Shown here one piece after another: positions 1 through 64,000 of a stretch of 64,000 nt of DNA. The stretch comes from Bordetella sp. 02P26C-1 (GTDB taxonomy: Bacteria; Pseudomonadota; Gammaproteobacteria; Burkholderiales; Burkholderiaceae_B). The notes beneath the pieces were generated by a model. That model had not been told where the DNA came from, did not search any database, and saw only the letters and a list, made by a program, of their open reading frames with translations. A program made the translations under genes and the position numbers. Position 1 is the stretch's first letter. Each line of letters opens with the position of its first letter. The DNA lies in assembly GCF_009763255.1 (NCBI RefSeq), contig NZ_WSJB01000011.1, positions 1-64,000 on the forward strand, given 5' to 3'.

Positions 1-3000
1 GATCCAGATAGATGGTGCCGCCGTTGCCCGCCGCCCCACCCGAGCCCCCGACAGCCACGGTGACATTGGTGGCGCCGGACACGCCGGACGCCGTCGCGGT
101 GCCGCCTGTGCCGCCTCCACCGCCGATGGACTGCAGCACGATGCCGTCCGCGTAAGTACCCTGGGTCGAGATGGTGCCCGTGAAGCTGTTCAAAGTCACT
201 GCGCCGCCGCCTCCTGCCGCACCGCCCTTGCCGCCCACGGACAACTGCATGGCATATGAATTGGAATCATCGCCTTCGTCTGACGGCGCGTTGCCTTTGC
301 TGTCCGAGTCGCCGGAATCGGCGCCCGCCGATCCACCCAAACCCCCACCGCCGCCAATCGACTGGGCGAGAATGCCATCGGCATCGCCGCCCGCGGTTTT
401 GATTGCGCCCTGAGGCGTTAACGTCAGTGCCGCGCCGTCGCCTGCGGTGGCGCCCTTGGCGCCTACGGAGATGTCTACACTGGCTTGGGAGCCGCTGCCA
501 TCGTCATTGCCACCGCCCCCGCCGTCGCCACTGTCGCCGCCGGAGCCCGACGCGGATAGCTGGACCGTCCCGCCTTGCGAGGCGCCGCCACCGCCGCCAA
601 TCGATTGCAAGAGCATGCCGCGCGATCCGGATCCGTAGGTTTGCAGCAGCGAGCCGGCATCCAATTGCGCGGTCATCGTGCCCCCATTGCCGCCGCCCCC
701 ACCTGTGCCACCGACGCCTACGGTGGCGTTGATCGATTGCCCCGAGCCTCCCGTTTTGCTGCTGCCGATGCCGGCATTGCCGCCGCCGCCGCCGATGGTC
801 TGCACCATCACCGCGTTGGAGAAATCATCGTAGGTGGTGATGGACGAAGTGCCATCAACATACAGCTCGGCTTGGCCGCCATGACCACCCGCGCCCCCGC
901 TGCCGCCCAAGGCCACGCTGACGGTGATCTGGAGGGTGTCGTCGGGTGCCGCCGTGGAGGTCGTGCTCATCGCGTGCGATGCGCCGCCCGCGCCGCCGCC
1001 GCCGCCGAGGGTTTGGGCAAGCACCCCGTGTGAACCGACACCGCCCGTGGCCACTTTCGTGCCCTGCTCCAGCACTACCTTCAGAATGCCGCCGTTGCCG
1101 CCGCTGCCTCCCGCTCCGCCCAGCGCTAGCGTGGTCGCGATGGCAATCGAGCCGTCGCCGGTGGGAATACCCAGATCCAGGTCATTGGCCTGCGCACTGC
1201 CGCCGTTGCCGCCGCCACCGCCGATGGCCTGGGCCAGTACCCCATAGGAATCCGCGACCGCGATGTTCGATTGCCCGCCGCCCGTGGTGACGCCCGTGTT
1301 TTTCAGGCCCACCGCGACAGTCCCACTGCCGCCGCCATTGCCGGCCGTGCCGCCAATGGTCACTGCGGTGCCGAAGAACGCGTTCAGGCTGGAGCCATGC
1401 GCGGCGCCGCCATTGCCGCCACCACCACCGATCGATTGGGCTACGATGGCCGGCGCGGCGATGCCCTGAGTGCTGACGCTGGAATTTTCCAGGCCTATGG
1501 TGGTGTTGCCGCTGTTGCCGCCTTGCGCGCCCGCGCCGCCGATGGACAGACTGACGAAGTCGATGCCCTCCTGCGTTGAAGAACCCCCGGTGCCGCCCCC
1601 GCCGCCGATCGATTGCGCCAGCAGGCCTATCGCGCCGGCTCCCTGTGTCGCCAGCTTTGTCCCGGAGCCGAGTATTTGCACCACCACGCCTGTACCGCCG
1701 CCGCTGCCACTGCCACCCAGTGCAGGGGGCGCGACGGATTCCCCGGCAGACAGGCTGAAAACGCTGCCGCCATTGCCGCCGCCGCCGCCGATCGATTGCG
1801 CGACCGCGCCGTGTGCGTAAAGGCCCGACGTCGTGATCGCGCTGCCGCTTTGCAGGTTGATATTGACGGTGTCCGCGTCGCCAGCGGCGCCACCCTGCCC
1901 ACCTACCGCGGACACGCCCGCCGCCGAACCCGCATTGCCGCCGCCACCGCCGATGGACTGCGCCAGGATTCCAATTCCTGCCTCGCCCGTGGTCGTGATC
2001 GCGCCGCTTAACGTCGTGTCAACGGTGCCGCCTGTGTTGCCGCTACCGGCCGTGCCGCCCACGGAAATGATGCCGGAGGCGCTGCCGGCATTGCCACCGC
2101 CGCCGCCAATCGACTGCAACAGGCCGCCAATCGCGCCTGTTCCTGTCGTGTTGACCGTCCCGCCCAGGTTCGCCTTTACGGACCCGCCATTGCCGCCGGC
2201 ACCGCCGCCACCGCCCAGTGCGATCACTCCGCTCCCGGTCGCGCCGGTACCACCACTACCGCCCAGGGATTGCGCCAGTATTCCATGGGCGTACTGGCCG
2301 GATGTCGATACCGCCGCAGCGGTATTGACGGTCGATTGCCCGCCATTGCCGCCCACGCCGCCGTCGCCCGAGCTGCCGTTTATCCAACTGCTCCACGCGC
2401 CGCCAGAGCCGCCTGCGCCGGCCATGGACTGAGTCACGACTGCGATGGCGTAGTCGCCGGTGGTCTTGATCTGTGTGGCGCTGTCCAGGTTCGCGGTGGC
2501 GACGCTACCGCCTGCGCCTTGACCGCCTTGGCTGGTACCCAAGCCTCCCAGCCCGCCTATGCTCTGCACCAGTACGCCGTATGCGCCCGTGCCAGAAGTG
2601 TTGACCGAGCTGTTGTCGAGGGTGGCCGTGGCGGCACCTGCCGCGCCACCATCGCCCCCGTTGGAGGCGGGAGGCTGCGAGTTGTTGGCATCGGTCCCGC
2701 CATTGCCGCCGCGCGACACTACTTGTACGCCGTAGAGATAGTCGCCGGTCGCCGTGACGGCCGCGTTGTAGACATTGGCCTCGGCGCCCAGCGAGTCGCC
2801 GCCCTCGCCCCCGGTGCCGTCGTTGGTGCCGTAGTTTCCGCCATGCCCGCCCAGCGACATCGCCAGGATGGCGGCACTGTCGTCCTGGGTCGCTTGGGTG
2901 GTGGCCGCCGTGATGGTGGTGAGCACGCTGCCGGGGCCGTTCGATCCGACGTTGGCCGTAACCTGCCCGGCTTGTCCGCCATCACCGCCTTGATCTTCGG

Positions 3001-3847
3001 TAAAGGTGTTTGTGCCGCCTTCGCCGCCGATACTGCTAGCCACGACCGCAGCGACGCTGCTGCAGCGGCTCACGCCAAACGTGTTGCTGCAGGCGGTCTG
3101 AGCCGTCGGAGACCAATAGACGGCCACGTTGCCCGTCACGTTGGCAGTCGCGCTCCAGGCGTTGCCGCCCGCGCCGGTGGGCTCTCCGTCACTGTTGTCC
3201 CCCTTGGTTTGATCGCCTCCTCTGCCTCCCAGACTCTGTGCGACGACGCCCCATCCCATGTCGTTGCCGTTCAGATACGCCGCGGCAGTGCCCAGCGATA
3301 CGTTGGCTGCGCTGGTGACAGTGACCGAGGCGGCGCTGCCGCCGGTGCCACCGTAATGATCGATCACGCCTGCGTCGGGTTGCGCACCCATGCCGCCACG
3401 CGAACTGCCCAATAGGCCGATGACGCCGTGCTGGAGGTTGGCGCCCGGCGCCGTCGGTGCTGAGATGGTGATGTTGGCACCGGCGGTATTAGTCAGGTTG
3501 ACCTGCGCGCCGTCGCCACCGTTGCCGCCGTTGTCATGCGAGTCGGGCGTGGCACCATTGCCGCCAATACTGGCCGCCCGCACACCGATGACCAAGGTAT
3601 CGCTGCTCGTGGGGGTGATGGCGACCGTGCCGCTGTTGGTATACGTGACAGCGCCGGCCTGCCCACCGTTCACGTTGTCTGCAGTGCCGACGGTCCCTTG
3701 GCTGACCTCCTGTACACCGACTGCGATCGAACTTGGATCGGCGGCGAGCGCCGGGGTGGTCGCGAGCAGCGACAAGGCAAAGGGGCTTGCGATGGGCTTC
3801 ATGGGAGTGAGATCCGGTACGAGACGGCAGCGAACGTGGCGCTGCAC
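1..3847 (-). CDS. Giant glycine-rich autotransporter-type adhesin, N-terminal part (runs off left edge)
   Basis: The minus frame is open for about 1,280 codons from the window edge with no stop. The ATG at 3802 gives a clean signal peptide, MKPIASPFALSLLATTPALA, followed by ADPSS, but has no evident ribosome site. The in-frame GTG at 3847 has GGAGG five bases upstream and would add an Arg-rich n-region of 15 residues, so I used it. The passenger is Gly/Ser/Thr/Ala/Asn-rich and built of about 20 units of the form ...G-hydrophobic-x-x-QSIGGGGGxGG...LGGxGGxGGNGG...TTG. N-terminal units are degenerate (QSLGGRGG, SSIGGEGG); those nearer the C terminus are almost uniform. Two Cys spaced by eight residues lie near base 3080. 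Such repeats form beta-helical passengers of type V secreted surface proteins in Burkholderiales. The beta-barrel that would prove this lies outside the window. A function in adhesion is inferred. Confidence 0.85.
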   Translation of the reverse strand, partial: MQRHVRCRLVPDLTPMKPIASPFALSLLATTPALAADPSSIAVGVQEVSQGTVGTADNVNGGQAGAVTYTNSGTVAITPTSSDTLVIGVRAASIGGNGATPDSHDNGGNGGDGAQVNLTNTAGANITISAPTAPGANLQHGVIGLLGSSRGGMGAQPDAGVIDHYGGTGGSAASVTVTSAANVSLGTAAAYLNGNDMGWGVVAQSLGGRGGDQTKGDNSDGEPTGAGGNAWSATANVTGNVAVYWSPTAQTACSNTFGVSRCSSVAAVVASSIGGEGGTNTFTEDQGGDGGQAGQVTANVGSNGPGSVLTTITAATTQATQDDSAAILAMSLGGHGGNYGTNDGTGGEGGDSLGAEANVYNAAVTATGDYLYGVQVVSRGGNGGTDANNSQPPASNGGDGGAAGAATATLDNSSVNTSGTGAYGVLVQSIGGLGGLGTSQGGQGAGGSVATANLDSATQIKTTGDYAIAVVTQSMAGAGGSGGAWSSWINGSSGDGGVGGNGGQSTVNTAAAVSTSGQYAHGILAQSLGGSGGTGATGSGVIALGGGGGAGGNGGSVKANLGGTVNTTGTGAIGGLLQSIGGGGGNAGSASGIISVGGTAGSGNTGGTVDTTLSGAITTTGEAGIGILAQSIGGGGGNAGSAAGVSAVGGQGGAAGDADTVNINLQSGSAITTSGLYAHGAVAQSIGGGGGNGGSVFSLSAGESVAPPALGGSGSGGGTGVVVQILGSGTKLATQGAGAIGLLAQSIGGGGGTGGSSTQEGIDFVSLSIGGAGAQGGNSGNTTIGLENSSVSTQGIAAPAIVAQSIGGGGGNGGAAHGSSLNAFFGTAVTIGGTAGNGGGSGTVAVGLKNTGVTTGGGQSNIAVADSYGVLAQAIGGGGGNGGSAQANDLDLGIPTGDGSIAIATTLALGGAGGSGGNGGILKVVLEQGTKVATGGVGSHGVLAQTLGGGGGAGGASHAMSTTSTAAPDDTLQITVSVALGGSGGAGGHGGQAELYVDGTSSITTYDDFSNAVMVQTIGGGGGNAGIGSSKTGGSGQSINATVGVGGTGGGGGNGGTMTAQLDAGSLLQTYGSGSRGMLLQSIGGGGGASQGGTVQLSASGSGGDSGDGGGGGNDDGSGSQASVDISVGAKGATAGDGAALTLTPQGAIKTAGGDADGILAQSIGGGGGLGGSAGADSGDSDSKGNAPSDEGDDSNSYAMQLSVGGKGGAAGGGGAVTLNSFTGTISTQGTYADGIVLQSIGGGGGTGGTATASGVSGATNVTVAVGGSGGAAGNGGTIYLD
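105..2120 (-). repeat. Eleven QSIGGGGG-type coding repeats in the adhesin
   Basis: Pentaglycine blocks preceded by Q-S/A/T-I/L occur near bases 115, 347, 592, 788, 1000, 1217, 1427, 1600, 1786, 1947 and 2103. On the plus strand they read as runs of ccgccgccg followed by atcgattg or atgg. Spacing grows from about 155 bp at the N-terminal side to about 240 bp at the left edge, so the unit lengthens along the protein. Further degenerate units continue to about base 3560. Confidence 0.85.
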
Positions 3848-3986
3848 GCCATCCTCCGGTTCGAACGGCCCAGGTGTCTATCGGTTTTGCGCTGCAGATG
3901 TACGGAATAACGTATTTTTCAATATGAAAGTTTAAGTAATAACCAGACACGCTGGCATTCGATGAGCCCGTATTGACTCCGATCTC

Positions 3987-4030
3987 GGCGCTAGCGGCTG
4001 GCTTGCGAATCGCCGAACCGATCTAGCGCC
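3987..4030 (-). terminator. Possible hairpin downstream of nhaA
   Basis: GGCGCTAG (3987-3994) and CTAGCGCC (4023-4030) form a perfect 8-bp inverted repeat with a 28-base loop, 19 bases past the nhaA stop. There is no T-tract, so it is a weak terminator candidate and may simply be a structured 3' end. Confidence 0.3.
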
Positions 4031-4048
4031 CCCAGGCCTTCAACTTCG

Positions 4049-5284
4049 CTACTGGGGTAGCCCAGGCGACTGCGGCTGCGTTTCGTCGTCAAAATCCATC
4101 GTATCCAAATCCGTGTCTGTAGGCAGCGGTTTCCCAAATATCTTCAGCCACACGAAGCCGAGCACGCCTGCAGTCAGAGACGCCAACAGGATCGCCATCT
4201 TGGAAGCGTTGATAACTTCCAGGTTGCCGGTGAATGCCAGATTGGTGATGAAGATCGACATCGTGAACCCAATGCCGCCTAACAGCCCCGCTCCGAAGAT
4301 ATGACGCCAGCGCAGATCGAGTGGAAGCTTACAGATGCCAATCGCGACGGCCAAGAAGCACAGCAGCGTAATACCCACCGGTTTGCCCATCACCAAGCCA
4401 GCAAGAATGCCAACGCTATTGTTCGAACTGAGTTCTTGTGCCCAATCGCCGCCGATGATGATGCCGGTGTTAGCGAGCGCAAAGATGGGCAGAATGATGA
4501 AAGCCACGGGCTTGTGCAAAATGTGCTCTAGCCGATGTGACAGCGAATGTTCGTCATCCTGTTTCGCGGTGAAGGGAATGGCGAAGGCCAACAGAATCCC
4601 AGCAATCGTGGCATGCACGCCCGATTTCAACATCAGCACCCACATCACTGCGCCGCCCACCAGGTACAGCGCGAGCGAGGTCACGCGCAGAAAGCGATTC
4701 ATACATGCCAGTACCGCAAATACCGCCAAGGCGCCGAGCAAATAAGCCCACGACAATTCAGCGGTATAGAAGACCGCGATAACGATGATCGCGCCCAGGT
4801 CGTCCATCACCGCGAGCGCGGTAAGAAATACTTTAAGTGAAGCGGGAACACGGCTTCCCAGCAAAGCCAGAATACCCAGTGCAAAGGCGATATCCGTGGC
4901 CATCGGAATGCCCATCCCCGGCTGCGTGGGCGTTCCTGCATTGAGCAAAAAGTGAATCGAGGCCGGCACGATAATGCCGCCGGCGGCCGCGATAATGGGT
5001 AGCAGCGCGTTCTTAAAATCCGAAAGTTCGCCGTTGTACAACTCGCGTTTGAGCTCCAGGCCTATCAATAGAAAAAAGATTGCCATGAGGGCATCGTTGA
5101 CCCAGTGCTCGATGCTCAATCCCGCGACCTTCACCTGCCATGCATGAAGGTACGCATCGCCCGCTGCAGAGTTCGCGATCAGCAAGGAGATGATGGTACA
5201 GGCGATCAACATAATGCCGCCCGCCTTCTCGGATTCGAAGAACTGTTTGAACGTGTTGGATAGCCTCTTTTCTACGATGGTCAT
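4049..5284 (-). CDS. nhaA: Na+/H+ antiporter NhaA
   Basis: A 411-residue inner-membrane antiporter that exchanges cytoplasmic Na+ or Li+ for external protons. The start at 5284 (MTIVEKRLSN) is preceded by AAGGA; an in-frame upstream extension to 5383 is unlike the family. Conserved acidic residues are visible: D131 in MATDIAFALG and the pair D161-D162 in AVMDDLGAII, matching D133, D163 and D164 of the E. coli protein. Repeated hydrophobic segments cover most of the length, and the C-terminal tail after about residue 390 is acidic and polar. It appears to be monocistronic, with the adhesin gene downstream on the same strand and 201 bp between the two. Confidence 0.95.
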   Translation of the reverse strand: MTIVEKRLSNTFKQFFESEKAGGIMLIACTIISLLIANSAAGDAYLHAWQVKVAGLSIEHWVNDALMAIFFLLIGLELKRELYNGELSDFKNALLPIIAAAGGIIVPASIHFLLNAGTPTQPGMGIPMATDIAFALGILALLGSRVPASLKVFLTALAVMDDLGAIIVIAVFYTAELSWAYLLGALAVFAVLACMNRFLRVTSLALYLVGGAVMWVLMLKSGVHATIAGILLAFAIPFTAKQDDEHSLSHRLEHILHKPVAFIILPIFALANTGIIIGGDWAQELSSNNSVGILAGLVMGKPVGITLLCFLAVAIGICKLPLDLRWRHIFGAGLLGGIGFTMSIFITNLAFTGNLEVINASKMAILLASLTAGVLGFVWLKIFGKPLPTDTDLDTMDFDDETQPQSPGLPQ

Positions 5285-5609
5285 AATGTCCTTTGCGTCT
5301 GAGATTGGTCGGTATATGAGGGGGAAGAGTCGTAGGCCGGCCAGACTGCAACGGGCTGTAGGACCAGGCGCGCGAACGCCCACGACGGCTCGATGCAGCT
5401 AGCGTCGACTGTGCAAAAGAGGAAAAGTCTGGAACAGAGAAAGCCCGGCCGTGCGCCGCAGCGTCGAGATGGAGATGCGATGTGTGGGAATTGTGGGCAT
5501 ATAAGGGACGCGCCTGTGGCGCGTGGCGGCCCGACCATCGCATTCCCTGCCACACGTGAATGTGTGAGCACCCGGGCTGAGTATACCCGGATGAGGTCTG
5601 TCGATGGAA
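5285..5609. other. Intergenic stretch with no recognised feature
   Basis: 325 bp between the nhaA start and the stop of the small acidic gene. It must carry the nhaA promoter. I see no convincing gene, repeat or long hairpin. The short frames crossing it have no ribosome site and unlikely composition. Confidence 0.5.
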
Positions 5610-5813
5610 CTACTGGTTCAGCGCGGCTTTGGCGGCTTCTTCCGGGGTCAGACCGTCATAAAACATGTCGGTAAACCACTCGGCTTCGTCTTCGATATGT
5701 TGTTGAGCTTCTTCGCGCGACGCGCCAGCCGCGACGAACAATTCTTCTACTTCGGTACACCATTGGATCAGCGCGACTTCGTCGGGATCCGGGGGTTCAG
5801 GCTTTTTGGCCAT
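5610..5813 (-). CDS. Small acidic protein of unknown function
   Basis: 67 residues, starting MAKKPEPPDPDEV and ending with an Ala-rich helix. CAGGAG lies six bases upstream of the ATG, supporting translation. The sequence is rich in Glu, Asp and Ala (EELFVAAGASREEAQQHIED, then EWFTDMFYDGLTPEEAAKAAL), suggesting two or three amphipathic helices and no membrane segment. The C-terminal GLTPEEAAKAAL resembles a short helical adaptor or UBA-like turn, but I do not recognise the family. It lies downstream of the PA2169-type gene but is separated from it by a strong terminator. Confidence 0.75.
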   Translation of the reverse strand: MAKKPEPPDPDEVALIQWCTEVEELFVAAGASREEAQQHIEDEAEWFTDMFYDGLTPEEAAKAALNQ

Positions 5814-5872
5814 GACTTGCTCCTGTGGATAGATAGACGAATCATACTGCGCGTGGGCCGACGCAATGACGT

Positions 5873-5896
5873 AAAAAAGCCCGGCATTTGCCGGGC
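5873..5896 (-). terminator. Rho-independent terminator of the PA2169-type gene
   Basis: Read on the minus strand: GCCCGGC, loop AAAT, GCCGGGC, then six T. It begins 23 bases after the stop at 5919. Confidence 0.9.
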
Positions 5897-5918
5897 ACTC
5901 AATCGGTAAGCTTTACGC

Positions 5919-6368
5919 TTACTTCATGGCTTTGTAACGGTTGCGCAGGTCGCGAACTTGATCATGGTTGCGCAGCACGCCCTGGTATTGGCGTTCAACG
6001 ATAGCGCGGATGTTTTCGGGCAGCGCTTCCTTCAGTGCATCGCTGTATTGCGCCTTGGCGACGTCTTCACCGCGTTCGCATTCTTCGAGGATCGCGAGAT
6101 CGTCGCGACCGGCCACGGCGGCCTTCAGGTTAGTCCAACCGCGATGGATGGCGCCGGCCACCGTGCCGCTGTCTTCCGGCTTGCCGCCGAGTTGGCTCAC
6201 TACGGTTTGCAGTTCGGCGGCGCCGGCAGCACAATCGCGCGCGCGGCTTTCAAACAACATTTTCAGCTCGGCCGTCTTTGTGTCCTCGGCGGCAGCGAGA
6301 AATCCTTTTTCGCCGTTCTTGGAGGTCTCAATTAGGTTGTTCAATACTTTAACGACATGATCGGCCAT
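5919..6368 (-). CDS. PA2169 family four-helix-bundle protein (DUF2383)
   Basis: 149 residues starting MADHVVKVLNNLIETSKNGEKGF, with AAGGAG six bases before the ATG at 6368. The frame continues upstream to 6569, but that extension lacks family similarity. The helical pattern, the opening LNNLIETSKNGEKGF, the central GGKPEDSGTVAGAIHRGW and the C-terminal Q-Y-Q-G-V-L-R-N-H-D-x-V-R are typical of the family, which resembles ferritin-like bundles and is often stress-inducible. The biochemical role is not established. The gene has its own terminator downstream. Confidence 0.88.
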   Translation of the reverse strand: MADHVVKVLNNLIETSKNGEKGFLAAAEDTKTAELKMLFESRARDCAAGAAELQTVVSQLGGKPEDSGTVAGAIHRGWTNLKAAVAGRDDLAILEECERGEDVAKAQYSDALKEALPENIRAIVERQYQGVLRNHDQVRDLRNRYKAMK

Positions 6369-6616
6369 ATGAATCTCCTTTAGCGTTAGTGCGGATGGTG
6401 AGGGATGACCCTCTGCGTCAGTCAACGTCGCAAGTAGCGTGCCCGTGGTGATCTTGGCCAGGATAAGGGCTTCAATAGACAGCGATAAACCCTGGCGCAA
6501 TGCGGCACACGCGCTAAAGCGGTAAAGATGATTGAATCGGGTACCAGACGTGCTTACATTCTTGCGCATTGAGCGCGTCGCCCCGATGCGTTTACGTTCA
6601 TTAGGAGTTCCAACTC

Positions 6617-8074
6617 ATGCCCAGCCGTGCTCTCGTATGGATGCGACGCGATCTGCGTTGTGTGGATAACGCCGCGCTCTACCATGCGTTGCGACGCCAT
6701 GAACACGTGTACTGCGCGTTTGTGTTTGACACGGATATTCTCGACGTGTTGCCTTCGCGCAGAGATCGGCGGGTGGAGTTCATACTGGCTAGCGTGCGCG
6801 AACTGGATGAGGCCTTGCGTGGGTTAGCCAAGCGCAGTGGCGCGCCGGGCGGCGGACTTATCGTCAGGCATGGATCGGCGCTGCAATGTATTGTCGAACT
6901 GGCCGGTCAACTCGGGGTGCAGGAGGTGTTGACCAATCGCGACTATGAGCCTGACGCGATAGCGCGGGATGAGCAAGTCGCAAACGCGCTGCGCGCGAAT
7001 GGGATTTCGTTTAGCGATTACAAGGACCAAGTCCTGCTGGATCGGGACGAGGTGCTGAACCAACAGGGCAAGCCGTATAGTGTGTTCACGCCGTATAAGC
7101 GCGCGTGGCTGGCCAAGCTGGACGAGTTCCAGTTAAAGGCATATCCGGTTGATCGGTACGCACGGAATTTAGCCTCGCTGCCGGGAGGCGAGTCCATCCC
7201 CACGCTGGAACAGCTGGGTTTCGAGAAAACGAATTTGACCGCGCTACCCTTGCCGGCCGGCATGCAAGGCGGCGAGCAATTGCTGCAGGATTTCCTGCCG
7301 CGTATGGCGGCGTATAAAGAGGCTCGCGATTTTCCGGGACGCAAGGGTGTCTCGTATCTGTCCGTGCATCTGCGATTCGGCACGGTGTCGATTCGGCGAC
7401 TGGCGGCCTATGCTGCACAACGCGCGGCGCAAGGATGCGAAGGGGCGCAGACCTGGCTGTCAGAGCTTGCGTGGCGCGACTTTTACTTCATGATTTTGTG
7501 GCATCACCCACATGTGGTGACTCAGGCGTATCGGTCGGAATACGACCGGGTCAGCTGGGATGATGAACCGGCATTGTGGCAGGCTTGGTGCGAGGCACGT
7601 ACCGGCTATCCATTGATCGACGCGGCGATGCGTCAATTGCTGCAGACTGGCTATATGCACAACCGCTTGCGCATGGTGGTGGCCAGCTTTTTGACCAAGG
7701 ATCTAGGAATCGATTGGCGGCTGGGCGAGCGTTTCTTTGCCCGACATTTGAACGACTATGACTTGGCGGCGAATAACGGCGGATGGCAATGGGCCGCGTC
7801 CACGGGTTGCGATGCGCAGCCGTGGTTTCGTATCTTCAACCCCGTCGCGCAATCGCAGCGTTTCGATCCGGACGGTACGTTCATTCGACGTTATGTGCCC
7901 GAGTTGGCGCGGGTGCCCGACCGCCATATTCACTACCCTGCCGCCATGAAAGCGCGTGAGCTGGCGGCTTGTGGCGTGCGGCTTGGGGAGACGTATCCCA
8001 TGCCTGTCGTGGATCATGCGCGGGCGCGGCAGCGCACATTAATGCGGTTTTCGTTTCTCGGTGAAGAAGAGTAA
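6617..8074 (+). CDS. phr: Cryptochrome/DNA photolyase family protein (CPD photolyase)
   Basis: 485 residues. It should repair cyclobutane pyrimidine dimers with light, using FAD and a folate-type antenna. The N-terminal Rossmann-like domain begins with ALVWMRRDLRCVDNAAL. The C-terminal FAD domain contains SELAWRDFYFMI, the GYPLIDAAMRQL and MHNRLRMVVASFLTKDL blocks, and the signature NNGGWQWAASTGCDAQPWF then RIFNP. AGGAG lies nine bases upstream of the ATG. Length is close to the E. coli enzyme (472). It faces acyP convergently across 42 bp. Confidence 0.96.
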   Translation: MPSRALVWMRRDLRCVDNAALYHALRRHEHVYCAFVFDTDILDVLPSRRDRRVEFILASVRELDEALRGLAKRSGAPGGGLIVRHGSALQCIVELAGQLGVQEVLTNRDYEPDAIARDEQVANALRANGISFSDYKDQVLLDRDEVLNQQGKPYSVFTPYKRAWLAKLDEFQLKAYPVDRYARNLASLPGGESIPTLEQLGFEKTNLTALPLPAGMQGGEQLLQDFLPRMAAYKEARDFPGRKGVSYLSVHLRFGTVSIRRLAAYAAQRAAQGCEGAQTWLSELAWRDFYFMILWHHPHVVTQAYRSEYDRVSWDDEPALWQAWCEARTGYPLIDAAMRQLLQTGYMHNRLRMVVASFLTKDLGIDWRLGERFFARHLNDYDLAANNGGWQWAASTGCDAQPWFRIFNPVAQSQRFDPDGTFIRRYVPELARVPDRHIHYPAAMKARELAACGVRLGETYPMPVVDHARARQRTLMRFSFLGEEE

Positions 8075-8116
8075 GCGACGAAACGTGCGCCGGCCGTCAT
8101 CGATGGCTATGTGAAC

Positions 8117-8401
8117 TTAAAGCTGCTCGAACCGCTTGTATTGTTTATCCGCATAGATCCGTTCCGTGATCACCTCTTTGACCACGGCCGATGGCGGGCC
8201 TCGGTGCAGCCATTGCAGCATGTGGTCCACTTGATCGGGCGTGCCTTGCACCATGGCTTGTACGGTTCCGTCTTCCATGTTTTGCACCCAGCCCGTCACC
8301 CCCAGCATATGGGCGCGCCGTACGGTGGCGTGACGGTAGCCCACGCCTTGAACAACCCCTTTGATAATGGCGTGGACGGTTTCGTGTTGCGGGACTTGCA
8401 T
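8117..8401 (-). CDS. acyP: Acylphosphatase
   Basis: 94 residues, a small cytosolic enzyme hydrolysing carboxyl-phosphate bonds such as acetyl or carbamoyl phosphate. The phosphate-binding loop GVVQGVGYR and following GWVQNMEDG place Arg23 and Asn41 exactly where the family has its catalytic pair. Length is standard. The physiological substrate in bacteria is generally unclear. Confidence 0.95.
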   Translation of the reverse strand: MQVPQHETVHAIIKGVVQGVGYRHATVRRAHMLGVTGWVQNMEDGTVQAMVQGTPDQVDHMLQWLHRGPPSAVVKEVITERIYADKQYKRFEQL

Positions 8402-8570
8402 GACGATCCTTTGATACCCGGTTATCTCGATAATTCAGTCGGCAAACGCGGCGCGTATACTGATGCCGCACGCGCTGTGCCAGAGGGCCGCGCCCTGCCC
8501 GTCTTGTCGGGTCAGGAAACGACGCAGCGTCGGTTTCCATTGTCCGCCCTCTATTTTGCATGAATGTCCC

Positions 8571-9734
8571 ATGAACCCGAATCTTGCCAAGATCACTTGC
8601 ATCGAAGACTTGCGCGTATTGGCGCAAAAGCGCGTACCGCGCATGTTTTATGACTATGCCGACTCCGGCGCCTGGACTGAAAGCACGTATCGCGCGAACG
8701 AAACGGATCTGCAGCGCATCAAGCTGCGTCAGCGCGTGGCGGTCAATATGGAAGGACGGTCGTTGCGCACCACGATGGCGGGTGCCGATGCCGTGATGCC
8801 GGTGGCGATTGCCCCTACTGGCTTGACCGGCATGCAGCATGCCGATGGCGAGATCCTGGCGGCGCAGGCGGCCGAGGAATTCGGCGTGCCCTTTACGCTG
8901 TCGACGATGAGCATTTGTTCGATAGAGGACGTCGCGCGGGCCACGAAAAAGCCATTCTGGTTCCAGCTGTACGTGATGCGCGATCGAGATTTCGTCGCCA
9001 GCCTGATCGACCGCGCCAAGGCGGCCAATTGCTCGGCGCTGGTGCTGACGCTGGATCTGCAGATCATGGGGCAGCGCCATAAGGACATCCGCAATGGTCT
9101 GTCCACACCGCCTAAACTGACGCTGGCAAACATGCTGAATCTGGCCACCAAGCCGCGCTGGTGTATGGGGATGTTGGGCACATCGCGTCGCACGTTTGGC
9201 AATATCGTGGGGCATGCCAAGGGCGTGGGGGATATGTCTTCGTTGGGTGCTTGGACAGCGCAGCAATTCGATCCCTGCCTGAGCTGGAAGGATGTGGAAT
9301 GGATCAAGCAGCGTTGGGGCGGCAAGCTGATCCTCAAAGGCGTGCTGGACGAGGAAGACGCCCGCATGGCGGCCGAGACCGGCGCGGATGCGCTGATCGT
9401 CAGCAATCATGGCGGGCGCCAGCTCGATGGCGCGATGTCCTCGATCGCCGCCCTGCCCGCGATTGCCGATGCCGTGGGCTCGCGTATCGAAGTCTGGATG
9501 GATGGCGGTATCCGCTCGGGTCAGGATGTGCTCAAAGCCGTCTGCCTGGGTGCGCGCGGCACCATGATCGGCCGGGCGTTCTTGTATGGGCTGGGCGCCT
9601 ATGGGAAAGCCGGGGTGACGCGCGCCCTGGAAATCCTTTACAAAGAAATGGATGTCACGATGGCGCTATGCGGGCGCAAGAGCCTGACGCCCGGCGATCG
9701 CAGTTTGCTGCTGCCAGGGACGTACCCGCAATAA
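8571..9734 (+). CDS. FMN-dependent alpha-hydroxy acid oxidase/dehydrogenase (LldD/glycolate oxidase family)
   Basis: 387 residues beginning MNPNLAKITCIEDLRVLAQ. I chose the ATG at 8571 because the N terminus of this family starts just there; an upstream frame to 8463 is not family-like, and the ribosome site is weak. FMN and substrate residues are visible: MFYDYADSGAWTE, APTGLTGM, FWFQLYVMRDR, then LILKGVLDEEDA (FMN Lys), SNHGGRQLDGA (catalytic His in NHGGRQLD), and MDGGIRSGQDVLKA with GRAFLYGLGAYG. It oxidises 2-hydroxyacids such as L-lactate, glycolate or mandelate; sequence alone does not decide which. A membrane-anchoring insert may lie around KLTLANMLNLATKP, as in respiratory-chain-coupled members. 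Confidence 0.92.
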   Translation: MNPNLAKITCIEDLRVLAQKRVPRMFYDYADSGAWTESTYRANETDLQRIKLRQRVAVNMEGRSLRTTMAGADAVMPVAIAPTGLTGMQHADGEILAAQAAEEFGVPFTLSTMSICSIEDVARATKKPFWFQLYVMRDRDFVASLIDRAKAANCSALVLTLDLQIMGQRHKDIRNGLSTPPKLTLANMLNLATKPRWCMGMLGTSRRTFGNIVGHAKGVGDMSSLGAWTAQQFDPCLSWKDVEWIKQRWGGKLILKGVLDEEDARMAAETGADALIVSNHGGRQLDGAMSSIAALPAIADAVGSRIEVWMDGGIRSGQDVLKAVCLGARGTMIGRAFLYGLGAYGKAGVTRALEILYKEMDVTMALCGRKSLTPGDRSLLLPGTYPQ

Positions 9735-9801
9735 CATTCGACGGGGCGAATGCGCATGCGGCGAGGGTAAAACCGCAAAATCTGCAAAGCACCCTCCGCT
9801 A

Positions 9802-9815
9802 CAGTGACGTCACTG
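9802..9815. promoter_or_regulatory. 14-bp perfect palindrome in front of the AraC/GyrI gene
   Basis: CAGTGACGTCACTG is fully self-complementary and abuts the GGAGA ribosome site of the gene starting at 9824. The position would suit autorepression or translational occlusion; this role is inferred. Confidence 0.45.
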
Positions 9816-9823
9816 GAGAACGC

Positions 9824-10654
9824 ATGAAGCCCCGAACCCGTCTTCATTACGCCGCCCGGCTGGAACCGGTGCTGCGTTGGCTGGCGGCGCATCCCGATGC
9901 CGCGCCGGACCTGTATCACCTGGCCGACTTGGCGTGCCTGTCGCCCTATCATTTCCACCGCGTATATCGCGGATTGATGGGCGAGACGGTCAAGGCGACG
10001 ATGCTGCGAGCCCGCATGCATCGGGCCTCGGTGGATCTCGCCGAAGGTCGCCCGTTGAGTCAGGTGGCCGCACGCGCGGGATATACGTCGATCGCGGCTT
10101 TTAATCGCGCGTTCGGGTCGGCATTTGGCATGCCGCCGGGCCGATATCGACAGGCGCGCTCCAGGCCCTTTAACCCTGAGGAGCTTGGCATGTACCCGAT
10201 CACTATCGAGACTTTTGAAGGCGCGACCCTGGCGACCATTGCCCATCAAGGCGATTATCAGGAGATAGGCGCGACGTTCGATCAGCTTTTCCTGATGGCT
10301 ACGGCGCGGGGGCTGGTCAATGATGCGACGCGCACTTTCGGCGTCTACTTCGATGACCCGGAGCAGGTGCCCACGGACGACTTGCGGGCGCTGGCCGGAC
10401 TGACTTTGCCGGCCGGGCATCCTGTGGATAAGGACTTTGACGAATTCACGCTGCCGATTACGCGCTGTGCGGTGCTGCACTATACCGGGCCGTATAGCGA
10501 GATCGAGGCGGCGTACCAATGGTTGCTGGCAGAATGGCTGCCGGCCAGTGGCGAAGAAACGCGCGACTTTCCGATCTGGGAGGAATATCTGAACGACCCC
10601 AAGACGACGCCCGCTGCCGAATTGCAGACACGGATCTATCTGCCCTTGGCGTGA
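9824..10654 (+). CDS. AraC family regulator with C-terminal GyrI-like ligand domain
   Basis: 276 residues. GGAGA precedes the ATG at 9824 by five bases. Residues 1-115 or so form a double helix-turn-helix: LYHLADLACLSPYHFHRVYRGLMGETV and the AraC signature LSQVAARAGYTSIAAFNRAFGSAFGMPPGRYR. From about residue 125 (MYPITIETFEGATLATIAHQGDY) the GyrI-like/SOUL fold begins and ends with the typical RIYLPLA. This Rob/SoxS-like arrangement usually senses hydrophobic or amphipathic compounds and activates efflux or detoxification genes. No target gene is obvious nearby. A frame running in from 9161 overlaps the oxidase gene and is not real. Confidence 0.92.
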   Translation: MKPRTRLHYAARLEPVLRWLAAHPDAAPDLYHLADLACLSPYHFHRVYRGLMGETVKATMLRARMHRASVDLAEGRPLSQVAARAGYTSIAAFNRAFGSAFGMPPGRYRQARSRPFNPEELGMYPITIETFEGATLATIAHQGDYQEIGATFDQLFLMATARGLVNDATRTFGVYFDDPEQVPTDDLRALAGLTLPAGHPVDKDFDEFTLPITRCAVLHYTGPYSEIEAAYQWLLAEWLPASGEETRDFPIWEEYLNDPKTTPAAELQTRIYLPLA

Positions 10655-10666
10655 CGGTGCCGGCCG

Positions 10667-11683
10667 CTATTGCGGGCGGTAGTCTTTCAGCTTGATGGTG
10701 AACGTGCCTTCGAGCATGGTCTGCTGGCGGGCGCGCACGCGAGCCATGAGCGCCTCCGGCACTTTGTTTTCGAAATTTCTCAGCGGTGCCAGCGCCGCCC
10801 CCTGGTAGCGCATGTGGGAATACTTGCCATAGTCGTCGGCCTGGAATGTGCCGCGTCGGACCATGGTGAGCGCGCGCTCAAGCGTGGGGCCCACATCCCA
10901 GACAGCCGAGGTGATGATGGTGTCCGGGTAATAGGGCTGCCGGTCGACCGCGTGACCGATGACGTACACCCCGCGCTGTTGGGCGGCCGCGACCGCGCCG
11001 GTACGTTCGGCATAGATCACGTCGACGCCCTGATCGATCAGGCGATGCGCGGCCTGGCGGGAGGCGATGGGATTGAAACGGCTTTCGATAAACGTGGTGG
11101 TGAACTTGGCATCCGGGTTGACCTCGCGCACGCCGTCCTTGAAGGCATGGACCAGGCGGTTGGTGCGTGGGATCGGATGGCCGGCGATCACGCCGATGTT
11201 GCCGCTTTTGCTGACCCCGCCGGCGATCATGCCGGCCAGGTACAGAGGCTCGTAGATGTGGCTGTCAAAGACGGCCAGATTAGGCTGTTGCGGGCGTTCG
11301 AACGAGCCGACCAGGAATGCGATTTTGGGATAGTCGCGCGCCACACGGTAGACCAGGGCGGTGTCCTCGAAGGCCTCGCCGATGATGAGCTCAGCGCCGT
11401 TTCGCGCATGCTCGCGTAGCTTGCGCTCGTAGTCGTTAGGGGCGACGTTTTCCGAATAGGCGTATTCGATGTCACCGCGTTGTTGCGCCGCTCTCAGCGC
11501 CGCGTTTACCCGCGAAGCCCACGACTGCTCGACCGGCACGCCATAGACGGCAGATACCTTTACAGGAGGGGTGGATTGCGCGCCTGAGGGCCCTGCCATC
11601 CAAAGTGCGCCCATGGCTGCGCCTAGCTGTAGGAACGCACGGCGGCGATGTCCAAGCGTAAGCGTAGAGGGATGAGAGGGCAT
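10667..11683 (-). CDS. Tat-exported BMP/PnrA family substrate-binding protein
   Basis: 338 residues from the ATG at 11683. The N terminus HRRRAFLQLGAAMGALWMAGPSGAQ has a twin-arginine-like motif and signal-peptidase site, so it is probably periplasmic. The mature part has the BMP fold: VSAVYGVPVEQSWASRVN, GAELIIGEAFED, YEPLYLAGMIAGGVSKSGNIGVIAG, and GVDVIYAERTGAVAAAQQRGVYVIGHAVD. Family members bind nucleosides or related ligands for ABC importers. The cognate ATPase and permease genes are not adjacent, so this is an orphan receptor. The neighbour transcribed away from it looks like a nucleoside deoxyribosyltransferase, consistent with a nucleoside ligand (inference). Confidence 0.88.
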   Translation of the reverse strand: MPSHPSTLTLGHRRRAFLQLGAAMGALWMAGPSGAQSTPPVKVSAVYGVPVEQSWASRVNAALRAAQQRGDIEYAYSENVAPNDYERKLREHARNGAELIIGEAFEDTALVYRVARDYPKIAFLVGSFERPQQPNLAVFDSHIYEPLYLAGMIAGGVSKSGNIGVIAGHPIPRTNRLVHAFKDGVREVNPDAKFTTTFIESRFNPIASRQAAHRLIDQGVDVIYAERTGAVAAAQQRGVYVIGHAVDRQPYYPDTIITSAVWDVGPTLERALTMVRRGTFQADDYGKYSHMRYQGAALAPLRNFENKVPEALMARVRARQQTMLEGTFTIKLKDYRPQ

Positions 11684-11774
11684 TCGAGAGTTTTCCTTGT
11701 CGCCAAGCCGGGATGCGGCGCAACGTCGCCCATATGGCGTGCCATGGATCATGACCGAGGGATAGGCGCGCAGC

Positions 11775-11838
11775 AGCTTGTAAGCGCTGTAACGACGATT
11801 ATAGAGAGCTTGTAGGGGTTACGCGACGACTATGAGGG
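11775..11838. repeat. Imperfect 32-bp tandem direct repeat between divergent genes
   Basis: Two copies start at 11775 and 11807 with AGCTTGTA and end with CGACGATTAT or CGACGACTAT plus GAG. The period of 32 bp is about three helical turns. It lies between the binding-protein gene (-) and the deoxyribosyltransferase-like gene (+), so it may be a pair of operator half-sites. Confidence 0.4.
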
Positions 11839-11958
11839 CTTAATCCCGACGCAGTGTGTGGCAATTCGGTATCGTGTCGCTGGGATACTGTGCAGGGTTA
11901 CGATTCGCGTGGATAGCCGCGGGCATTGCAGCGAGCGGGTGCAGAGGTGGGAGGCCTT

Positions 11959-12489
11959 ATGAAAACGATTTATTTGGCAGGATTTGACGTGTTTCGTCAG
12001 GATGCGGTGGCGCATGGCGAGGCGCTAAAGCAACTCTGTCTGCGTTACGGTTTTGAAGGCTGGTATCCGCTGGATAACTCGGCGCCTGAGCACCTATCCG
12101 GACGCGCGTTGGCGCAATGGATATACGAGGCCAACGTCGATCTGATCCGGCGCGCGGACCTGGTCATGGCGAATATGAATCCGTTTCGCGGGCATGAACC
12201 CGACTCGGGCACCGCGTTCGAGGTCGGTTATGCGATTGCCTTGGACAAACCCGTGTTTGTCTACCTTGATGAGGCGCAATCGTTGGTGCAGCGCATCGCG
12301 GTCGATCAACGCGATGACCCGCCGCGTCATGTGGATGCGGCGGGTTATGCGGTCGAAGATTTCGGGTTGAATCTGAACTTGATGCTGGCGTGCAGCGCGA
12401 CCGTGGTGGTGGGCGATGCCGAACAGTGCCTGGTCCGGATCGCGCAGTCGTTTGATGCCGATCCGGTCGTATCAGGCGGCGATCGCTGA
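11959..12489 (+). CDS. Nucleoside 2-deoxyribosyltransferase-like protein
   Basis: 176 residues. GGGAGG lies four bases upstream of the ATG at 11959, which is better than the in-frame 11926 start. The sequence matches the NDT fold: KTIYLAGFDVFRQDA at the N terminus, then IRRADLVMANMNPFRGHEPDSGTAFEVGYA, with the family's catalytic Glu in DSGTAFEVGYA. Members exchange the base on 2'-deoxynucleosides or hydrolyse them. The C-terminal Asn-rich turn DFGLNLNLMLACSA is also characteristic. It sits one base from the stop of ribB, which is convergent. Confidence 0.87.
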   Translation: MKTIYLAGFDVFRQDAVAHGEALKQLCLRYGFEGWYPLDNSAPEHLSGRALAQWIYEANVDLIRRADLVMANMNPFRGHEPDSGTAFEVGYAIALDKPVFVYLDEAQSLVQRIAVDQRDDPPRHVDAAGYAVEDFGLNLNLMLACSATVVVGDAEQCLVRIAQSFDADPVVSGGDR

Positions 12490-13230
12490 TTAGGCTGAGG
12501 CCATCTCCGCGTGCGCCGTTTCAGCGGTCGACGCGTCGGCGTGTGCTTGCTGACGTCGATAGTCGGCAAGCTCGGCGATGGTCAGCGCCACCAGACCATG
12601 CTCGGCGGCGTATCGCGCGATGGCGTCGCCGCGCGTCATGGTGCCATCCGGGTTCATCAGTTCGCATAGCACGGCTGCGGGACGCAGGCCCGCCAAGATG
12701 GCCAGATCCACCGAGCCTTCGGTATGGCCACGGCGCGTCAATACGCCGCCCGGCTGGGCGCGTAGCGGGAAAACATGGCCGGGGCTGACGATGTCGTCGG
12801 CCTGGGCGCCCGGCGCGATCGCCGTGCGGATGGTGGTCACGCGATCGAGCGCACTCACGCCCGTGGTCACGCCGTGGCGCGCCTCGATGGAAACGGTGAA
12901 CGCGGTGCTGAAGCGGCTTTGGTTGCGGCTCACCATGGGCGGCAGTTGCAGGCGATCCAGCGTCTCATCGGTGAGGCACAGGCAAACAATGCCGCTGCAG
13001 TCGCGGATCAATTGGGCCATGACCGGCACGGTCAGTTTATCGGCGGCAACGATCAGGTCGGCTTCGTTTTCGCGATCATCATCGTCCATCAAAATGACGG
13101 GGCGGCCCAGACGCATATGATGCAGCGCGCGTGCCAGACGCATGTGTAACGGCTGGGCAAACAGATCGGGGGGGGAATACGCGGCAGCGCCGAAAGAAAA
13201 GGCGGTGCTGGTGGTGTTGATGGTTGACAT
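12490..13230 (-). CDS. ribB: 3,4-dihydroxy-2-butanone-4-phosphate synthase (RibB)
   Basis: 246 residues. It converts ribulose 5-phosphate to the four-carbon riboflavin precursor and formate. Family motifs are present: [17 protein letters not shown] (Mg and substrate acids), [61 protein letters not shown] and [12 protein letters not shown]. There is no GTP cyclohydrolase II domain; the tail after about residue 220 is low-complexity Ala/His/Glu. I used the ATG at 13230; in-frame codons further upstream run through the riboswitch leader. Expression should fall when FMN is abundant, given the aptamer upstream. Confidence 0.95.
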
Positions 13231-13231
13231 T

Positions 13232-13270
13232 TGAAACGCTCTCGCAAAAAGGGTGGCGAAAAACGTTTCA
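13232..13270 (-). promoter_or_regulatory. Hairpin just 5' of the ribB start (likely riboswitch expression platform)
   Basis: On the minus strand TGAAACG and CGTTTCA pair perfectly (7 bp), with an inner TCGC/GCGA. The 3' arm ends one base before the ATG, so the paired state would cover the ribosome-binding region. There is no T-tract, which fits translational control rather than termination. Confidence 0.5.
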
Positions 13271-13371
13271 GGGCTCATGACAGTCCAGCCGCGCCCAGGC
13301 TCGCTCAGGCGGCGTCGCGCATAGCGGGACACAGCGCCCGCGTATCGCGGGATCGGCTGGCACATCTTCTT

Positions 13372-13506
13372 TCATCCGGACTATGACCGTCGGCTCTGGT
13401 TTCGCACCAGATCTGCTGACCCCGATAGCCATAAGGCACCGGGCGCTCGCGGGCTCGCCCCTGTGGGGCTTACCGCCGGTGGGGAGTTACACCCCGCCCT
13501 GAAGAC
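13372..13506 (-). ncRNA. FMN riboswitch (RFN element)
   Basis: Read on the minus strand, the conserved FMN aptamer is complete. It opens with CTTCAGGGCGGGGTG, continues CCCACCGGCGGTAA, has the variable GC-rich arm, then GGTCAGCAGATC, CCAGAGCCGACGGTCA and closes with AGTCCGGATGAAAGAAG. It is followed by a leader of about 140 nt to the ribB ATG, which also contains a CCCGCG-ATA-CGCGGG hairpin soon after the aptamer. Confidence 0.97.
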
Positions 13507-13573
13507 GTACTGCGATGCCGTCAATGACGACGGCATGAATCGGATTGTACGCTGAGATGGACGCGCCTCAGCC

Positions 13574-14074
13574 CTACTCGGCCTTGTCGGCTTTCTTGGG
13601 CTTTCGTTTCTTGAGTGCGAGCATGGTGCCGCGACAGTCGGCCGATCCGCAAAGACAGCGATAGGCTTCCTTGAGCGATTTCGTGATGCGGCCGTCGATG
13701 ACCAGGCCGTAATCGTAGACCAGCTCCTCGCCGCGCTTGATATCGCGCAGGGCACGAATGAAAACGCGTTTACCGTTGGCGCTTTCTTCGGATTCGCAGT
13801 TGGGTTCACAGGAATGATTGAACCAGCGTGCGTCGTTGCCCTTGTCGCCACCGTCGATAACGCGGCCCGAGCTCAGCGCGAAATAGAACGTGTGATAGGG
13901 GTCATCCGGATTGGTGGGATGGCGGCGATCGGCTTCCTTGGCGCTGATGCGGGCGCCTTCGTACTCGATGATCTCGGTGCCGGCGGGAATCTTGCGTGCG
14001 GCAAATACGCCGTTGCCGTGCAGCTTGGAGCGGCGCACAACGTGCCAGGGTTTGGAAGGGTCAGCAGTGGTCAT
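13574..14074 (-). CDS. SET domain protein-lysine methyltransferase
   Basis: 166 residues, essentially a bare SET domain. The S-adenosylmethionine and lysine-channel motifs are intact: GNGVFAARKIPAGTEIIEYEG, WFNHSCEPNCE and GEELVYDYG. A post-SET cysteine cluster follows (YRCLCGSADCRGTML), completing a zinc site with the Cys of NHSCEPNC. The C terminus is a short Lys-rich tail. Bacterial SET proteins methylate lysines of bacterial or host proteins; the target here is unknown. Confidence 0.92.
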   Translation of the reverse strand: MTTADPSKPWHVVRRSKLHGNGVFAARKIPAGTEIIEYEGARISAKEADRRHPTNPDDPYHTFYFALSSGRVIDGGDKGNDARWFNHSCEPNCESEESANGKRVFIRALRDIKRGEELVYDYGLVIDGRITKSLKEAYRCLCGSADCRGTMLALKKRKPKKADKAE

Positions 14075-14129
14075 GTGAGAAAGCCTGTTAGCGGGCCAGC
14101 TGGGATTATAGGTGTAATGCCATTGTGGC

Positions 14130-14603
14130 TTAGGGCTCGGTCCCGCTGTGCAGCGGCAGTTGCGTTTCTTTTAGCCGGCGCAACACGAAACAGGACTTGC
14201 TGTGGCGGATACCTGGGATGCGATAGAGCTGTTCGCGCAGCAGCCGTTCATAGTCGCGCGTGTCGCGCACGGCGATGCGGATGTAGTAGTCATAGTCGCC
14301 CGAGACCAGAAAGGCTTCGAGGACTTCGGGGATTTGCGCGAGCGCACGGCCGAACTCGTACAACGTTTCTTCGCTGTGGCTCTCTAGTGTGATGTGAACG
14401 ATGACCGTGTCCATGAAGCCTAAACTGGCCGGGTCCAGATCCACGGTATAGCCTCGGATCACGCCGGCCGATTCCATGCGCTTGATCCGATTCCAGCATG
14501 GCGTGGACGATAAACCGACTGCCGCGCCGATCTCGTTCAGACTGGCTCGCGCGTTTTGCTGCAGCACCCGCAAAATGGCGAGGTCGAATTTGTCCAGGTT
14601 CAT
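14130..14603 (-). CDS. Lrp/AsnC family transcriptional regulator
   Basis: 157 residues beginning MNLDKFDLAILRVLQQNARASLNEIGAAVGLS, the standard N-terminal helix-turn-helix, with GLSSTPCWNRIKRMESAGVIRGY as recognition helix and wing. The ligand (RAM) domain follows with SGDYDYYIRIAVRDTRDYERLL. It is transcribed away from the acetolactate synthase gene across 101 bp, so it probably senses an amino acid and controls that gene and itself. The AT-rich stretch at 14620-14680 would suit Lrp binding. Confidence 0.93.
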   Translation of the reverse strand: MNLDKFDLAILRVLQQNARASLNEIGAAVGLSSTPCWNRIKRMESAGVIRGYTVDLDPASLGFMDTVIVHITLESHSEETLYEFGRALAQIPEVLEAFLVSGDYDYYIRIAVRDTRDYERLLREQLYRIPGIRHSKSCFVLRRLKETQLPLHSGTEP

Positions 14604-14704
14604 TCTCTGCGCTCCGGGGGATTTGTAGATGAATTTACTGGAAAAATGCCCTAGACGTAGAAAATAAGAGAAATCTTCTGCGGGGAAAGGCATAAGATAT
14701 CCAC

Positions 14705-16519
14705 ATGAACGATCGCCTCCACGCCAGCGCCTTAGCCGCTTTGAATTCCACTGACCTTCCTGCCCGCAATGGGGCCCAGGTTTTACTCGATACGCTGATT
14801 GCGCGGGGTGTCGATACCGTGTTCGGATATCCGGGCGGCGCGGTGCTGCCGCTGTACGACGCGCTGTATGCCGAACCGCGTTTGCGCCATGTGCTGGTGC
14901 GTCACGAACAAGCGGCGGTGCATGCGGCCGAAGGGTATGCGCGTACGACCGGCAAAACGGGCGTGGTGTTTGTGACGTCCGGGCCGGGGATGGCGAATAC
15001 GACTTCGGGTTTGCTCGACGCGATGTGCGATTCGATTCCGGTGCTGTGTATCAGCGGCCAGGTCGCGACGACGGCAATTGGGACCGATGCGTTTCAGGAA
15101 TGTGATGCGTTGGGTATTTCGCGATCGATCACGAAGTGGAATACGCAGATCCATGATGTGGACGACGTGGCCGAGGTCGTAGGTCGCGCATTCGATCTGA
15201 CGCGCCAGGGCCGGCCGGGGCCGGTGCTGGTGGACTTACCGAAAGATGTGCAGCTCAAGCCCGCGACGCCGGGTGTGCAGATGTTGGCGGCAGCCGAGCA
15301 GGCGCGCACTGCGACCGCACGCGCGCGCCGTCAAAGCGCCAAGACGCATTTGAAGCTGCCGCAAACCGCCATACGCCGCGCGGCCGCGCTGATCGCGGAT
15401 GCCAAGCAGCCGGTGTTCTATGGCGGTGGTGGACTCGTGAATTCGGGTCCGGCGGCATGTCAGGCGTTTACCGAACTCGTGCGTCAAACGGGGGCGCCTT
15501 GCACGTTGACGCTGATGGGTCTGGGTGCGTTCCCTGCCTCTGATTCCCAGTTCGTCGGCATGTTGGGCATGCACGGCACGCTTGAAGCCAACATGGCGAT
15601 GCACGAGGCGGATCTGGTGGTTTGCATCGGTGCGCGCTTTGATGATCGCATCACCGGCAAACTGTCTGAGTTCTGCCCCCATGCGCGCAAGATCCATATC
15701 GATATCGATCCGACCTCGATCAACAAAGTGGTGCGGGTGGATGTGGCGTTGGTGGGTGACTGTCTGCCATTGATCGATGCGCTGCGCGAGGCTTTGAATG
15801 AACACGCTTTGCCAGCCGAGCGCTTGACGGATTGGTGGCGCAGGATCGATACGTGGCGGGCCAAGGATTGTTTAGCTTACTCCCCGACCCCGGAAGCTAT
15901 CTTGCCGCAGCAATTGATGCACCGCTTGAATGCCGCGCTGGCATCGCGCGATGCGATTGTCTCGACCGATGTGGGACAGCACCAGATGTGGGCGGCACAG
16001 TATCTGCGATTCGATCAGCCGAATCGTTGGCTGACCTCGGGTGGCGCGGGCACCATGGGATATGGACTGCCGGCGGCCATCGGGGCGCAGGTGGCGCATC
16101 CGGATAAGACGGTCGTGTGCGTCAGTGGCGATGCATCGGTGTTGATGAACATTCAGGAGTTATCCACCGCTAAGCAGCACGAGACGCCTGTGAAGGTGGT
16201 GTTGTGCAATAACGGGTATATGGGGATGGTGCGGCAATGGCAGGAGCTGATTCACGGTGGGCGCTACAGCCACAGCTATAACGCTTCCTTGCCGGATTTT
16301 GTTGCGCTGGCTCGGGCGTTTGGTTGGGGGGCGGCTCGGGTGGATGATCCGGCGCAGCTGGATGCCGCGTTGGCCGAATGTCTGGCGCATCCGGGGCCGT
16401 ATTTCTTGGATGTGGTTGTGCAGGCGCAGGAGAATTGCTTTCCTATGATGCCGGCGGGGATGGGGCATCATCGGATGATGTTGTCTGAAGGGGTTTGGTA
16501 TGAGGATGACAGCGTTTGA
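14705..16519 (+). CDS. ilvB: Acetolactate synthase large (catalytic) subunit
   Basis: 604 residues, thiamine-diphosphate enzyme. The catalytic Glu68 lies in [16 protein letters not shown]. The FAD-binding middle domain contains [34 protein letters not shown]. The ThDP site reads [18 protein letters not shown] followed by [12 protein letters not shown]. It condenses two pyruvates (or pyruvate and 2-oxobutyrate) in branched-chain amino acid synthesis. No small regulatory subunit gene follows; the next region is the E1/E2 repeat pair. It is therefore either an additional isozyme or uses an IlvN made elsewhere. Divergent Lrp-type control is likely. Confidence 0.93.
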
Positions 16520-16554
16520 TGGGGTGGTGCTGTAGGTACTGGGGGGCGTTGATG

Positions 16555-16709
16555 GTTCTTTAGGCGTGCCGCGGGGTTGCCCTTGGCCCCGCGGGCCTAG
16601 TCGCAGCGGCTCGGCCCGTTATCAGGGGCCTCGGTCCCCTTCGGGGACTTCCCGCCGCTCAAAAGGCCCGCGTGGCCAAGGGCAACCCCGCAGCACTCAC
16701 AGTGGGGGC
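16555..16709 (+). repeat. Structured intergenic repeat, copy E1
   Basis: Order of parts: 5' box GTTCTTTAGGCG (16555-16566); left arm 16566-16598; core 16599-16663; right arm 16664-16696; tail TCACAGTGGGGGC (16697-16709). The two 33-base arms pair with only two mismatches. The core carries GTCGCAGCGGCTCGGCCC, then CAGGGGCCTCGG, a small TCCCC-TTC-GGGGA hairpin and CCGCCGCTC. It begins 35 bases after the ilvB stop, in the sense orientation of ilvB. Lack of a T-tract argues against a simple terminator. Confidence 0.85.
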
Positions 16710-16780
16710 ATGCGGCCGCCACACATCGCAGGCGAAGCAAACCGTTTTTGGGGTCATCATTAGCACGGCGCCCTTTCTCA

Positions 16781-16940
16781 GCGCACATCATGAGCCGGCG
16801 TGCGGTGCCCGTAGGCGTCACCGGCCCGTTGAGCGGCGATTTAGCCTCGCGCAGCGAGGCCGAGGCCCCTGCTCGTGGGCCGAGTCGCGGCGATAGGGCC
16901 GGTGACGCCTACGGGCACCGTACGCCGGCGTCTTAAGAAC
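16781..16940 (-). repeat. Structured intergenic repeat, copy E2 (inverted relative to E1)
   Basis: Read on the minus strand: 5' box GTTCTTAAGACG (16940-16929); arms 16929-16896 and 16827-16794 pairing over 34 bases with one mismatch; core 16895-16828; tail TCATGATGTGCGC (16793-16781). The core shares TCGCCGCGACTCGGCCC, ACGAGCAGGGGCCTCGG and CGCCGCTC with E1 and E3, but its internal hairpin is CCTCG-CTG-CGCGAGG. Arm sequence is unlike E1's. It lies downstream of the aldehyde dehydrogenase gene in that gene's sense orientation, so E1 and E2 point at each other in a convergent interval. Bases 16941-17066 contain nothing else I recognise. Confidence 0.85.
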
Positions 16941-17066
16941 GAACAACGCCCCATCTATCCCCCGCTCCCCCCAAAAGAAGCAAGCACCCAAAACACAATC
17001 AGCCCCTGAACGCAGCAAATCCCGCATTTCACGAGCCGACCGTATCACGACCGCATCAACTCACCA

Positions 17067-18503
17067 TCAATCGTGCTTGATAGAGATCGTCTTCAGCACC
17101 GTAAATCCATACAGCGCCTCAAACCCTTTCTCACGCCCATGCCCGCTGGCTTTCACGCCGCCAAAGGGCAACTCAATCCCGCCGCCCGCGCCATAGTTGT
17201 TGATGAACACCTGCCCGCTGCGAACCTTGCGAGCGATGCGCAGTTGGCGTCCGCCATCGCGCGTCCAGACGCTGGCGGCCAGGCCGTATTCCGTGGCGTT
17301 GGCGATGCGAACCGCGTCGGCTTCGTCCTCGAACGGCATGGCGGCCAGAACCGGGCCAAAGACTTCCTCCTGCGCCAAGCGATGGTCCACCGGCACATCG
17401 CGCAGCAGAGTTGGCGCTTGGTAATAACCATCAGCAGGCGCGCCGTCGGCGATTTTGCCCTGCGCGGCCGTCGCGATGCCATCTTGCTCGGCAGACTTCA
17501 GGAAGCTTTGTACGCGTTCCAGCTGCGTTTTGCGGATCAGCGGGCCGCAATCCAGGTCCATCGTCGCCGAGCCTGTACGCAAGGCCGAGAAGGCCTCTGA
17601 GAGGCGTTCCAGCACGCGTTCATAGGCGCTGCGCTCGATCAGCAGACGGCTGCCCGCAGAGCAGGTCTGGCCCGCATTCTGCACGATGGCGTTGACGGCG
17701 ACCGGAATCAGCGCATTGATGTCGGCGTCAGCGAACACGATCTGCGGCGATTTGCCACCCAGTTCCAGCGTGACCGGGATATGACGTTCCGCCGCGGTCT
17801 GCGTAACCAGTACGCCAATGCGCGGCGAGCCGGTGAACGAAATGTGGTCGATGCCAGGATGGCGCGTCAGCGCGTCGCCCGCTTCGTGGCCGTAGCCCGT
17901 CACGATGTTGATGGCGCCCGGCGGAAAGCCCACATCGGCGGCCAGTTCCGCTACGCGTAACAGCGACAGGCAGGCGTCTTCGGCGGGCTTCACCACGCAG
18001 GCATTACCGGCTGCCAATGCGCCGCCCACGCTGCGACCGAAGATCTGCAGCGGATAGTTCCACGGCACCACATGACCGGTCACGCCATGCGGCTCGCGCA
18101 GCGTCAGGACCGTGTAGCCATTTTGATAGGGCAAGGTCTCGCCATGCAGCTTATCCGCTGCACCGCCATAGAACTCGAAATACCGGGCGATGGCGATCAC
18201 ATCCGCGCGGGCTTGCTTGGTGGGCTTGCCGCAGTCGCGCGATTCGATCTCGGTCAGTTCATCGACATGGTCGAGGATCTTCAGCGAGAGTTTCAGCATC
18301 AGACGACCACGCTCGGCAGCGGTGAGCTTGCCCCATGCGCCTTCGTCAAACGCCTTGCGCGCCGCGCGTACGGCCAGATCGATGTCGGCGGCATTGCCGC
18401 GCGGGATGGTGTCGTATTCCTGGCCCGTCGACGGATCGATGACAGGAATCGTCTCGCCGGAGCTGCCAGGAACGGAACGGTTATCGATGAAATGCTGCTT
18501 CAT
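17067..18503 (-). CDS. Aldehyde dehydrogenase family protein
   Basis: 478 residues from MKQHFIDNRSVPGSSGETI; the start at 18503 is the usual family N terminus. NAD(P)-dependent oxidation of an aldehyde to an acid is expected. Catalytic residues are all present: Asn149 in PWNYP, Lys172 in VVKPAE, Glu247 in LELGGKSP and Cys281 in NAGQTCSAGSRLL. It is the last gene of a five-gene operon after an SDR and an ABC importer, 55 bp behind the SDR stop. That context suggests alcohol to aldehyde to acid oxidation of an imported compound; the substrate is not identifiable. Confidence 0.93.
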   Translation of the reverse strand: MKQHFIDNRSVPGSSGETIPVIDPSTGQEYDTIPRGNAADIDLAVRAARKAFDEGAWGKLTAAERGRLMLKLSLKILDHVDELTEIESRDCGKPTKQARADVIAIARYFEFYGGAADKLHGETLPYQNGYTVLTLREPHGVTGHVVPWNYPLQIFGRSVGGALAAGNACVVKPAEDACLSLLRVAELAADVGFPPGAINIVTGYGHEAGDALTRHPGIDHISFTGSPRIGVLVTQTAAERHIPVTLELGGKSPQIVFADADINALIPVAVNAIVQNAGQTCSAGSRLLIERSAYERVLERLSEAFSALRTGSATMDLDCGPLIRKTQLERVQSFLKSAEQDGIATAAQGKIADGAPADGYYQAPTLLRDVPVDHRLAQEEVFGPVLAAMPFEDEADAVRIANATEYGLAASVWTRDGGRQLRIARKVRSGQVFINNYGAGGGIELPFGGVKASGHGREKGFEALYGFTVLKTISIKHD

Positions 18504-18558
18504 GCCTGTGAACCTCAAATGTGTCGTTGCAGATAATGCCGGCGTGATCACCGGGCAG

Positions 18559-19353
18559 CTAAAACAAAATGGATAAACCTCCGTCCACGGCCAGTACCTG
18601 GCCATTGACGTAGGAAGCGGCGGGCGAAGCCAGAAAGACCGCCGCGCCAGCGATTTCTTCCGGACGCCCCCAACGGCCCATGGGATTGCGATGCGCCATG
18701 CGTTGAAAGACTTCCGGGTCCTTGACCATCGCAGTGTTGGTTTCGGTGGCGAAGGTCCCGGGAGCGATGGCGTTGCTGGTGATGCCCAATGGGCCCAGCT
18801 CCGCCGCTAACGCGCGCATCATGCCGGTCAAGCCTTGCTTGGCGGCCGGGTATACGGCGTCACCCGCACGCGCTAATTCACCGGCAACCGAGGTGATGGT
18901 GATGATGCGGCCCGACTTTTGTTTCACCATGCGCGCGGCGGCATGTTTGGATATCAGCATGCTGGCGACCAGATCCGTTTCGATGAGGGCGCGGATCTCG
19001 GCGGCAGTGATGGTTTGCAGCGTCTGACGATTGCGGGCGCCCACGTTGTTGACGAGGATGTCCAGACGACCGAAATCCGCGTCGATCTGTTCAAAGGCGC
19101 GCGTGACCGCGTCGTCGTCACCAACATCGAACGCCAGCGCTGTCGCCGTCAAACCCTCATCGCGCAGCGCCCGGGCCGCGGATTCGGTGGCTTCGGGATT
19201 GCGGCCGTTGATCAGCACATGGGCGCCGCTCGCGGCCATGGCGCGCGCCATACACAGGCCTAGCCCGCGTGCAGAGCCGGTGATGAGCGCAACCTGACCG
19301 GCCAGCGAAAACTGCTGGAGGAAAGCCTGGTTAGCGAGGGTGTTCGTCGTCAT
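18559..19353 (-). CDS. SDR family NAD(P)-dependent oxidoreductase
   Basis: 264 residues with the Rossmann motif TGSARGLG (25-32), NNVG (102-105) and the catalytic set Ser155, Tyr168, Lys172 (TSVAGELARAGDAVYPAAK). The opening FSLAGQVALITGSARGLGLCMARAMAASGAHVLINGR resembles gluconate 5-dehydrogenase-type enzymes. The C terminus GAAVFLASPAASYVNGQVLAVDGGLSI is standard. It starts 27 bp after the permease stop, so it is co-transcribed with the ABC genes. Predicted to oxidise a secondary alcohol or reduce a ketone of the transported compound. Confidence 0.92.
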   Translation of the reverse strand: MTTNTLANQAFLQQFSLAGQVALITGSARGLGLCMARAMAASGAHVLINGRNPEATESAARALRDEGLTATALAFDVGDDDAVTRAFEQIDADFGRLDILVNNVGARNRQTLQTITAAEIRALIETDLVASMLISKHAAARMVKQKSGRIITITSVAGELARAGDAVYPAAKQGLTGMMRALAAELGPLGITSNAIAPGTFATETNTAMVKDPEVFQRMAHRNPMGRWGRPEEIAGAAVFLASPAASYVNGQVLAVDGGLSILF

Positions 19354-19380
19354 GATGCGGTCGGGAAAGTCTCGGCAAAA

Positions 19381-20232
19381 TTATTCGCGGAACTCCGGGG
19401 CCCAATGCAGTAGCCTGCGCTCAAGCCATGTGACAGCGTACACCAGCGCGATGCCTACGACCGACAGCAGCGTGACCGCCGCGAACATGTCGGTGGCATT
19501 CAACGTAGCGAGCGCCGTCACCATCAAGTACCCCATGCCGGTAGTTGATCCAACGAATTCCGCGAGCACCACACCAATCAACGCAAAGCTGATCGCATTG
19601 GGCAGCGCGGCAAACGTCCATGCGGCAGCGGTGGGCACGCGCACGCGCCACAAGATCTGACGCGGCGATCCGCCCAGCGTGCGGCAGAAATCCACGAGTT
19701 CGCGTTCCACGCTGCGTCCGCCTTTATAGGTGTTGAAGAACACCAGGAAGAACACCACGAACCACGAGGTCACGACTTTCGATGCCAGCCCCAAACCAAA
19801 GAACATGGTGATCAGCGGCACGAACGCGATACGCGGCATGGAGTTAAAGGCAACGATAAACGGATTGAAGATATCGGCCAACATCCGGCTTCGGCTAAGC
19901 ACCATGCCCACGATAAATCCGCTGCCTACGCCCACGACCAGGCCGACCAGCGTGGCCTCCAGCGTGAGCCATAGATGCGGCCATACCGAGCGCGGGCCGG
20001 GCTGCAGCCATTCCCATAATCGCGCGGCGATGCGCGACGGCTGGCTGATAAAGAACGGATCGAAGATCGTGTTCTGCGCGAACCACGGAATGCTGGTCAA
20101 AATCTGCCAGCCGCCGATGATGGTGGCGAGGATCAGCAGCTGCCAGGCCGTGATGCGCAGCCGTCGCCGCACTTGCGCGCGGCGGTCTTGTTGCAGTTGA
20201 TCCTGCAAGGAAGAAGCGTCGATTGCAGTCAT
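19381..20232 (-). CDS. ABC transporter permease (SsuC/TauC/NitT type)
   Basis: 283 residues with about six membrane segments. The cytoplasmic EAA loop that contacts the ATPase reads DFCRTLGGSPRQILWRVRVPTAAAWTFAAL. The family pattern FNSMPRIAFVPLITMFFGLGLASKVVTSWFVVFF is clear. It stands with the ATPase and binding protein immediately upstream, completing a nitrate/sulfonate/taurine-class importer. The substrate is not fixed by family. Confidence 0.93.
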   Translation of the reverse strand: MTAIDASSLQDQLQQDRRAQVRRRLRITAWQLLILATIIGGWQILTSIPWFAQNTIFDPFFISQPSRIAARLWEWLQPGPRSVWPHLWLTLEATLVGLVVGVGSGFIVGMVLSRSRMLADIFNPFIVAFNSMPRIAFVPLITMFFGLGLASKVVTSWFVVFFLVFFNTYKGGRSVERELVDFCRTLGGSPRQILWRVRVPTAAAWTFAALPNAISFALIGVVLAEFVGSTTGMGYLMVTALATLNATDMFAAVTLLSVVGIALVYAVTWLERRLLHWAPEFRE

Positions 20233-20247
20233 GAATACTCGGCGGCG

Positions 20248-21045
20248 CTAGGCCGCGGCACGGAATTGTTCGCCCAGCACGCTCCATAGACTTTGAACGT
20301 GCGAGACAAACTGTGGCGTCTCGCGCAATACAAAGACATCACGGGGATGCGGGATGGTGATGCGTTCATCGAGCAGGACACGGCTGGGTGGACCCGATAG
20401 CACGATGACGCGATCAGACAGTGTGATGGCTTCATCCAGATCGTGCGTCACCATCACAACGGTCTGCCCGAGCTTTCGCCAGATCTCGATCAGCTCGCGA
20501 TGCAGGTGCGTCTTGGTGTGCGTGTCCAGCGCGCCGAAGGGTTCGTCCAGCAGCAGGATGCGTGGCTCGACCGCCAGACTCATCAAGAGCGCCACGCGCC
20601 GCCGCATGCCGCCCGATAACTGATGCGGATAGGCATCGCCAAAACCGGTGAGATGCCCCAATTCCAGTAGCTCGACGACACGGCGTTCGATCCGCGCCGG
20701 GTCCACGCCCTGGAATTTCAAGCCGAGCGCCACGTTCTTGCGCACGGTGTACCAGGGCAATAGCGTGTCTTTCTGAAAGATATAGCCCAGGGCTGGCGGC
20801 ACCTGTCCGTTGACCAGCTCGCCCGCCACGCGGATGGTGCCGGTGGTGGGCGCCAGAAAGCCCGCGATCATGTTCAGCAGCGTGCTCTTGCCGCAGCCGG
20901 ACGGCCCCACGATAGATACGAACTCGCCTTCCGCGATGGAAAGCGAGACGTTACCGATCGCATGAACCATTCCGGCGCGGCCCTGATAGGCCTTGCCGAC
21001 CTCGGAGATTTCAATCATCGTCGTTTCACGTCCTGCCCGCTGCAT
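20248..21045 (-). CDS. ABC transporter ATP-binding protein (SsuB/TauB type)
   Basis: Walker A GPSGCGKST, Q-loop FQKDTLLPW, signature LSGGMRRRVALL, Walker B ILLLDEPFGALD and switch VTHDLDEA are all present. I place the start at 21045, where its ATG overlaps the binding-protein stop as TGATG (translational coupling). A second ATG at 21018 (MIEISEVGKAYQ) matches the family N terminus and is a fair alternative. It powers the permease at 19381-20232. Confidence 0.93.
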   Translation of the reverse strand: MQRAGRETTMIEISEVGKAYQGRAGMVHAIGNVSLSIAEGEFVSIVGPSGCGKSTLLNMIAGFLAPTTGTIRVAGELVNGQVPPALGYIFQKDTLLPWYTVRKNVALGLKFQGVDPARIERRVVELLELGHLTGFGDAYPHQLSGGMRRRVALLMSLAVEPRILLLDEPFGALDTHTKTHLHRELIEIWRKLGQTVVMVTHDLDEAITLSDRVIVLSGPPSRVLLDERITIPHPRDVFVLRETPQFVSHVQSLWSVLGEQFRAAA

Positions 21046-22106
21046 CAGGCCGCTTTGCGCGCGCGTTCCACGAAGGACATGTCCACGCATTGAGCATACG
21101 GCACACGCTTGAGCTCTTCGTTCGAGAACTGGCGATCGTCGCCCATGATGGCGATCATGCGATCGTAGGCGGCTGGCGTGATGATGTTGTCCTTCAGGAA
21201 AACGGTGTCCTTATAAATCGTCAGCGTTTTCTCGATGGCCGGGCGCGGGAAGGCGTTCAGGTAGTCATCGTAGATCGTGTCGGTGATTTCCTGCACGCTG
21301 TGATCGGTGATGAAGTTCTGAGCCTTTACCAGCGCTGTGACGAACGCCTGCACGACTTCGGGGCGTTTCTGGATGGTGTCTTGCAGTGTCAGCGCGGCGA
21401 TACCGGGCACGTCGCCGCCCATGAATTCATTCCACGCGGCTTCGGTGGTGGCGTCGAAAATCGGCACGCCCCAGCCTTCGGCCTTGGCTTGCTCCATCAT
21501 CGACATGGTGGCCATGCTGGCCGATACCGAACCCGTTTTCAGCGCGCCCAGCATGGTGGCCAGATCGCCCAGCGGACGCACATCGACTTTGTCGGCGATG
21601 CCGGCCTGCTGCATGAGATAAACCGCCATCAACCATGTCACCGACTGCGGCTGCGTGGCGCCAACGCGCTTGCCGGCGAGGTCTTTTAGCGATTTGATTT
21701 TGCCGCTCTCGTAGTCCTCGCGGCGCACGATCACGTTGGCGTAGGTGAGCTTGCGATCGAAACCGAAGATCAGGCTCGCGGGTTTACCCGCCAAGGTCAA
21801 CGCGGGCGCAGCAGTCGCGGCGGTGGCGCCAAACTGGATTTGCCCGGCCGCCAGCATCTGCATGGTGCGCGGGCCGCTTTGCGAATTCAGGTACTCAACT
21901 TCGAGGCCGCCTTCACCAAAGTAGCCTTTTTTGAACGCCACATACGCGGCAGAGAAAAACGGATCGATGCTACCCAAACCGAATACGGCTTTGCCGAGCT
22001 TGGCTTGCGCAAAAGCGGGCGCGCCGATGAGGCTGGTGCCGGCGATGGCGGCGGTAGAGGCCAGAAACTGGCGGCGGGAAAAGGCACCTGTTTGCGAGCG
22101 CTGCAT
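21045..22106 (-). CDS. Tat-exported ABC substrate-binding protein (NMT1/SsuA-like)
   Basis: 353 residues. The N terminus MQRSQTGAFSRRQFLASTAAIAGTS has a twin-arginine motif and the signal ends near APAFAQA. GAGGA precedes the ATG by a few bases. Binding-protein features include KKGYFGEGGLEVEYL, AAGQIQFGATAATAAPAL and SLKDLAGKRVGATQPQS. Members bind sulfonates, taurine, nitrate, pyrimidine precursors or aromatic acids. It is the first gene of the operon that ends with SDR and aldehyde dehydrogenase genes. Confidence 0.92.
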   Translation of the reverse strand: MQRSQTGAFSRRQFLASTAAIAGTSLIGAPAFAQAKLGKAVFGLGSIDPFFSAAYVAFKKGYFGEGGLEVEYLNSQSGPRTMQMLAAGQIQFGATAATAAPALTLAGKPASLIFGFDRKLTYANVIVRREDYESGKIKSLKDLAGKRVGATQPQSVTWLMAVYLMQQAGIADKVDVRPLGDLATMLGALKTGSVSASMATMSMMEQAKAEGWGVPIFDATTEAAWNEFMGGDVPGIAALTLQDTIQKRPEVVQAFVTALVKAQNFITDHSVQEITDTIYDDYLNAFPRPAIEKTLTIYKDTVFLKDNIITPAAYDRMIAIMGDDRQFSNEELKRVPYAQCVDMSFVERARKAA

Positions 22107-22163
22107 GTCATCCTCGAGAGTTGTTGTACGAAATTATTTTGCGAAACGATACTGCAAATGTGG

Positions 22164-22195
22164 AAAGACCGTGGGATTTCCACGGTCTTTTTAAT
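22164..22195. terminator. Hairpin terminator between topB and the ABC operon
   Basis: AAAGACCGTGG, five-base loop, CCACGGTCTTT: an 11-bp perfect stem. It follows the topB stop (22249) by about 54 bases on the minus strand, where three T follow; on the plus strand five T follow. It probably ends the topB transcript. Confidence 0.75.
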
Positions 22196-22248
22196 GATGT
22201 GAGCCGGATCATACGATAGGGGATAACCCGGCTGCCGACCCAGCCTCG

Positions 22249-24861
22249 TCAGCTTGCCGTTTTGGCAGCGGCTTTCTTGGCGGCGGTCTTCTTCGTCGCG
22301 GCCTTTTTGGTGGCGGCTTTTTTGGGCGCCGCTTTCTTGGCCGCTGACTTGGCGGCGGTTTTGCTTGCCGTCTTTGTCGCCGTCTTGGCCGGCGCGCGTC
22401 CCGGTTTCGCCGCGCGCGGCTCGAACTCAAAGCCGATCTTGCCGTCGGGCTGACGCACCAAGAACGCCTTGAACTTGCGATTGGTGCGGCTGGAGACGAA
22501 TCCATCTAGCAGATCGGTACGGCCATTCGTCAGCAGTTTGTGCATCTGCTCGCGCGAGATCTCCTGCTGCAAAATGATCTTGCCCGAACGGAAGTCGCAG
22601 GACTTTTCCGGGCCCACCGATTTCTCGCACACGTAGCTCAAGCCATGCTCGAAGACATTCGCGTGGCACTTGGGGCAGCCGCCCACCGGCGTGTGTCCCG
22701 TAAAGTCCACCGCTTCGTTGTCTTCTTCGTCGTTCTGGCCGAAGTCGAATTCGAGCTTGTTTTCGTCGCTGAGCCGCAAGATGGCGGCGAACGGACGGCC
22801 CATCTTGCTGATAAAGCCTTGCAAGGGACCGATCTCGCGCTTGGCCAGCAGCTCTTCGACTTCCGGCAGTTCGAACGTGCGCCCACCCGGGTGCTTGCCG
22901 ATGGAGAAGTCGCAGTTCGTGCAAGCGAAACGGCGATAGTTTTCCTTGACCACGCCGCCGCATTTGGGACATGGGGTTGTCAAGGTGGCATAGTCGCCGG
23001 GCACGGTGTCGCGCTCGTATTCCTTGGCGCGCTTGACGATGACCTGGGTCATTTGCGCGATTTCGCGCATGAAGGCCTCGCGGTTCAAACCGCCCTGCTC
23101 GATCTGCTTGAGCTTGTGCTCCCATTCGCCCGTGAGTTCGGGCGAGGTGAGTTCGGTCACGTCCAAACCCGCCAATAGCGTCATCAACTGGCGCGCCTTG
23201 GCGGTCGGAACAAGTTCCCTGCCCTCGCGGCGCAGGTAGCCTTCGCCTAGCAAACCTTCGATGATGCCCGCGCGCGTGGCCGGCGTGCCCAGGCCGCGCT
23301 CGGACATGGCTTCGCGTAGCTCTTCGTCGTCGACCAGCTTGCCCGCGCCTTCCATGGCCGACAGCAGCGTGGCTTCGGTGTAGCGGGCCGGCGGCTTGGT
23401 GGCCAGACCCACGGCCTCGACATCCTCGGTGCGCACGGTCTCGTTGTCGCCCACCGGCACGAGGTTGGCGTCCTCGCCTTGCGCTTCCTTGCCGTAGACG
23501 GCCAGCCAGCCCGGCGACACAAGCACTTTGCCCTCGGTCTTGAAGCGATGACCCTGCACTTCGGTCAAGCGCGTGGTGACGCGGTACTCGGCCGGCGGGA
23601 AAAACACGGCCAGGAAACGCTTTAACACCAGATCGTAAAGCTTGCCCTCGGCCTCGCTTAGATCGTGCGGGATTTGCAGCGTGGGGATGATGGCAAAGTG
23701 ATCGGAGACCTTTTTATTGTCGAAGATGCGACGATTGGGTTTGACCCAGTTCTGCTCTATGACGGTGCCTGCGTGACGCGACAGGCCGCCCACGGCGTTC
23801 GAGCCGCCTTGGGCCAGCGCCTGCATGGTCTGGCGCACCGTGCCCACGTAATCCTCGGGCAGGTAGCGCGAATCGGTACGCGGATAGGTCAGTGCTTTAT
23901 GGCGTTCGTACAGGGTCTGCGCCAGTGCGAGCGTGGTTTTGGCGGAAAAACCAAAACGGCCGTTGGCCTCGCGTTGCAGCGAGGTCAGGTCGTACAGGGC
24001 CGGCGACATCTGGGTCGAGGGCTTGGACTCTTCCGTGACTTGACCGGGCTGTTCGCGACACGCGGCCACTACACTTTGGGCAGCCGCCAGCGACCAGAGG
24101 CGCGAATCGCGCTTTTCCGGATCGCGTTCGTCTTTCTTGAAATCCGGATCGATCCAGCGGCCCTGATAGAGACCCGCGGCGGCGACAAAGGTCGCATGGA
24201 CCTCCCAGTAATCGCGTGACACGAAGCGGCGGATACGTTCTTCGCGCTCGGCCACAATCGCCAGCGTCGGCGTTTGCACGCGTCCGACGGGCGTTTTAAA
24301 GAAACCGCCGTCCTTGCTGTTGAACGCCGTCATGGCGCGCGTGCCGTTGATGCCCACCAGCCAGTCGGCCTCGGCGCGCGAGCGGGCGGCGGCCTCCAGC
24401 GGCTTGAGCTGGGCGTCATCGCGCAGATTCTCGAACGCCTCGCGGATGGCGGCCTGCGTCATGGACTGCAGCCACAGCCGTTTGATCGGCTTTTTCACCC
24501 CGGCGTACTGAATGATGTAGCGGAAAATCAGTTCGCCCTCGCGCCCGGCGTCACAGGCGTTGATCAGGCCGTCGACGTCCTTGCGCTTGGCGAGTTTGAC
24601 CAGGAGCTTCAGGCGCTCGGCGGATTTCTTATCGGCCGGGCCCAGCTCAAAGGCTGGCGGGATCACGGGCAGGTGCGTAAAGCTCCACTTCCCTTTGACG
24701 GGATCGTTGGGCGCGACCAGCCCCAGCAAATGTCCGATGCTGGAAGACAGCACGTAACGATCACTTTCAAAATAGTCCCCCTCGCGCACGAAGCCTCCTA
24801 GGGCGCGCGAGATATCAAGGGCCACCGAGGGTTTCTCGGCAATAATCAGCGTTTTGCTCAT
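22249..24861 (-). CDS. topB: DNA topoisomerase III with histone H1-like tail
   Basis: 870 residues, type IA topoisomerase that decatenates single-stranded regions. The Toprim domain starts KTLIIAEKPSVALDISRALGG and has NACDAGREGELIFRYI. The active-site tyrosine is in ALTYPRTDSRYLPEDY. Two C-terminal four-cysteine zinc-finger-like modules appear (CPKCGGVVKENYRRFACTNC and CPKCHANVFEHGLSYVCEKS). The last 55 or so residues are almost only Lys, Ala, Thr and Pro (KTATKTASKTAAKSAAKK and similar), like the H1-type DNA-binding tails of Burkholderiales. The gene diverges from the DUF2157 gene across 62 bp. Confidence 0.95.
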   Translation of the reverse strand: MSKTLIIAEKPSVALDISRALGGFVREGDYFESDRYVLSSSIGHLLGLVAPNDPVKGKWSFTHLPVIPPAFELGPADKKSAERLKLLVKLAKRKDVDGLINACDAGREGELIFRYIIQYAGVKKPIKRLWLQSMTQAAIREAFENLRDDAQLKPLEAAARSRAEADWLVGINGTRAMTAFNSKDGGFFKTPVGRVQTPTLAIVAEREERIRRFVSRDYWEVHATFVAAAGLYQGRWIDPDFKKDERDPEKRDSRLWSLAAAQSVVAACREQPGQVTEESKPSTQMSPALYDLTSLQREANGRFGFSAKTTLALAQTLYERHKALTYPRTDSRYLPEDYVGTVRQTMQALAQGGSNAVGGLSRHAGTVIEQNWVKPNRRIFDNKKVSDHFAIIPTLQIPHDLSEAEGKLYDLVLKRFLAVFFPPAEYRVTTRLTEVQGHRFKTEGKVLVSPGWLAVYGKEAQGEDANLVPVGDNETVRTEDVEAVGLATKPPARYTEATLLSAMEGAGKLVDDEELREAMSERGLGTPATRAGIIEGLLGEGYLRREGRELVPTAKARQLMTLLAGLDVTELTSPELTGEWEHKLKQIEQGGLNREAFMREIAQMTQVIVKRAKEYERDTVPGDYATLTTPCPKCGGVVKENYRRFACTNCDFSIGKHPGGRTFELPEVEELLAKREIGPLQGFISKMGRPFAAILRLSDENKLEFDFGQNDEEDNEAVDFTGHTPVGGCPKCHANVFEHGLSYVCEKSVGPEKSCDFRSGKIILQQEISREQMHKLLTNGRTDLLDGFVSSRTNRKFKAFLVRQPDGKIGFEFEPRAAKPGRAPAKTATKTASKTAAKSAAKKAAPKKAATKKAATKKTAAKKAAAKTAS

Positions 24862-24923
24862 GGGTATCCAGTGGCGGCAGACCCGCCGGTGTAGCGCGGA
24901 TGATACGAGGGGAGATTCGCCAC

Positions 24924-27518
24924 ATGCAAGTCAAGTCGGAAATTCGACAGCAATATGAGTTACATGCGTGGCGGCAATTTCTGGCCCGAAGCACCCTTTG
25001 GCTGGGGATCTGGCTGCTGGGATCCGCAGTCATTTGCGCCGTCGCGGCAAATTGGGACAGTGTGACAAAAACGCAGCGTTTCATTGGCGCGCAGGGGCTG
25101 CTCGCAATTTGCGTGCTCGCTGCCGCAGGGTCTGGCTGGCGGTGGCGGGCCGTTGACGACGCCCGTCAGTATGCGCCTTCTGCGTTATTGGCGCTGGCCG
25201 GGCTGCTGTTGGGCGCGTTGTTGGCGCTGCTGGGGCAAACGTATCAGACCGGGGCTGATACCTGGGAATTGTTTGCCGTCTGGGCCGGTCTGCTGCTGCC
25301 GTGGGCGCTGGTGGGCAGGACGCAGGTGGTGTGGCTGCTGTGGATGGGTGTGGTCAACGTCGCCGGCTTGCTCTATACCTGGGACGGGCATGTGTTTTGG
25401 CTGGCTGCGAGAGACGGCGAACAATTTTTGCCCTTGGTACTGGTGAATCTGCTCTTTCTGGCTGGCTGGGAAGTCGCGGGCCGGCGTGCGGGCGCGAGCA
25501 TGCGGATCGGGCCGAGGCTATTGCTAGCCGGGGCGCTGGGGTTGCTGTTGGCGACACAATTCCTGTCGGCCCCGGATTATTACGGCTTGGGGTCCAGCCT
25601 GACTTGGGTATGGGCCGTGGTAACGGTGGGCCTGGGTTTTTACTACCAGCGTGTGCGCCGTGATCTGGTCGCGTTGGCGATCCTGGCCGCTGGTGTGATC
25701 GTGATGTCGCTGCGCATCGTGGGTGAATGGTGGTTGGACGTCGCCAACGGGCCCTGGGGGGCGCTCGCGCTCGCGGCGATCTTGATCGCCGAGGCGGTGG
25801 TGGCGGCGGGCTGGCTGCGGCGCCTGGCGGCAACCCTGCCAGCGGCGGGTACCCCAGACATTCCCGCTCCCCTTGCCGCACCGTGGTATGTGCAAGGGTT
25901 ACTCGCCTTGAGCGCCTGGCTGGCGACATTGCTGCTGCTGCTTTTCCTGGTGGCGGTGGCCTGGGTGGAGTCCACCGAGGGAGCTTTAGTCAGCGGGCTG
26001 GTGCTTTGCGGACTCGCCGTGACGGGCTTGCGGGTGAGCACCCGCTTATTCTGGCGCCAGTGCCTGACGGCGATGGGTTTTGGCGGTCAGTTGTTGGTGT
26101 GGTTCGCGTTGCTGTTTGGGGACGCGACCTATGAGCTTCATACCGGCGTTTGGTTTTGTCTGCTCGTCGTGGGCGCGTTGGTCTACGCCTTTGGGCGGGA
26201 TGTGCTGCTGCGGTTTTTAACGGCAGGACTCATTGCGCTTGCCTTGAGCGGGCTCATCGCATTGCAGTGGCTGTCCGGGATGGCGAATGAAGAACTGCTG
26301 TGGACGTTATGGGATGACAACGGGCTATCGACGCGGGTGTGGCTGCCGGTAGAGGTCGTCGGGGCATGGGCGGCGGCGGTTGCTTTTTATCTGGGGTACC
26401 GCCCGGTCTGGGCGGGGGCGGGTGTCGGGGAAGCCGGGCCTGGTGCGTCCCCGGAACCTCAACGCGTGGCGTTAACGGCGCAAGGCCGCTGGGTCGCCTT
26501 GCGTCCGTTGGCCTGGGCCTTCGCGTTGGCGGTGCAGCTGACGGTGGGAATGGTGGGCGGCGCATCAATCACGCACTTAGCCGCGTTGTGGCGGGGTGAG
26601 GCGCTGTTTGCGGTCATCGTCGTGGCTGGGGTGTTGCTACCGGCGGTCTGCGCGCTGGTGGTGCTATGGCCGCGCCGTGCCGTGCTGACGAGTGGCGTGG
26701 TGTGGGGTACGCCGTTGGGGTTGCTGTTGTTGGCCCTGTTCTGGTTACGGAGTCCGGGCGTGGCCTTCGCGCTCGCGTGGTTGCTGCTGGGTTACGGACA
26801 GAGGGACACACGACTGACGACGCTGGGCGTGGTGGGTCTGCTCGCGTATGTGATGTTTTACTACTACCAACTGCAGGTGCCGCTGATCGATAAAGCCTTG
26901 TGGCTGGGCGGCGCGGCGTTGTTGTTATTTTTCCTGCGTGCGCTCGTGTACTGGGTGCCGCGTTGGATGAAGACGATTGAGGTGCCCAGCGCCGTACGCC
27001 TGGCTCCGGCCTCCTCGGCCTTGCGTTGGCGTACGGTTGGCATGTTGGCGGGCTTGGGACTGATCCTCGCGGTGGTGAACACCACGATCTGGCAACGCGA
27101 AACACTGCTGGCGCAAGGGCGAGTCGTGATCCTGGAACTGGCGCCCGTGGATCCTCGATCGTTGATGCAGGGCGACTATATGGCGCTGAATTTCGCCGTC
27201 GCGGATTCGCTACGGCCGCGCTGGGATAGCGCCGCGCACGATCTGACGGGCGATGGATATGTCGTGCTGGCCTTGAATGGCGACGGCCTGGGACAGAAAG
27301 TGCGTACGCAGGAGGACGCGATGCCGCTAAAGCGGGAAGAAGTCGCGTTGCGGTACCGGATTCGCAATGGCGATGTGCGCATGGTGACCAATGCTTATTT
27401 CTTCCCGGAGGGACAGGCCGATCGTTACGCGAATGCTCGCTATGGCGAGTTGCGCGTGGGCGACGATGGCACTGCGCTGTTGGTGCGATTGCTGGATGGT
27501 GACCGGCAGCCGCTTTAG
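24924..27518 (+). CDS. Large membrane protein with DUF2157, DUF4401-like and GDYXXLXY domains
   Basis: 864 residues from the ATG at 24924, which has AGGGGAG nine bases upstream (a 24900 start adds eight residues). The N terminus has a short cytosolic segment then a DUF2157 pattern (ARSTLWLGIWLLGSAVICAVAANWD). About 20 hydrophobic segments follow. The C terminus after about residue 700 leaves the membrane and contains RVVILELAPVDPRSLMQGDYMALNF, the hallmark of the GDYXXLXY domain, then a periplasmic-looking beta-rich end. Function is unknown; the domain trio is often found fused like this. Confidence 0.85.
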   Translation: MQVKSEIRQQYELHAWRQFLARSTLWLGIWLLGSAVICAVAANWDSVTKTQRFIGAQGLLAICVLAAAGSGWRWRAVDDARQYAPSALLALAGLLLGALLALLGQTYQTGADTWELFAVWAGLLLPWALVGRTQVVWLLWMGVVNVAGLLYTWDGHVFWLAARDGEQFLPLVLVNLLFLAGWEVAGRRAGASMRIGPRLLLAGALGLLLATQFLSAPDYYGLGSSLTWVWAVVTVGLGFYYQRVRRDLVALAILAAGVIVMSLRIVGEWWLDVANGPWGALALAAILIAEAVVAAGWLRRLAATLPAAGTPDIPAPLAAPWYVQGLLALSAWLATLLLLLFLVAVAWVESTEGALVSGLVLCGLAVTGLRVSTRLFWRQCLTAMGFGGQLLVWFALLFGDATYELHTGVWFCLLVVGALVYAFGRDVLLRFLTAGLIALALSGLIALQWLSGMANEELLWTLWDDNGLSTRVWLPVEVVGAWAAAVAFYLGYRPVWAGAGVGEAGPGASPEPQRVALTAQGRWVALRPLAWAFALAVQLTVGMVGGASITHLAALWRGEALFAVIVVAGVLLPAVCALVVLWPRRAVLTSGVVWGTPLGLLLLALFWLRSPGVAFALAWLLLGYGQRDTRLTTLGVVGLLAYVMFYYYQLQVPLIDKALWLGGAALLLFFLRALVYWVPRWMKTIEVPSAVRLAPASSALRWRTVGMLAGLGLILAVVNTTIWQRETLLAQGRVVILELAPVDPRSLMQGDYMALNFAVADSLRPRWDSAAHDLTGDGYVVLALNGDGLGQKVRTQEDAMPLKREEVALRYRIRNGDVRMVTNAYFFPEGQADRYANARYGELRVGDDGTALLVRLLDGDRQPL

Positions 27519-27601
27519 TGTTTTGTGCGGCTTGGTACGGTGCGCGAGTGCCGGATTAGCGGGACCGGAATCGATGCAGGCGAACGAAGTCCGGCGTGTC
27601 C

Positions 27602-28486
27602 TTAGGCGGCGTGCCGCACAAAGCGCCGCGCCCACAGCAAGGTCGCGCGTTGCAGGAATTCTTCGGGGGTGGCGACTTGTACCGGCGCGAAGCCGAGCGC
27701 CCGCCACGCGTGCTCCAGCATCAACATTGGCTGGCGGGTATCCAGCGCCGGCGCACCGTTCTGCTTGGATAGTTTCAGACCACTTTCGGGGTCGGTGATC
27801 AGGGGTACGTGCATGACACGCGGAGGCTGCGCGCCCAGCAGGCGGGCGAGGACACGCTGACGCGCGGTGGAGCTGAGCAGGTCCGCGCCGCGCACGATAT
27901 CGGTGACGCCCTGCGCGGCGTCGTCTACGACGACGGCAAGCTGATAGGCCCATAAACCGTCTGCGCGTTTGAGCACGAAGTCACCCACGGCATGTTCGAC
28001 GTCCTGCTGCTGTGGGCCGAGCCAGCGATCGGTAAAGGTTTCCACGCCGGGGGGCACGCGTAGCCGCCACGCGCGGGCTTGACGGCCTGGGGCCAGTCCG
28101 GCGCGGCAGGTGCCGGTATAGGGACGCTCGCCATCGGCATTGGTGTAGCCGCCGCGCAGGGCGGAGTCGGCGATTTCACGACGGGTGCAGCCGCAGCCAT
28201 AGATCAGACCACGTTGCGCGAGCGCATCAAATGCTTGTTGATAGGCCTCGCCACGTTGGGACTGCCAGACGATGTCGCCATCCCAATGCAGGCCGAGGGC
28301 GCGCAGCTGGGACATGATGGTCTCGGCGGCACCCGGCACGGTGCGCGGCGTATCGACGTCTTCGATGCGCACCAGCCAGCGGCCGCCGTGCGCGCGGGCA
28401 TCGAGCCAGCTGGCCAGGGCGGCGACTAAGGAACCCAGATGTAATGGACCGCTGGGACTCGGCGCGAAACGACCGACGTAGGTCAC
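27602..28486 (-). CDS. gluQ: Glutamyl-Q tRNA(Asp) synthetase (GluQRS)
   Basis: 294 residues, a truncated glutamyl-tRNA synthetase lacking the anticodon-binding domain; it attaches glutamate to queuosine in tRNA(Asp). The class I ATP motifs are visible: [14 protein letters not shown] (HIGH-like) and [10 protein letters not shown] (KMSKS-like). The zinc site CGCTRREI with later TGTCR is also typical. Its start is three bases after the smg stop, so both are likely one transcript. Confidence 0.95.
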
Positions 28487-28489
28487 AAC

Positions 28490-28948
28490 TCAGTGGAGCC
28501 GGCGGCTGCCCTCGTCATCGAGCAGCTCTTCGAGGACCAAGTTATCGATTTCGGCTTCCTGGCTCCAGAGGACCATGAGCGCGATGATTTTCATCTGATC
28601 GAGCGGCACGGGGGTCTCCGGCGCGGCCAAGGCGCGGTCGATGACGATTTCACGCAAGGGCGCGGGCAGCACGCCAGCGGATTCGAGGAATGCGATGAAG
28701 CCGATGGACTCGGAGCCCAGCTGACGGTATTCGGAATCGGTGTAGATGCGAGTGCCAGTGCTGGGCACTTGAGCCAGATCGACGCAGCGCTCGGTGGTTT
28801 CGGCCAGGCCATACAGCCAGCCGAGGGCGTCGTCTATGTCTTCGTGCTCGAAACCAGCTGCCGCCAGGCGCTTGGCCAGGATGTCTGCCGCGGGACAGGC
28901 TTGCGGGGTGTAGTAGTTTTCGAACAGATAAACGAGGATATCGAACAT
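28490..28948 (-). CDS. smg: Smg family protein (DUF494)
   Basis: 152 residues starting MFDILVYLFENYY, the invariant family N terminus, and ending LEELLDDEGSRRLH. E. coli Smg is 157 residues. The in-frame extension to 29158 crosses the E3 repeat and is not real. The family is usually next to dprA and a topoisomerase gene. Here topB lies 3.6 kb further along the same strand, with gluQRS and the DUF2157 gene between. Function is unknown. Confidence 0.93.
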   Translation of the reverse strand: MFDILVYLFENYYTPQACPAADILAKRLAAAGFEHEDIDDALGWLYGLAETTERCVDLAQVPSTGTRIYTDSEYRQLGSESIGFIAFLESAGVLPAPLREIVIDRALAAPETPVPLDQMKIIALMVLWSQEAEIDNLVLEELLDDEGSRRLH

Positions 28949-29123
28949 ATGGCGCAAGGTATTGCCTGTTTGCACAGTCGGCCCGCATATCGGCAAACCA
29001 GCAAACGTGGATTTAAATGTACGCCGAATTGGGTGTGGGGGCAAATGGGTGAGTTCTGGGGTTTCTTTCGGCTGATTTGGGCGGGATGGTGGGGAGTTTG
29101 GGGCGATTATTGCCACGGACAGG

Positions 29124-29276
29124 GTTCTTTTGGCGCCACGGGCCGGGGTGTGAGGCACCCCGGCCTAGTCGCCTCGGCTCGGCCCCACGAGCAGGGGGCC
29201 GAGGTCCCTGCGGGACTGCCCTCGGCTCGATAGGCCGGCGTGGCTCACACCCCGGCCCGTGGCTCGCATTGTGCGC
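29124..29276 (+). repeat. Structured intergenic repeat, copy E3
   Basis: 5' box GTTCTTTTGGCG (29124-29135); arms 29135-29167 and 29231-29263 pair over 33 bases with two mismatches; core 29168-29230; tail TCGCATTGTGCGC (29264-29276). The core shares TAGTCGC, CGGCTCGGCCC, CACGAGCAGGGG and CCCTCGGCTCGA with the other copies; its inner hairpin is GTCCC-TGC-GGGAC. It ends four bases from the TRAP permease stop, on the opposite strand sense. The rest of the 332-bp gap 28949-29280 holds only the smg leader. Confidence 0.85.
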
Positions 29277-29280
29277 CCGC

Positions 29281-31311
29281 TTAGGCTGCGGGTAGAGGTT
29301 TGGCGTTTTCCAGTTTGAGTTGCGCCAGCTGACGGATGAAAACTGGGATGCAGATGGCCAGACCGATCAGGCCGCTGGTGTAGCCGGGGATGATGGTTAG
29401 CAAGGCGCCAATGACGCACAGCCAACGTTCCCACGTTTTCATCTTCACCAACATATAGCGGGAGAAGGCAGCGGAAAGCAGCGTCAGGCCGATGACGCAA
29501 CCCAACAACGTTTCCCAGAATGCCGGCCACGTGAAGCCCTTGACCGAGATCAGGAGCGATGGCGAGAACACGAACACGAATGGGACGATCAGCTTGGTGA
29601 TGCCTAATCGGAACGCGGTCACGCTGGTGCGCAGCGGGTCGCTGCCTGCCATGCCTGCTGCGGCGTAGGCGGCCAACGCCACGGGGGGTGTGATGTCGGC
29701 GAGGATGCCGAAATAGAACACGAAGAAGTGAGCGGCAATGGGTTGTACGCCGAGCTGCACCAGGATGGGCGCGGCGACGGCGACCATGATGAGGTAGTTA
29801 GCGGTGGTGGGTACGCCGCAACCCATCAGGACGCAGACGATACCGGTCATGACCAGTGCCGCGAGCAGCGTCAGCGTGGTCATGTTGGCGACAAAGTCCG
29901 GGATGACGGAATCCAGGCCGCCCGCGATGAACTGCGCGGCCGAGATCACGATGAACGAGAGCTTGAAGCCCACGCCGGTCAGGGTGACCACGCCAATGAC
30001 TAGGCCCACGGTGCCGGCTGCGGCGCCAACGGCCAGCGCATACTTTGCACCGGTCTCGAATGAGTCGTACAGGTCGCGCCATTTCAGGCGTTGAAACGGG
30101 TTGAGCAGACCAACGATGATGCAGCCGGTGATGCCGGCGAATGCGGCAAGGTACGGGGTACGGCCACTGGCCAGCACGTAGATGAGGGCCACGAGCGGCA
30201 GCAGCGTGGGCCAGCGCCGCTTGAAGGATTCGCGCAGCTTGGGCATTTCATCGTCGCGCAGACCGCGCAGACCTTCGCGTTTGGCCTCGAAGTGCACCTG
30301 CATGAACATGCCGAAGAAATACAAAAAGGCCGGCGCAATGCCCGCGACAATGATTTGTTGATAAGGGATGCCGAGGAACTCGATCATCAGGAACGCGGCC
30401 GCGCCCATGATGGGGGGCGTGATTTGACCGCCCGTGCTGGAAGCGGCTTCCACGCCTGCCGCGAAATGGCGGGGGTAACCGATACGCACCATGGCCGGGA
30501 TCGTCAGCGAGCCCACGGTTACGGCGTTGGCGACCGAGGATCCGGACAGCATGCCGAACATGGCCGAGCCAAAGACGGAGACCTTCGCGGGACCGCCTGC
30601 GTAGCGGCCCGCGACGAAGGACGCGACATCGAGGAACAACTGGCCTAGACCGATACGGCTGGCCAGCACGCCGAACAAGACGAAGTGAAACACGTAGGTG
30701 GCCACCACGCCCACGGCAACGCCGTAGACGCCCTGACTGGTCAGGTACATGTGGTTGACGATCTGCGACCACGAGTTGCCAGCGTGTTTAAGCAGGCCGG
30801 GAAACATCGGACCCAGCCAGGCGTAGGCAAGGAACACTAGCGCGATGACCGGCAATGGCCAGCCCATCGCGCGGCGTGTGCCCTCTAGCAGGCCAATGAT
30901 CAGGATGGTGCCCATGGCCACGTCCATCGGCATCGGGTTGCCGACGCGAAAGGCGAGGTCTTCGAAAATGTACGGGATATAGAGAACGCTGAAGGCCAGC
31001 ACGATGGCAATGGCCCAGTCGTAGAGCGGCACGCCGCCGGGGGCATACCAGGTCGAGCGTGGCTCGCGTTTGTAGTGGGCCTTGCTAAAGCCGAACACCA
31101 AAAAGATGAGGCTTAAAACAAATGCCAGATGCACGCCGCGATGAGTGGCTTCGCGCAGCAGGCCAAAGCCCGCGGTGTAGTAGTGAAAGACCGACAACGT
31201 GACGAGCAAGAACGAAACGATTGCGGTTGCGATGGGCGCTAAGGGGCGAAAGCGGATTTCTGAGTCGAATTTTTCCGCGAGTTGCTGGGCTTTGTCGTGG
31301 TCGATTTCCAT
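29281..31311 (-). CDS. TRAP transporter fused permease (DctQ-DctM, 4TM/12TM)
   Basis: 676 residues, with the small four-helix and large twelve-helix subunits in one chain, as usual for TAXI-type TRAP systems. Large-subunit motifs include GSAMFGMLSGSSVANAVTVGSLTIPAMVRIGYP, ASSTGGQITPPIMGAAAFLM, and CVLMGCGVPTTANYLIMVAVAAP. The C-terminal segment contains FGILADITPPVALAAYAAAGMAGSDP. It pairs with the TAXI receptor 75 bp upstream for sodium- or proton-driven uptake of an organic acid or amino acid. Confidence 0.95.
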   Translation of the reverse strand: MEIDHDKAQQLAEKFDSEIRFRPLAPIATAIVSFLLVTLSVFHYYTAGFGLLREATHRGVHLAFVLSLIFLVFGFSKAHYKREPRSTWYAPGGVPLYDWAIAIVLAFSVLYIPYIFEDLAFRVGNPMPMDVAMGTILIIGLLEGTRRAMGWPLPVIALVFLAYAWLGPMFPGLLKHAGNSWSQIVNHMYLTSQGVYGVAVGVVATYVFHFVLFGVLASRIGLGQLFLDVASFVAGRYAGGPAKVSVFGSAMFGMLSGSSVANAVTVGSLTIPAMVRIGYPRHFAAGVEAASSTGGQITPPIMGAAAFLMIEFLGIPYQQIIVAGIAPAFLYFFGMFMQVHFEAKREGLRGLRDDEMPKLRESFKRRWPTLLPLVALIYVLASGRTPYLAAFAGITGCIIVGLLNPFQRLKWRDLYDSFETGAKYALAVGAAAGTVGLVIGVVTLTGVGFKLSFIVISAAQFIAGGLDSVIPDFVANMTTLTLLAALVMTGIVCVLMGCGVPTTANYLIMVAVAAPILVQLGVQPIAAHFFVFYFGILADITPPVALAAYAAAGMAGSDPLRTSVTAFRLGITKLIVPFVFVFSPSLLISVKGFTWPAFWETLLGCVIGLTLLSAAFSRYMLVKMKTWERWLCVIGALLTIIPGYTSGLIGLAICIPVFIRQLAQLKLENAKPLPAA

Positions 31312-31386
31312 CGCCGGATCCTATCGAGTAAAACGCAACGCGCCGGGCGGGCCCGGCGCGCTGTGGGGGCGGCAAATGCGGCGGGC

Positions 31387-32349
31387 TTATTTCAACAAGC
31401 CGGCTTCTTTGTAGAACTTCTCTGCGCCCGGGTGGAACGGAATGCTGGCGCCCTTGACGGCGTTTTCACGCGTAATGAACTTGCCTTTGGCGTGGCCGTT
31501 ATCGAGCATCTTGCGGGTTTCGTCGTTGTACAGCGCCTTGGTGACTTCGTAGACGACTTCCTCGGGCTGCTTGGCCGAGGTGACCAGCTGGGCGTTGACC
31601 GAGATGGTGTTGACCTCACCTACGCCCTGATAGGTCCCGGCGGCGATGGTGTCGGGGGTGAAGAATTCCTGCTGGCTGCGCAGCTTGTCGATTTCCGGGC
31701 CCACGATCGGCACGAGCTCGATGCCCTCGCCGCTGGAGGCCAGCTCGGCGATAGCGCCAGCGGGCGCGCCGCCAACGAAGAAGAACGCATCCAGCCCGCC
31801 GTCGCGCATTTTGTCGCCGGCTTGGTTGGGTTTGAGGTATTCGGCCTTGATATCTTTATCGGTCATGCCGAACGCGCCCAGGATCAGGCGCACGTCAACC
31901 AGCGTGCCCGAACCCGGTTCGTCCATCGAAACCCGCTTGCCGCGCAGGTCGGCCACGGATTTGATGCCCGCGCCTTTACGGGCGACCAGGTGAATGCTTT
32001 CGGGATAGAGCGTGGCGATCAGGCGCAGGTCTTCGGCCTTGGGCTTGCCCTCGAACGTGCCGGTGCCGGTGGAGGCCCAGTAGGCGACATCCGATTGCGT
32101 GAAGCCGGCTTCGAGCGAGCCTCCGAGGATGCCATTGATGTTGGCGACCGAGCCGTTGGAGGCCACCGCCGTGGCGATCAGTTTGCCGGGTTGCGATACC
32201 GCGTTGGCGATCATGCCGCCCACGGGGTAGTAGGTGCCGGCCGTGCCGCCGGTACCGATGCGGAAAAATTGTTGCGCTTGGGCTTGGCCCACACTGCCGG
32301 CAACGACGAGCGTGACGGCCAGTGCCTTGATCCAGGTCTTGAGTGACAT
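31387..32349 (-). CDS. TAXI family TRAP transporter solute-binding protein
   Basis: 320 residues from MSLKTWIKALAVTLVVAGSVGQAQAQ, a Sec signal peptide cleaved after AQA. GGAG lies seven bases before the ATG at 32349. The diagnostic start of the mature protein is FFRIGTGGTAGTYYPVGGMIANAVS; later DLRGKRVSMDEPGSGT and DAFFFVGGAPAGAIAELA fit the family. TAXI receptors often bind glutamate-like or other small organic solutes. The open frame continues upstream to 33258, antisense to the aldolase gene, and is spurious there. Confidence 0.95.
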   Translation of the reverse strand: MSLKTWIKALAVTLVVAGSVGQAQAQQFFRIGTGGTAGTYYPVGGMIANAVSQPGKLIATAVASNGSVANINGILGGSLEAGFTQSDVAYWASTGTGTFEGKPKAEDLRLIATLYPESIHLVARKGAGIKSVADLRGKRVSMDEPGSGTLVDVRLILGAFGMTDKDIKAEYLKPNQAGDKMRDGGLDAFFFVGGAPAGAIAELASSGEGIELVPIVGPEIDKLRSQQEFFTPDTIAAGTYQGVGEVNTISVNAQLVTSAKQPEEVVYEVTKALYNDETRKMLDNGHAKGKFITRENAVKGASIPFHPGAEKFYKEAGLLK

Positions 32350-32511
32350 AAAGATTCTCCGTATGCGAAGTGTGGTTGTTCTTTCCCGAAGCGATTGTGT
32401 CACGCGCGGGAGGCAAGCATGACTAGGGTTTGCCTGGAGATACACTAAACGCCCCGCACAGCGCACCGTTTCAGACGCTGTGAAGTTCGAACGAAAAGGA
32501 ATCGCGCAATC

Positions 32512-33699
32512 ATGGCTGCCCTCCCCGCTGCTACGCTGACCCTGCCGCCGGCCGCCGTGCCGGGGCTGGCGCTCTCGCAAGTCGATACCCCCAGCCTCGT
32601 GCTGGATCTGGATGCGTTCGAGGCCAATCTGCAGACCATGCAGCGCTGGGCGGATCGTCATGGCGTGAGCTTGCGCCCGCATGGCAAGGCGCATAAATGC
32701 CCCGAAGTCTCGCGCCGCCAGATTGCGCTGGGCGCGCGCGGGATCTGCTGTCAGAAGGTCAGCGAAGCGCTGCCTTTTATCCAAGCGGGCATTGACGACA
32801 TCCATATCAGTAATGAAGTGGTGGGGCCAGCCAAGCTGGCGCTCTTGGCGCAGCTCGCGCGTGCGGCGCGGATCAGCGTCTGTGTGGATCACCCTGACAA
32901 CCTTGCCGCAATAGCGGCAGCGATGGTCGCCGCGCAGGCCGAGGTCGAGGTGCTGATCGAAGTCGATGTGGGTCAAGGGCGCTGCGGTGTCTCCGATGCC
33001 GCGATGGTGGTGGCGCTGGCGCGGCAGATTCAGCAGTCGCCCGGCGTGCGTTTTGGTGGGCTGCAGGCCTATCACGGCTCGGTGCAGCACGTACGCGGTC
33101 ATGCCGAGCGCGCCGCGATTGCCGCGCGTGCCGCCGAGGCCGCGGCGAACTACGCACGCGAGCTGCGCAACGCAGGTGTACCCTGCCATCGCATTACCGG
33201 CGCGGGTACCGGCAGTGCCGAGTTTGATGCGGCGTCGGGGGTCTATACCGAGTTGCAAGCAGGTTCGTACGCGTTTATGGACGGCGACTATGGCGCGAAC
33301 GCGTGGTCAGACGCGTTGGCTTTTCGCAACAGCTTGTTCTTGTTGACTACGGTGATGAGCGTGCCCACCGCCGATCGCATCGTCGTGGATGCGGGGCTGA
33401 AATCGACTACGGTCGAATCCGGCTTGCCGCGCGTGGCGGAACTGGCTGGCTGGGTCTATACCGGGGCCAACGACGAGCATGGTGTCTTGAAAGCGCAGCC
33501 GGATACCGTCGCCGCAGGCCCTGGCTCGAGCGCTGCGCCAGCCTCGGCGGGGGCGAGCCCGGTGCGCCTGGGTGACACCCTGCGGCTGATTCCGTCTCAC
33601 GTGGACCCCACATTTAACCTGCACGACAAGCTTATCGTTTACCGACAAGGTGTGGTCGTAGACATTTGGGACATCGCAGCGCGCGGATTGAGTCGATAA
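32512..33699 (+). CDS. D-threonine aldolase-type PLP enzyme (DSD1 family)
   Basis: 395 residues, alanine-racemase-like fold type III. The PLP lysine is Lys59 in [13 protein letters not shown]. The metal site near the C terminus is SHVDPTFN (His363, Asp365). The His-x-Asp pair matches D-threonine aldolases, rather than the His-x-Cys pair of D-serine dehydratases in the same superfamily. The Achromobacter enzyme has Lys59 with His347 and Asp349, as I recall it; the shift here comes from an Ala/Gly/Ser-rich insert (about 334-350). It would cleave D-3-hydroxy amino acids to glycine and an aldehyde. It diverges from the TAXI-TRAP genes across 162 bp. Confidence 0.88.
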
Positions 33700-33799
33700 T
33701 ACGTCTGTGCGCCGGTGTGAAAACGCCAGCGCCCCCGTCACCTATACGGTGCTAAATTCTTTTATTCACCTTTTTGTTTCTCATTCCGTAGGAACCGCC

Positions 33800-34993
<1,194 letters not shown>

Positions 34994-35017
34994 TTGTTGC
35001 TAGCACGCTAGGGCAGG

Positions 35018-35047
35018 CGGGGCCGCTTTTGCGGCCCCGTTGTCTTA
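35018..35047 (+). terminator. Rho-independent terminator of the aminotransferase gene
   Basis: CGGGGCCGC, loop TTTT, GCGGCCCCG, then TTGTCTT, 24 bases after the stop. Confidence 0.9.
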
Positions 35048-35095
35048 AAGCATGCAGAACTCAAGCAATCGACTTCAGTCCGACGGTCTGAGGGG

Positions 35096-36754
35096 CTAAG
35101 AGAGATTTTCGAGGCGCGACTGTCGCGGTTTTGTGCGGCCTTGGGGCTCTGACGCAAGCGAGGGGTTGCATACATCAGCCAATACCCATGCCAAGTTGTT
35201 TGCGCCAATTTGCTCGCGTCGTGCGGCGTTGTGTTCGCCTCGTCGCGCGTGATCTTCGCTATTTCTGATCAACTGCTGCATCGCAGGGCCGAGATGAAGT
35301 TTTGTCGTCCAGGCAAGGTCGGATCGTTTTGCATCAAAGAACAAATCCCGCACCATTTCCCTTTGGCCATCTTTAGCAAGCGCCATCAGCATCTGGGTGG
35401 ACGGAGCGTAGGCGTCAATGAGAAGCTTCTGGGTGCGCTGATCTCCTCTTCGCCAAGCCGAGTCTAGGATCACTGCCGCAGCGCCTTCTAAGTCTTTTGC
35501 GAGACTGATCATCCACTCCAATCGCGCGATTTTTTCGTCCCTTGTTGAACTCTCTTGTCTAAGCACCCAATACAGCATCACAATCGCGAGAATTGGATAC
35601 CCACGCTCATCATCGTCGCCTTCCCTGGCCAGGAAATCTATGGCAGCCGGCTCACTGCCGTTAGCGATCAAGTCGGTCAAGACTCCAAAATCAGTAAAGT
35701 CGCTAAAGTGGCGCAGCGCAAAGTCTGCCGGTACGCCCGCGGCGATCGTTAGCTTCACTGCGTCGGTTTTGTGCATCTTGGACAGGCGCTTATACATCTC
35801 GACCACCTTCTTTTCTTCCAGCTCCCATTCAGAGGGCATGGCGTCTAAGATTCTTTTCATCGCTACGCTCTTTTGCTCGTCGGTTCGGTCCGGCACATTA
35901 GCGATATCCCCCAGCACGTCATAAGGCGAAAGCCCGCTCTTAAATAAGGCTTGCAGTCCTTCCACATCGCCCGCGCAGACGAAGCGGACGGCCAGCGTTC
36001 TGGCTTCCTCAGGTTGATCCTGGGAGACTAAGTTCCTTATGACTTCCTCATTGCCCGAGCGTACCGCCTCTTCCAATAACCGCAACACGTCATGTTCGCG
36101 TGTGAGCTTTTCTGAGAGCATGTAGTTGACGTGATCCCATCGTTCTTCGAGGACAAAGTGCTTCAGGGCAGAATAGGTATCCGCGCCGGCGGAAAACAGC
36201 ACTGGTACGGCAGAGTGCTGCCTGAAACGAACCGCATACTTGAACGATTCCAATAGGTCGCCTCTACCGTTAACAATAGCGTTGGCGAGGGTGAAACTCC
36301 TTCCGACGCCTGCCTGGGCGGCCATTTCCGCCGCCGCATCGGGATGGTCGAAGTCAACTACCCAGGAGAGATCCACCACACGGCGTGCTCCTGCTCCATA
36401 TAAGGTCAGCATCATTGCGACATCGGCATTGTCAGCCGCGCGCATCAACGGGGTGTACCCCTCACGGTCCTGGGCATCGAGAATCCGTGGATCGTCGACT
36501 GCACACTCCAATAGCAACGCCACAATCTCGGAATCCTTTCGCGTAATGGCGAGATGAAGGGCCGAGTGTCCCGTGGCTTCGTCAACGGCGGTCAGATCGA
36601 CCTCATACTCGTAGAGAAGGTAGCAAAGGCGTGTGGCATCCCCTTCCCTGACCGCCGCGAAAACCTCCTCGTCAGTAGCGCGAAGCCGGATCGAGGCATC
36701 GAGGGAATGATGGGATGACATGGCGCGGGATATTTGACTTTGTATTTGTCCCAT
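35096..36754 (-). CDS. Ankyrin-repeat protein of unknown function, possible secreted effector
   Basis: 552 residues from the ATG at 36754. A GTG at 36793 and an ATG at 36721 are alternatives, and none has a strong ribosome site. Two ankyrin repeats are clear at about 58-122 (GHSALHLAITRKDSEIVALLLE and EGYTPLMRAADNADVAMMLTLYGAG). The rest is helical and repeat-like, without catalytic motifs I recognise. There is no Sec signal. With the 36754 start the N terminus is MGQIQSQISRAMSSHHS, Ser/Gln-rich and matching an N-myristoylation pattern (G2, S6). Base composition is visibly lower in G+C than its neighbours, suggesting acquisition by transfer. A type III or IV effector role is speculation. Confidence 0.72.
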   Translation of the reverse strand: MGQIQSQISRAMSSHHSLDASIRLRATDEEVFAAVREGDATRLCYLLYEYEVDLTAVDEATGHSALHLAITRKDSEIVALLLECAVDDPRILDAQDREGYTPLMRAADNADVAMMLTLYGAGARRVVDLSWVVDFDHPDAAAEMAAQAGVGRSFTLANAIVNGRGDLLESFKYAVRFRQHSAVPVLFSAGADTYSALKHFVLEERWDHVNYMLSEKLTREHDVLRLLEEAVRSGNEEVIRNLVSQDQPEEARTLAVRFVCAGDVEGLQALFKSGLSPYDVLGDIANVPDRTDEQKSVAMKRILDAMPSEWELEEKKVVEMYKRLSKMHKTDAVKLTIAAGVPADFALRHFSDFTDFGVLTDLIANGSEPAAIDFLAREGDDDERGYPILAIVMLYWVLRQESSTRDEKIARLEWMISLAKDLEGAAAVILDSAWRRGDQRTQKLLIDAYAPSTQMLMALAKDGQREMVRDLFFDAKRSDLAWTTKLHLGPAMQQLIRNSEDHARRGEHNAARREQIGANNLAWVLADVCNPSLASEPQGRTKPRQSRLENLS

Positions 36755-36793
36755 AAAGTGTTTCTCTGAAAGTGGATGGTGGAAAAATGACAC

Positions 36794-37162
36794 AACGGGC
36801 GATACGACACCGCCCCGGCTATCTGCCCGTCGATCAGCTTATGTTCGTGAGGCCCTGCGGTGAGAGAGGTAGCCGGGCAATGAGTGTCCCTGCTCGGGGA
36901 TGAATCAGTAACCGAGCTCTGGATGGGGGAACGGCTGAATGAAGGCGTGCGTTACAATAGCCGCCACTGCCCTTGCAGCGGCTCATCTTTCGCGATGTGT
37001 CGCATATATCGGACTAAATGAGATGTCGACGGACCGTAGACAGTCCGCCGAGCGTAGGGATCAGTGCGCACGCATTTGACTGCGACGCAGTCAGCCGGTA
37101 CGACCGGCTGATGATGAATGTGATCGCGCGAGGCGATCGGGATTCGCAATCAATAGGTCGCG
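36794..37162. other. Palindrome-rich spacer between ankyrin and ompW genes, possible structured RNA
   Basis: 369 bp without a credible gene. Between 37077 and 37138 three palindromes follow closely: TGACTGCG-A-CGCAGTCA (37077-37093), TCAGCCGGT-ACG-ACCGGCTGA (37091-37111, sharing three bases with the first) and GATCGC-GCGAG-GCGATC (37122-37138). Upstream are CGGAC/GTCCG near 37030-37047 and GCCGC/GCGGC near 36959-36981. A TACAAT box at about 36953 on the plus strand could start a transcript through all of these, but I see no good -35 element. Confidence 0.4.
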
Positions 37163-37750
37163 TTAGAAGCGATAACCCACGCCCACGCCCACCAGGACGG
37201 GATCGATCTTGACCTTGCCCAGGCCCAGGCCGGTCTCTTTGGTATCCATCCAGATCTTTTTCACATCCACGTTCAACGACCAGTTCTTATCCAGCGCGTA
37301 GTCAAAGCCGACTTGCAGCGCGGGACCCCAGCTATGGCGCTTGATGTTGGCGCCGGGCACATCGAGCTTCACGCTGGAAAAGTGCGTGTAGTTAATCCCC
37401 GCGCCCACGTACGGCTTGAAGCGGTCGAAGTTCGTGAAGTGATATTGAAGCAGCAACGTGGGCGGCAGTTCTTTGACCGTGCCAATCTTGCCCACGCCTT
37501 TCAAGTGCACATTGTGCTTTTGTGGATACGTCAGTATCAGTTCCGCCGCGATGTTCGGCGTAAAGTAGTAGCTGATATTCAACTCGGGGATCGTTTTGTC
37601 GCTGACGCTCAGACCGTTAGCACCGGCAGACTTCGTATCCACATTCACGGCACGGACGCGCACTTGCCAGTCGCCGTCTTGCTGATAAGCCATTGCCGCG
37701 CCCGAGGGCATTAGACAGAGAGCGGCCACCGTGAGCAGAGTCTTTTTCAT
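37163..37750 (-). CDS. OmpW family outer-membrane porin
   Basis: 195 residues with a Sec signal MKKTLLTVAALCLMPSGAAMA and mature start YQQDGDWQVRVRAVNVD. The eight-stranded barrel pattern is visible (TIPELNISYYFTPNIAAELIL, FKPYVGAGINYTHFS, GFDYALDKNWSLNVDVKKIWM), and the chain ends in the aromatic GVGYRF needed for barrel assembly. OmpW proteins pass small hydrophobic molecules. It lies downstream of the mccA gene on the same strand but 146 bp away, so co-transcription is uncertain. Confidence 0.93.
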   Translation of the reverse strand: MKKTLLTVAALCLMPSGAAMAYQQDGDWQVRVRAVNVDTKSAGANGLSVSDKTIPELNISYYFTPNIAAELILTYPQKHNVHLKGVGKIGTVKELPPTLLLQYHFTNFDRFKPYVGAGINYTHFSSVKLDVPGANIKRHSWGPALQVGFDYALDKNWSLNVDVKKIWMDTKETGLGLGKVKIDPVLVGVGVGYRF

Positions 37751-37896
37751 GATTGAGTATTGCGTGTAACCCGGGGACATCTCCCGCAATACTGATTGGA
37801 TCACTCATGCCCAAACGGCGATTTGCGAAGTATCAAGGTGTGATCGACTTCGACGTGTTGACGATCACCGCGTTGGTTTATCGCGACAATGTTTTC

Positions 37897-39948
37897 TTAG
37901 TCTGCCGCAACGGTGGCTGCATCCATCGCAATCAGCGGTGAGCCTTCCGCGACCTGATCGCCGACGGCATAGAACACCTCTTGCACGATGCCATCGGCCG
38001 GTGCACAGATGGTGTGTTCCATCTTCATCGCTTCCATGACGAGCAAGGCTTGTCCTTTGGATACTTGCTGTCCCGCTTCGACGTTGACGGTGACGATACG
38101 GCCAGGCATGGGTGCTTTCAGTCCGTCGGTATCGATATGGCCGCCGTGATCGGTCTTGGCCTGCGTATCGCTTCGCGTCAGGGTATGGGCGTAACCCAAT
38201 GCTGATACGTGTGCGTCGGCGCCTTGAATCACGACGGCGCCCCTCACCTTGCGATCGTTCAGGGTGATACGCAAATCATAGGTATTCTTCTGCGCCGCCG
38301 AGGTGGGCAATACGTCCCAGGAAAATGCATACGTCGCGTCATCGAAGATCAACGACCACACGCCATTCTCGCGAGTCAGCGTGACTTCGGAAAGCGATTC
38401 TTCGCTGGACCATTGCAGGGTTTCTCGATAAGTGCCCGCCACGCGCCATCCATCGCACAGGCTCCATGGATCGGTCCAGCCGGACGCGGCCGGTGTGGCC
38501 GTACCGGTGTTGGACCAGCCTTTGTCGCTCAGCGCCGCAGCCGTGGCCAGGGCGACTGTCGTGACATCGAGTGGCTGCGATGCGGGCAATAGCGTTTCGT
38601 GTCGCCGCTCGATGAGCGAGGTGTCCAGATCCCCCGCAGCGAATGCGGTGTCGCGCATCAGGCGCGACAGAAACGCCACATTAGTATGCACGCCCACCAC
38701 TTGTGCCTGTGCCAATGCCTGAAGCATGCGCGCCCTCGCCTGCTCGCGGTCCGCGCCATGCACGATCAGCTTGGCGATCATCGGATCGTAATGCGGCGTG
38801 ATGGTGTCGCCGGTGCGCACGCCCGCATCAACGCGTACATCCGCGCAACGAAACGCCGCATGCCCGGGCAGCCGCAGATGGGTCAGCGTGCCGATAGAGG
38901 GAAGAAAGCCTTTTTCCGGGTTCTCGGCATAGATACGTACCTCGATGGCGTGACCATCGATACGCAGCGCATCCTGATCCGCAGGCAATGGCTGCCCTGC
39001 CGCCACACTCAGTTGCCATTCAACGAGGTCATGCCCCGTGATCATTTCCGTGACTGGGTGTTCGACCTGCAGACGGGTATTCATCTCCATGAAGTAAAAC
39101 CGTCCGTCCGGTTCAACGATGAATTCGACCGTCCCGGCGCCCACATACCCGACCGCGCGCGCGGCGGCGATGGCGGCCTGGCCCATCGCGTTGCGACGCT
39201 CCTCGGTCATGCCCGGCGCGGGCGCTTCTTCAATGACTTTTTGATGGCGGCGTTGCACGGAACAATCGCGTTCGAACAAATACACGCATTGACCGTGACG
39301 ATCCGCGAACACCTGAATTTCGATATGGCGTGGCTTTTGCAAATAGCGCTCGATCAGCACGCGGTCATCGCCAAAGCTGGAGGTGGCTTCGCGCTGGCAC
39401 GAGGCGAGTGCTTCTAGAAAGGCTTCTGGTGACTCGACGATGCGCATCCCCTTGCCGCCACCGCCCGCACTGGCTTTGATCAGCACGGGGTATCCAATCG
39501 CGTCGGCTTGCGATTTCAAGAATGCCGGATCTTGATTGTCGCCGTGATAGCCCGGCACCAGCGGCACGCCCGCTTTTTCCATCAAGGCCTTGGCCGCGGA
39601 CTTGCTGCCCATCGCGGCGATGGCCGCTGCGGGCGGTCCCACGAATACCAATCCCGCATCCGTCACCGCCTGCGCAAAGGACTCGTTCTCCGAGAGAAAC
39701 CCATATCCTGGATGAATGGCTTGCGCGCCCGTATCGCGTGCCGCTTGCAAGATCGCTTGCCCGCGCAGATAACTCGCGCGAGGCTCCGACGCGCCGATAT
39801 GCACGGCGATATCGCAGGCCGCGACATGCGCGGCCTGTGCGTCGGCATCCGAATACACGGCGACCGTGCGCAGGCCCATACGGCGCGCAGTGGCCGCAAC
39901 ACGGCAAGCGATCTCACCACGGTTTGCGATCAGCAGGGTATCGAACAT
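37897..39948 (-). CDS. mccA: Methylcrotonyl-CoA carboxylase alpha (biotin) subunit
   Basis: 683 residues. Biotin carboxylase domain first (FDTLLIANRGEIACRVAATARRMG, ASAGGGGKGMRIV, FMEMNTRLQVEHPVTEMITG), a variable linker domain at about 460-600, then the biotinyl domain with the target lysine in VMEAMKMEHTI. It carboxylates biotin with ATP and bicarbonate for the beta subunit. I take the ATG at 39948; a GTG four codons upstream is possible. It lies 83 bp behind mccB. The position in a leucine cluster favours methylcrotonyl-CoA over acetyl- or propionyl-CoA. Confidence 0.93.
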   Translation of the reverse strand: MFDTLLIANRGEIACRVAATARRMGLRTVAVYSDADAQAAHVAACDIAVHIGASEPRASYLRGQAILQAARDTGAQAIHPGYGFLSENESFAQAVTDAGLVFVGPPAAAIAAMGSKSAAKALMEKAGVPLVPGYHGDNQDPAFLKSQADAIGYPVLIKASAGGGGKGMRIVESPEAFLEALASCQREATSSFGDDRVLIERYLQKPRHIEIQVFADRHGQCVYLFERDCSVQRRHQKVIEEAPAPGMTEERRNAMGQAAIAAARAVGYVGAGTVEFIVEPDGRFYFMEMNTRLQVEHPVTEMITGHDLVEWQLSVAAGQPLPADQDALRIDGHAIEVRIYAENPEKGFLPSIGTLTHLRLPGHAAFRCADVRVDAGVRTGDTITPHYDPMIAKLIVHGADREQARARMLQALAQAQVVGVHTNVAFLSRLMRDTAFAAGDLDTSLIERRHETLLPASQPLDVTTVALATAAALSDKGWSNTGTATPAASGWTDPWSLCDGWRVAGTYRETLQWSSEESLSEVTLTRENGVWSLIFDDATYAFSWDVLPTSAAQKNTYDLRITLNDRKVRGAVVIQGADAHVSALGYAHTLTRSDTQAKTDHGGHIDTDGLKAPMPGRIVTVNVEAGQQVSKGQALLVMEAMKMEHTICAPADGIVQEVFYAVGDQVAEGSPLIAMDAATVAAD

Positions 39949-40031
39949 GATGGAATCCACACAGAGATAGGTGACTAGGCTTCGAACGATTCATGCGCCA
40001 ACGTCATCACGCGGTGCATACGTAAACGCCA

Positions 40032-41639
40032 CTACATGCGGAACACACCGAAGCGCGTGTCCTCGATGGGCGCATTCAACGCCGCGGATAACGCCAGCGC
40101 CAGCACGCGACGCGTGTCGGCGGGCGCGATAATGCCATCGTCCCACAAGCGCGCGGTGGCGTAATACGGGTGGCCTTCGCGTTCATACTGATCACGGATA
40201 GGCTGCTTGAAGGCGTCCTCTTCCTGCGCGGACCAGTGGCCCCCTTTTGCCTGGATGCCATCGCGGCGGATGGTGGCCAACACACTCGCGGCCTGTTCGC
40301 CGCCCATGACAGAGATACGCGCATTCGGCCACATGAATAACAGCCTGGGCGAATACGCGCGCCCGCACATGCCATAGTTGCCCGCGCCAAACGAGCCGCC
40401 AATGATCACCGTGAACTTCGGCACATTCGCCGTGGCCACCGCGGTCACCATCTTGGCGCCATGGCGCGCAATGCCTTCGTTCTCGTACTTGCGTCCCACC
40501 ATGAAGCCCGTGATGTTCTGCAGGAACACCAGCGGGATCTTGCGTTGCGCGCACAGCTCGATAAAGTGCGCACCCTTTTGCGCGGATTCGGAGAACAAAA
40601 TGCCGTTGTTCGCCACGATACCTACCGGCATGCCATGGATATGCGCGAAACCCGTCACCAGGGTTGTGCCATAGCGCGCTTTGAACTCATCGAAATCTGA
40701 ACCATCGACAATGCGTGCGATGACTTCCCGCACGTCATACGGTTTTCGGGTATCGGCGGGAATGATGCCGTTCAGCTCGGCGGGGTCATAACGCGGCTCG
40801 CACACGGGCGCCAGTGCCAATGGTATGGATTTACGACGATTGAGCCGCGCCACGGATTGACGGGCCAGCTGCAGCGCATGCAAGTCGTTCGCCGCCAGAT
40901 GATCAGCCACGCCGGACAGCCGCGTATGCACATCGCCGCCGCCGAGATCTTCCGCGCTGACTTCCTCGCCGGTGGCGGCCTTCACCAGCGGCGGGCCGCC
41001 AAGGAAAATCGTGCCTTGATCGCGCACGATAATGGATTCGTCGCTCATGGCGGGCACGTATGCGCCACCCGCGGTACACGAACCCATCACCACCGCGATT
41101 TGCGCGATGCCTTGCGAGGACATCACGGCCTGGTTGTAAAAGATGCGACCAAAGTGATCGCGGTCCGGAAATACCTCGTCCTGGCGCGGCAGATTCGCGC
41201 CGCCCGAATCGACGAGATACACGCAAGGCAGATGATTCTGCATCGCGATTTCCTGCGCGCGCAGATGTTTTTTGACGGTCATCGGGTAGTACGTGCCGCC
41301 CTTGACCGTGGCGTCATTGCAGACGATCACGCATTCGATTCCCGCAATGCGCCCAATCCCCGTGATGATGCCCGCGGCCGGCGCCTCGCCGTCATACATG
41401 TCGTGCGCGGCCATTGGCGACAGTTCCAGGAACGCGCTGCCGGGATCGATCAAGCGCTCGACGCGCTCGCGCGGCAAGAGCTTGCCACGCGCCACATGCC
41501 GTGCCCGCGCGGTCTCGTTGCCGCCTAATGCTGTTTGCTTCAGATGCTGCGCGAGCTCGTCTAACTGACGCTGCATGGCGCGCGCATTTTCGGCATAGTC
41601 TTGCGAGCGCGGATTGATGCGGGATTCGATTATGGGCAT
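40032..41639 (-). CDS. mccB: Methylcrotonyl-CoA carboxylase beta (carboxyltransferase) subunit
   Basis: 535 residues from [19 protein letters not shown], a family-specific start. It transfers the carboxyl group from biotin to 3-methylcrotonyl-CoA. Characteristic segments: [72 protein letters not shown] and [27 protein letters not shown]. The start at 41639 follows the thiolase stop by 187 bp. Together with mccA it performs the third committed step of leucine breakdown. Confidence 0.95.
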
Positions 41640-41826
41640 AAAGGGTCCGTCATCCTGCAAAGCCCGTCGGGCGCCGCTGACGCGGCCCCGCGGATGGGGG
41701 CAACCGCGGGTATCTCGCCTGCCCGATACCCACAACGTATAACGCGATCGAGCAAAGCGGGCCGCGTGGGTAGCGGCCCATCGCGTGTCAGGGCTTCTGT
41801 GGGCACACTGACACGCGTGTGCGGTC

Positions 41827-43008
41827 TTAGACCATTTCTACGGCCATGGCGACAGCTTCGCCGCCGCCGATGCACAGCGTGGCCACGCCGCGCTTGCCGC
41901 CCGTCTTGCGCAGCGCGCCGATCAGGGTCGTGAGCAGACGCGCGCCCGAAGCGCCGATCGGGTGGCCCAGCGCCGTTGCGCCACCATGGATGTTGACCTT
42001 GTCATGCGGCAGGTCAAAGTCCTTCATCGCCGCCATCGTCACCACGGCAAACGCTTCGTTGATCTCGTACAGATCCACATCCTCGGCCTTCCAGCCGGTC
42101 TTCTTGAAGAGGTTCTTCAACGCACCAACGGGAGCCGTGGTGAACCAGTTCGGCTCTTGCGAGTGCTGGCTGTGTGCGACGATACGGGCCAGCGGCGTCA
42201 GGCCCAGTTCCTTGGCGGTGGACTCGCGCATCAGCACCACGGCGGCCGCGCCGTCGGAGATGGACGAGGAGTTGGCCGCCGTCACGGTGCCATCTTTCTT
42301 GAACGCGGGCTTGAGCGTCGGGATCTTTTCCGGCATGGCTTTGGTGGGCGCTTCGTCGGTGTCCACGACGGTGTCGCCCTTACGGCCGGCCACGGTCACC
42401 GGCACGATTTCCCATTTGAAGCTGCCGTCTTCGTTGGCGGCGCGGGCGCGGCGCAGCGATTCCAGCGAGAACGCATCCTGCTGCTCGCGCGTGAATTCGT
42501 ACTTGGACGCGCAATCTTCGGCAAACACACCCATGGCCTTGCCGCGATCGTAGGCGTCTTCCAGGCCGTCCAAGGCCATGTGGTCATACACGGTGTTGTG
42601 GCCATAGCGATAGCCCTGACGGCCCTTGAGCAGCAGATAAGGCGCATTGCTCATGCTTTCCTGACCGCCTGCGACAACGATGCGCGCGGAACCAGCAGCC
42701 AGCAGATCATGGCCGAACATGGCGGCCTTCAAACCCGAGCCGCAGACTTTATGGATCGTGGTGCACGCCACGCCCAGCGGCAGTCCGGCGCCCAGCGCCG
42801 CCTGACGCGCGGGGGCCTGCCCTTGGCCGGCTTGCAGCACATTGCCCATGATGACTTCATCGACCTGCGCGGGATCGACACCCGCGCGCTCCACGGCGGC
42901 CTTGATGGCGATCGAACCTAGCTCGTGAGCGGCCAGGCCCGACAGGCTGCCCAGCATGCCTCCCATAGGCGTACGGGCAACGGAAACGATAACAACGGGG
43001 TCAGACAT
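41827..43008 (-). CDS. Acetyl-CoA acetyltransferase (thiolase)
   Basis: 393 residues with the full thiolase triad: Cys89 in [11 protein letters not shown], His349 in [12 protein letters not shown] and Cys379 in [14 protein letters not shown] lies eight bases before the ATG. It splits acetoacetyl-CoA to two acetyl-CoA, the end of leucine catabolism after HMG-CoA lyase, and fits its place in the operon between ivd and mccB. Confidence 0.95.
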
Positions 43009-43156
43009 GAGAGGCACTCCGAATATCAAAATAAAGGGGTCGCAGACAGGTTAAGTAGGAATTGCCGACCGGCTGCCTGCATATATGCTTATCGTAAAAG
43101 AAATCGGCCCTTCAAGGCGCCGGCCACTATCCGCCGACCCTTGGGTTTTCACTGGA

Positions 43157-44335
43157 TCAAGCGGTCTCCGTAAACAATTCTCGGCCGATCAACATGCGGC
43201 GGATCTCGCTGGTTCCCGCGCCGATCTCGTAGAGCTTGGCATCGCGCCACAGCCTGCCGGTCGGATACTCGTTGATATAGCCGTTGCCGCCCAGGATTTG
43301 CACGCCTTCGCCCGCCATCCAGGTGGCTTTTTCAGCGGTGTACAGAATCAGGGCCGCGCAGTCCTTGCGCACACGACGGACATGATCGGCGCCCAGTTGA
43401 TCCAGGTTTTTACCCACCGCATAACAGAACGCGCGGCTCGCTTGCAGGGTGGTGTACAGATCCGCGATCTTGCCCTGCATCAGCTGAAATTCGCCGATGG
43501 CCTGACCGAACTGCTTACGTTCATGGATATAGGGCACCACCACATCCATCACGGCCTGCATGATGCCTAACGGGCCGCCGGCGAGTACCGCGCGCTCGTA
43601 ATCCAAGCCGCTCATCAGCACCTTCACGCCGCCATTGACCTGACCTAGCACGTTTTCTTCCGGCACTTCGCAGTCTTGAAAAACCAGCTCGCCGGTGTGG
43701 CTGCCGCGCATCCCCAGCTTGTCGAGCTTTTGCGCGACTGAAAACCCTTTGAACGACTTTTCCACCAGGAAAGCGGTGATGCCGCGCTGGTGCGCCGCCG
43801 GATCCGTCTTGGCATAGACCACCAGGGTGTCCGCATCCGGGCCATTGGTGATCCACATTTTGGTGCCGTTGAGCACATAGCGATCGCCACGCTTGTCCGC
43901 GCGCAACGTCATGCTGACGACATCCGAGCCCGCGCCCGGTTCGCTCATCGCCAGTGCTCCCACGTGCTCGCCGGAAATCAGCTTGGGCAGATAGCGGGCC
44001 TTCTGTTCGGCGGTGCCATTGCGATGGATCTGGTTCACGCACAGATTGGAATGCGCACCGTATGACAGACCGACCGACGCACTGGCGCGCGAGATTTCCT
44101 CCATCGCGATCATGTGCGCGAGGTAGCCCATATTGGCGCCGCCGTACTCCTCGCTGGCCGTCATGCCCAGCACGCCGAGCTCGCCCAGCTTGCGCCAAAG
44201 ATCCATCGGAAACTGATCGCTGCGATCGATCTCGGCCGCGCGCGGCGCGATCTCGGCCTGTGCGAAGGCACGCACCGCATCGCGCAGCATGTCCAGGTCT
44301 GCGCCCAGGTTGAAATCCAAGCCGGGTAGATTCAT
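43157..44335 (-). CDS. ivd: Isovaleryl-CoA dehydrogenase
   Basis: 392 residues, FAD acyl-CoA dehydrogenase. It oxidises isovaleryl-CoA to 3-methylcrotonyl-CoA and passes electrons to ETF. The isovaleryl-specific catalytic Glu is in [19 protein letters not shown], unlike most acyl-CoA dehydrogenases whose base lies near the C terminus. Other family segments: [37 protein letters not shown] and [35 protein letters not shown]. First gene of the liu operon, 130 bp downstream of a LiuR-type palindrome. Confidence 0.96.
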
Positions 44336-44465
44336 TGTCGTCTCCGAGAGCGGCAGCGAACAGCGTGGCGGGTCGCGTGCGTCTCATTGGTGAGACGGCC
44401 AGGACGCGAACGCCAGCCGATGCATTTAGTCGTCGAGTGTCTCGCAACGCTGCGTGGATTCATAG

Positions 44466-44487
44466 TTTACGTTTACGTAAACGTAAA
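44466..44487. promoter_or_regulatory. LiuR-type operator upstream of ivd
   Basis: A perfect 22-bp palindrome whose half is TTTACGTTTAC. It matches the TTTACGT/ACGTAAA pattern known for LiuR (MerR family) sites in proteobacterial leucine catabolism and recurs in front of liuR. It lies 131 bp upstream of ivd (-) and 111 bp upstream of the M20 gene (+), so it might serve both. Confidence 0.85.
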
Positions 44488-44597
44488 TCAAAACGCGGGT
44501 TTTCCCTTAGCAGAAAAACTGACGATCGGCTGCATGACCATGCCAGAATCGGACTGGCACTCGGTTCTACTGGCTCCAAACCTTCAGGGGGAACACC

Positions 44598-45776
44598 GTG
44601 ATAGCACTCGCCGATCTGGACGAGATGATAGCCTTGCGCCGTGATATTCACGCGCATCCTGAACTGGCGTACGAAGAACATCGTACGGCCAGCCTGGTGG
44701 CCGACAAATTGCGGTCCTGGGGCATCGAGACACACACCGGCATCGGCCGCACGGGCGTGGTCGGTGTGCTCAAGGCGGGCAGCGGGTCGCGGGCGATCCT
44801 GCTACGCGCCGATATGGATGCATTGCCTATCCAGGAAGCCAATACTTTCCCGCATCGGTCCCAGCACGAGGGCAAGATGCACGGTTGCGGCCATGACGGC
44901 CACACCACCATGCTGTTGGCCGCCGCGCGGCATTTACAACAAGCTGGCGGGTTTAACGGTACGGTGTATGTCGCCTTTCAGCCGGCCGAAGAAAACGGCG
45001 GCGCGGGCGCGCGCGCCATGATCGAAGACGGGCTGTTCGAGCGCTTTCCCTGCGAGGCGGTGTTCGGCATGCACAACTGGCCGGGCATGCCGGCAGGCTC
45101 TTTTGGCGTGTGTAGCGGCCCGATGATGGCTGCCGCCAACGCGTTTCGCATCACGGTAACCGGGCGCGGTGGCCATGCCGCCGCACCCCAGGATTGCGAC
45201 GACCCGGTGCCCGCGCTGTTTGCCATCGGCCAGGCCCTGCAAACGATCCTGACGCGCAGCAAGCGCCCGCTGGATGCCGCGGTGGTCTCCATCACGCAAG
45301 TCCAGGCGGGCGGCGAGGTCACCAACATCATTCCTGGGTCCGCGTGGCTGGGCGGCTCGGTGCGCGCCTACAGCACCGAGGTCGTGGATCTGATCGAACG
45401 GCGCATGCAGGAGCTCTCCGGCCCCATCGCGGCCGCGCATGGATGCACGGCTGAGGTCTATTTCGAACGCCGTTATCCCGCGCTCATCAACACCCCGGAC
45501 GAAACCGCGTTCTGTCTGGACATCATGCGCGATGTGGCCGGCGCCGATCGTGCCTGCGTGATCGAACCGGCCATGGCTTCGGAAGACTTTGCTTTCATGC
45601 TGCAAGCCAAGCCCGGTTGCTACGTCTTTCTCGGCAATGGCGAGGGAGAGCATCGCCTGGCGGGTCACGGCATGGGCCCTTGCATGTTGCACAACACCAG
45701 TTATGACTTCAACGACAGTCTGATCCCCGTGGGCGCCGCCTATTGGGTACGACTGGCGCAGCGTTACCTCGCCTGA
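44598..45776 (+). CDS. M20 family amidohydrolase (hippurate/N-acyl amino acid hydrolase-like)
   Basis: 392 residues starting at GTG 44598, with AGGGGG six bases upstream. It hydrolyses N-acyl amino acids with a binuclear metal centre. Metal ligands appear in HGCGHDGHTTML, PAEENGGAGA, GMHNWPG and the C-terminal LHNTSYDFNDSLIP. A dimerisation domain sits between (FRITVTGRGGHAAAPQDCDDP). It is followed after 25 bp by a Bug receptor gene, likely the same transcript, a pairing that suggests import and hydrolysis of an acyl-amino acid. Confidence 0.92.
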   Translation: MIALADLDEMIALRRDIHAHPELAYEEHRTASLVADKLRSWGIETHTGIGRTGVVGVLKAGSGSRAILLRADMDALPIQEANTFPHRSQHEGKMHGCGHDGHTTMLLAAARHLQQAGGFNGTVYVAFQPAEENGGAGARAMIEDGLFERFPCEAVFGMHNWPGMPAGSFGVCSGPMMAAANAFRITVTGRGGHAAAPQDCDDPVPALFAIGQALQTILTRSKRPLDAAVVSITQVQAGGEVTNIIPGSAWLGGSVRAYSTEVVDLIERRMQELSGPIAAAHGCTAEVYFERRYPALINTPDETAFCLDIMRDVAGADRACVIEPAMASEDFAFMLQAKPGCYVFLGNGEGEHRLAGHGMGPCMLHNTSYDFNDSLIPVGAAYWVRLAQRYLA

Positions 45777-45801
45777 ACGTCCCTACTCGTGGAGCTTTGA
45801 C

Positions 45802-46788
45802 ATGACCCGAACACTCGCTTTGTCGAATGTCGTCCGCTTTATCGCCACCGCCGCGCTCGCGGTGACCGCCGGCCTGGCTCACGCGCAGCAGCCGTGGCCC
45901 GGCAAGACGTTGACCTTGATCGTGCCTTATACCGCGGGCGGCACCAACGACACGCTGGGACGCACGCTGGGCGAGATCCTGCGCCGTGACTACGGCACCG
46001 CCACCATCGTCGAGAACAAGCCGGGCGCGGGCGGCAGTGTCGGCGCCGATGCGGTGGCGCGCGCCACGCCGGACGGCAACACGCTGCTGTTGGCTTCCAC
46101 GAGTCCGCTCACCATCTTTCCCAACTTGGTGAAGACCTCGTATGACCCGATGAAAGATATGGTCCCCGTGGCGAGTGTCGCGGTCGGCCCGGTAGGCATC
46201 CTCGCTACCAAAGCCACGCCGGTCAGCACGTTTGAAGAGCTGGTGGAGGAAGCCAAAAAACGGCCCGGAAAAATCACGTTCGGTGTTCCCGGTCTTGGGT
46301 CCGTCGCGCATATCGGCATGGCGGCGCTGAGCAAAGAGCTTGGCATTGAAATGCTGCAGGTGCCTTATCGCGGGGGTAGCCAAGCCGTGTCCGACGGTTT
46401 AGGCGGTCAGGTCGATTTGCTGGTGGTGAACACGGACATCGTGTTGCCCCACGTAGCCGCCGGCACCTTGAAACCGCTCGCCGTCATGGCGCCCAAACGC
46501 CTCGCGCCTTGGCCCGATGTGCCGACCATGGCCGAACTCAATCTGCCAGATATCCGCTATTTCTCGAACTTCGCCCTCTTCGCGCCGGCCGGGGTGCCCG
46601 CGCCCGTGATGCAATCCATGCATGAGGTCATCACCAAGGCGCTCGCCGACCCGCAGTTCCAACAGATGCTGGAAAAACAATCCATGCAGCCCGGCACGGG
46701 CGTCGGGGATGACTTCGTTAAACAAGTCCGCGAGTCTTATGAACAGAACGGCCGCATCATTCGTGAGGGAAATATCACGGCGCAGTGA
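45802..46788 (+). CDS. Bug family tripartite tricarboxylate transporter receptor
   Basis: 328 residues with a Sec signal (FIATAALAVTAGLAHAQQ), so periplasmic. Hallmarks: QPWPGKTLTLIVPYTAGGTNDTLGR, ENKPGAGGSVGADAVARATPDGNTLLL and LQVPYRGGSQAVSDGLGGQVDLLV. GGAG lies seven bases before the ATG. The family is hugely expanded in Bordetella relatives. No TctA or TctB membrane genes are adjacent, as is common for orphan Bug receptors. The ligand may relate to the M20 substrate (inference). Confidence 0.95.
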   Translation: MTRTLALSNVVRFIATAALAVTAGLAHAQQPWPGKTLTLIVPYTAGGTNDTLGRTLGEILRRDYGTATIVENKPGAGGSVGADAVARATPDGNTLLLASTSPLTIFPNLVKTSYDPMKDMVPVASVAVGPVGILATKATPVSTFEELVEEAKKRPGKITFGVPGLGSVAHIGMAALSKELGIEMLQVPYRGGSQAVSDGLGGQVDLLVVNTDIVLPHVAAGTLKPLAVMAPKRLAPWPDVPTMAELNLPDIRYFSNFALFAPAGVPAPVMQSMHEVITKALADPQFQQMLEKQSMQPGTGVGDDFVKQVRESYEQNGRIIREGNITAQ

Positions 46789-46814
46789 ACGTCCGTAGCA
46801 TCAAGGTATGACAT

Positions 46815-46836
46815 AGGCCCGCCATCGCGGGCCTTT
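46815..46836 (+). terminator. Terminator after the Bug receptor gene
   Basis: AGGCCCGC, loop CATC, GCGGGCCT then TTC, 26 bases after the stop. The T-tract is short; it faces ynfA convergently. Confidence 0.65.
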
Positions 46837-46880
46837 CGGCGCGTGATGTAGCGGCACGCGCGTGCCTTGTTCACGCTGCG

Positions 46881-47216
46881 TCAATACTGCGTTTTTGGAC
46901 CCAAAATGATCAACGCCATGCCGGCCAGACACAACCCTACGCCTGCCAGATCCGTCATGCTCGGTCGCACGCCGTCGACACCCCATAACCACAGCAACGC
47001 CACACTGACGTACACGCCGCCATATGCGGCATAAACCCGTCCGGTGGCGGTTGGATGCAGGGTCAGCAGCCACACAAACAGCGCCAGACTGATCGCGGTG
47101 GGCACCAACAACCACGCCGAATGGCCTTGTTTAAGCCATAGATAAGGCAAGTAGCATCCGACGATCTCGGCCAAGGCGGTAAGCACGTAAAGCCCGAGGG
47201 TGGCCGATAAGCTCAT
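46881..47216 (-). CDS. ynfA: YnfA family small membrane protein (UPF0060)
   Basis: 111 residues in four transmembrane helices with the typical [26 protein letters not shown] and [27 protein letters not shown]. It belongs to the drug/metabolite transporter (SMR-like) group; transport activity is not well established. The ATG at 47216 overlaps the liuR stop as ATGA, so it is translated from the liuR message. Confidence 0.93.
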
Positions 47217-47590
47217 GATTGCTGATCCAACGCCGCCTGACACTGCCGTTCCTGCTCGGCGATCTCGTTGAGCGTGTCGTCGATATCGCGGCGCTGCTGC
47301 TCCAGCGCCGCGCGATGTTGCGCCAGCACCGCCAGATACTGGCGCAATTGCAGCGTGCTGTCGCCCGGACCGTCATACATGTCGATCAGCGAGCGTATCT
47401 GTGCCAGCGGCAAGCCCAGGCGTTTGCCGCGCAACGCCAGTTTCAGGCGCGTGCGATCGCGCGGGCTGTAGACCCGATTACGACCCTCGCGCGCGGGGCT
47501 GACAATGCCTTGATCCTCATAAAAACGGATCGTGCGCGGGGTAATGTCGAACTCGCGCGCGAGTTCAGAGATCGTCCAGGTAGGCGGCAT
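47213..47590 (-). CDS. liuR: MerR family regulator of leucine catabolism (LiuR)
   Basis: 125 residues. The N-terminal winged helix reads [45 protein letters not shown], followed by a coiled coil rich in Gln, Arg and Glu, and no metal-binding Cys cluster. This fits the LiuR subgroup that represses liu genes and is released by branched-chain acyl-CoA or leucine. Its own promoter carries a LiuR-type site, and the liu operon is 2.9 kb away with the same motif. Confidence 0.93.
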
Positions 47591-47603
47591 GCGGTGGTTG
47601 GCA

Positions 47604-47620
47604 GTTTACGTAAACGTAAA
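47604..47620. promoter_or_regulatory. LiuR-type operator upstream of liuR
   Basis: On the minus strand TTTACGTTTACGTAAAC, a 17-base match to the palindrome before ivd. It ends 14 bases before the liuR ATG, so autorepression is likely. Confidence 0.85.
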
Positions 47621-47693
47621 TTATGATGGTCTGCACCAATCGTCAAGCCTGTGCTAGCCGTCAGTGTGACGGCAACCCTACCGTGAGCCATCG

Positions 47694-48752
47694 ATGAATC
47701 CAAACGAGCATGCATTGCAGTATCCCTTTGGAGACACACAACCTGAGCGCGGTACGGCGCTAGAGGTCGCCCCCGGCGTGAAATGGGTGCGTATGCCCCT
47801 GCCCTTTGCGCTCGATCACATCAACGTGTGGCTGCTAAGGGATGAAATAGACGATCGCCAGGGCTGGACCATCGTGGACTGTGGTGTGAGCCGGGACGAG
47901 GTACGCGAACTATGGGAGCAAGTGTTCGCCACGCAGCTCGATGGCTTGCCCGTGCTGCGCGTGATCGTCACGCATATGCATCCCGATCATATGGGTCTGG
48001 CGTACTGGCTCTGTGAGCGCTGGCAGGCGCCATTGTGGATGAGCATGACGGACTATATGACCGCCCTCTCCTGGTCATCCCAAGCCGGGGGTTCCGGTTC
48101 CAACGGTGAGGCCGCTGTCGCGCATTTTTCGCGTCATGGCATGACCGATCCCGATCAGCAAGAGCAGATTCGCCAACGCACGGGCTATTACCCCGGCCTG
48201 GTGCCGTCCGTGCCCGCCAGTTATACGCGGGTGATGGATGGCGATGAAATAAAGATAGGCGATCACGCATGGCAGGTCATCGTCGGCTATGGGCATGCGC
48301 CCGAGCATGTGTCGCTGTACTGCCCGGACCTGCGCGTGGTGATCTCGGGCGATATGGTGCTGCCGCGCATTTCCACCAACGTCAGCGTCTTCGCCTACGA
48401 ACCAGACAGCGACCCGCTGCGTTTATATCTGCAGTCCTTGGACGGCTATCGGGGCGTGGCTGCCGAGGCGCTGGTGCTGCCCTCTCATGGCCGGCCATTC
48501 AAGGGCCTGCACGAGCGTATCGCGCAACAGCATCGGCATCATGCCGACCGTCTCGCCGAGGTGCTGGAGGCTTGCGCGCAACCGCAATCCACCATGGACA
48601 TCGTGCCCGTGATGTTCAAGCGCAAGCTGGATCTGCATCAGCTGACCTTCGCGATGGGCGAGGCGCTCGCGCACCTGCATATGCTGTACTTCCAGGGCAA
48701 GCTAACGCGTCGCACGGAGGATGACGGCATCGTCCGATTTCGTGTCCGCTAG
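47694..48752 (+). CDS. MBL-fold metallo-hydrolase
   Basis: 352 residues. The dizinc motif is THMHPDHMG (His94, His96, Asp98, His99), with further ligands in GYGHAPEHVSLY, VVISGDMVLP and LPSHGRPF. The C-terminal part (from about 270) has a winged-helix look typical of LACTB2-like members. Substrate is unknown; thioester or lactone hydrolysis would be family-typical. It is divergent from liuR across 103 bp that contain the LiuR site, so it might be part of that regulon. Confidence 0.9.
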   Translation: MNPNEHALQYPFGDTQPERGTALEVAPGVKWVRMPLPFALDHINVWLLRDEIDDRQGWTIVDCGVSRDEVRELWEQVFATQLDGLPVLRVIVTHMHPDHMGLAYWLCERWQAPLWMSMTDYMTALSWSSQAGGSGSNGEAAVAHFSRHGMTDPDQQEQIRQRTGYYPGLVPSVPASYTRVMDGDEIKIGDHAWQVIVGYGHAPEHVSLYCPDLRVVISGDMVLPRISTNVSVFAYEPDSDPLRLYLQSLDGYRGVAAEALVLPSHGRPFKGLHERIAQQHRHHADRLAEVLEACAQPQSTMDIVPVMFKRKLDLHQLTFAMGEALAHLHMLYFQGKLTRRTEDDGIVRFRVR

Positions 48753-48845
48753 CCGGGTCGCGGCTCAGGCGCCCGAAGGCGGCGCTTGCCCGCGCGCTTG
48801 TAAACCGTGAGGCCAGCGTCAGGGGCGACACGGACCCAAGTGTAG

Positions 48846-49478
48846 TCACCGGCTGGTGGTCGCCAGCCGTATCGCCAACCCCAGAAATACCACCCCGGTT
48901 ACACGATTGAGCCAACTCGCTGCCTTGGGCGAACGCTGCAGCAAGCGCCCAAACGCGCCCGAGAAAAATGCGATCGCGCTAAACACGATCAGCGCGGCGA
49001 ACATAAACAGCACGCCCAGCATCACCGTCTGCAGTGCCACCGGGCCATAGGCTGGATTGGGCGACGTGAACTGCGGCAGGAACGCGAAAAAGAACAGCAG
49101 CACTTTAGGGTTCGTCAGGCTCATGAACACCCCGCGTCGGTACAGCGCCCACGGCGCCATCGCGGGCGGCCGCGAGGCATTGAGCGGCCCGCTGGGCGCA
49201 CGTAACGCGCCCCAGGCCAAATAGGCCAGATACGCCGCGCCCACGAACTTCAGCGCCGTGAACGCATACGGCGAGGTCGCCACGATCGCCGCCAGCCCGG
49301 CAGCCACCGCCGCCGTGTGCCCCAACACCCCCGTGCACAATCCCAGCACCACGCACATGCCAGCCCGTGGCCCCCATAGCGCGGATTGCATCAGTACGAA
49401 CAGATTGTCCGGGCCCGGCGTCAACGCCAGCACGATGGCGATACCAAAAAATGCGAACAGCGTGTCAAAGGGCAGCAT
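48846..49478 (-). CDS. LysE family translocator
   Basis: 210 residues, about six membrane helices. Family N terminus FFGIAIVLALTPGPDNLFVLMQSALWGPRAG and the central RRGVFMSLTNPKVLLFFFAFLPQF are clear. Members export amino acids such as lysine, threonine or homoserine lactone. The start at 49478 is the family start; the frame continues upstream without similarity. Divergent from the cystathionine beta-lyase gene. Confidence 0.93.
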   Translation of the reverse strand: MLPFDTLFAFFGIAIVLALTPGPDNLFVLMQSALWGPRAGMCVVLGLCTGVLGHTAAVAAGLAAIVATSPYAFTALKFVGAAYLAYLAWGALRAPSGPLNASRPPAMAPWALYRRGVFMSLTNPKVLLFFFAFLPQFTSPNPAYGPVALQTVMLGVLFMFAALIVFSAIAFFSGAFGRLLQRSPKAASWLNRVTGVVFLGLAIRLATTSR

Positions 49479-49667
49479 GATGCGAGGCCGCGCGGGACGG
49501 CATAAAGACAATTGGCCAAAGAAGGCTTGAAGCGTACTGCCGCCATACGCCGGCTGGCAATGCCCATATGCCTTGGGCGCAATCGCTTATGCGCACGCGA
49601 ATGCCTTGAATCCCCTACTATCGGCGTTGTACCTTTCTTCAGTCCGATCACTCTCGCATTGCATCCT

Positions 49668-50864
49668 ATGGCTAAAGACCCAGTTAATCCGCATTTAGAC
49701 ACCTTGTTGCAGCACACCGGCACGGCGCCTTTTAACCCCGACACCGGCTCCGCGCCGGTCAACCTGCCCTCGATGCGGGCGAGCACGGTGCGTTTTCAGA
49801 ATCTGCAAGCGCTCGAGGCCACGCAACGCCGCAAAAACGCCGGCGAGCGCGTGGCGACCTACGGACGCATGGGACTGGATACCCACGCCGCGTTGGAGCG
49901 CGTGTTCTGCGAACTGGAGGCCGGCACGCATGCCTATCTGGCGTCCTCGGGCGTGGGCGCGATCACCATGGTCATGATGTCGCTCTTGTCTTCTGGCGAT
50001 CACGTGCTGGTCTCCGACTGCGTCTATGGTCCGGTGTACGAGCTGGACGAGGCGCTGCTCAAGCGCCTGAATATTGAGGTGACCTATTTCACCGCTCAGG
50101 ACGATCTGGCCTCGTTAGTGCGCCCGAGCACGCGTCTGTTGTACGTCGAGTCGCCCGGATCGTTGCTGTTTCAGATGCTGGATATCCCGGCACTGGCGAA
50201 GTTCGCGCGCGAGCACGATCTGGTGTTGGCCTGCGACAATACCTGGGGCTCGGGCTACATCTATCAACCGCTTAGCCTGGGCGCGCATGTCTCGGTCGTG
50301 GCGGGCACCAAATACGTGGGCGGTCATTCGGACCTGATGCTCGGCGCCGTCATCACCAACGACGCGCAGATCGCCCAGCGCATCAACCGCACGCAATACG
50401 CCATGGGGTATTCCATCAGCGCCGACGACGCGTGGCTGGCCTTGCGTGGGGTGCGCACGCTGCCCATTCGCATGGCCCAGCATGGCAAGAACGCCTTGCA
50501 GGTATGCGAGTTTCTGGCGCAGCGTCCCGAGGTCGCGCGCATCTACCATCCCGCGTGGCCGCAGGACCCCGGACACGCCATCTGGCAGCGTGATTGCACT
50601 GGCTCTAACGGCATGATGGCGGTGGAGCTGAAGCTGTCCAAGGAGGCGTCGCGGCGGTTCGTGGACGCGCTAACCCTCTTTGGCATCGGCTATTCGTGGG
50701 GCGGCTATGAGAGCCTGGTGCAATGGGTGACCCCGGGCGAACTCGCGCGCCATGGTTATTGGACGGGCGGCGATCATGCACTCGTGCGTTTGCATATCGG
50801 GCTGGAAAACCCCGCCGACCTGATCGCGGATCTCACTCAGGCGCTGGAACAAGCCGGCGTATAA
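49668..50864 (+). CDS. metC: Cystathionine beta-lyase
   Basis: 398 residues, Cys/Met metabolism PLP enzyme. The PLP lysine is Lys215 in SVVAGTKYVGGHSDLMLG. Other motifs: ATYGRMGLDTHAALERVFCELE, YLASSGVGAITMVMMSLL and ACDNTWGSGYIYQPLSLGA. GYSWGGYESL near the C terminus favours the beta-lyase (MetC) subgroup over gamma-synthases. Product is homocysteine, pyruvate and ammonia. The frame from 49512 is not supported. Confidence 0.93.
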   Translation: MAKDPVNPHLDTLLQHTGTAPFNPDTGSAPVNLPSMRASTVRFQNLQALEATQRRKNAGERVATYGRMGLDTHAALERVFCELEAGTHAYLASSGVGAITMVMMSLLSSGDHVLVSDCVYGPVYELDEALLKRLNIEVTYFTAQDDLASLVRPSTRLLYVESPGSLLFQMLDIPALAKFAREHDLVLACDNTWGSGYIYQPLSLGAHVSVVAGTKYVGGHSDLMLGAVITNDAQIAQRINRTQYAMGYSISADDAWLALRGVRTLPIRMAQHGKNALQVCEFLAQRPEVARIYHPAWPQDPGHAIWQRDCTGSNGMMAVELKLSKEASRRFVDALTLFGIGYSWGGYESLVQWVTPGELARHGYWTGGDHALVRLHIGLENPADLIADLTQALEQAGV

Positions 50865-50928
50865 AGAAAACCGCCTGCTATGAACTGACTCCACGAACTT
50901 GTAGGGTCAGTTCACCAAGCAGGCGGTT
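50862..50928 (-). terminator. Two-tier hairpin terminator of dsbA
   Basis: AACCGCCTGCT (50869-50879) pairs with AGCAGGCGGTT (50918-50928); inside it TGAACTGAC (50881-50889) pairs with GTCAGTTCA (50906-50914). On the minus strand TTTTCTTT follows, 26 bases after the dsbA stop. It may also shield the convergent metC transcript. Confidence 0.9.
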
Positions 50929-50954
50929 CTGAGGCGACTAAGTCTGTCAGCCGT

Positions 50955-51587
50955 TTAGTTCGCGCGAGCCATCGGGATCAAGCGATCGATCTCGCGCAAC
51001 GCGCCTTCGTAGCTATTGCCGGCCAGACTGGGCGAGGTGATGTACTTGCCGCCCACGGCAAACGAAGGCGTGCCTTCGATCTTGTATTCGTTGGCCAGCT
51101 GATCGGCGCGCTGAACTTGAGTCTGCACGCTGAACGAATCAAAGATGGAGTCGAACTGCGCGCGATCCACGCCCTGCTCGGCCACCCAATCGCCCATCGC
51201 TTTCTTGTCGAACAGGCGCTTGCGCTCGTTATGCATGGCGTTAAAGACCTTGGCATGCAGGTCCGGGCGGTTCAGCGTTTGCAGCGTGTAGAAAAGCTGC
51301 TGCAGCGGCTTCATGCTGGCGTTAAACGCAATTGGCACCTGCTTGAGCACCACGTCGTCGGGCTTGGTTTTGGCCCACTCTTCGACCATGGGCTCGATCA
51401 CCGCGCAGTGCGGGCAGGTATAGGCGAAAAATTCCAGAACTTCGATCTTGCCCGGGGTGTCCGAAGGCAGCGGCGGATTGACCGCCACATACTGCTGGCT
51501 ACCTTGCGCGTGGGCCGCGGGGGCGAACATCGTCGAAGCGGCCAAGGCGGCGGCAGCGACCAGGCGGGTGAGCGAAGAAAACTGCAT
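50955..51587 (-). CDS. dsbA: Thiol:disulfide interchange protein DsbA
   Basis: 210 residues. Sec signal ending PAAHAQ; periplasmic. Active site CPHC at residues 58-61 ([14 protein letters not shown]) and the cis-proline loop [12 protein letters not shown]. It introduces disulfide bonds into exported proteins, then is re-oxidised by DsbB. Same strand as the SPOR and argS genes, 208 bp behind the SPOR stop. Confidence 0.96.
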
Positions 51588-51795
51588 CTGGCGTATTCCT
51601 GATTCAATAAATTAATGGACTGCGTTGACCAACCGCAATGCGTGTCTCACACGGATCCAGGGGCGGCGACATCGCTGGCAGCCTTTCGGCTGTGCGTAGG
51701 GGCCTACTCACAGACCGCAAACACCGAGCATAAGTTCCGCCGCCCTGGCGCGCAACACCTTGCTGGCATGCTTGCCAAGGCAGGCGCAAATCGCA

Positions 51796-52506
51796 TTATT
51801 GCCGCACCACGGCGGTTTCGATCTTGTTTTCCCCGAGGAGCGTGCGGGCGCGGTTCATGTCATCCAGGCGCGCGAAAGGACCGACTCGCACCCGGTTGAT
51901 CTGCTTGCCATTGACCTCGGCGCGCTGGACGGCCACGGGCAAGCCCAACAGCAGTATGCGCGCCTTCGCGGCTTCAGCGTCGGCGGTGCGCTGAAAAGCG
52001 CCGGCCTGCAGGAAATAGCTGCCATTAGCCGCTGGAGCGGCCGCGGCGGGCGTCGCGGTGCGCGCGGGCGCGGGTGTCGCTGCGGGGGCAGGCGCGGGCT
52101 TCGGCGCGGCAGCGCGTTCGCCGCTACCGCTGCTGGGCAAGGTCGCGATCAGGGCGCCTAGCTCGTCCAGCGGCTTGACCGGCTCCGGCGCGCCGGGCAC
52201 CGGAATGGTCGGCTGCAGATTCGGCAGCGGCGTGGGCGCGGTCGCCGTCGGCCCGGTGGGCGGTGTACCCGCCGCGCCATCGCGTCCATACAGGCCCATG
52301 TTGGGATCCGGCGCCTGGCGTGGGTCGATCTGCTCGTTGCGGTTGTTATCGCGCGTGGCGCGGTCGACGAAGGGCATGGGCGCCTTGGTCACGTAAAACG
52401 CCACCACGGCCGCCACGATCAGACCAACCAGCAGGCCGGCTAACGCACCATACATGGTGCTGCCGCCCTGTGATTTCTTCGCGCTCGATTTGCGTTTGGT
52501 CGCCAT
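51796..52506 (-). CDS. SPOR domain membrane protein (FtsN-like)
   Basis: 236 residues. Short Lys/Ser-rich cytosolic N terminus, one membrane helix (MYGALAGLLVGLIVAAVVAFYV), a Pro/Ala-rich periplasmic linker (about 70-155), and a C-terminal SPOR domain (GSYFLQAGAFQRTADAEAAKARIL ... INRVRVGPFARLDDMNRARTLL) that binds denuded peptidoglycan at the septum. The layout is that of FtsN-type division proteins. It starts eight bases after the argS stop. Confidence 0.92.
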   Translation of the reverse strand: MATKRKSSAKKSQGGSTMYGALAGLLVGLIVAAVVAFYVTKAPMPFVDRATRDNNRNEQIDPRQAPDPNMGLYGRDGAAGTPPTGPTATAPTPLPNLQPTIPVPGAPEPVKPLDELGALIATLPSSGSGERAAAPKPAPAPAATPAPARTATPAAAAPAANGSYFLQAGAFQRTADAEAAKARILLLGLPVAVQRAEVNGKQINRVRVGPFARLDDMNRARTLLGENKIETAVVRQ

Positions 52507-52514
52507 GTATCCGA

Positions 52515-54200
52515 TTACATCCGTTGCGGGGCCGACACGCCGAGCAACGCCAGCCCGTTAGCCAACACCTGGCGCGTCGTTGCGGCCAGGCGCAGGCGCG
52601 CGAGTTTGAGGGCTTCGTCATCGACCAGCACTCGCTCGGCGTTATACCAGCCGTGGAAGTCCGATGCGCAGTCACGCAGCCAGAACGCGATATGGTGAGG
52701 CGACAGCTCTTGCGCGGCCAGCGCAACGACCTGCGGGAATCCCGCCAGACGCTGCATCAGCGCGAATTCCGACGGCGCCGTCAGCAGCGATACATCGGCG
52801 TTGGCGATACTGGCGTCATCCGCGCCGGCGTTCACGATCATCGAGCAAATCCGCGCGTGGGCGTACTGGATGTAATACACCGGGTTCTCGTCGCTCTTGG
52901 ACAACGCCAAGTCGATGTCGAACACGAATTCCGTATCCGCGCGGCGCTGGATCAAGAAATACCGCACCGCGTCGCGGCCCACCCAGTCGATCAGATCGCG
53001 CAGCGTCACATAGCTGCCCGCGCGCTTGGAGATCTTTACCTCTTCGCCGCCGCGCATGACCTTGACCATCTTGTGCAACACGTAGGCGGGATAGTCCTTG
53101 GGGATACCCTCTTCCAGGCCCTGCAGGCCGGCGCGCACGCGCGCGACGGTGCCGTGGTGGTCGCTGCCCTGAATATTCACCGCGCGATGGAAACCGCGCT
53201 CCCATTTGGCCTTGTGATAGGCCACGTCGGGCACGAAATACGTATAGCCGCCCTCGCTCTTGCGCATCACGCGGTCTTTATCGTCGCCGGTGCCGAGTTC
53301 GGTCGTGCGCAGCCACAGCGCGCCGCCTTCCTCGTAGGTATGCCCCTTCGCAATGAGCGTCTGCACGGTCTGTTCGACGCGTCCGGAGGTGTAGAGCGAG
53401 CTTTCCAGATAGAAATTATCGAACGCCAGGCCAAACGCCTGCAGATCCAGATCCTGCTCGCGGCGCAGATAGGCCACCGCGAACGCACGGATGTCGTCCA
53501 GGTTGTCCAGGTCGCCGCTGGCCGTCACGGCCTGACCGTCAGCCGCCTGCAGGGTTTTCTTGGCTAGAAAATCCTTGGCGATATCGACGATGTAATCGCC
53601 CTTGTAGCCATCGGCGGGATAGTCGGGGGAATCCGGCTCGATCCCACGGGCCCGCGCCTGCACGCTGATGGCCAGATTGTTGATCTGGTTACCCGCGTCG
53701 TTGTAGTAGAACTCGCGCGTCACGTCCCAGCCGGTCGCCTCGTACAGGCGGCAGATGGCGTCGCCGAGCGCGGCCTGCCGGGCGTGGCCGACGTGCAGGG
53801 GGCCGGTCGGGTTGGCCGAGACAAACTCGACCAGCACTTTTTCGCCATTCTTGGACGTTTGGCCGAAGGCCGCGCCTTGCTCGGCCACGGCGTGGATGAC
53901 CGCCTGGCGGGCCGCGGCGGTGATGCGGAAATTGATGAACCCGGGGCCCGCGATCTCGGCGCTTTCGATCAGCGCCTGCGCTGCCGGTTGGGCCATCAGG
54001 GCGTCGACGATGTTTTGGGCCAGCTCGCGCGGGTTACGGCGCGCGGGCTTGGCCAGTTGCATGGCGACGTTGGTGGCGATATCGCCGTGGGCGGCAACCT
54101 TGGGACGCTCCAGCAGCACTTGGGGCTGTGCATCAGGAAGGCATTGCGCGACGGCGGCTTGAATCAGCGAGACGAGTTGTTGTTGTTGCTCAGGGAGCAT
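52515..54200 (-). CDS. argS: Arginyl-tRNA synthetase
   Basis: 561 residues, class I synthetase. HIGH-type motif in [27 protein letters not shown]; the KMSK-like loop reads [20 protein letters not shown]; the C-terminal DALR anticodon domain contains [37 protein letters not shown]. Complete length. First gene of argS-SPOR, probably with dsbA further downstream. Confidence 0.96.
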
Positions 54201-54500
54201 GAGAGGAATCAGCAGAGAGTGTTAAATATCCGTGACGGGATGCCTGGCGATGTCAAACCCCACATCCGACCGGAGCGGTCACATCGGTATGGCGCACTGC
54301 GCCAGGGGGGCATCCGTCTTGGACGCGCGCGACCCAGCGACACAGCGCAGCGGCTAACCGTGGACTCATTCACGGGTGATGCCTAGATCATAGCGTGATT
54401 TGGCCGGTTTTCCGTGGGTGCAGTGCCCAGTTGCAATCGCATTGGCGTCCTCGACAACATTGCGGTAGTGTATAGACGTGTCCCTAACGGAATCCTCAGC
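54201..54500. other. Intergenic stretch with no recognised feature
   Basis: 300 bp between the divergent argS and DUF1840 genes. It must contain both promoters. I see no repeat, long palindrome or further gene in it. Confidence 0.5.
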
Positions 54501-54851
54501 ATGCTAATTAAATTTCGCTCTAAGACGGTCGCCGAAGTTCTGATGCTGTCGGCTAATGCTGCCCCTCTGCTGCGCGCCGCTGGAAAGACGGTCGCTGATG
54601 ACGTGCCCGAACGCGGGGTCTTCACGGTGGAACAGTTGCCCGCCGCCATCGCCGGCATCGAAGCCGCCATCAAGGCCGAAGAGGCCCACCGCCCCGCCCA
54701 GCCGAGCGAGGAAGAGGACGACGCCGCACCCGTGCCGCCCATGGCGCAGCATGTCGAACTGCACCAGCGCGCTTTCCCCCTGCTGGACATGATGCGCCGC
54801 TCGCTACAGGACGGCGAGGACGTGACGTGGGAATCCACCAAGGGCTGGTGA
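54501..54851 (+). CDS. DUF1840 family protein
   Basis: 116 residues starting MLIKFRSKTVAEVLMLSANAAPLLRAAGK, the conserved family opening, with an acidic central spacer (EEEDDAAP) and the closing AFPLLDMMRRSLQDGEDVTWES. Found mainly in Betaproteobacteria; function unknown. No signal or membrane segment. The longer frame from 54414 lacks similarity. Confidence 0.9.
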   Translation: MLIKFRSKTVAEVLMLSANAAPLLRAAGKTVADDVPERGVFTVEQLPAAIAGIEAAIKAEEAHRPAQPSEEEDDAAPVPPMAQHVELHQRAFPLLDMMRRSLQDGEDVTWESTKGW

Positions 54852-54878
54852 GGCGATCACGCCATGATCTGGTCAGCC

Positions 54879-54898
54879 GGGTGGCGTTGGCGCCACCC
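54879..54898. terminator. Hairpin between convergent DUF1840 and ugpE genes
   Basis: GGGTGGCG, loop TTGG, CGCCACCC: 8-bp perfect stem midway in an 84-bp convergent gap. No T-tract, so termination is only presumed. Confidence 0.45.
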
Positions 54899-54935
54899 AG
54901 CCGTGCCCGGGCGTGTTCCAGCCTTGGCTCACGCC

Positions 54936-55736
54936 CTAGCGAATCCCGGCTCGCATAAACGATTGCACGAACTGACGCTGGAATAACAAGAATCCGACCA
55001 GCAGGGGTGCCGCCGATAACAACGTCGCCGCCGTGATCACCGACCAATCAATCCCCTGGTCGGTCGACGAAAACACCTGCAAGCCGACCGTCAATGGTCG
55101 CGACTCCACCGAGTTGGTGATGATTAAAGGCCACAGAAAGTTATTCCAATGGTGACTAACCGACACCAGGCCGTAAGCGACATAAATCGGCTTTGCCAGC
55201 GGCACGTACACTTTCCACAGAATCTGCAGCGGCCCCGCACCCTCCACGCGGGCAGCCTCCTCCAACTCGCGCGGCACGGTCTTGAAGGTCTGGCGCAGCA
55301 GAAATATCCCGAATGCGGAAGCGAAGTACGGCAGCCCGATGGCAAACACCGTATCGCGCACGCCCAGCACGCTCATGGATCGATAGTTCTCCACGAGCAA
55401 CACATCGGGCATGATCATCAGCTGCAATAACACCAGCAGGAATAAAAAATCGCGTCCGGCAAATTCAAACCGCGCGAACGCATAGCCTGCCAACGTCGAG
55501 AGCACCAACTGCGCGGCCAGCACCATGGTCACGAGCAAAAAGGTGTTGATGTAATACTGAGGAAACGGCGCGGCATGCCAGGCGCGCGCGAAGTTTTCCA
55601 GCGTCCATGGCGCCAGCAGATCAAAACGCGTGGCATAGGCCGGCGGATGAAACGCCGCCCAGACCGCATAAGCCAGCGGCAAGATCCACAACAGGCCCAG
55701 TAGCCAGGCTCCCAGCGTATCGAGTTTTTGGGTCAT
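54936..55736 (-). CDS. ugpE: Glycerol-3-phosphate/glycerophosphodiester ABC permease UgpE
   Basis: 266 residues, six membrane helices. The EAA loop reads LEEAARVEGAGPLQILWKVYVPLAKP. LVSVSHHWNNFLWPLIITNSVESRPLTVGL is the UgpE/MalG-type end segment. It overlaps the preceding permease gene by four bases. Assignment to G3P or glycerophosphodiesters rests on the whole cluster. Confidence 0.93.
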   Translation of the reverse strand: MTQKLDTLGAWLLGLLWILPLAYAVWAAFHPPAYATRFDLLAPWTLENFARAWHAAPFPQYYINTFLLVTMVLAAQLVLSTLAGYAFARFEFAGRDFLFLLVLLQLMIMPDVLLVENYRSMSVLGVRDTVFAIGLPYFASAFGIFLLRQTFKTVPRELEEAARVEGAGPLQILWKVYVPLAKPIYVAYGLVSVSHHWNNFLWPLIITNSVESRPLTVGLQVFSSTDQGIDWSVITAATLLSAAPLLVGFLLFQRQFVQSFMRAGIR

Positions 55737-56608
55737 TGGTAATGCGTCTTCCGGTCAAGCCAGCGAAACTTCACGAGAGCCGTGATCGCCAGGATCAGCA
55801 ATAGCACCACTGTCAGCGTTGCCGCGTAAGCGGTGTCCCAGAAACTAAAGCCCACCTGATAGATGTAGTAAAGCAGCAGCGTGCTCGCGTTGTCCGGCCC
55901 GCCGCGCGTCATGACGACTACGTGATCGACCAGGCGGAACGCATTGATCAACGCATTGACCAGCACGAACAGCGTGGTGGGCATCAACAACGGCCACAAT
56001 ACCCGGCGGAAATACTGCCAGCGTGATGCGCCCTCGAGCAGCGCCGCTTCGCGCAACGAGGGCGATACGGTTTGCAGCGCGGCGAGATAAAAGATCATGA
56101 AAAAGCCGGCCTCTTTCCAGATCGTGACCATCATCAGCGCGGGCAAGGCGGTATCGCGGCTACCCAGCCAGTTAGGTCCGGCGATGCCAAACCACTGCAG
56201 CACTTGGGCGATCAGTCCGTACTGTGGCGTATAGAAAAATAGCCAGATATTCGCCACCGCCACCATGGGCAACACGGTGGGCGTGAAATACGCCATGCGC
56301 AAAAAACCCCGGCCCGCCAGGCGCTGATTGACCCACAACGCCATCACCAGCGCGATGGCGATGGAAGTCGGGATGGTCCCCAGCGCGAACCACAGGTTGT
56401 TCCACAGCGACTGCCAGAACACCGGATCGTCGGCCATCAGCGCATAGTTTTCGAGCCCCACGAAGCGCGCCGGGCGGTTGCCTCGCGGGGTCGAGTAAAA
56501 GCTATGCCACATCGTGGCCAGCGCCGGATAGTGCGTGAACGCGGCCAGCAATACCATCGCCGGCAATAACAGCAGCCAGGCGTAGACAGCGTGCAAGGAT
56601 TTGTTCAT
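55733..56608 (-). CDS. ugpA: Glycerol-3-phosphate/glycerophosphodiester ABC permease UgpA
   Basis: 291 residues, six membrane helices. Typical opening LLLLPAMVLLAAFTHYPALATMWHSFYSTPRG, and EAA loop LREAALLEGASRWQYFRRVLWPLLMPTT. It pairs with UgpE to form the channel. Starts 12 bases after the ugpB stop. Confidence 0.93.
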   Translation of the reverse strand: MNKSLHAVYAWLLLLPAMVLLAAFTHYPALATMWHSFYSTPRGNRPARFVGLENYALMADDPVFWQSLWNNLWFALGTIPTSIAIALVMALWVNQRLAGRGFLRMAYFTPTVLPMVAVANIWLFFYTPQYGLIAQVLQWFGIAGPNWLGSRDTALPALMMVTIWKEAGFFMIFYLAALQTVSPSLREAALLEGASRWQYFRRVLWPLLMPTTLFVLVNALINAFRLVDHVVVMTRGGPDNASTLLLYYIYQVGFSFWDTAYAATLTVVLLLILAITALVKFRWLDRKTHYQ

Positions 56609-56620
56609 CGCACTGATGCC

Positions 56621-57916
56621 TTAGCGATAGCTGCGCAGAACGCGATCGGCTTCACGCTGAGCGTCGCGCATGGCTTGCTCCGGTGTCTTGGAGCCGGTCA
56701 GCATGGCCTGCAGCGCATCGTTGAGCGTCTTGGTCACGCGTTGATTGTCATGAGTGGAAAACTCCGCGACGCTCACTTCGAGTTGATCGCGAGCCACCGT
56801 AGCGGCCGGGACTTCCTCGGCATACTTCTTCATTTTTTCTGTTTCCCATGCAGCGGGCGTCACCGCGACATAGCCGGTCGCGATACTCCAGTCCGCCGCG
56901 CGCTCGGGCGTCGTGGCCCATTGCGCGAACTTTAAGGCCGCGGCTTGCTGCTCGGGTGTGCCGCTTTTAAAGATATAAAAGTTGCCGCCACCGGTCGGGC
57001 TGCCGCCGCGTATTTTCTTGGGCATCATCGCTACGCCAAACGGAAAGCTCGCGTTCTTGCGGATATTGGTGAGGTTGCCCGTGGTGGTCCATACCATCGC
57101 GGCCTTCTTTTCCAGGAAGTCTTTCGGCGTGGTACCCCAATCGATGGTGCCGCGCGGCATCACGCCATGCTTGACCGACAGATCCTGCCAGAACTGCGCC
57201 GCCTCGATTACGTGGGGTTTATCCAGATAAACTTCGTTGCCCTCTTCGTTCATCAAGATCGCATCGTTCGGCGTGGTCAAGGCCTGGAATAGCCAGTACG
57301 CGAATGCGCCACCGGACGGAATCTCCAGCCCCCATTGCGTGACATTGCCCGAGGCGTCTTTCTTGGTGAGCTTCTTGCCGTATTCGACCAGCTCTTCCCA
57401 TGTGCCCGGCGCGCGCTCGGGATCCAGGCCTGCCTCTTTAAACAGGTCTTTGTTGTAATACATCACGATGGTTGATCGTTGAAACGGTATGCCCCATACA
57501 TGGCCGCCCGTGCGGCTGTTCTGCATAAACGCATCGTAGAACCCGCTCAGCCATTTCTTATCCGCATCTGTCTTGGCCAGACCATCGATGGGCACGATCG
57601 CATCCTCATCGATGAGCGTGAACATATCGGTGGAAAGCAACACAGCCAGTTGCGGTGGCGTGCCGCCCTTTAACGCGGTCAGCGCCTTGGCGATGGAATC
57701 TTGATAGGAGCCCGCGTAAATCGGCTTGATGTCGATATCCGGATTCTCTTTTTCAAACTCGGCCACCATATCGTCGACGATCTTGGTGATCGGCCCACCG
57801 ACCGCCACGGGGTAATAGAACTCGACTTCCACGGGCTTGGCCAAGACGTATCCCGGCAGGGACAAGCAGGCGCCGGCCAGGGTGGCGGCAAGGGCTTTGA
57901 GAGCAGTTTGTCGCAT
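56621..57916 (-). CDS. ugpB: Glycerol-3-phosphate/glycerophosphodiester-binding protein UgpB
   Basis: 431 residues. Signal peptide MRQTALKALAATLAGACLSLPGYVLA; periplasmic. Mature protein begins KPVEVEFYYPVAVGGPITKIVDDMVAEFEKENPDIDI, close to known UgpB. RTGGHVWGIPFQRSTIVMYYNKDLFKEAGLDP and GGGNFYIFKSGTPEQQAAALKFAQW support it. AGGA lies eight bases before the ATG at 57916. Confidence 0.93.
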   Translation of the reverse strand: MRQTALKALAATLAGACLSLPGYVLAKPVEVEFYYPVAVGGPITKIVDDMVAEFEKENPDIDIKPIYAGSYQDSIAKALTALKGGTPPQLAVLLSTDMFTLIDEDAIVPIDGLAKTDADKKWLSGFYDAFMQNSRTGGHVWGIPFQRSTIVMYYNKDLFKEAGLDPERAPGTWEELVEYGKKLTKKDASGNVTQWGLEIPSGGAFAYWLFQALTTPNDAILMNEEGNEVYLDKPHVIEAAQFWQDLSVKHGVMPRGTIDWGTTPKDFLEKKAAMVWTTTGNLTNIRKNASFPFGVAMMPKKIRGGSPTGGGNFYIFKSGTPEQQAAALKFAQWATTPERAADWSIATGYVAVTPAAWETEKMKKYAEEVPAATVARDQLEVSVAEFSTHDNQRVTKTLNDALQAMLTGSKTPEQAMRDAQREADRVLRSYR

Positions 57917-57926
57917 GATCGTTTTC

Positions 57927-59021
57927 CTAAGATAGCAGTGACTCGGGTGACAGAGACTCGGCGCCAGAGCGCCCCGGCACAGAAATAGCCGCCGCATCGG
58001 CGGCAAAAAAATGTTGGTCTTCAGGACGCCACGCGACGGTCAACATATCGCCCGCGTCGGCGCGCAAATGCCCGGGCGCGCGCACCGCAATGCCGCTGCA
58101 GCTGCCGATGCGGCATACGACGATGGAATCCGCGCCGAAATACTCCACGCTTTCCACCACGGCCGGATAGCCTTGATCGCTAACGCGGATATGCTCGGGC
58201 CGCACTCCCAGACGCTTGGCCTGCTCGGGTGCGCTCGCGATGGTGATCCCGTGCAGGCCCGCGATGCCCAGGCCGCCGTTTTCGCCGGCCAGATCGATCA
58301 GATTCATCGGCGGCGTGCCGATAAAACGTGCCGCGAATTCCGTCGCGGGCCGCGCATACAAGCCATCGGGCGTATCGCGCTGTTCAATGCGCCCTTGTCG
58401 TAACAACACCACCTGATCCGCCATGCTCATCGCTTCGGTCTGGTCATGCGTCACGTACACCATGGTGATGCCCAACGACTGTTGCAGCGCGCGTATCTCG
58501 CGTCGCATTTCATGACGCAACTGCGCATCCAGATTCGACAAAGGCTCGTCCATCAAGCACACGGGCGCTTCCGATATCACCGCGCGCCCCAGCGCCACGC
58601 GTTGCTGTTGTCCGCCCGATAATTGCGAAGGCTTGCGATCCAATAGCGCCGTCAATCCCAGCAGTTTCGCCACGCGATCCAATCGGCGCGGGAAGTCGGC
58701 GGCGGGCTCCTTGCGCACTTTGAGTCCGAACAGAATGTTCTCGGCCACTGTCAGATGGGGAAAGAGCGCATACGACTGAAACACCATCGAGATGCGCCGC
58801 TGCGAGGGTGGCAGATGCGTGACATCGCGATCGCCGATCAATATCCGCCCGGACGTGGGCGTATCCAACCCCGCGATCATGCGCAGCGTGGTGGATTTCC
58901 CGCAGCCCGAGGGCCCGAGCAGCACGGTGAAGCTTCCCGCCGGGGCGCTAAAGCTCACGCCCTCGATCGCGGCGGCATCGCCGTACTGCTTCGTCAAATT
59001 TTCCAGAACGATGTTGGACAT
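57927..59021 (-). CDS. ugpC: ABC ATPase UgpC
   Basis: 364 residues. Walker A GPSGCGKST, signature LSGGQQQRVALGRA, Walker B VCLMDEPLSNLD, and the MalK-type C-terminal regulatory (TOBE) domain from about 240. First gene of the ugpC-B-A-E transcript, with a TGAAA-N4-TTTCA operator 73 bp before its start. Confidence 0.94.
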   Translation of the reverse strand: MSNIVLENLTKQYGDAAAIEGVSFSAPAGSFTVLLGPSGCGKSTTLRMIAGLDTPTSGRILIGDRDVTHLPPSQRRISMVFQSYALFPHLTVAENILFGLKVRKEPAADFPRRLDRVAKLLGLTALLDRKPSQLSGGQQQRVALGRAVISEAPVCLMDEPLSNLDAQLRHEMRREIRALQQSLGITMVYVTHDQTEAMSMADQVVLLRQGRIEQRDTPDGLYARPATEFAARFIGTPPMNLIDLAGENGGLGIAGLHGITIASAPEQAKRLGVRPEHIRVSDQGYPAVVESVEYFGADSIVVCRIGSCSGIAVRAPGHLRADAGDMLTVAWRPEDQHFFAADAAAISVPGRSGAESLSPESLLS

Positions 59022-59093
59022 ATTGATCGTGAAGAGAAGTGAACGGCTCGGTACGTCATAGGCGCTGTCGCCAGCCCCTGTATTCTGGGTCTA

Positions 59094-59111
59094 AATGAAA
59101 TCCTTTTCATT
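59094..59111. promoter_or_regulatory. Probable LacI-type operator upstream of ugpC
   Basis: AATGAAATCCTTTTCATT: 7-base arms, AATGAAA and TTTCATT, around TCCT. It shares TGAAA-N4-TTTCA with the site upstream of the LacI gene, in the gap between gpdQ and ugpC. Confidence 0.7.
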
Positions 59112-59164
59112 CTGCAGTGCAAACATGACGAGAGCATGTCAGTGCAGCCATGTCGTGAGCGGCG

Positions 59165-59989
59165 CTATTCATCGATCAGTCCTCCGTTTTCGTCATGAAA
59201 GGGATATGGCCCCGGATAGTCGTCGATATAGGCGTGATGCGTGATCAGCGCGCCATCGCGCCAATCGTGCAGATGAAACGCGGGCGGTTCCATGACGAAC
59301 TGACCCGGCGCATCGGGCTGCAGATTCAGCGCGATTTGATGCGCCGGACTCGGGCAAGTCGAGGCGATCGTGCCGCCAAAACGCCGAAAAATGCTGCGGT
59401 GCAAATGCCCGCAGAGGATGCGTTCCACATTGGAATGCGCGGAAACGATCGCTTTTAAGGCCTCGGCGCCTTCGAGCAAACCGATGTTATCCATGTACTC
59501 GATGCCCGTTAGGAACGGCGGATGGTGCATAGCGATGACCGTTGGCCGCTCCGGTTGTTCCGCGAGCCGCGCGCGCAACCAGTCCAATCGCCGTGCGCAC
59601 AGCGTGCCATGCCCGTGCATCGGCACGACTGTATCGAGCATCAATAAACGCACGGGATAGTCTTCCACCGCATACTGCACGAATCCATCGATTCCGCGCA
59701 GATAGTCATGTCCCGTGAACGTTTCCACCAAGGTCTCGCGCGCATCGTGATTGCCCGGCATCAGAAAATAAGGCGCGCGCAATGCATTGAGCATGTTCTT
59801 CAGATGTGCGTACTCTTCGCGCTTGCCGAAGTCCGTCAAATCCCCGCTGATGATGACGACATCCGGCGCGGGGTTCAATCGATTCAATGCATGCACCGCG
59901 GGCGGCAGATAACTGTCAGTCTCCACCCTGCGATAGGCTTTCTGACCCGGCATGCGGATGTGTAAATCCGAGATCTGTGCGATGAGCAT
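59165..59989 (-). CDS. gpdQ: Glycerophosphodiesterase of the GpdQ type (calcineurin-like)
   Basis: 274 residues, binuclear metallophosphodiesterase. All ligands known for Enterobacter GpdQ fall at the same numbers: Asp8 and His10 (ISDLH), Asp50 (ISGDLTD), Asn80 with His81 (PGNHD), His156 (MHHPPF), His195 and His197 (CGHLH). It would release glycerol 3-phosphate from glycerophosphodiesters such as glycerophosphoethanolamine. No signal peptide, so it acts on imported substrate in the cytosol. It stands between the LacI regulator and the ugp transport genes on the same strand. Confidence 0.92.
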   Translation of the reverse strand: MLIAQISDLHIRMPGQKAYRRVETDSYLPPAVHALNRLNPAPDVVIISGDLTDFGKREEYAHLKNMLNALRAPYFLMPGNHDARETLVETFTGHDYLRGIDGFVQYAVEDYPVRLLMLDTVVPMHGHGTLCARRLDWLRARLAEQPERPTVIAMHHPPFLTGIEYMDNIGLLEGAEALKAIVSAHSNVERILCGHLHRSIFRRFGGTIASTCPSPAHQIALNLQPDAPGQFVMEPPAFHLHDWRDGALITHHAYIDDYPGPYPFHDENGGLIDE

Positions 59990-60028
59990 GTGTCAGGTTC
60001 TCATGGGTTCGTAGTGGGTAAAACGCCT

Positions 60029-61075
60029 TCATGCGGCATAGGCACGCCTGCGTCGTGCAGGCTGCGGCTGCCATACGCCAGCCGTGCCGCCATCCACAAT
60101 GCGATGCGGCAAGCGCACCGAGGCCGCTGGCTTGCCGGCTAATCGATCCAACAGCAATGCGCACGCCGTCGCGCCGATGTCGCGGCTTGGTTGCGCCGCA
60201 GTGGTCAACGGAGGAACCAGCAATGCGCCCACGCCCGCCCCGTCAAAACCGCAGACCGCCAGATCGCCGGGCACGTGTACACCCAACTCGGCCAGTTGCG
60301 ATATCACTGACATGGCCAACAAATCGTTAGAGCAAAACAAGGCGCTGGGCGCATCCGCGCGCGCCAGCAGGTCGCGCAATATCGCCGGACTGGACTCGGT
60401 ATGCGCGGGCATGACGCAGTGCGCAATGCGCGGCAGCCCCAATGTCTTTGCCCCTGCCCGCGCGCCTTGCAACCGTCGCCGCGCCCTGTCGGACGAGGTT
60501 AGCGGGCCGCTGACGAACGTCAATCGCCGATGTCCCCAGGCGCTCAAGCGCGCCACCATATCGAAGGCAGCGGCCTTGTTATCCACCGACACGTACGGGT
60601 GCGATGCCGATTCGTTATAGGCCAGAATATGCGGCAGGCCCGCCAGCTCCAGCGCATGCAGCGTGGCATTGCTCGCCGCGTCCCCCACCGTCAAGACCAA
60701 TCCGTCGATTTGGTGATCGATCAGCGCTTGCGCATAGGCCGATTCGACCGAGGGGTCATAGCCGGTGAGCCCCATCATCACGCTATATCCGGCCCTGCGC
60801 GCGGCCTGTTCGGCGCCTTCAAAACATTCCGCGAAAACCGGATTGGCCAGCGTGGGCAACAGCAGCCCAATCGTACGCGTACGCCCCGCACGCAGGCTGC
60901 GTCCGACGCGGTTCGGGCGAAACCCTAACCGTTGCGTCACTTCATCGATACGCGCGCGGGTCGCCGGCCGCAGCAGGCCAGGTTGATTGAACGCCCTGGA
61001 CACGGTGGCGGGCGATACCCCGGCTTCGCGGGCGATCTCCAGAATAGACAGGCGCTGCGGCGCTTTTGCGGTCAT
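60029..61075 (-). CDS. LacI family regulator of the ugp/gpdQ cluster
   Basis: 348 residues. N-terminal LacI HTH LSILEIAREAGVSPATVSRAFNQPGLLRPATRARI with hinge LGFRPNRVGRSLRAGRTRTIG, then a periplasmic-binding-like effector domain (LLLPTLANPVFAECFEGAEQ, GDLAVCGFDGAGVGALLVPPLTTA). It is the most upstream gene of the cluster and has an operator 14 bp before its start. The effector may be glycerol 3-phosphate or a diester (inference). Most ugp systems are instead Pho-controlled. Confidence 0.92.
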   Translation of the reverse strand: MTAKAPQRLSILEIAREAGVSPATVSRAFNQPGLLRPATRARIDEVTQRLGFRPNRVGRSLRAGRTRTIGLLLPTLANPVFAECFEGAEQAARRAGYSVMMGLTGYDPSVESAYAQALIDHQIDGLVLTVGDAASNATLHALELAGLPHILAYNESASHPYVSVDNKAAAFDMVARLSAWGHRRLTFVSGPLTSSDRARRRLQGARAGAKTLGLPRIAHCVMPAHTESSPAILRDLLARADAPSALFCSNDLLAMSVISQLAELGVHVPGDLAVCGFDGAGVGALLVPPLTTAAQPSRDIGATACALLLDRLAGKPAASVRLPHRIVDGGTAGVWQPQPARRRRAYAA

Positions 61076-61088
61076 GGCAGCTCAACAT

Positions 61089-61102
61089 TGAAAACGATTT
61101 CA
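61089..61102. promoter_or_regulatory. Probable LacI-type operator upstream of the regulator gene
   Basis: TGAAAACGATTTCA: arms TGAAA and TTTCA with a central CG, the classic form for LacI-family sites. It ends 14 bases before the regulator start, so autoregulation is expected. Confidence 0.75.
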
Positions 61103-61329
61103 CTTTAAGGGACGAGCATGACAGCCAGATTGCAGCGCATACGGTATCGTGCTTATATCGTCTTGCCAATCAAAACAGGTGCTGCAATGCGGCAACCTGC
61201 CGAGGGCACGCCTGCACCGCGCCACGTGACGTGCGGGCCGCCGTCGCAGGCCGTCGGTTCAGCGTAGGGGAAAGCCACACCGCTGCATTGGTGCCGTGGT
61301 CATAACAGAGCGAAGGATAAAGACCCGTG

Positions 61330-62613
61330 ATGGAATCAAACCGTTTAAGCGCCACCCAGGCCGTTGAACGTCTCGCGCGCCGGGAGTTGAGCGCGGAACA
61401 GTTGCTACGTGATTGCCTCGCACACATCGAGGCGCGCGAACCGATCGTGCAGGCCTGGACCGCGCGCGATGCCGACGCCGCCTTGCAGCATGCGCGCGAA
61501 CTGGATCGCTCGCCCATACGCGGCGTCTTGCATGGTCTGCCCTTCGGCGTCAAAGACGTCTTCGCCACGCACGATTTGCCGACAAGCTGCGGGTCCGCGA
61601 TCTACGCCGGTCACCGTCCGCCCGCCGATGCCGCGGCCGTTGCGCTTTGCCGGCAAGCTGGCGCCATTGTGGCTGGCAAGACCGTGACCACCGAATTCGC
61701 TTCGTATCAGCCCGGGCCCACGCGCAATCCGAATAACCCGGCGCATACCCCTGGCGGTTCATCCAGCGGGTCTGCCGCTGCCGTGGCCGACTATATGGTG
61801 CCATTCGCACTCGGTACGCAGACCGCTGGCTCTATCATCCGGCCCGCAGCGTACTGTGGCGTCGTAGGCTATAAGCCTTCGTTGGGCCTCATCCAGCGCG
61901 CGGGCTTGAAAACCATTGCCGACTCCCTCGACACCATAGGCGGATTTGCGCGCACGGTAGACGATGTCGCATTGTTCGCCTCGGTGATGATGGGCGATGC
62001 CAGGTTGTGCGATCTGGCCTACGATGGCCGACCGCGTATTGGCTTCTATCGCGCGTCACATTGGCCGAACACGGAGGAATGCGTACAAGAAGCCGGTGCG
62101 CTTGCGGCCAGCGCCTTGTCGGGCGCCGGCGCACGGATTGAGGAAATCGATCTGCCGCCTGTGCTCGCCGCCCTGGCGCAGGCGCAGGCCGACATCATGG
62201 CCGTGGAAATGGCGCAGTCGCTCGCTTATGAGCATGGCCGTTATCGCGATCGTTTGAGCGATGCGCTGCTGGCCGTGCTGGACGCAGGGACTCGCGTCAG
62301 CGCCGCCGAACATCAAGCGAACCTGCAGCGCGTTCAGGACGGGCGGGCTCAGGTCGAGCGTTGGTTCGAGCAATACGACGTGCTGCTCGTTCCAAGCGCG
62401 ACTGGCGAAGCGCCGTTGTACGAAAGCGGAACCGGCGATCCCATCTTCTGCCGCATGTGGAGCGCGCTAGGCACGCCCTGTGTGCATTTGCCGTTCCACA
62501 CGGGCCCTCGGGGCCTGCCCGTTGGATTGCAAGCGATCGGCCGTCGCGATGACGATCGTCGCACCCTCGCGATCGCGCGTTGGATGCTAGGCGTGCTGCG
62601 TCCTGGTCAGTAA
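61330..62613 (+). CDS. Amidase signature family protein
   Basis: 427 residues from the ATG at 61330 (a GTG directly precedes it; AAGGA lies about nine bases before that GTG). Ser-cisSer-Lys triad: Lys75 in PFGVKDVFAT, the cis-Ser in GGSSSGSAAAVA and the nucleophile Ser168 in GTQTAGSIIRPA. It hydrolyses amides; substrate class unknown. The C-terminal FHTGPRGLPVGLQAIGRRDDD is usual. Divergent from the LacI gene across about 250 bp with no other feature. Confidence 0.92.
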   Translation: MESNRLSATQAVERLARRELSAEQLLRDCLAHIEAREPIVQAWTARDADAALQHARELDRSPIRGVLHGLPFGVKDVFATHDLPTSCGSAIYAGHRPPADAAAVALCRQAGAIVAGKTVTTEFASYQPGPTRNPNNPAHTPGGSSSGSAAAVADYMVPFALGTQTAGSIIRPAAYCGVVGYKPSLGLIQRAGLKTIADSLDTIGGFARTVDDVALFASVMMGDARLCDLAYDGRPRIGFYRASHWPNTEECVQEAGALAASALSGAGARIEEIDLPPVLAALAQAQADIMAVEMAQSLAYEHGRYRDRLSDALLAVLDAGTRVSAAEHQANLQRVQDGRAQVERWFEQYDVLLVPSATGEAPLYESGTGDPIFCRMWSALGTPCVHLPFHTGPRGLPVGLQAIGRRDDDRRTLAIARWMLGVLRPGQ

Positions 62614-62660
62614 TTCAAACGCGGGCGTTGCCGCCCGTTGTGCTGGCAGACACGGCTCAT

Positions 62661-62733
62661 GCAAAACGCCCTAAGCGCAGGAGGATCACTCCAACGCTTA
62701 GGGCGTTATCGAGAGGCCGCCTCGTGAGCGGCC
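62661..62733 (-). terminator. leuA terminator region (two hairpins)
   Basis: AACGCCCTAAGCG (62665-62677) pairs perfectly with CGCTTAGGGCGTT (62695-62707), with an inner GGAG/CTCC; on the minus strand the stem runs into TTTT. A second stem, GGCCGC (62715-62720) with GCGGCC (62728-62733), lies between it and leuA. The convergent amidase gene ends at 62613. Confidence 0.85.
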
Positions 62734-62800
62734 ATGCCTCATTTGTTTCGGATCAGCCGCGCCGCGATAACGGCGCGGTCCTGCTCCATTGCCAAGGTGG

Positions 62801-64000
<1,200 letters not shown>

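What the first reader, a model, noticed from the sequence alone, without database searches (positions are those of the whole stretch)
16555..29276. Three-copy family of ~155-bp structured intergenic elements with conserved core and covarying arms
E1 (16555-16709), E2 (16781-16940, inverted) and E3 (29124-29276) share a 5' box GTTCTT-NN-G-N-CG, a ~65-nt core containing TCGC..CGrCTCGGCCC and a CAGGGG block, and a tail close to TC-N4-TGTGCGC. The 33-34-bp arms flanking the core differ in sequence between copies, yet each pairs with its partner with at most two mismatches. The core's internal hairpin also changes compensatorily (TCCCC/GGGGA, GTCCC/GGGAC, CCTCG/CGAGG). Divergence with retained pairing points to selection on structure: a cloverleaf-like RNA, a mobile hairpin moved in trans, or a protein-binding cruciform. 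No transposase is nearby.
Basis: seen in the sequence. Interest (0 to 1): 0.82.

Follow-up and report, generated by a model that had tools for sequence, protein, structure and literature searches.

The report
Paired long-hairpin DNA repeats of Bordetella
Short stretches of non-coding DNA that fold into long branched hairpins are scattered, often as facing pairs, between the genes of Bordetella-like bacteria; their stems keep matching although the letters change, and the enzyme that would spread them is unknown.

Summary
E1, E2 and E3 are the only inverted repeats in the window with arms of 18 bp or more within 700 bp. They are 3 of 13 copies found in this genome. Relatives occur in all 9 held genomes of its genus group, 6 of 15 of a second group labelled Bordetella, and 1-3 copies in three other genera of the family; none was found outside the family among genomes drawn from the order and class. 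Covariation is strong. No Rfam family reached threshold.

Anatomy: box, 32-34 bp arm, three-way-junction core, second arm, tail. Of 38 two-copy loci, 35 have cores that face each other; 36 lie at a gene 3' end. Arm mismatches (67 A.C, 12 G.T) and C(TNC)G loops point to the opposite strand as the folded one.

Best reading: REP/BIME-like non-autonomous hairpin repeats, arms homogenised by template switching and probably kept by selection on a folded single strand. They fail REP membership: no GTAG-type tag, too long, no linked RAYT. The mobilising enzyme is not identified; identity with the catalogued Bor-2 repeat could not be tested.

The parts
16555..16565 (+). E1 5' box GTTCTTTAGGC
   Evidence: a-type box composition from 58 copies
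16566..16598 (+). E1 first arm
   Evidence: 31 of 33 positions pair
16599..16663 (+). E1 core: three-way junction with two inner hairpins; P4 loop CTTCG
16664..16696 (+). E1 second arm
16697..16709 (+). E1 tail TCACAGTGGGGGC (b-like tail by eye)
16697..16793 (.). 97-bp spacer between the facing hairpins E1 and E2 (both tails included)
16781..16793 (-). E2 tail
16794..16827 (-). E2 second arm
   Evidence: 33 of 34 positions pair
16828..16895 (-). E2 core; P4 loop CTGCG
16896..16929 (-). E2 first arm
16930..16940 (-). E2 5' box GTTCTTAAGAC
29124..29134 (+). E3 5' box GTTCTTTTGGC
29135..29167 (+). E3 first arm
   Evidence: 31 of 33 positions pair
29168..29230 (+). E3 core; P4 loop CTGCG
29231..29263 (+). 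E3 second arm
29264..29276 (+). E3 tail TCGCATTGTGCGC; no partner hairpin found
14705..16519 (+). gene that points at E1: thiamine-pyrophosphate enzyme
17067..18605 (-). gene that points at E2: aldehyde dehydrogenase
29281..31311 (-). gene whose 3' end abuts the tail of E3: TRAP transporter DctM

Best explanation
E1-E3 are copies of a dispersed, non-coding, extragenic repeat that works like a very long REP/BIME. The unit is box, 32-34 bp arm, branched core, arm, tail; two units often stand facing each other around an unrelated spacer. SHOWN: the family, its spread, the covariation, the facing pairs, the preference for gene 3' ends, rare inversion of arm-core-arm inside fixed flanks, and orthologous sites occupied in one relative but without the element in the others looked at. 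INFERRED: (1) the element is recognised as a folded single DNA strand, probably the strand complementary to the box-first one, by an enzyme acting in trans that spreads it or once did; (2) arms stay complementary because template switching copies one arm onto the other and because misfolded copies are lost; (3) beside gene ends the element is tolerated rather than needed. The enzyme is unknown; the known REP enzyme (RAYT) is not linked to it.
For: Thirteen copies in the genome and up to 43 in relatives. In this genome the three pairs at C33, C37 and C25 are closely similar hairpins (one C33 arm has a 13-nt deletion) in unrelated flanks; likeness stops at the box outside and soon after the tails inside, and the spacers differ. 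The E1/E2 and E3 sites are occupied in G098; in the other 10 and 8 genomes that matched the flanking gene, neither the core model nor a core-independent inverted-repeat scan finds a comparable element. In G100 and G099 the E1/E2 intergenic region holds GGTGTC[AT]GACACC repeats instead. Two-copy loci: 35 of 38 have cores '+ then -', none '- then +', and the remaining 3 are those with an inverted core. Of 38 pairs, 36 lie at one or two gene 3' ends. Within-copy pairing of the outer 20 bp is 97.3% against 38.4% across copies; among 135 pairs of similar copies 543 positions changed on both sides and 52 on one. Strand: 67 A.C against 12 G.T, same sign in left and right pair members and in singles. 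P4 loop C(TNC)G in 113 of 117 copies, which is C(GNA)G on the other strand. Template switching is reported to homogenise arms and invert spacers (PMC8604942, abstract in the listing).
Against: No mobilising enzyme was found. Y1 transposase (PF01797) was not found in this genome nor in G098, G079, G080 and G090, which carry 13-43 copies. No full-length mobile version was seen; one 9.3 kb interval between two facing copies showed metabolic-looking reading frames only, judged by eye. No target-site duplication or base-exact empty site was defined. Four G079 loci on contig C17 have an aligned counterpart in G080, one of them degenerate; two more on C13 match by coordinates, and for one of these by arms as well. 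Movement is therefore slow or past, although the totals differ (43 and 26). Pair members are a+b in 18, a+a in 10 and b+b in 1 of 29 pairs with both members assessed, so a strict two-ended unit is not shown.
Confidence: 0.5

Rival explanations
1. The elements are inert relics. Their perfect arms and changing letters come only from replication template switching between neighbouring inverted repeats, which copies one arm onto the other and now and then inverts the core; nothing selects for the hairpin.
For: Linked changes on both sides between close relatives (L084/L104, L076/L099) and core inversions (3 clear of 100) are what template switching makes (PMC8604942 and PMC8794818, abstracts seen). 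Degenerate copies exist.
Against: Arm length stays at 32-34 bp in 90 of 117 copies and the triloop class stays fixed while its stem and middle base change. Mismatches are strand-biased, 67 to 12. Box and tails outside the arms are conserved too. Pure drift predicts none of these, though recent common descent of copies could explain part.
Confidence: 0.25
2. The hairpin works in RNA at the ends of transcripts: it blocks 3' exonucleases, is cut by a double-strand RNase, or stops transcription, as proposed for REPs.
For: 29 of 40 single copies have the box facing a gene 3' end; stop-to-box distance is under 65 bp in 22 of these 29 and in 36 of 47 cases at pairs. Pairs fit both genes of convergent couples (11 of 38).
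Against: No U-run terminator at E1/E2. G.T pairs of the box-first strand are rarer than A.C. In 11 of 40 single copies, E3 among them, the box faces a gene start. Insertion preference or counter-selection would give the same places.
Confidence: 0.15
3. A DNA site extruded as a cruciform and bound by a nucleoid, topology or recombination protein.
For: Constant arm length and a junction-like core.
Against: No binding data; 9 of 15 genomes of the second Bordetella group gave no hit, so it is not a general chromosome function; the strand asymmetry suits one folded strand better than a symmetric cruciform.
Confidence: 0.07
4. Integron attC-like sites used by a tyrosine recombinase on the bottom strand.
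For: Bottom-strand folding and gene-3'-end position resemble attC sites (recalled).
Against: An integron integrase (TIGR02249) over its cut-off occurs in 1 of 12 element-bearing genomes searched. Copies are dispersed and face each other rather than stand in one array; by eye, no attC core consensus (recalled) at the ends.
Confidence: 0.02

Closest known systems
REP / BIME (REPIN) repeats mobilised by RAYT (TnpA-REP)
   Same: Extragenic, multicopy, palindromic, conserved tag on the 5' side, single or as inverted pairs, near gene 3' ends; single-strand recognition proposed here.
   Different: Arms 32-34 bp around a branched core of about 65 nt instead of a 20-40 bp palindrome; tag GTTCTT...C rather than GTAG/GTGG; no linked RAYT.
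TIR repeats of TIRYT transposases (TIRtrons; PMC3733652, section 16 read)
   Same: Long, partly self-complementary repeats found singly or as dimers at short distance.
   Different: Defined by flanking a Y1 transposase gene; none found linked here.
Bor-2 repeat of B. bronchiseptica (PMC2267715, passages read)
   Same: Table row: 167 bp model, intergenic, 17 members of which 6 cover the whole model, structure score 1.00; similar length.
   Different: No sequence in the passages seen, so identity could not be tested.
Bor stem-loops of Bordetella (PMC1590033, passages read)
   Same: Palindromic extragenic repeats of Bordetella.
   Different: 26-30 bp stem-loops. Whether they equal the GGTGTC[AT]GACACC repeats seen here was not tested.
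AAV/parvovirus terminal repeats (recalled)
   Same: T-shaped hairpin on a long stem with an invertible inner part.
   Different: No replication protein or linear replicon seen; the core is strongly biased to one orientation.

Membership tests
REP/BIME (RAYT-associated) | palindrome of 20-40 bp with a short loop | tested here: not met
   arms 32-34 bp in 90 of 117 copies plus branched core
REP/BIME (RAYT-associated) | GTAG/GTGG tetranucleotide 0-2 nt 5' of the stem | tested here: not met
   a-type composition GTTCTT(G/T)AG(G/A)C before the arm, 58 copies; b-type (26 copies) ends in G-G/A-C too
REP/BIME (RAYT-associated) | RAYT gene flanked by the repeat | tested here: not met
   none in own genome; 6 of 16 relatives have one Y1_Tnp; in those six fetched loci only one weak match (17.5 bits, L213, E 0.017)
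REP/BIME (RAYT-associated) | extragenic, dispersed, often inverted pairs | tested here: met
TIRtron TIR family | TIRs flanking a TIRYT gene | tested here: not met
   no Y1_Tnp in G000, G098, G079, G080, G090
MITE of a DDE insertion sequence | terminal inverted repeats conserved between copies | tested here: not met
   97 distinct outer 5' arms among 100 copies
MITE of a DDE insertion sequence | target-site duplication | tested here: inconclusive
   orthologous sites without the element too diverged, by eye, for a base-exact empty site
integron attC site | cognate integron integrase | tested here: not met
   over cut-off in 1 of 12 genomes
intrinsic terminator | GC-rich stem followed by T run | tested here: not met
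   0 sites in window 16400-17150; E3 region not scanned
known Rfam family | gathering score reached | tested here: not met
   (whole window); below-threshold hits to other families, mostly miRNA hairpins, around E1/E2
Bor-2 | sequence match to the published model | not testable with these tools
   no sequence in the passages read; no supplement look-ups allowed

The most novel reading that the evidence does not exclude
A facing pair is the two ends of a mobile cassette whose functional hairpin sits near the 3' end of each strand. These branched hairpins would act like parvovirus terminal repeats, folding back, priming or being resolved, and so re-copying one arm from the other (changing letters, perfect pairing) and occasionally inverting the core. 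That would be a hairpin-ended transposition mode new to bacteria, with freely exchangeable cargo such as the glyoxalase-like gene of B. ansorpii.
Probability: 0.06. Interest if true: 0.9.

Novelty: new variant of a known kind. Interest (0 to 1): 0.55.

Why it matters
It is a clean natural case in which stems stay near-perfect while their letters turn over, with enough copies and orthologous sites to separate selection on folding from template-switch homogenisation. It also points to an unidentified single-strand-acting enzyme in Bordetella relatives in which no RAYT was found.

Tried and rejected
Rfam: only hits far below gathering scores, mostly to miRNA hairpins, treated as chance. Plasmid and phage records: no match (E1 against plasmids only, one G079 copy against both). 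Viral contigs: no exact match of one core pattern. RAYT as mobiliser: rejected for lack of linkage. Integron integrase: rejected. Autonomous copy: the 9.3 kb interval at G080:C10:207817-217221 has amidohydrolase-like, aldehyde-dehydrogenase-like, GTPase-like and ABC-binding-protein-like reading frames by eye, no transposase recognised (no family search was run on them). A partner of E3: none found. My first idea that every pair is a+b was wrong: 18 a+b, 10 a+a, 1 b+b of 29 pairs with both members assessed (the a/b sorting is a crude flank score). P2 is poorly paired in the second core group (one of its pairs forms in 8 of 24 sequences), so that helix is weakly supported there.

Limits. The 117 copies are the 125 model matches less 8 weak reverse-strand matches to the same places; they come from 78 fetched sources in 12 genomes, not from every copy counted. 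Searches use the 100 of 117 whose arms were 30-36 bp; 17 were dropped, some with broken or deleted arms, which inflates the pairing figures. Copies are related, so counts are not independent. The helix tally took the first 117 of 125 rows of A2 and includes a few reverse-strand duplicates; it shows 53 G.T and no A.C in helix P2, against the arm pattern, but P2 is ill-aligned there and I rest nothing on that tally. Gene context rests on a home-made hexamer gene caller, not on annotation. (R1, 268 family genomes) scored only 16 candidates per genome, and 11-12, so these give floors; R2 at full depth was run on 27 genomes. R1 and R2 model one core type; other cores exist and are missed by them. 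DNA folding favours the complementary strand for E1 and E2 but not E3.

Papers. No description of this repeat was seen in the searches (open-access library, word searches only). PMC2267715, PMC1590033, PMC6006769 and PMC6479982: passages read. PMC3733652: passages and section 16. PMC8794818: abstract and the start of the introduction. PMC8604942: abstract in a search listing. PMC12306157 (REP survey, listing) was not read.
Full report
THE OBSERVATION. A scan of all 64 kb for inverted repeats with arms of at least 18 bp within 700 bp returns exactly these three: E1 33 bp (31 paired), E2 34 bp (33 paired), E3 33 bp (31 paired). All fold far better than shuffled sequence as DNA on both strands (z -8.5 to -12.2). 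The box GTTCTT-NN-G-N-C(G), the TCGC...CTCGGCCC motif, the CAGGGG block and the compensating P4 hairpin are present. The one misfit is E1's tail.

THE FAMILY. BLAST and a covariance model (R1, from 12 copies) led to 13 copies in this genome. A second model (R2, from 24 diverse copies) also finds 13, and 40 in G098, 43 in G094, 31 in G100, 43 in G079, 26 in G080, 25 in G090, 19 in G097, 13 in G086, 11 in G091, 3 in G183 and 2 in G157; then 8, 16, 11 and 9 in G095, G096, G099 and G101, 1 in G112 and 3 in G092, and none in nine other genomes of the second group. So all 9 held genomes of the window's genus group and 6 of 15 of a second group carry it. 13, G100 as B. genomosp. 2, G183 as Paracandidimonas soli and G157 as Mesopusillimonas faecipullorum. 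R1 over 268 genomes of the family gave 12 with a match. A draw of 399 genomes of the order gives only this genome and G112 (R2); a draw of 369 of the class gives only this genome (R2); both used strict filters. Two copies were sought among plasmids and one among phages without a match; one exact core pattern has no match in viral contigs.

ANATOMY. Box (a-type GTTCTT(G/T)AG(G/A)C; b-type more variable), arm of 32-34 bp (90 of 117 copies), core of about 65 nt with helices P2, P3 and P4 around a three-way junction, arm, tail (a-type like TCGCAATG..., b-type like TCACAGCAGTGGCATGC). P4 ends in C(TNC)G in 113 of 117 copies: TGC 60, TTC 33, TAC 20. On the complementary strand this is C(GNA)G; GNA loops make unusually stable DNA mini-hairpins (Yoshizawa et al. 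1997, seen as cited in PMC6479982). Among the 79 places that hold the 117 copies, 38 hold two: 35 with cores '+ then -', 2 '- -', 1 '+ +', none '- then +'. The spacers run from 67 to 660 bp. One 660-bp spacer, shared by both B. ansorpii genomes, holds a glyoxalase-like reading frame. In three of 100 assessed copies the arm-core-arm block is inverted inside otherwise normal flanks (L088, L093, L108; a fourth, L082, is doubtful); these are the three same-strand pairs. In G098 the ortholog of E2 has the same kind of box, arms and tail but a 150-nt core of another kind, and L059 shows yet another core. The ends, not the core, therefore define the wider family.

COVARIATION. On the R2 alignment 92.7% of cells pair, against at most 51.4% when partners are slid; 20 of 28 pairs change on both sides, against 10.0 in shuffles. 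The outer 20 bp of the arms pair at 97.3% within a copy and 38.4% between copies, and 97 of 100 are distinct. Among 135 pairs of similar copies 543 positions changed on both sides and 52 on one (17 of 117 copies were left out, some with broken arms). At orthologous sites the same is seen: L084/L104 and L076/L099 in the two B. ansorpii genomes. E1's first arm agrees with its G098 ortholog at 24 of 33 positions, yet the two pair at 31 and 33 of 33.

WHICH STRAND. In 3,309 arm pairs of 100 copies, 3,187 are Watson-Crick, 67 are A.C or C.A, 12 are G.T or T.G and 43 are other mismatches, read on the box-first strand. A.C on this strand is G.T on the other, so wobble seems tolerated on the complementary strand and not on this one. 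The bias has the same sign in left (21:0) and right (14:2) pair members and in singles of both strands (17:3, 15:7), so it belongs to the element and not to the chromosome strand. With the GNA loop this points to the complementary strand as the folded one. Predicted DNA folding agrees for E1 and E2 but not for E3. DNA and RNA are not distinguished by this, and an unknown strand-biased mutation process is not excluded.

WHERE IT SITS. Of 38 pairs, 36 lie at one or two gene 3' ends; of 40 single copies with a gene called on the box side, 29 face a gene 3' end. E1 and E2 lie between a thiamine-pyrophosphate enzyme gene and an aldehyde dehydrogenase gene that point at each other; E3 abuts the 3' end of a DctM gene and lies upstream of the DUF494-coding part of the ORF at 28490-29158. 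No intrinsic terminator or sigma-70-like promoter was found at 16400-17150. Ten further genes around the elements include no transposase.

MOVEMENT. Three pairs in this genome (C33, C37, C25) are closely similar hairpins in unrelated surroundings with unrelated spacers. The E1/E2 flanking gene was matched in 11 genomes and the E3 flanking gene in 9 of 11. Only G098 holds elements there. R2 finds nothing significant in the others (best 16.7 bits, E 0.12), and a scan for inverted repeats of 18 bp or more that needs no core finds no comparable hairpin with a box in them. In G100 and G099 the E1/E2 intergenic region holds GGTGTC[AT]GACACC repeats; repeats of the GGTG(T/C)C type also lie near 5 of the 6 RAYT genes of this group. 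Gain or loss thus happened between species. Against frequent movement, several elements are shared by the two B. ansorpii genomes, and one G080 copy sits where shared gene order stops. No Y1 transposase was found in this genome, G098, G079, G080 or G090; the six RAYT loci found in the genus group show only one weak match to the element (17.5 bits, E 0.017). An integron integrase over its cut-off occurs in 1 of 12 genomes.

MECHANISM. I read it as a REP/BIME-like non-autonomous repeat with a giant branched hairpin, spread by an unidentified single-strand-acting enzyme. Perfect but changing arms and inverted cores are both products of template switching between inverted repeats (PMC8604942, abstract; PMC8794818, abstract). 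The constant arm length, the fixed loop class and the strand-biased mismatches suggest selection on one folded strand as well. The enzyme, the single-strand recognition and any present activity are inferred, not shown.

KNOWN OR NEW. It fails three defining REP features and the defining TIRtron feature but shares their layout. The catalogue of stem-loop families lists Bor-2 in B. bronchiseptica (167 bp, 17 members, intergenic, structured; PMC2267715, passages). That may be this repeat; no sequence could be compared. I therefore call it a new variant of a known kind, with a real chance that a line in a 2008 table already holds it without description.

Noticed in passing
window 13360-13510 (-): FMN riboswitch (112.3 bits) next to the DHBP synthase gene at 12490-13365 (-).
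   Followed up: no
window 5522-5573 (-): nhaA-I RNA (46.3 bits).
   Followed up: no
L216 2779-2996 (G098); L059 632-783 (G098): Elements with the same kind of box, arms and tail but a different core (150 nt and 68 nt); other core types probably exist that the models miss.
   Followed up: partly
L219, L223; L210, L212-L215; spacers of L115, L117-L119, L121, L125: GGTG(T/C)C...GACACC-type repeats in the E1/E2 intergenic region of two relatives, near five of six RAYT genes, and inside spacers between the long hairpins.
   Followed up: partly
L084 525-926 (G079) and L104 1226-1597 (G080): Glyoxalase-like reading frame lying between two facing hairpins in both B. ansorpii genomes.
   Followed up: partly
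G080:C10 near 159826-159885 (L140): Gene order shared with the compared stretch of G079 stops beside an element, as if it lay at a rearrangement joint.
   Followed up: partly
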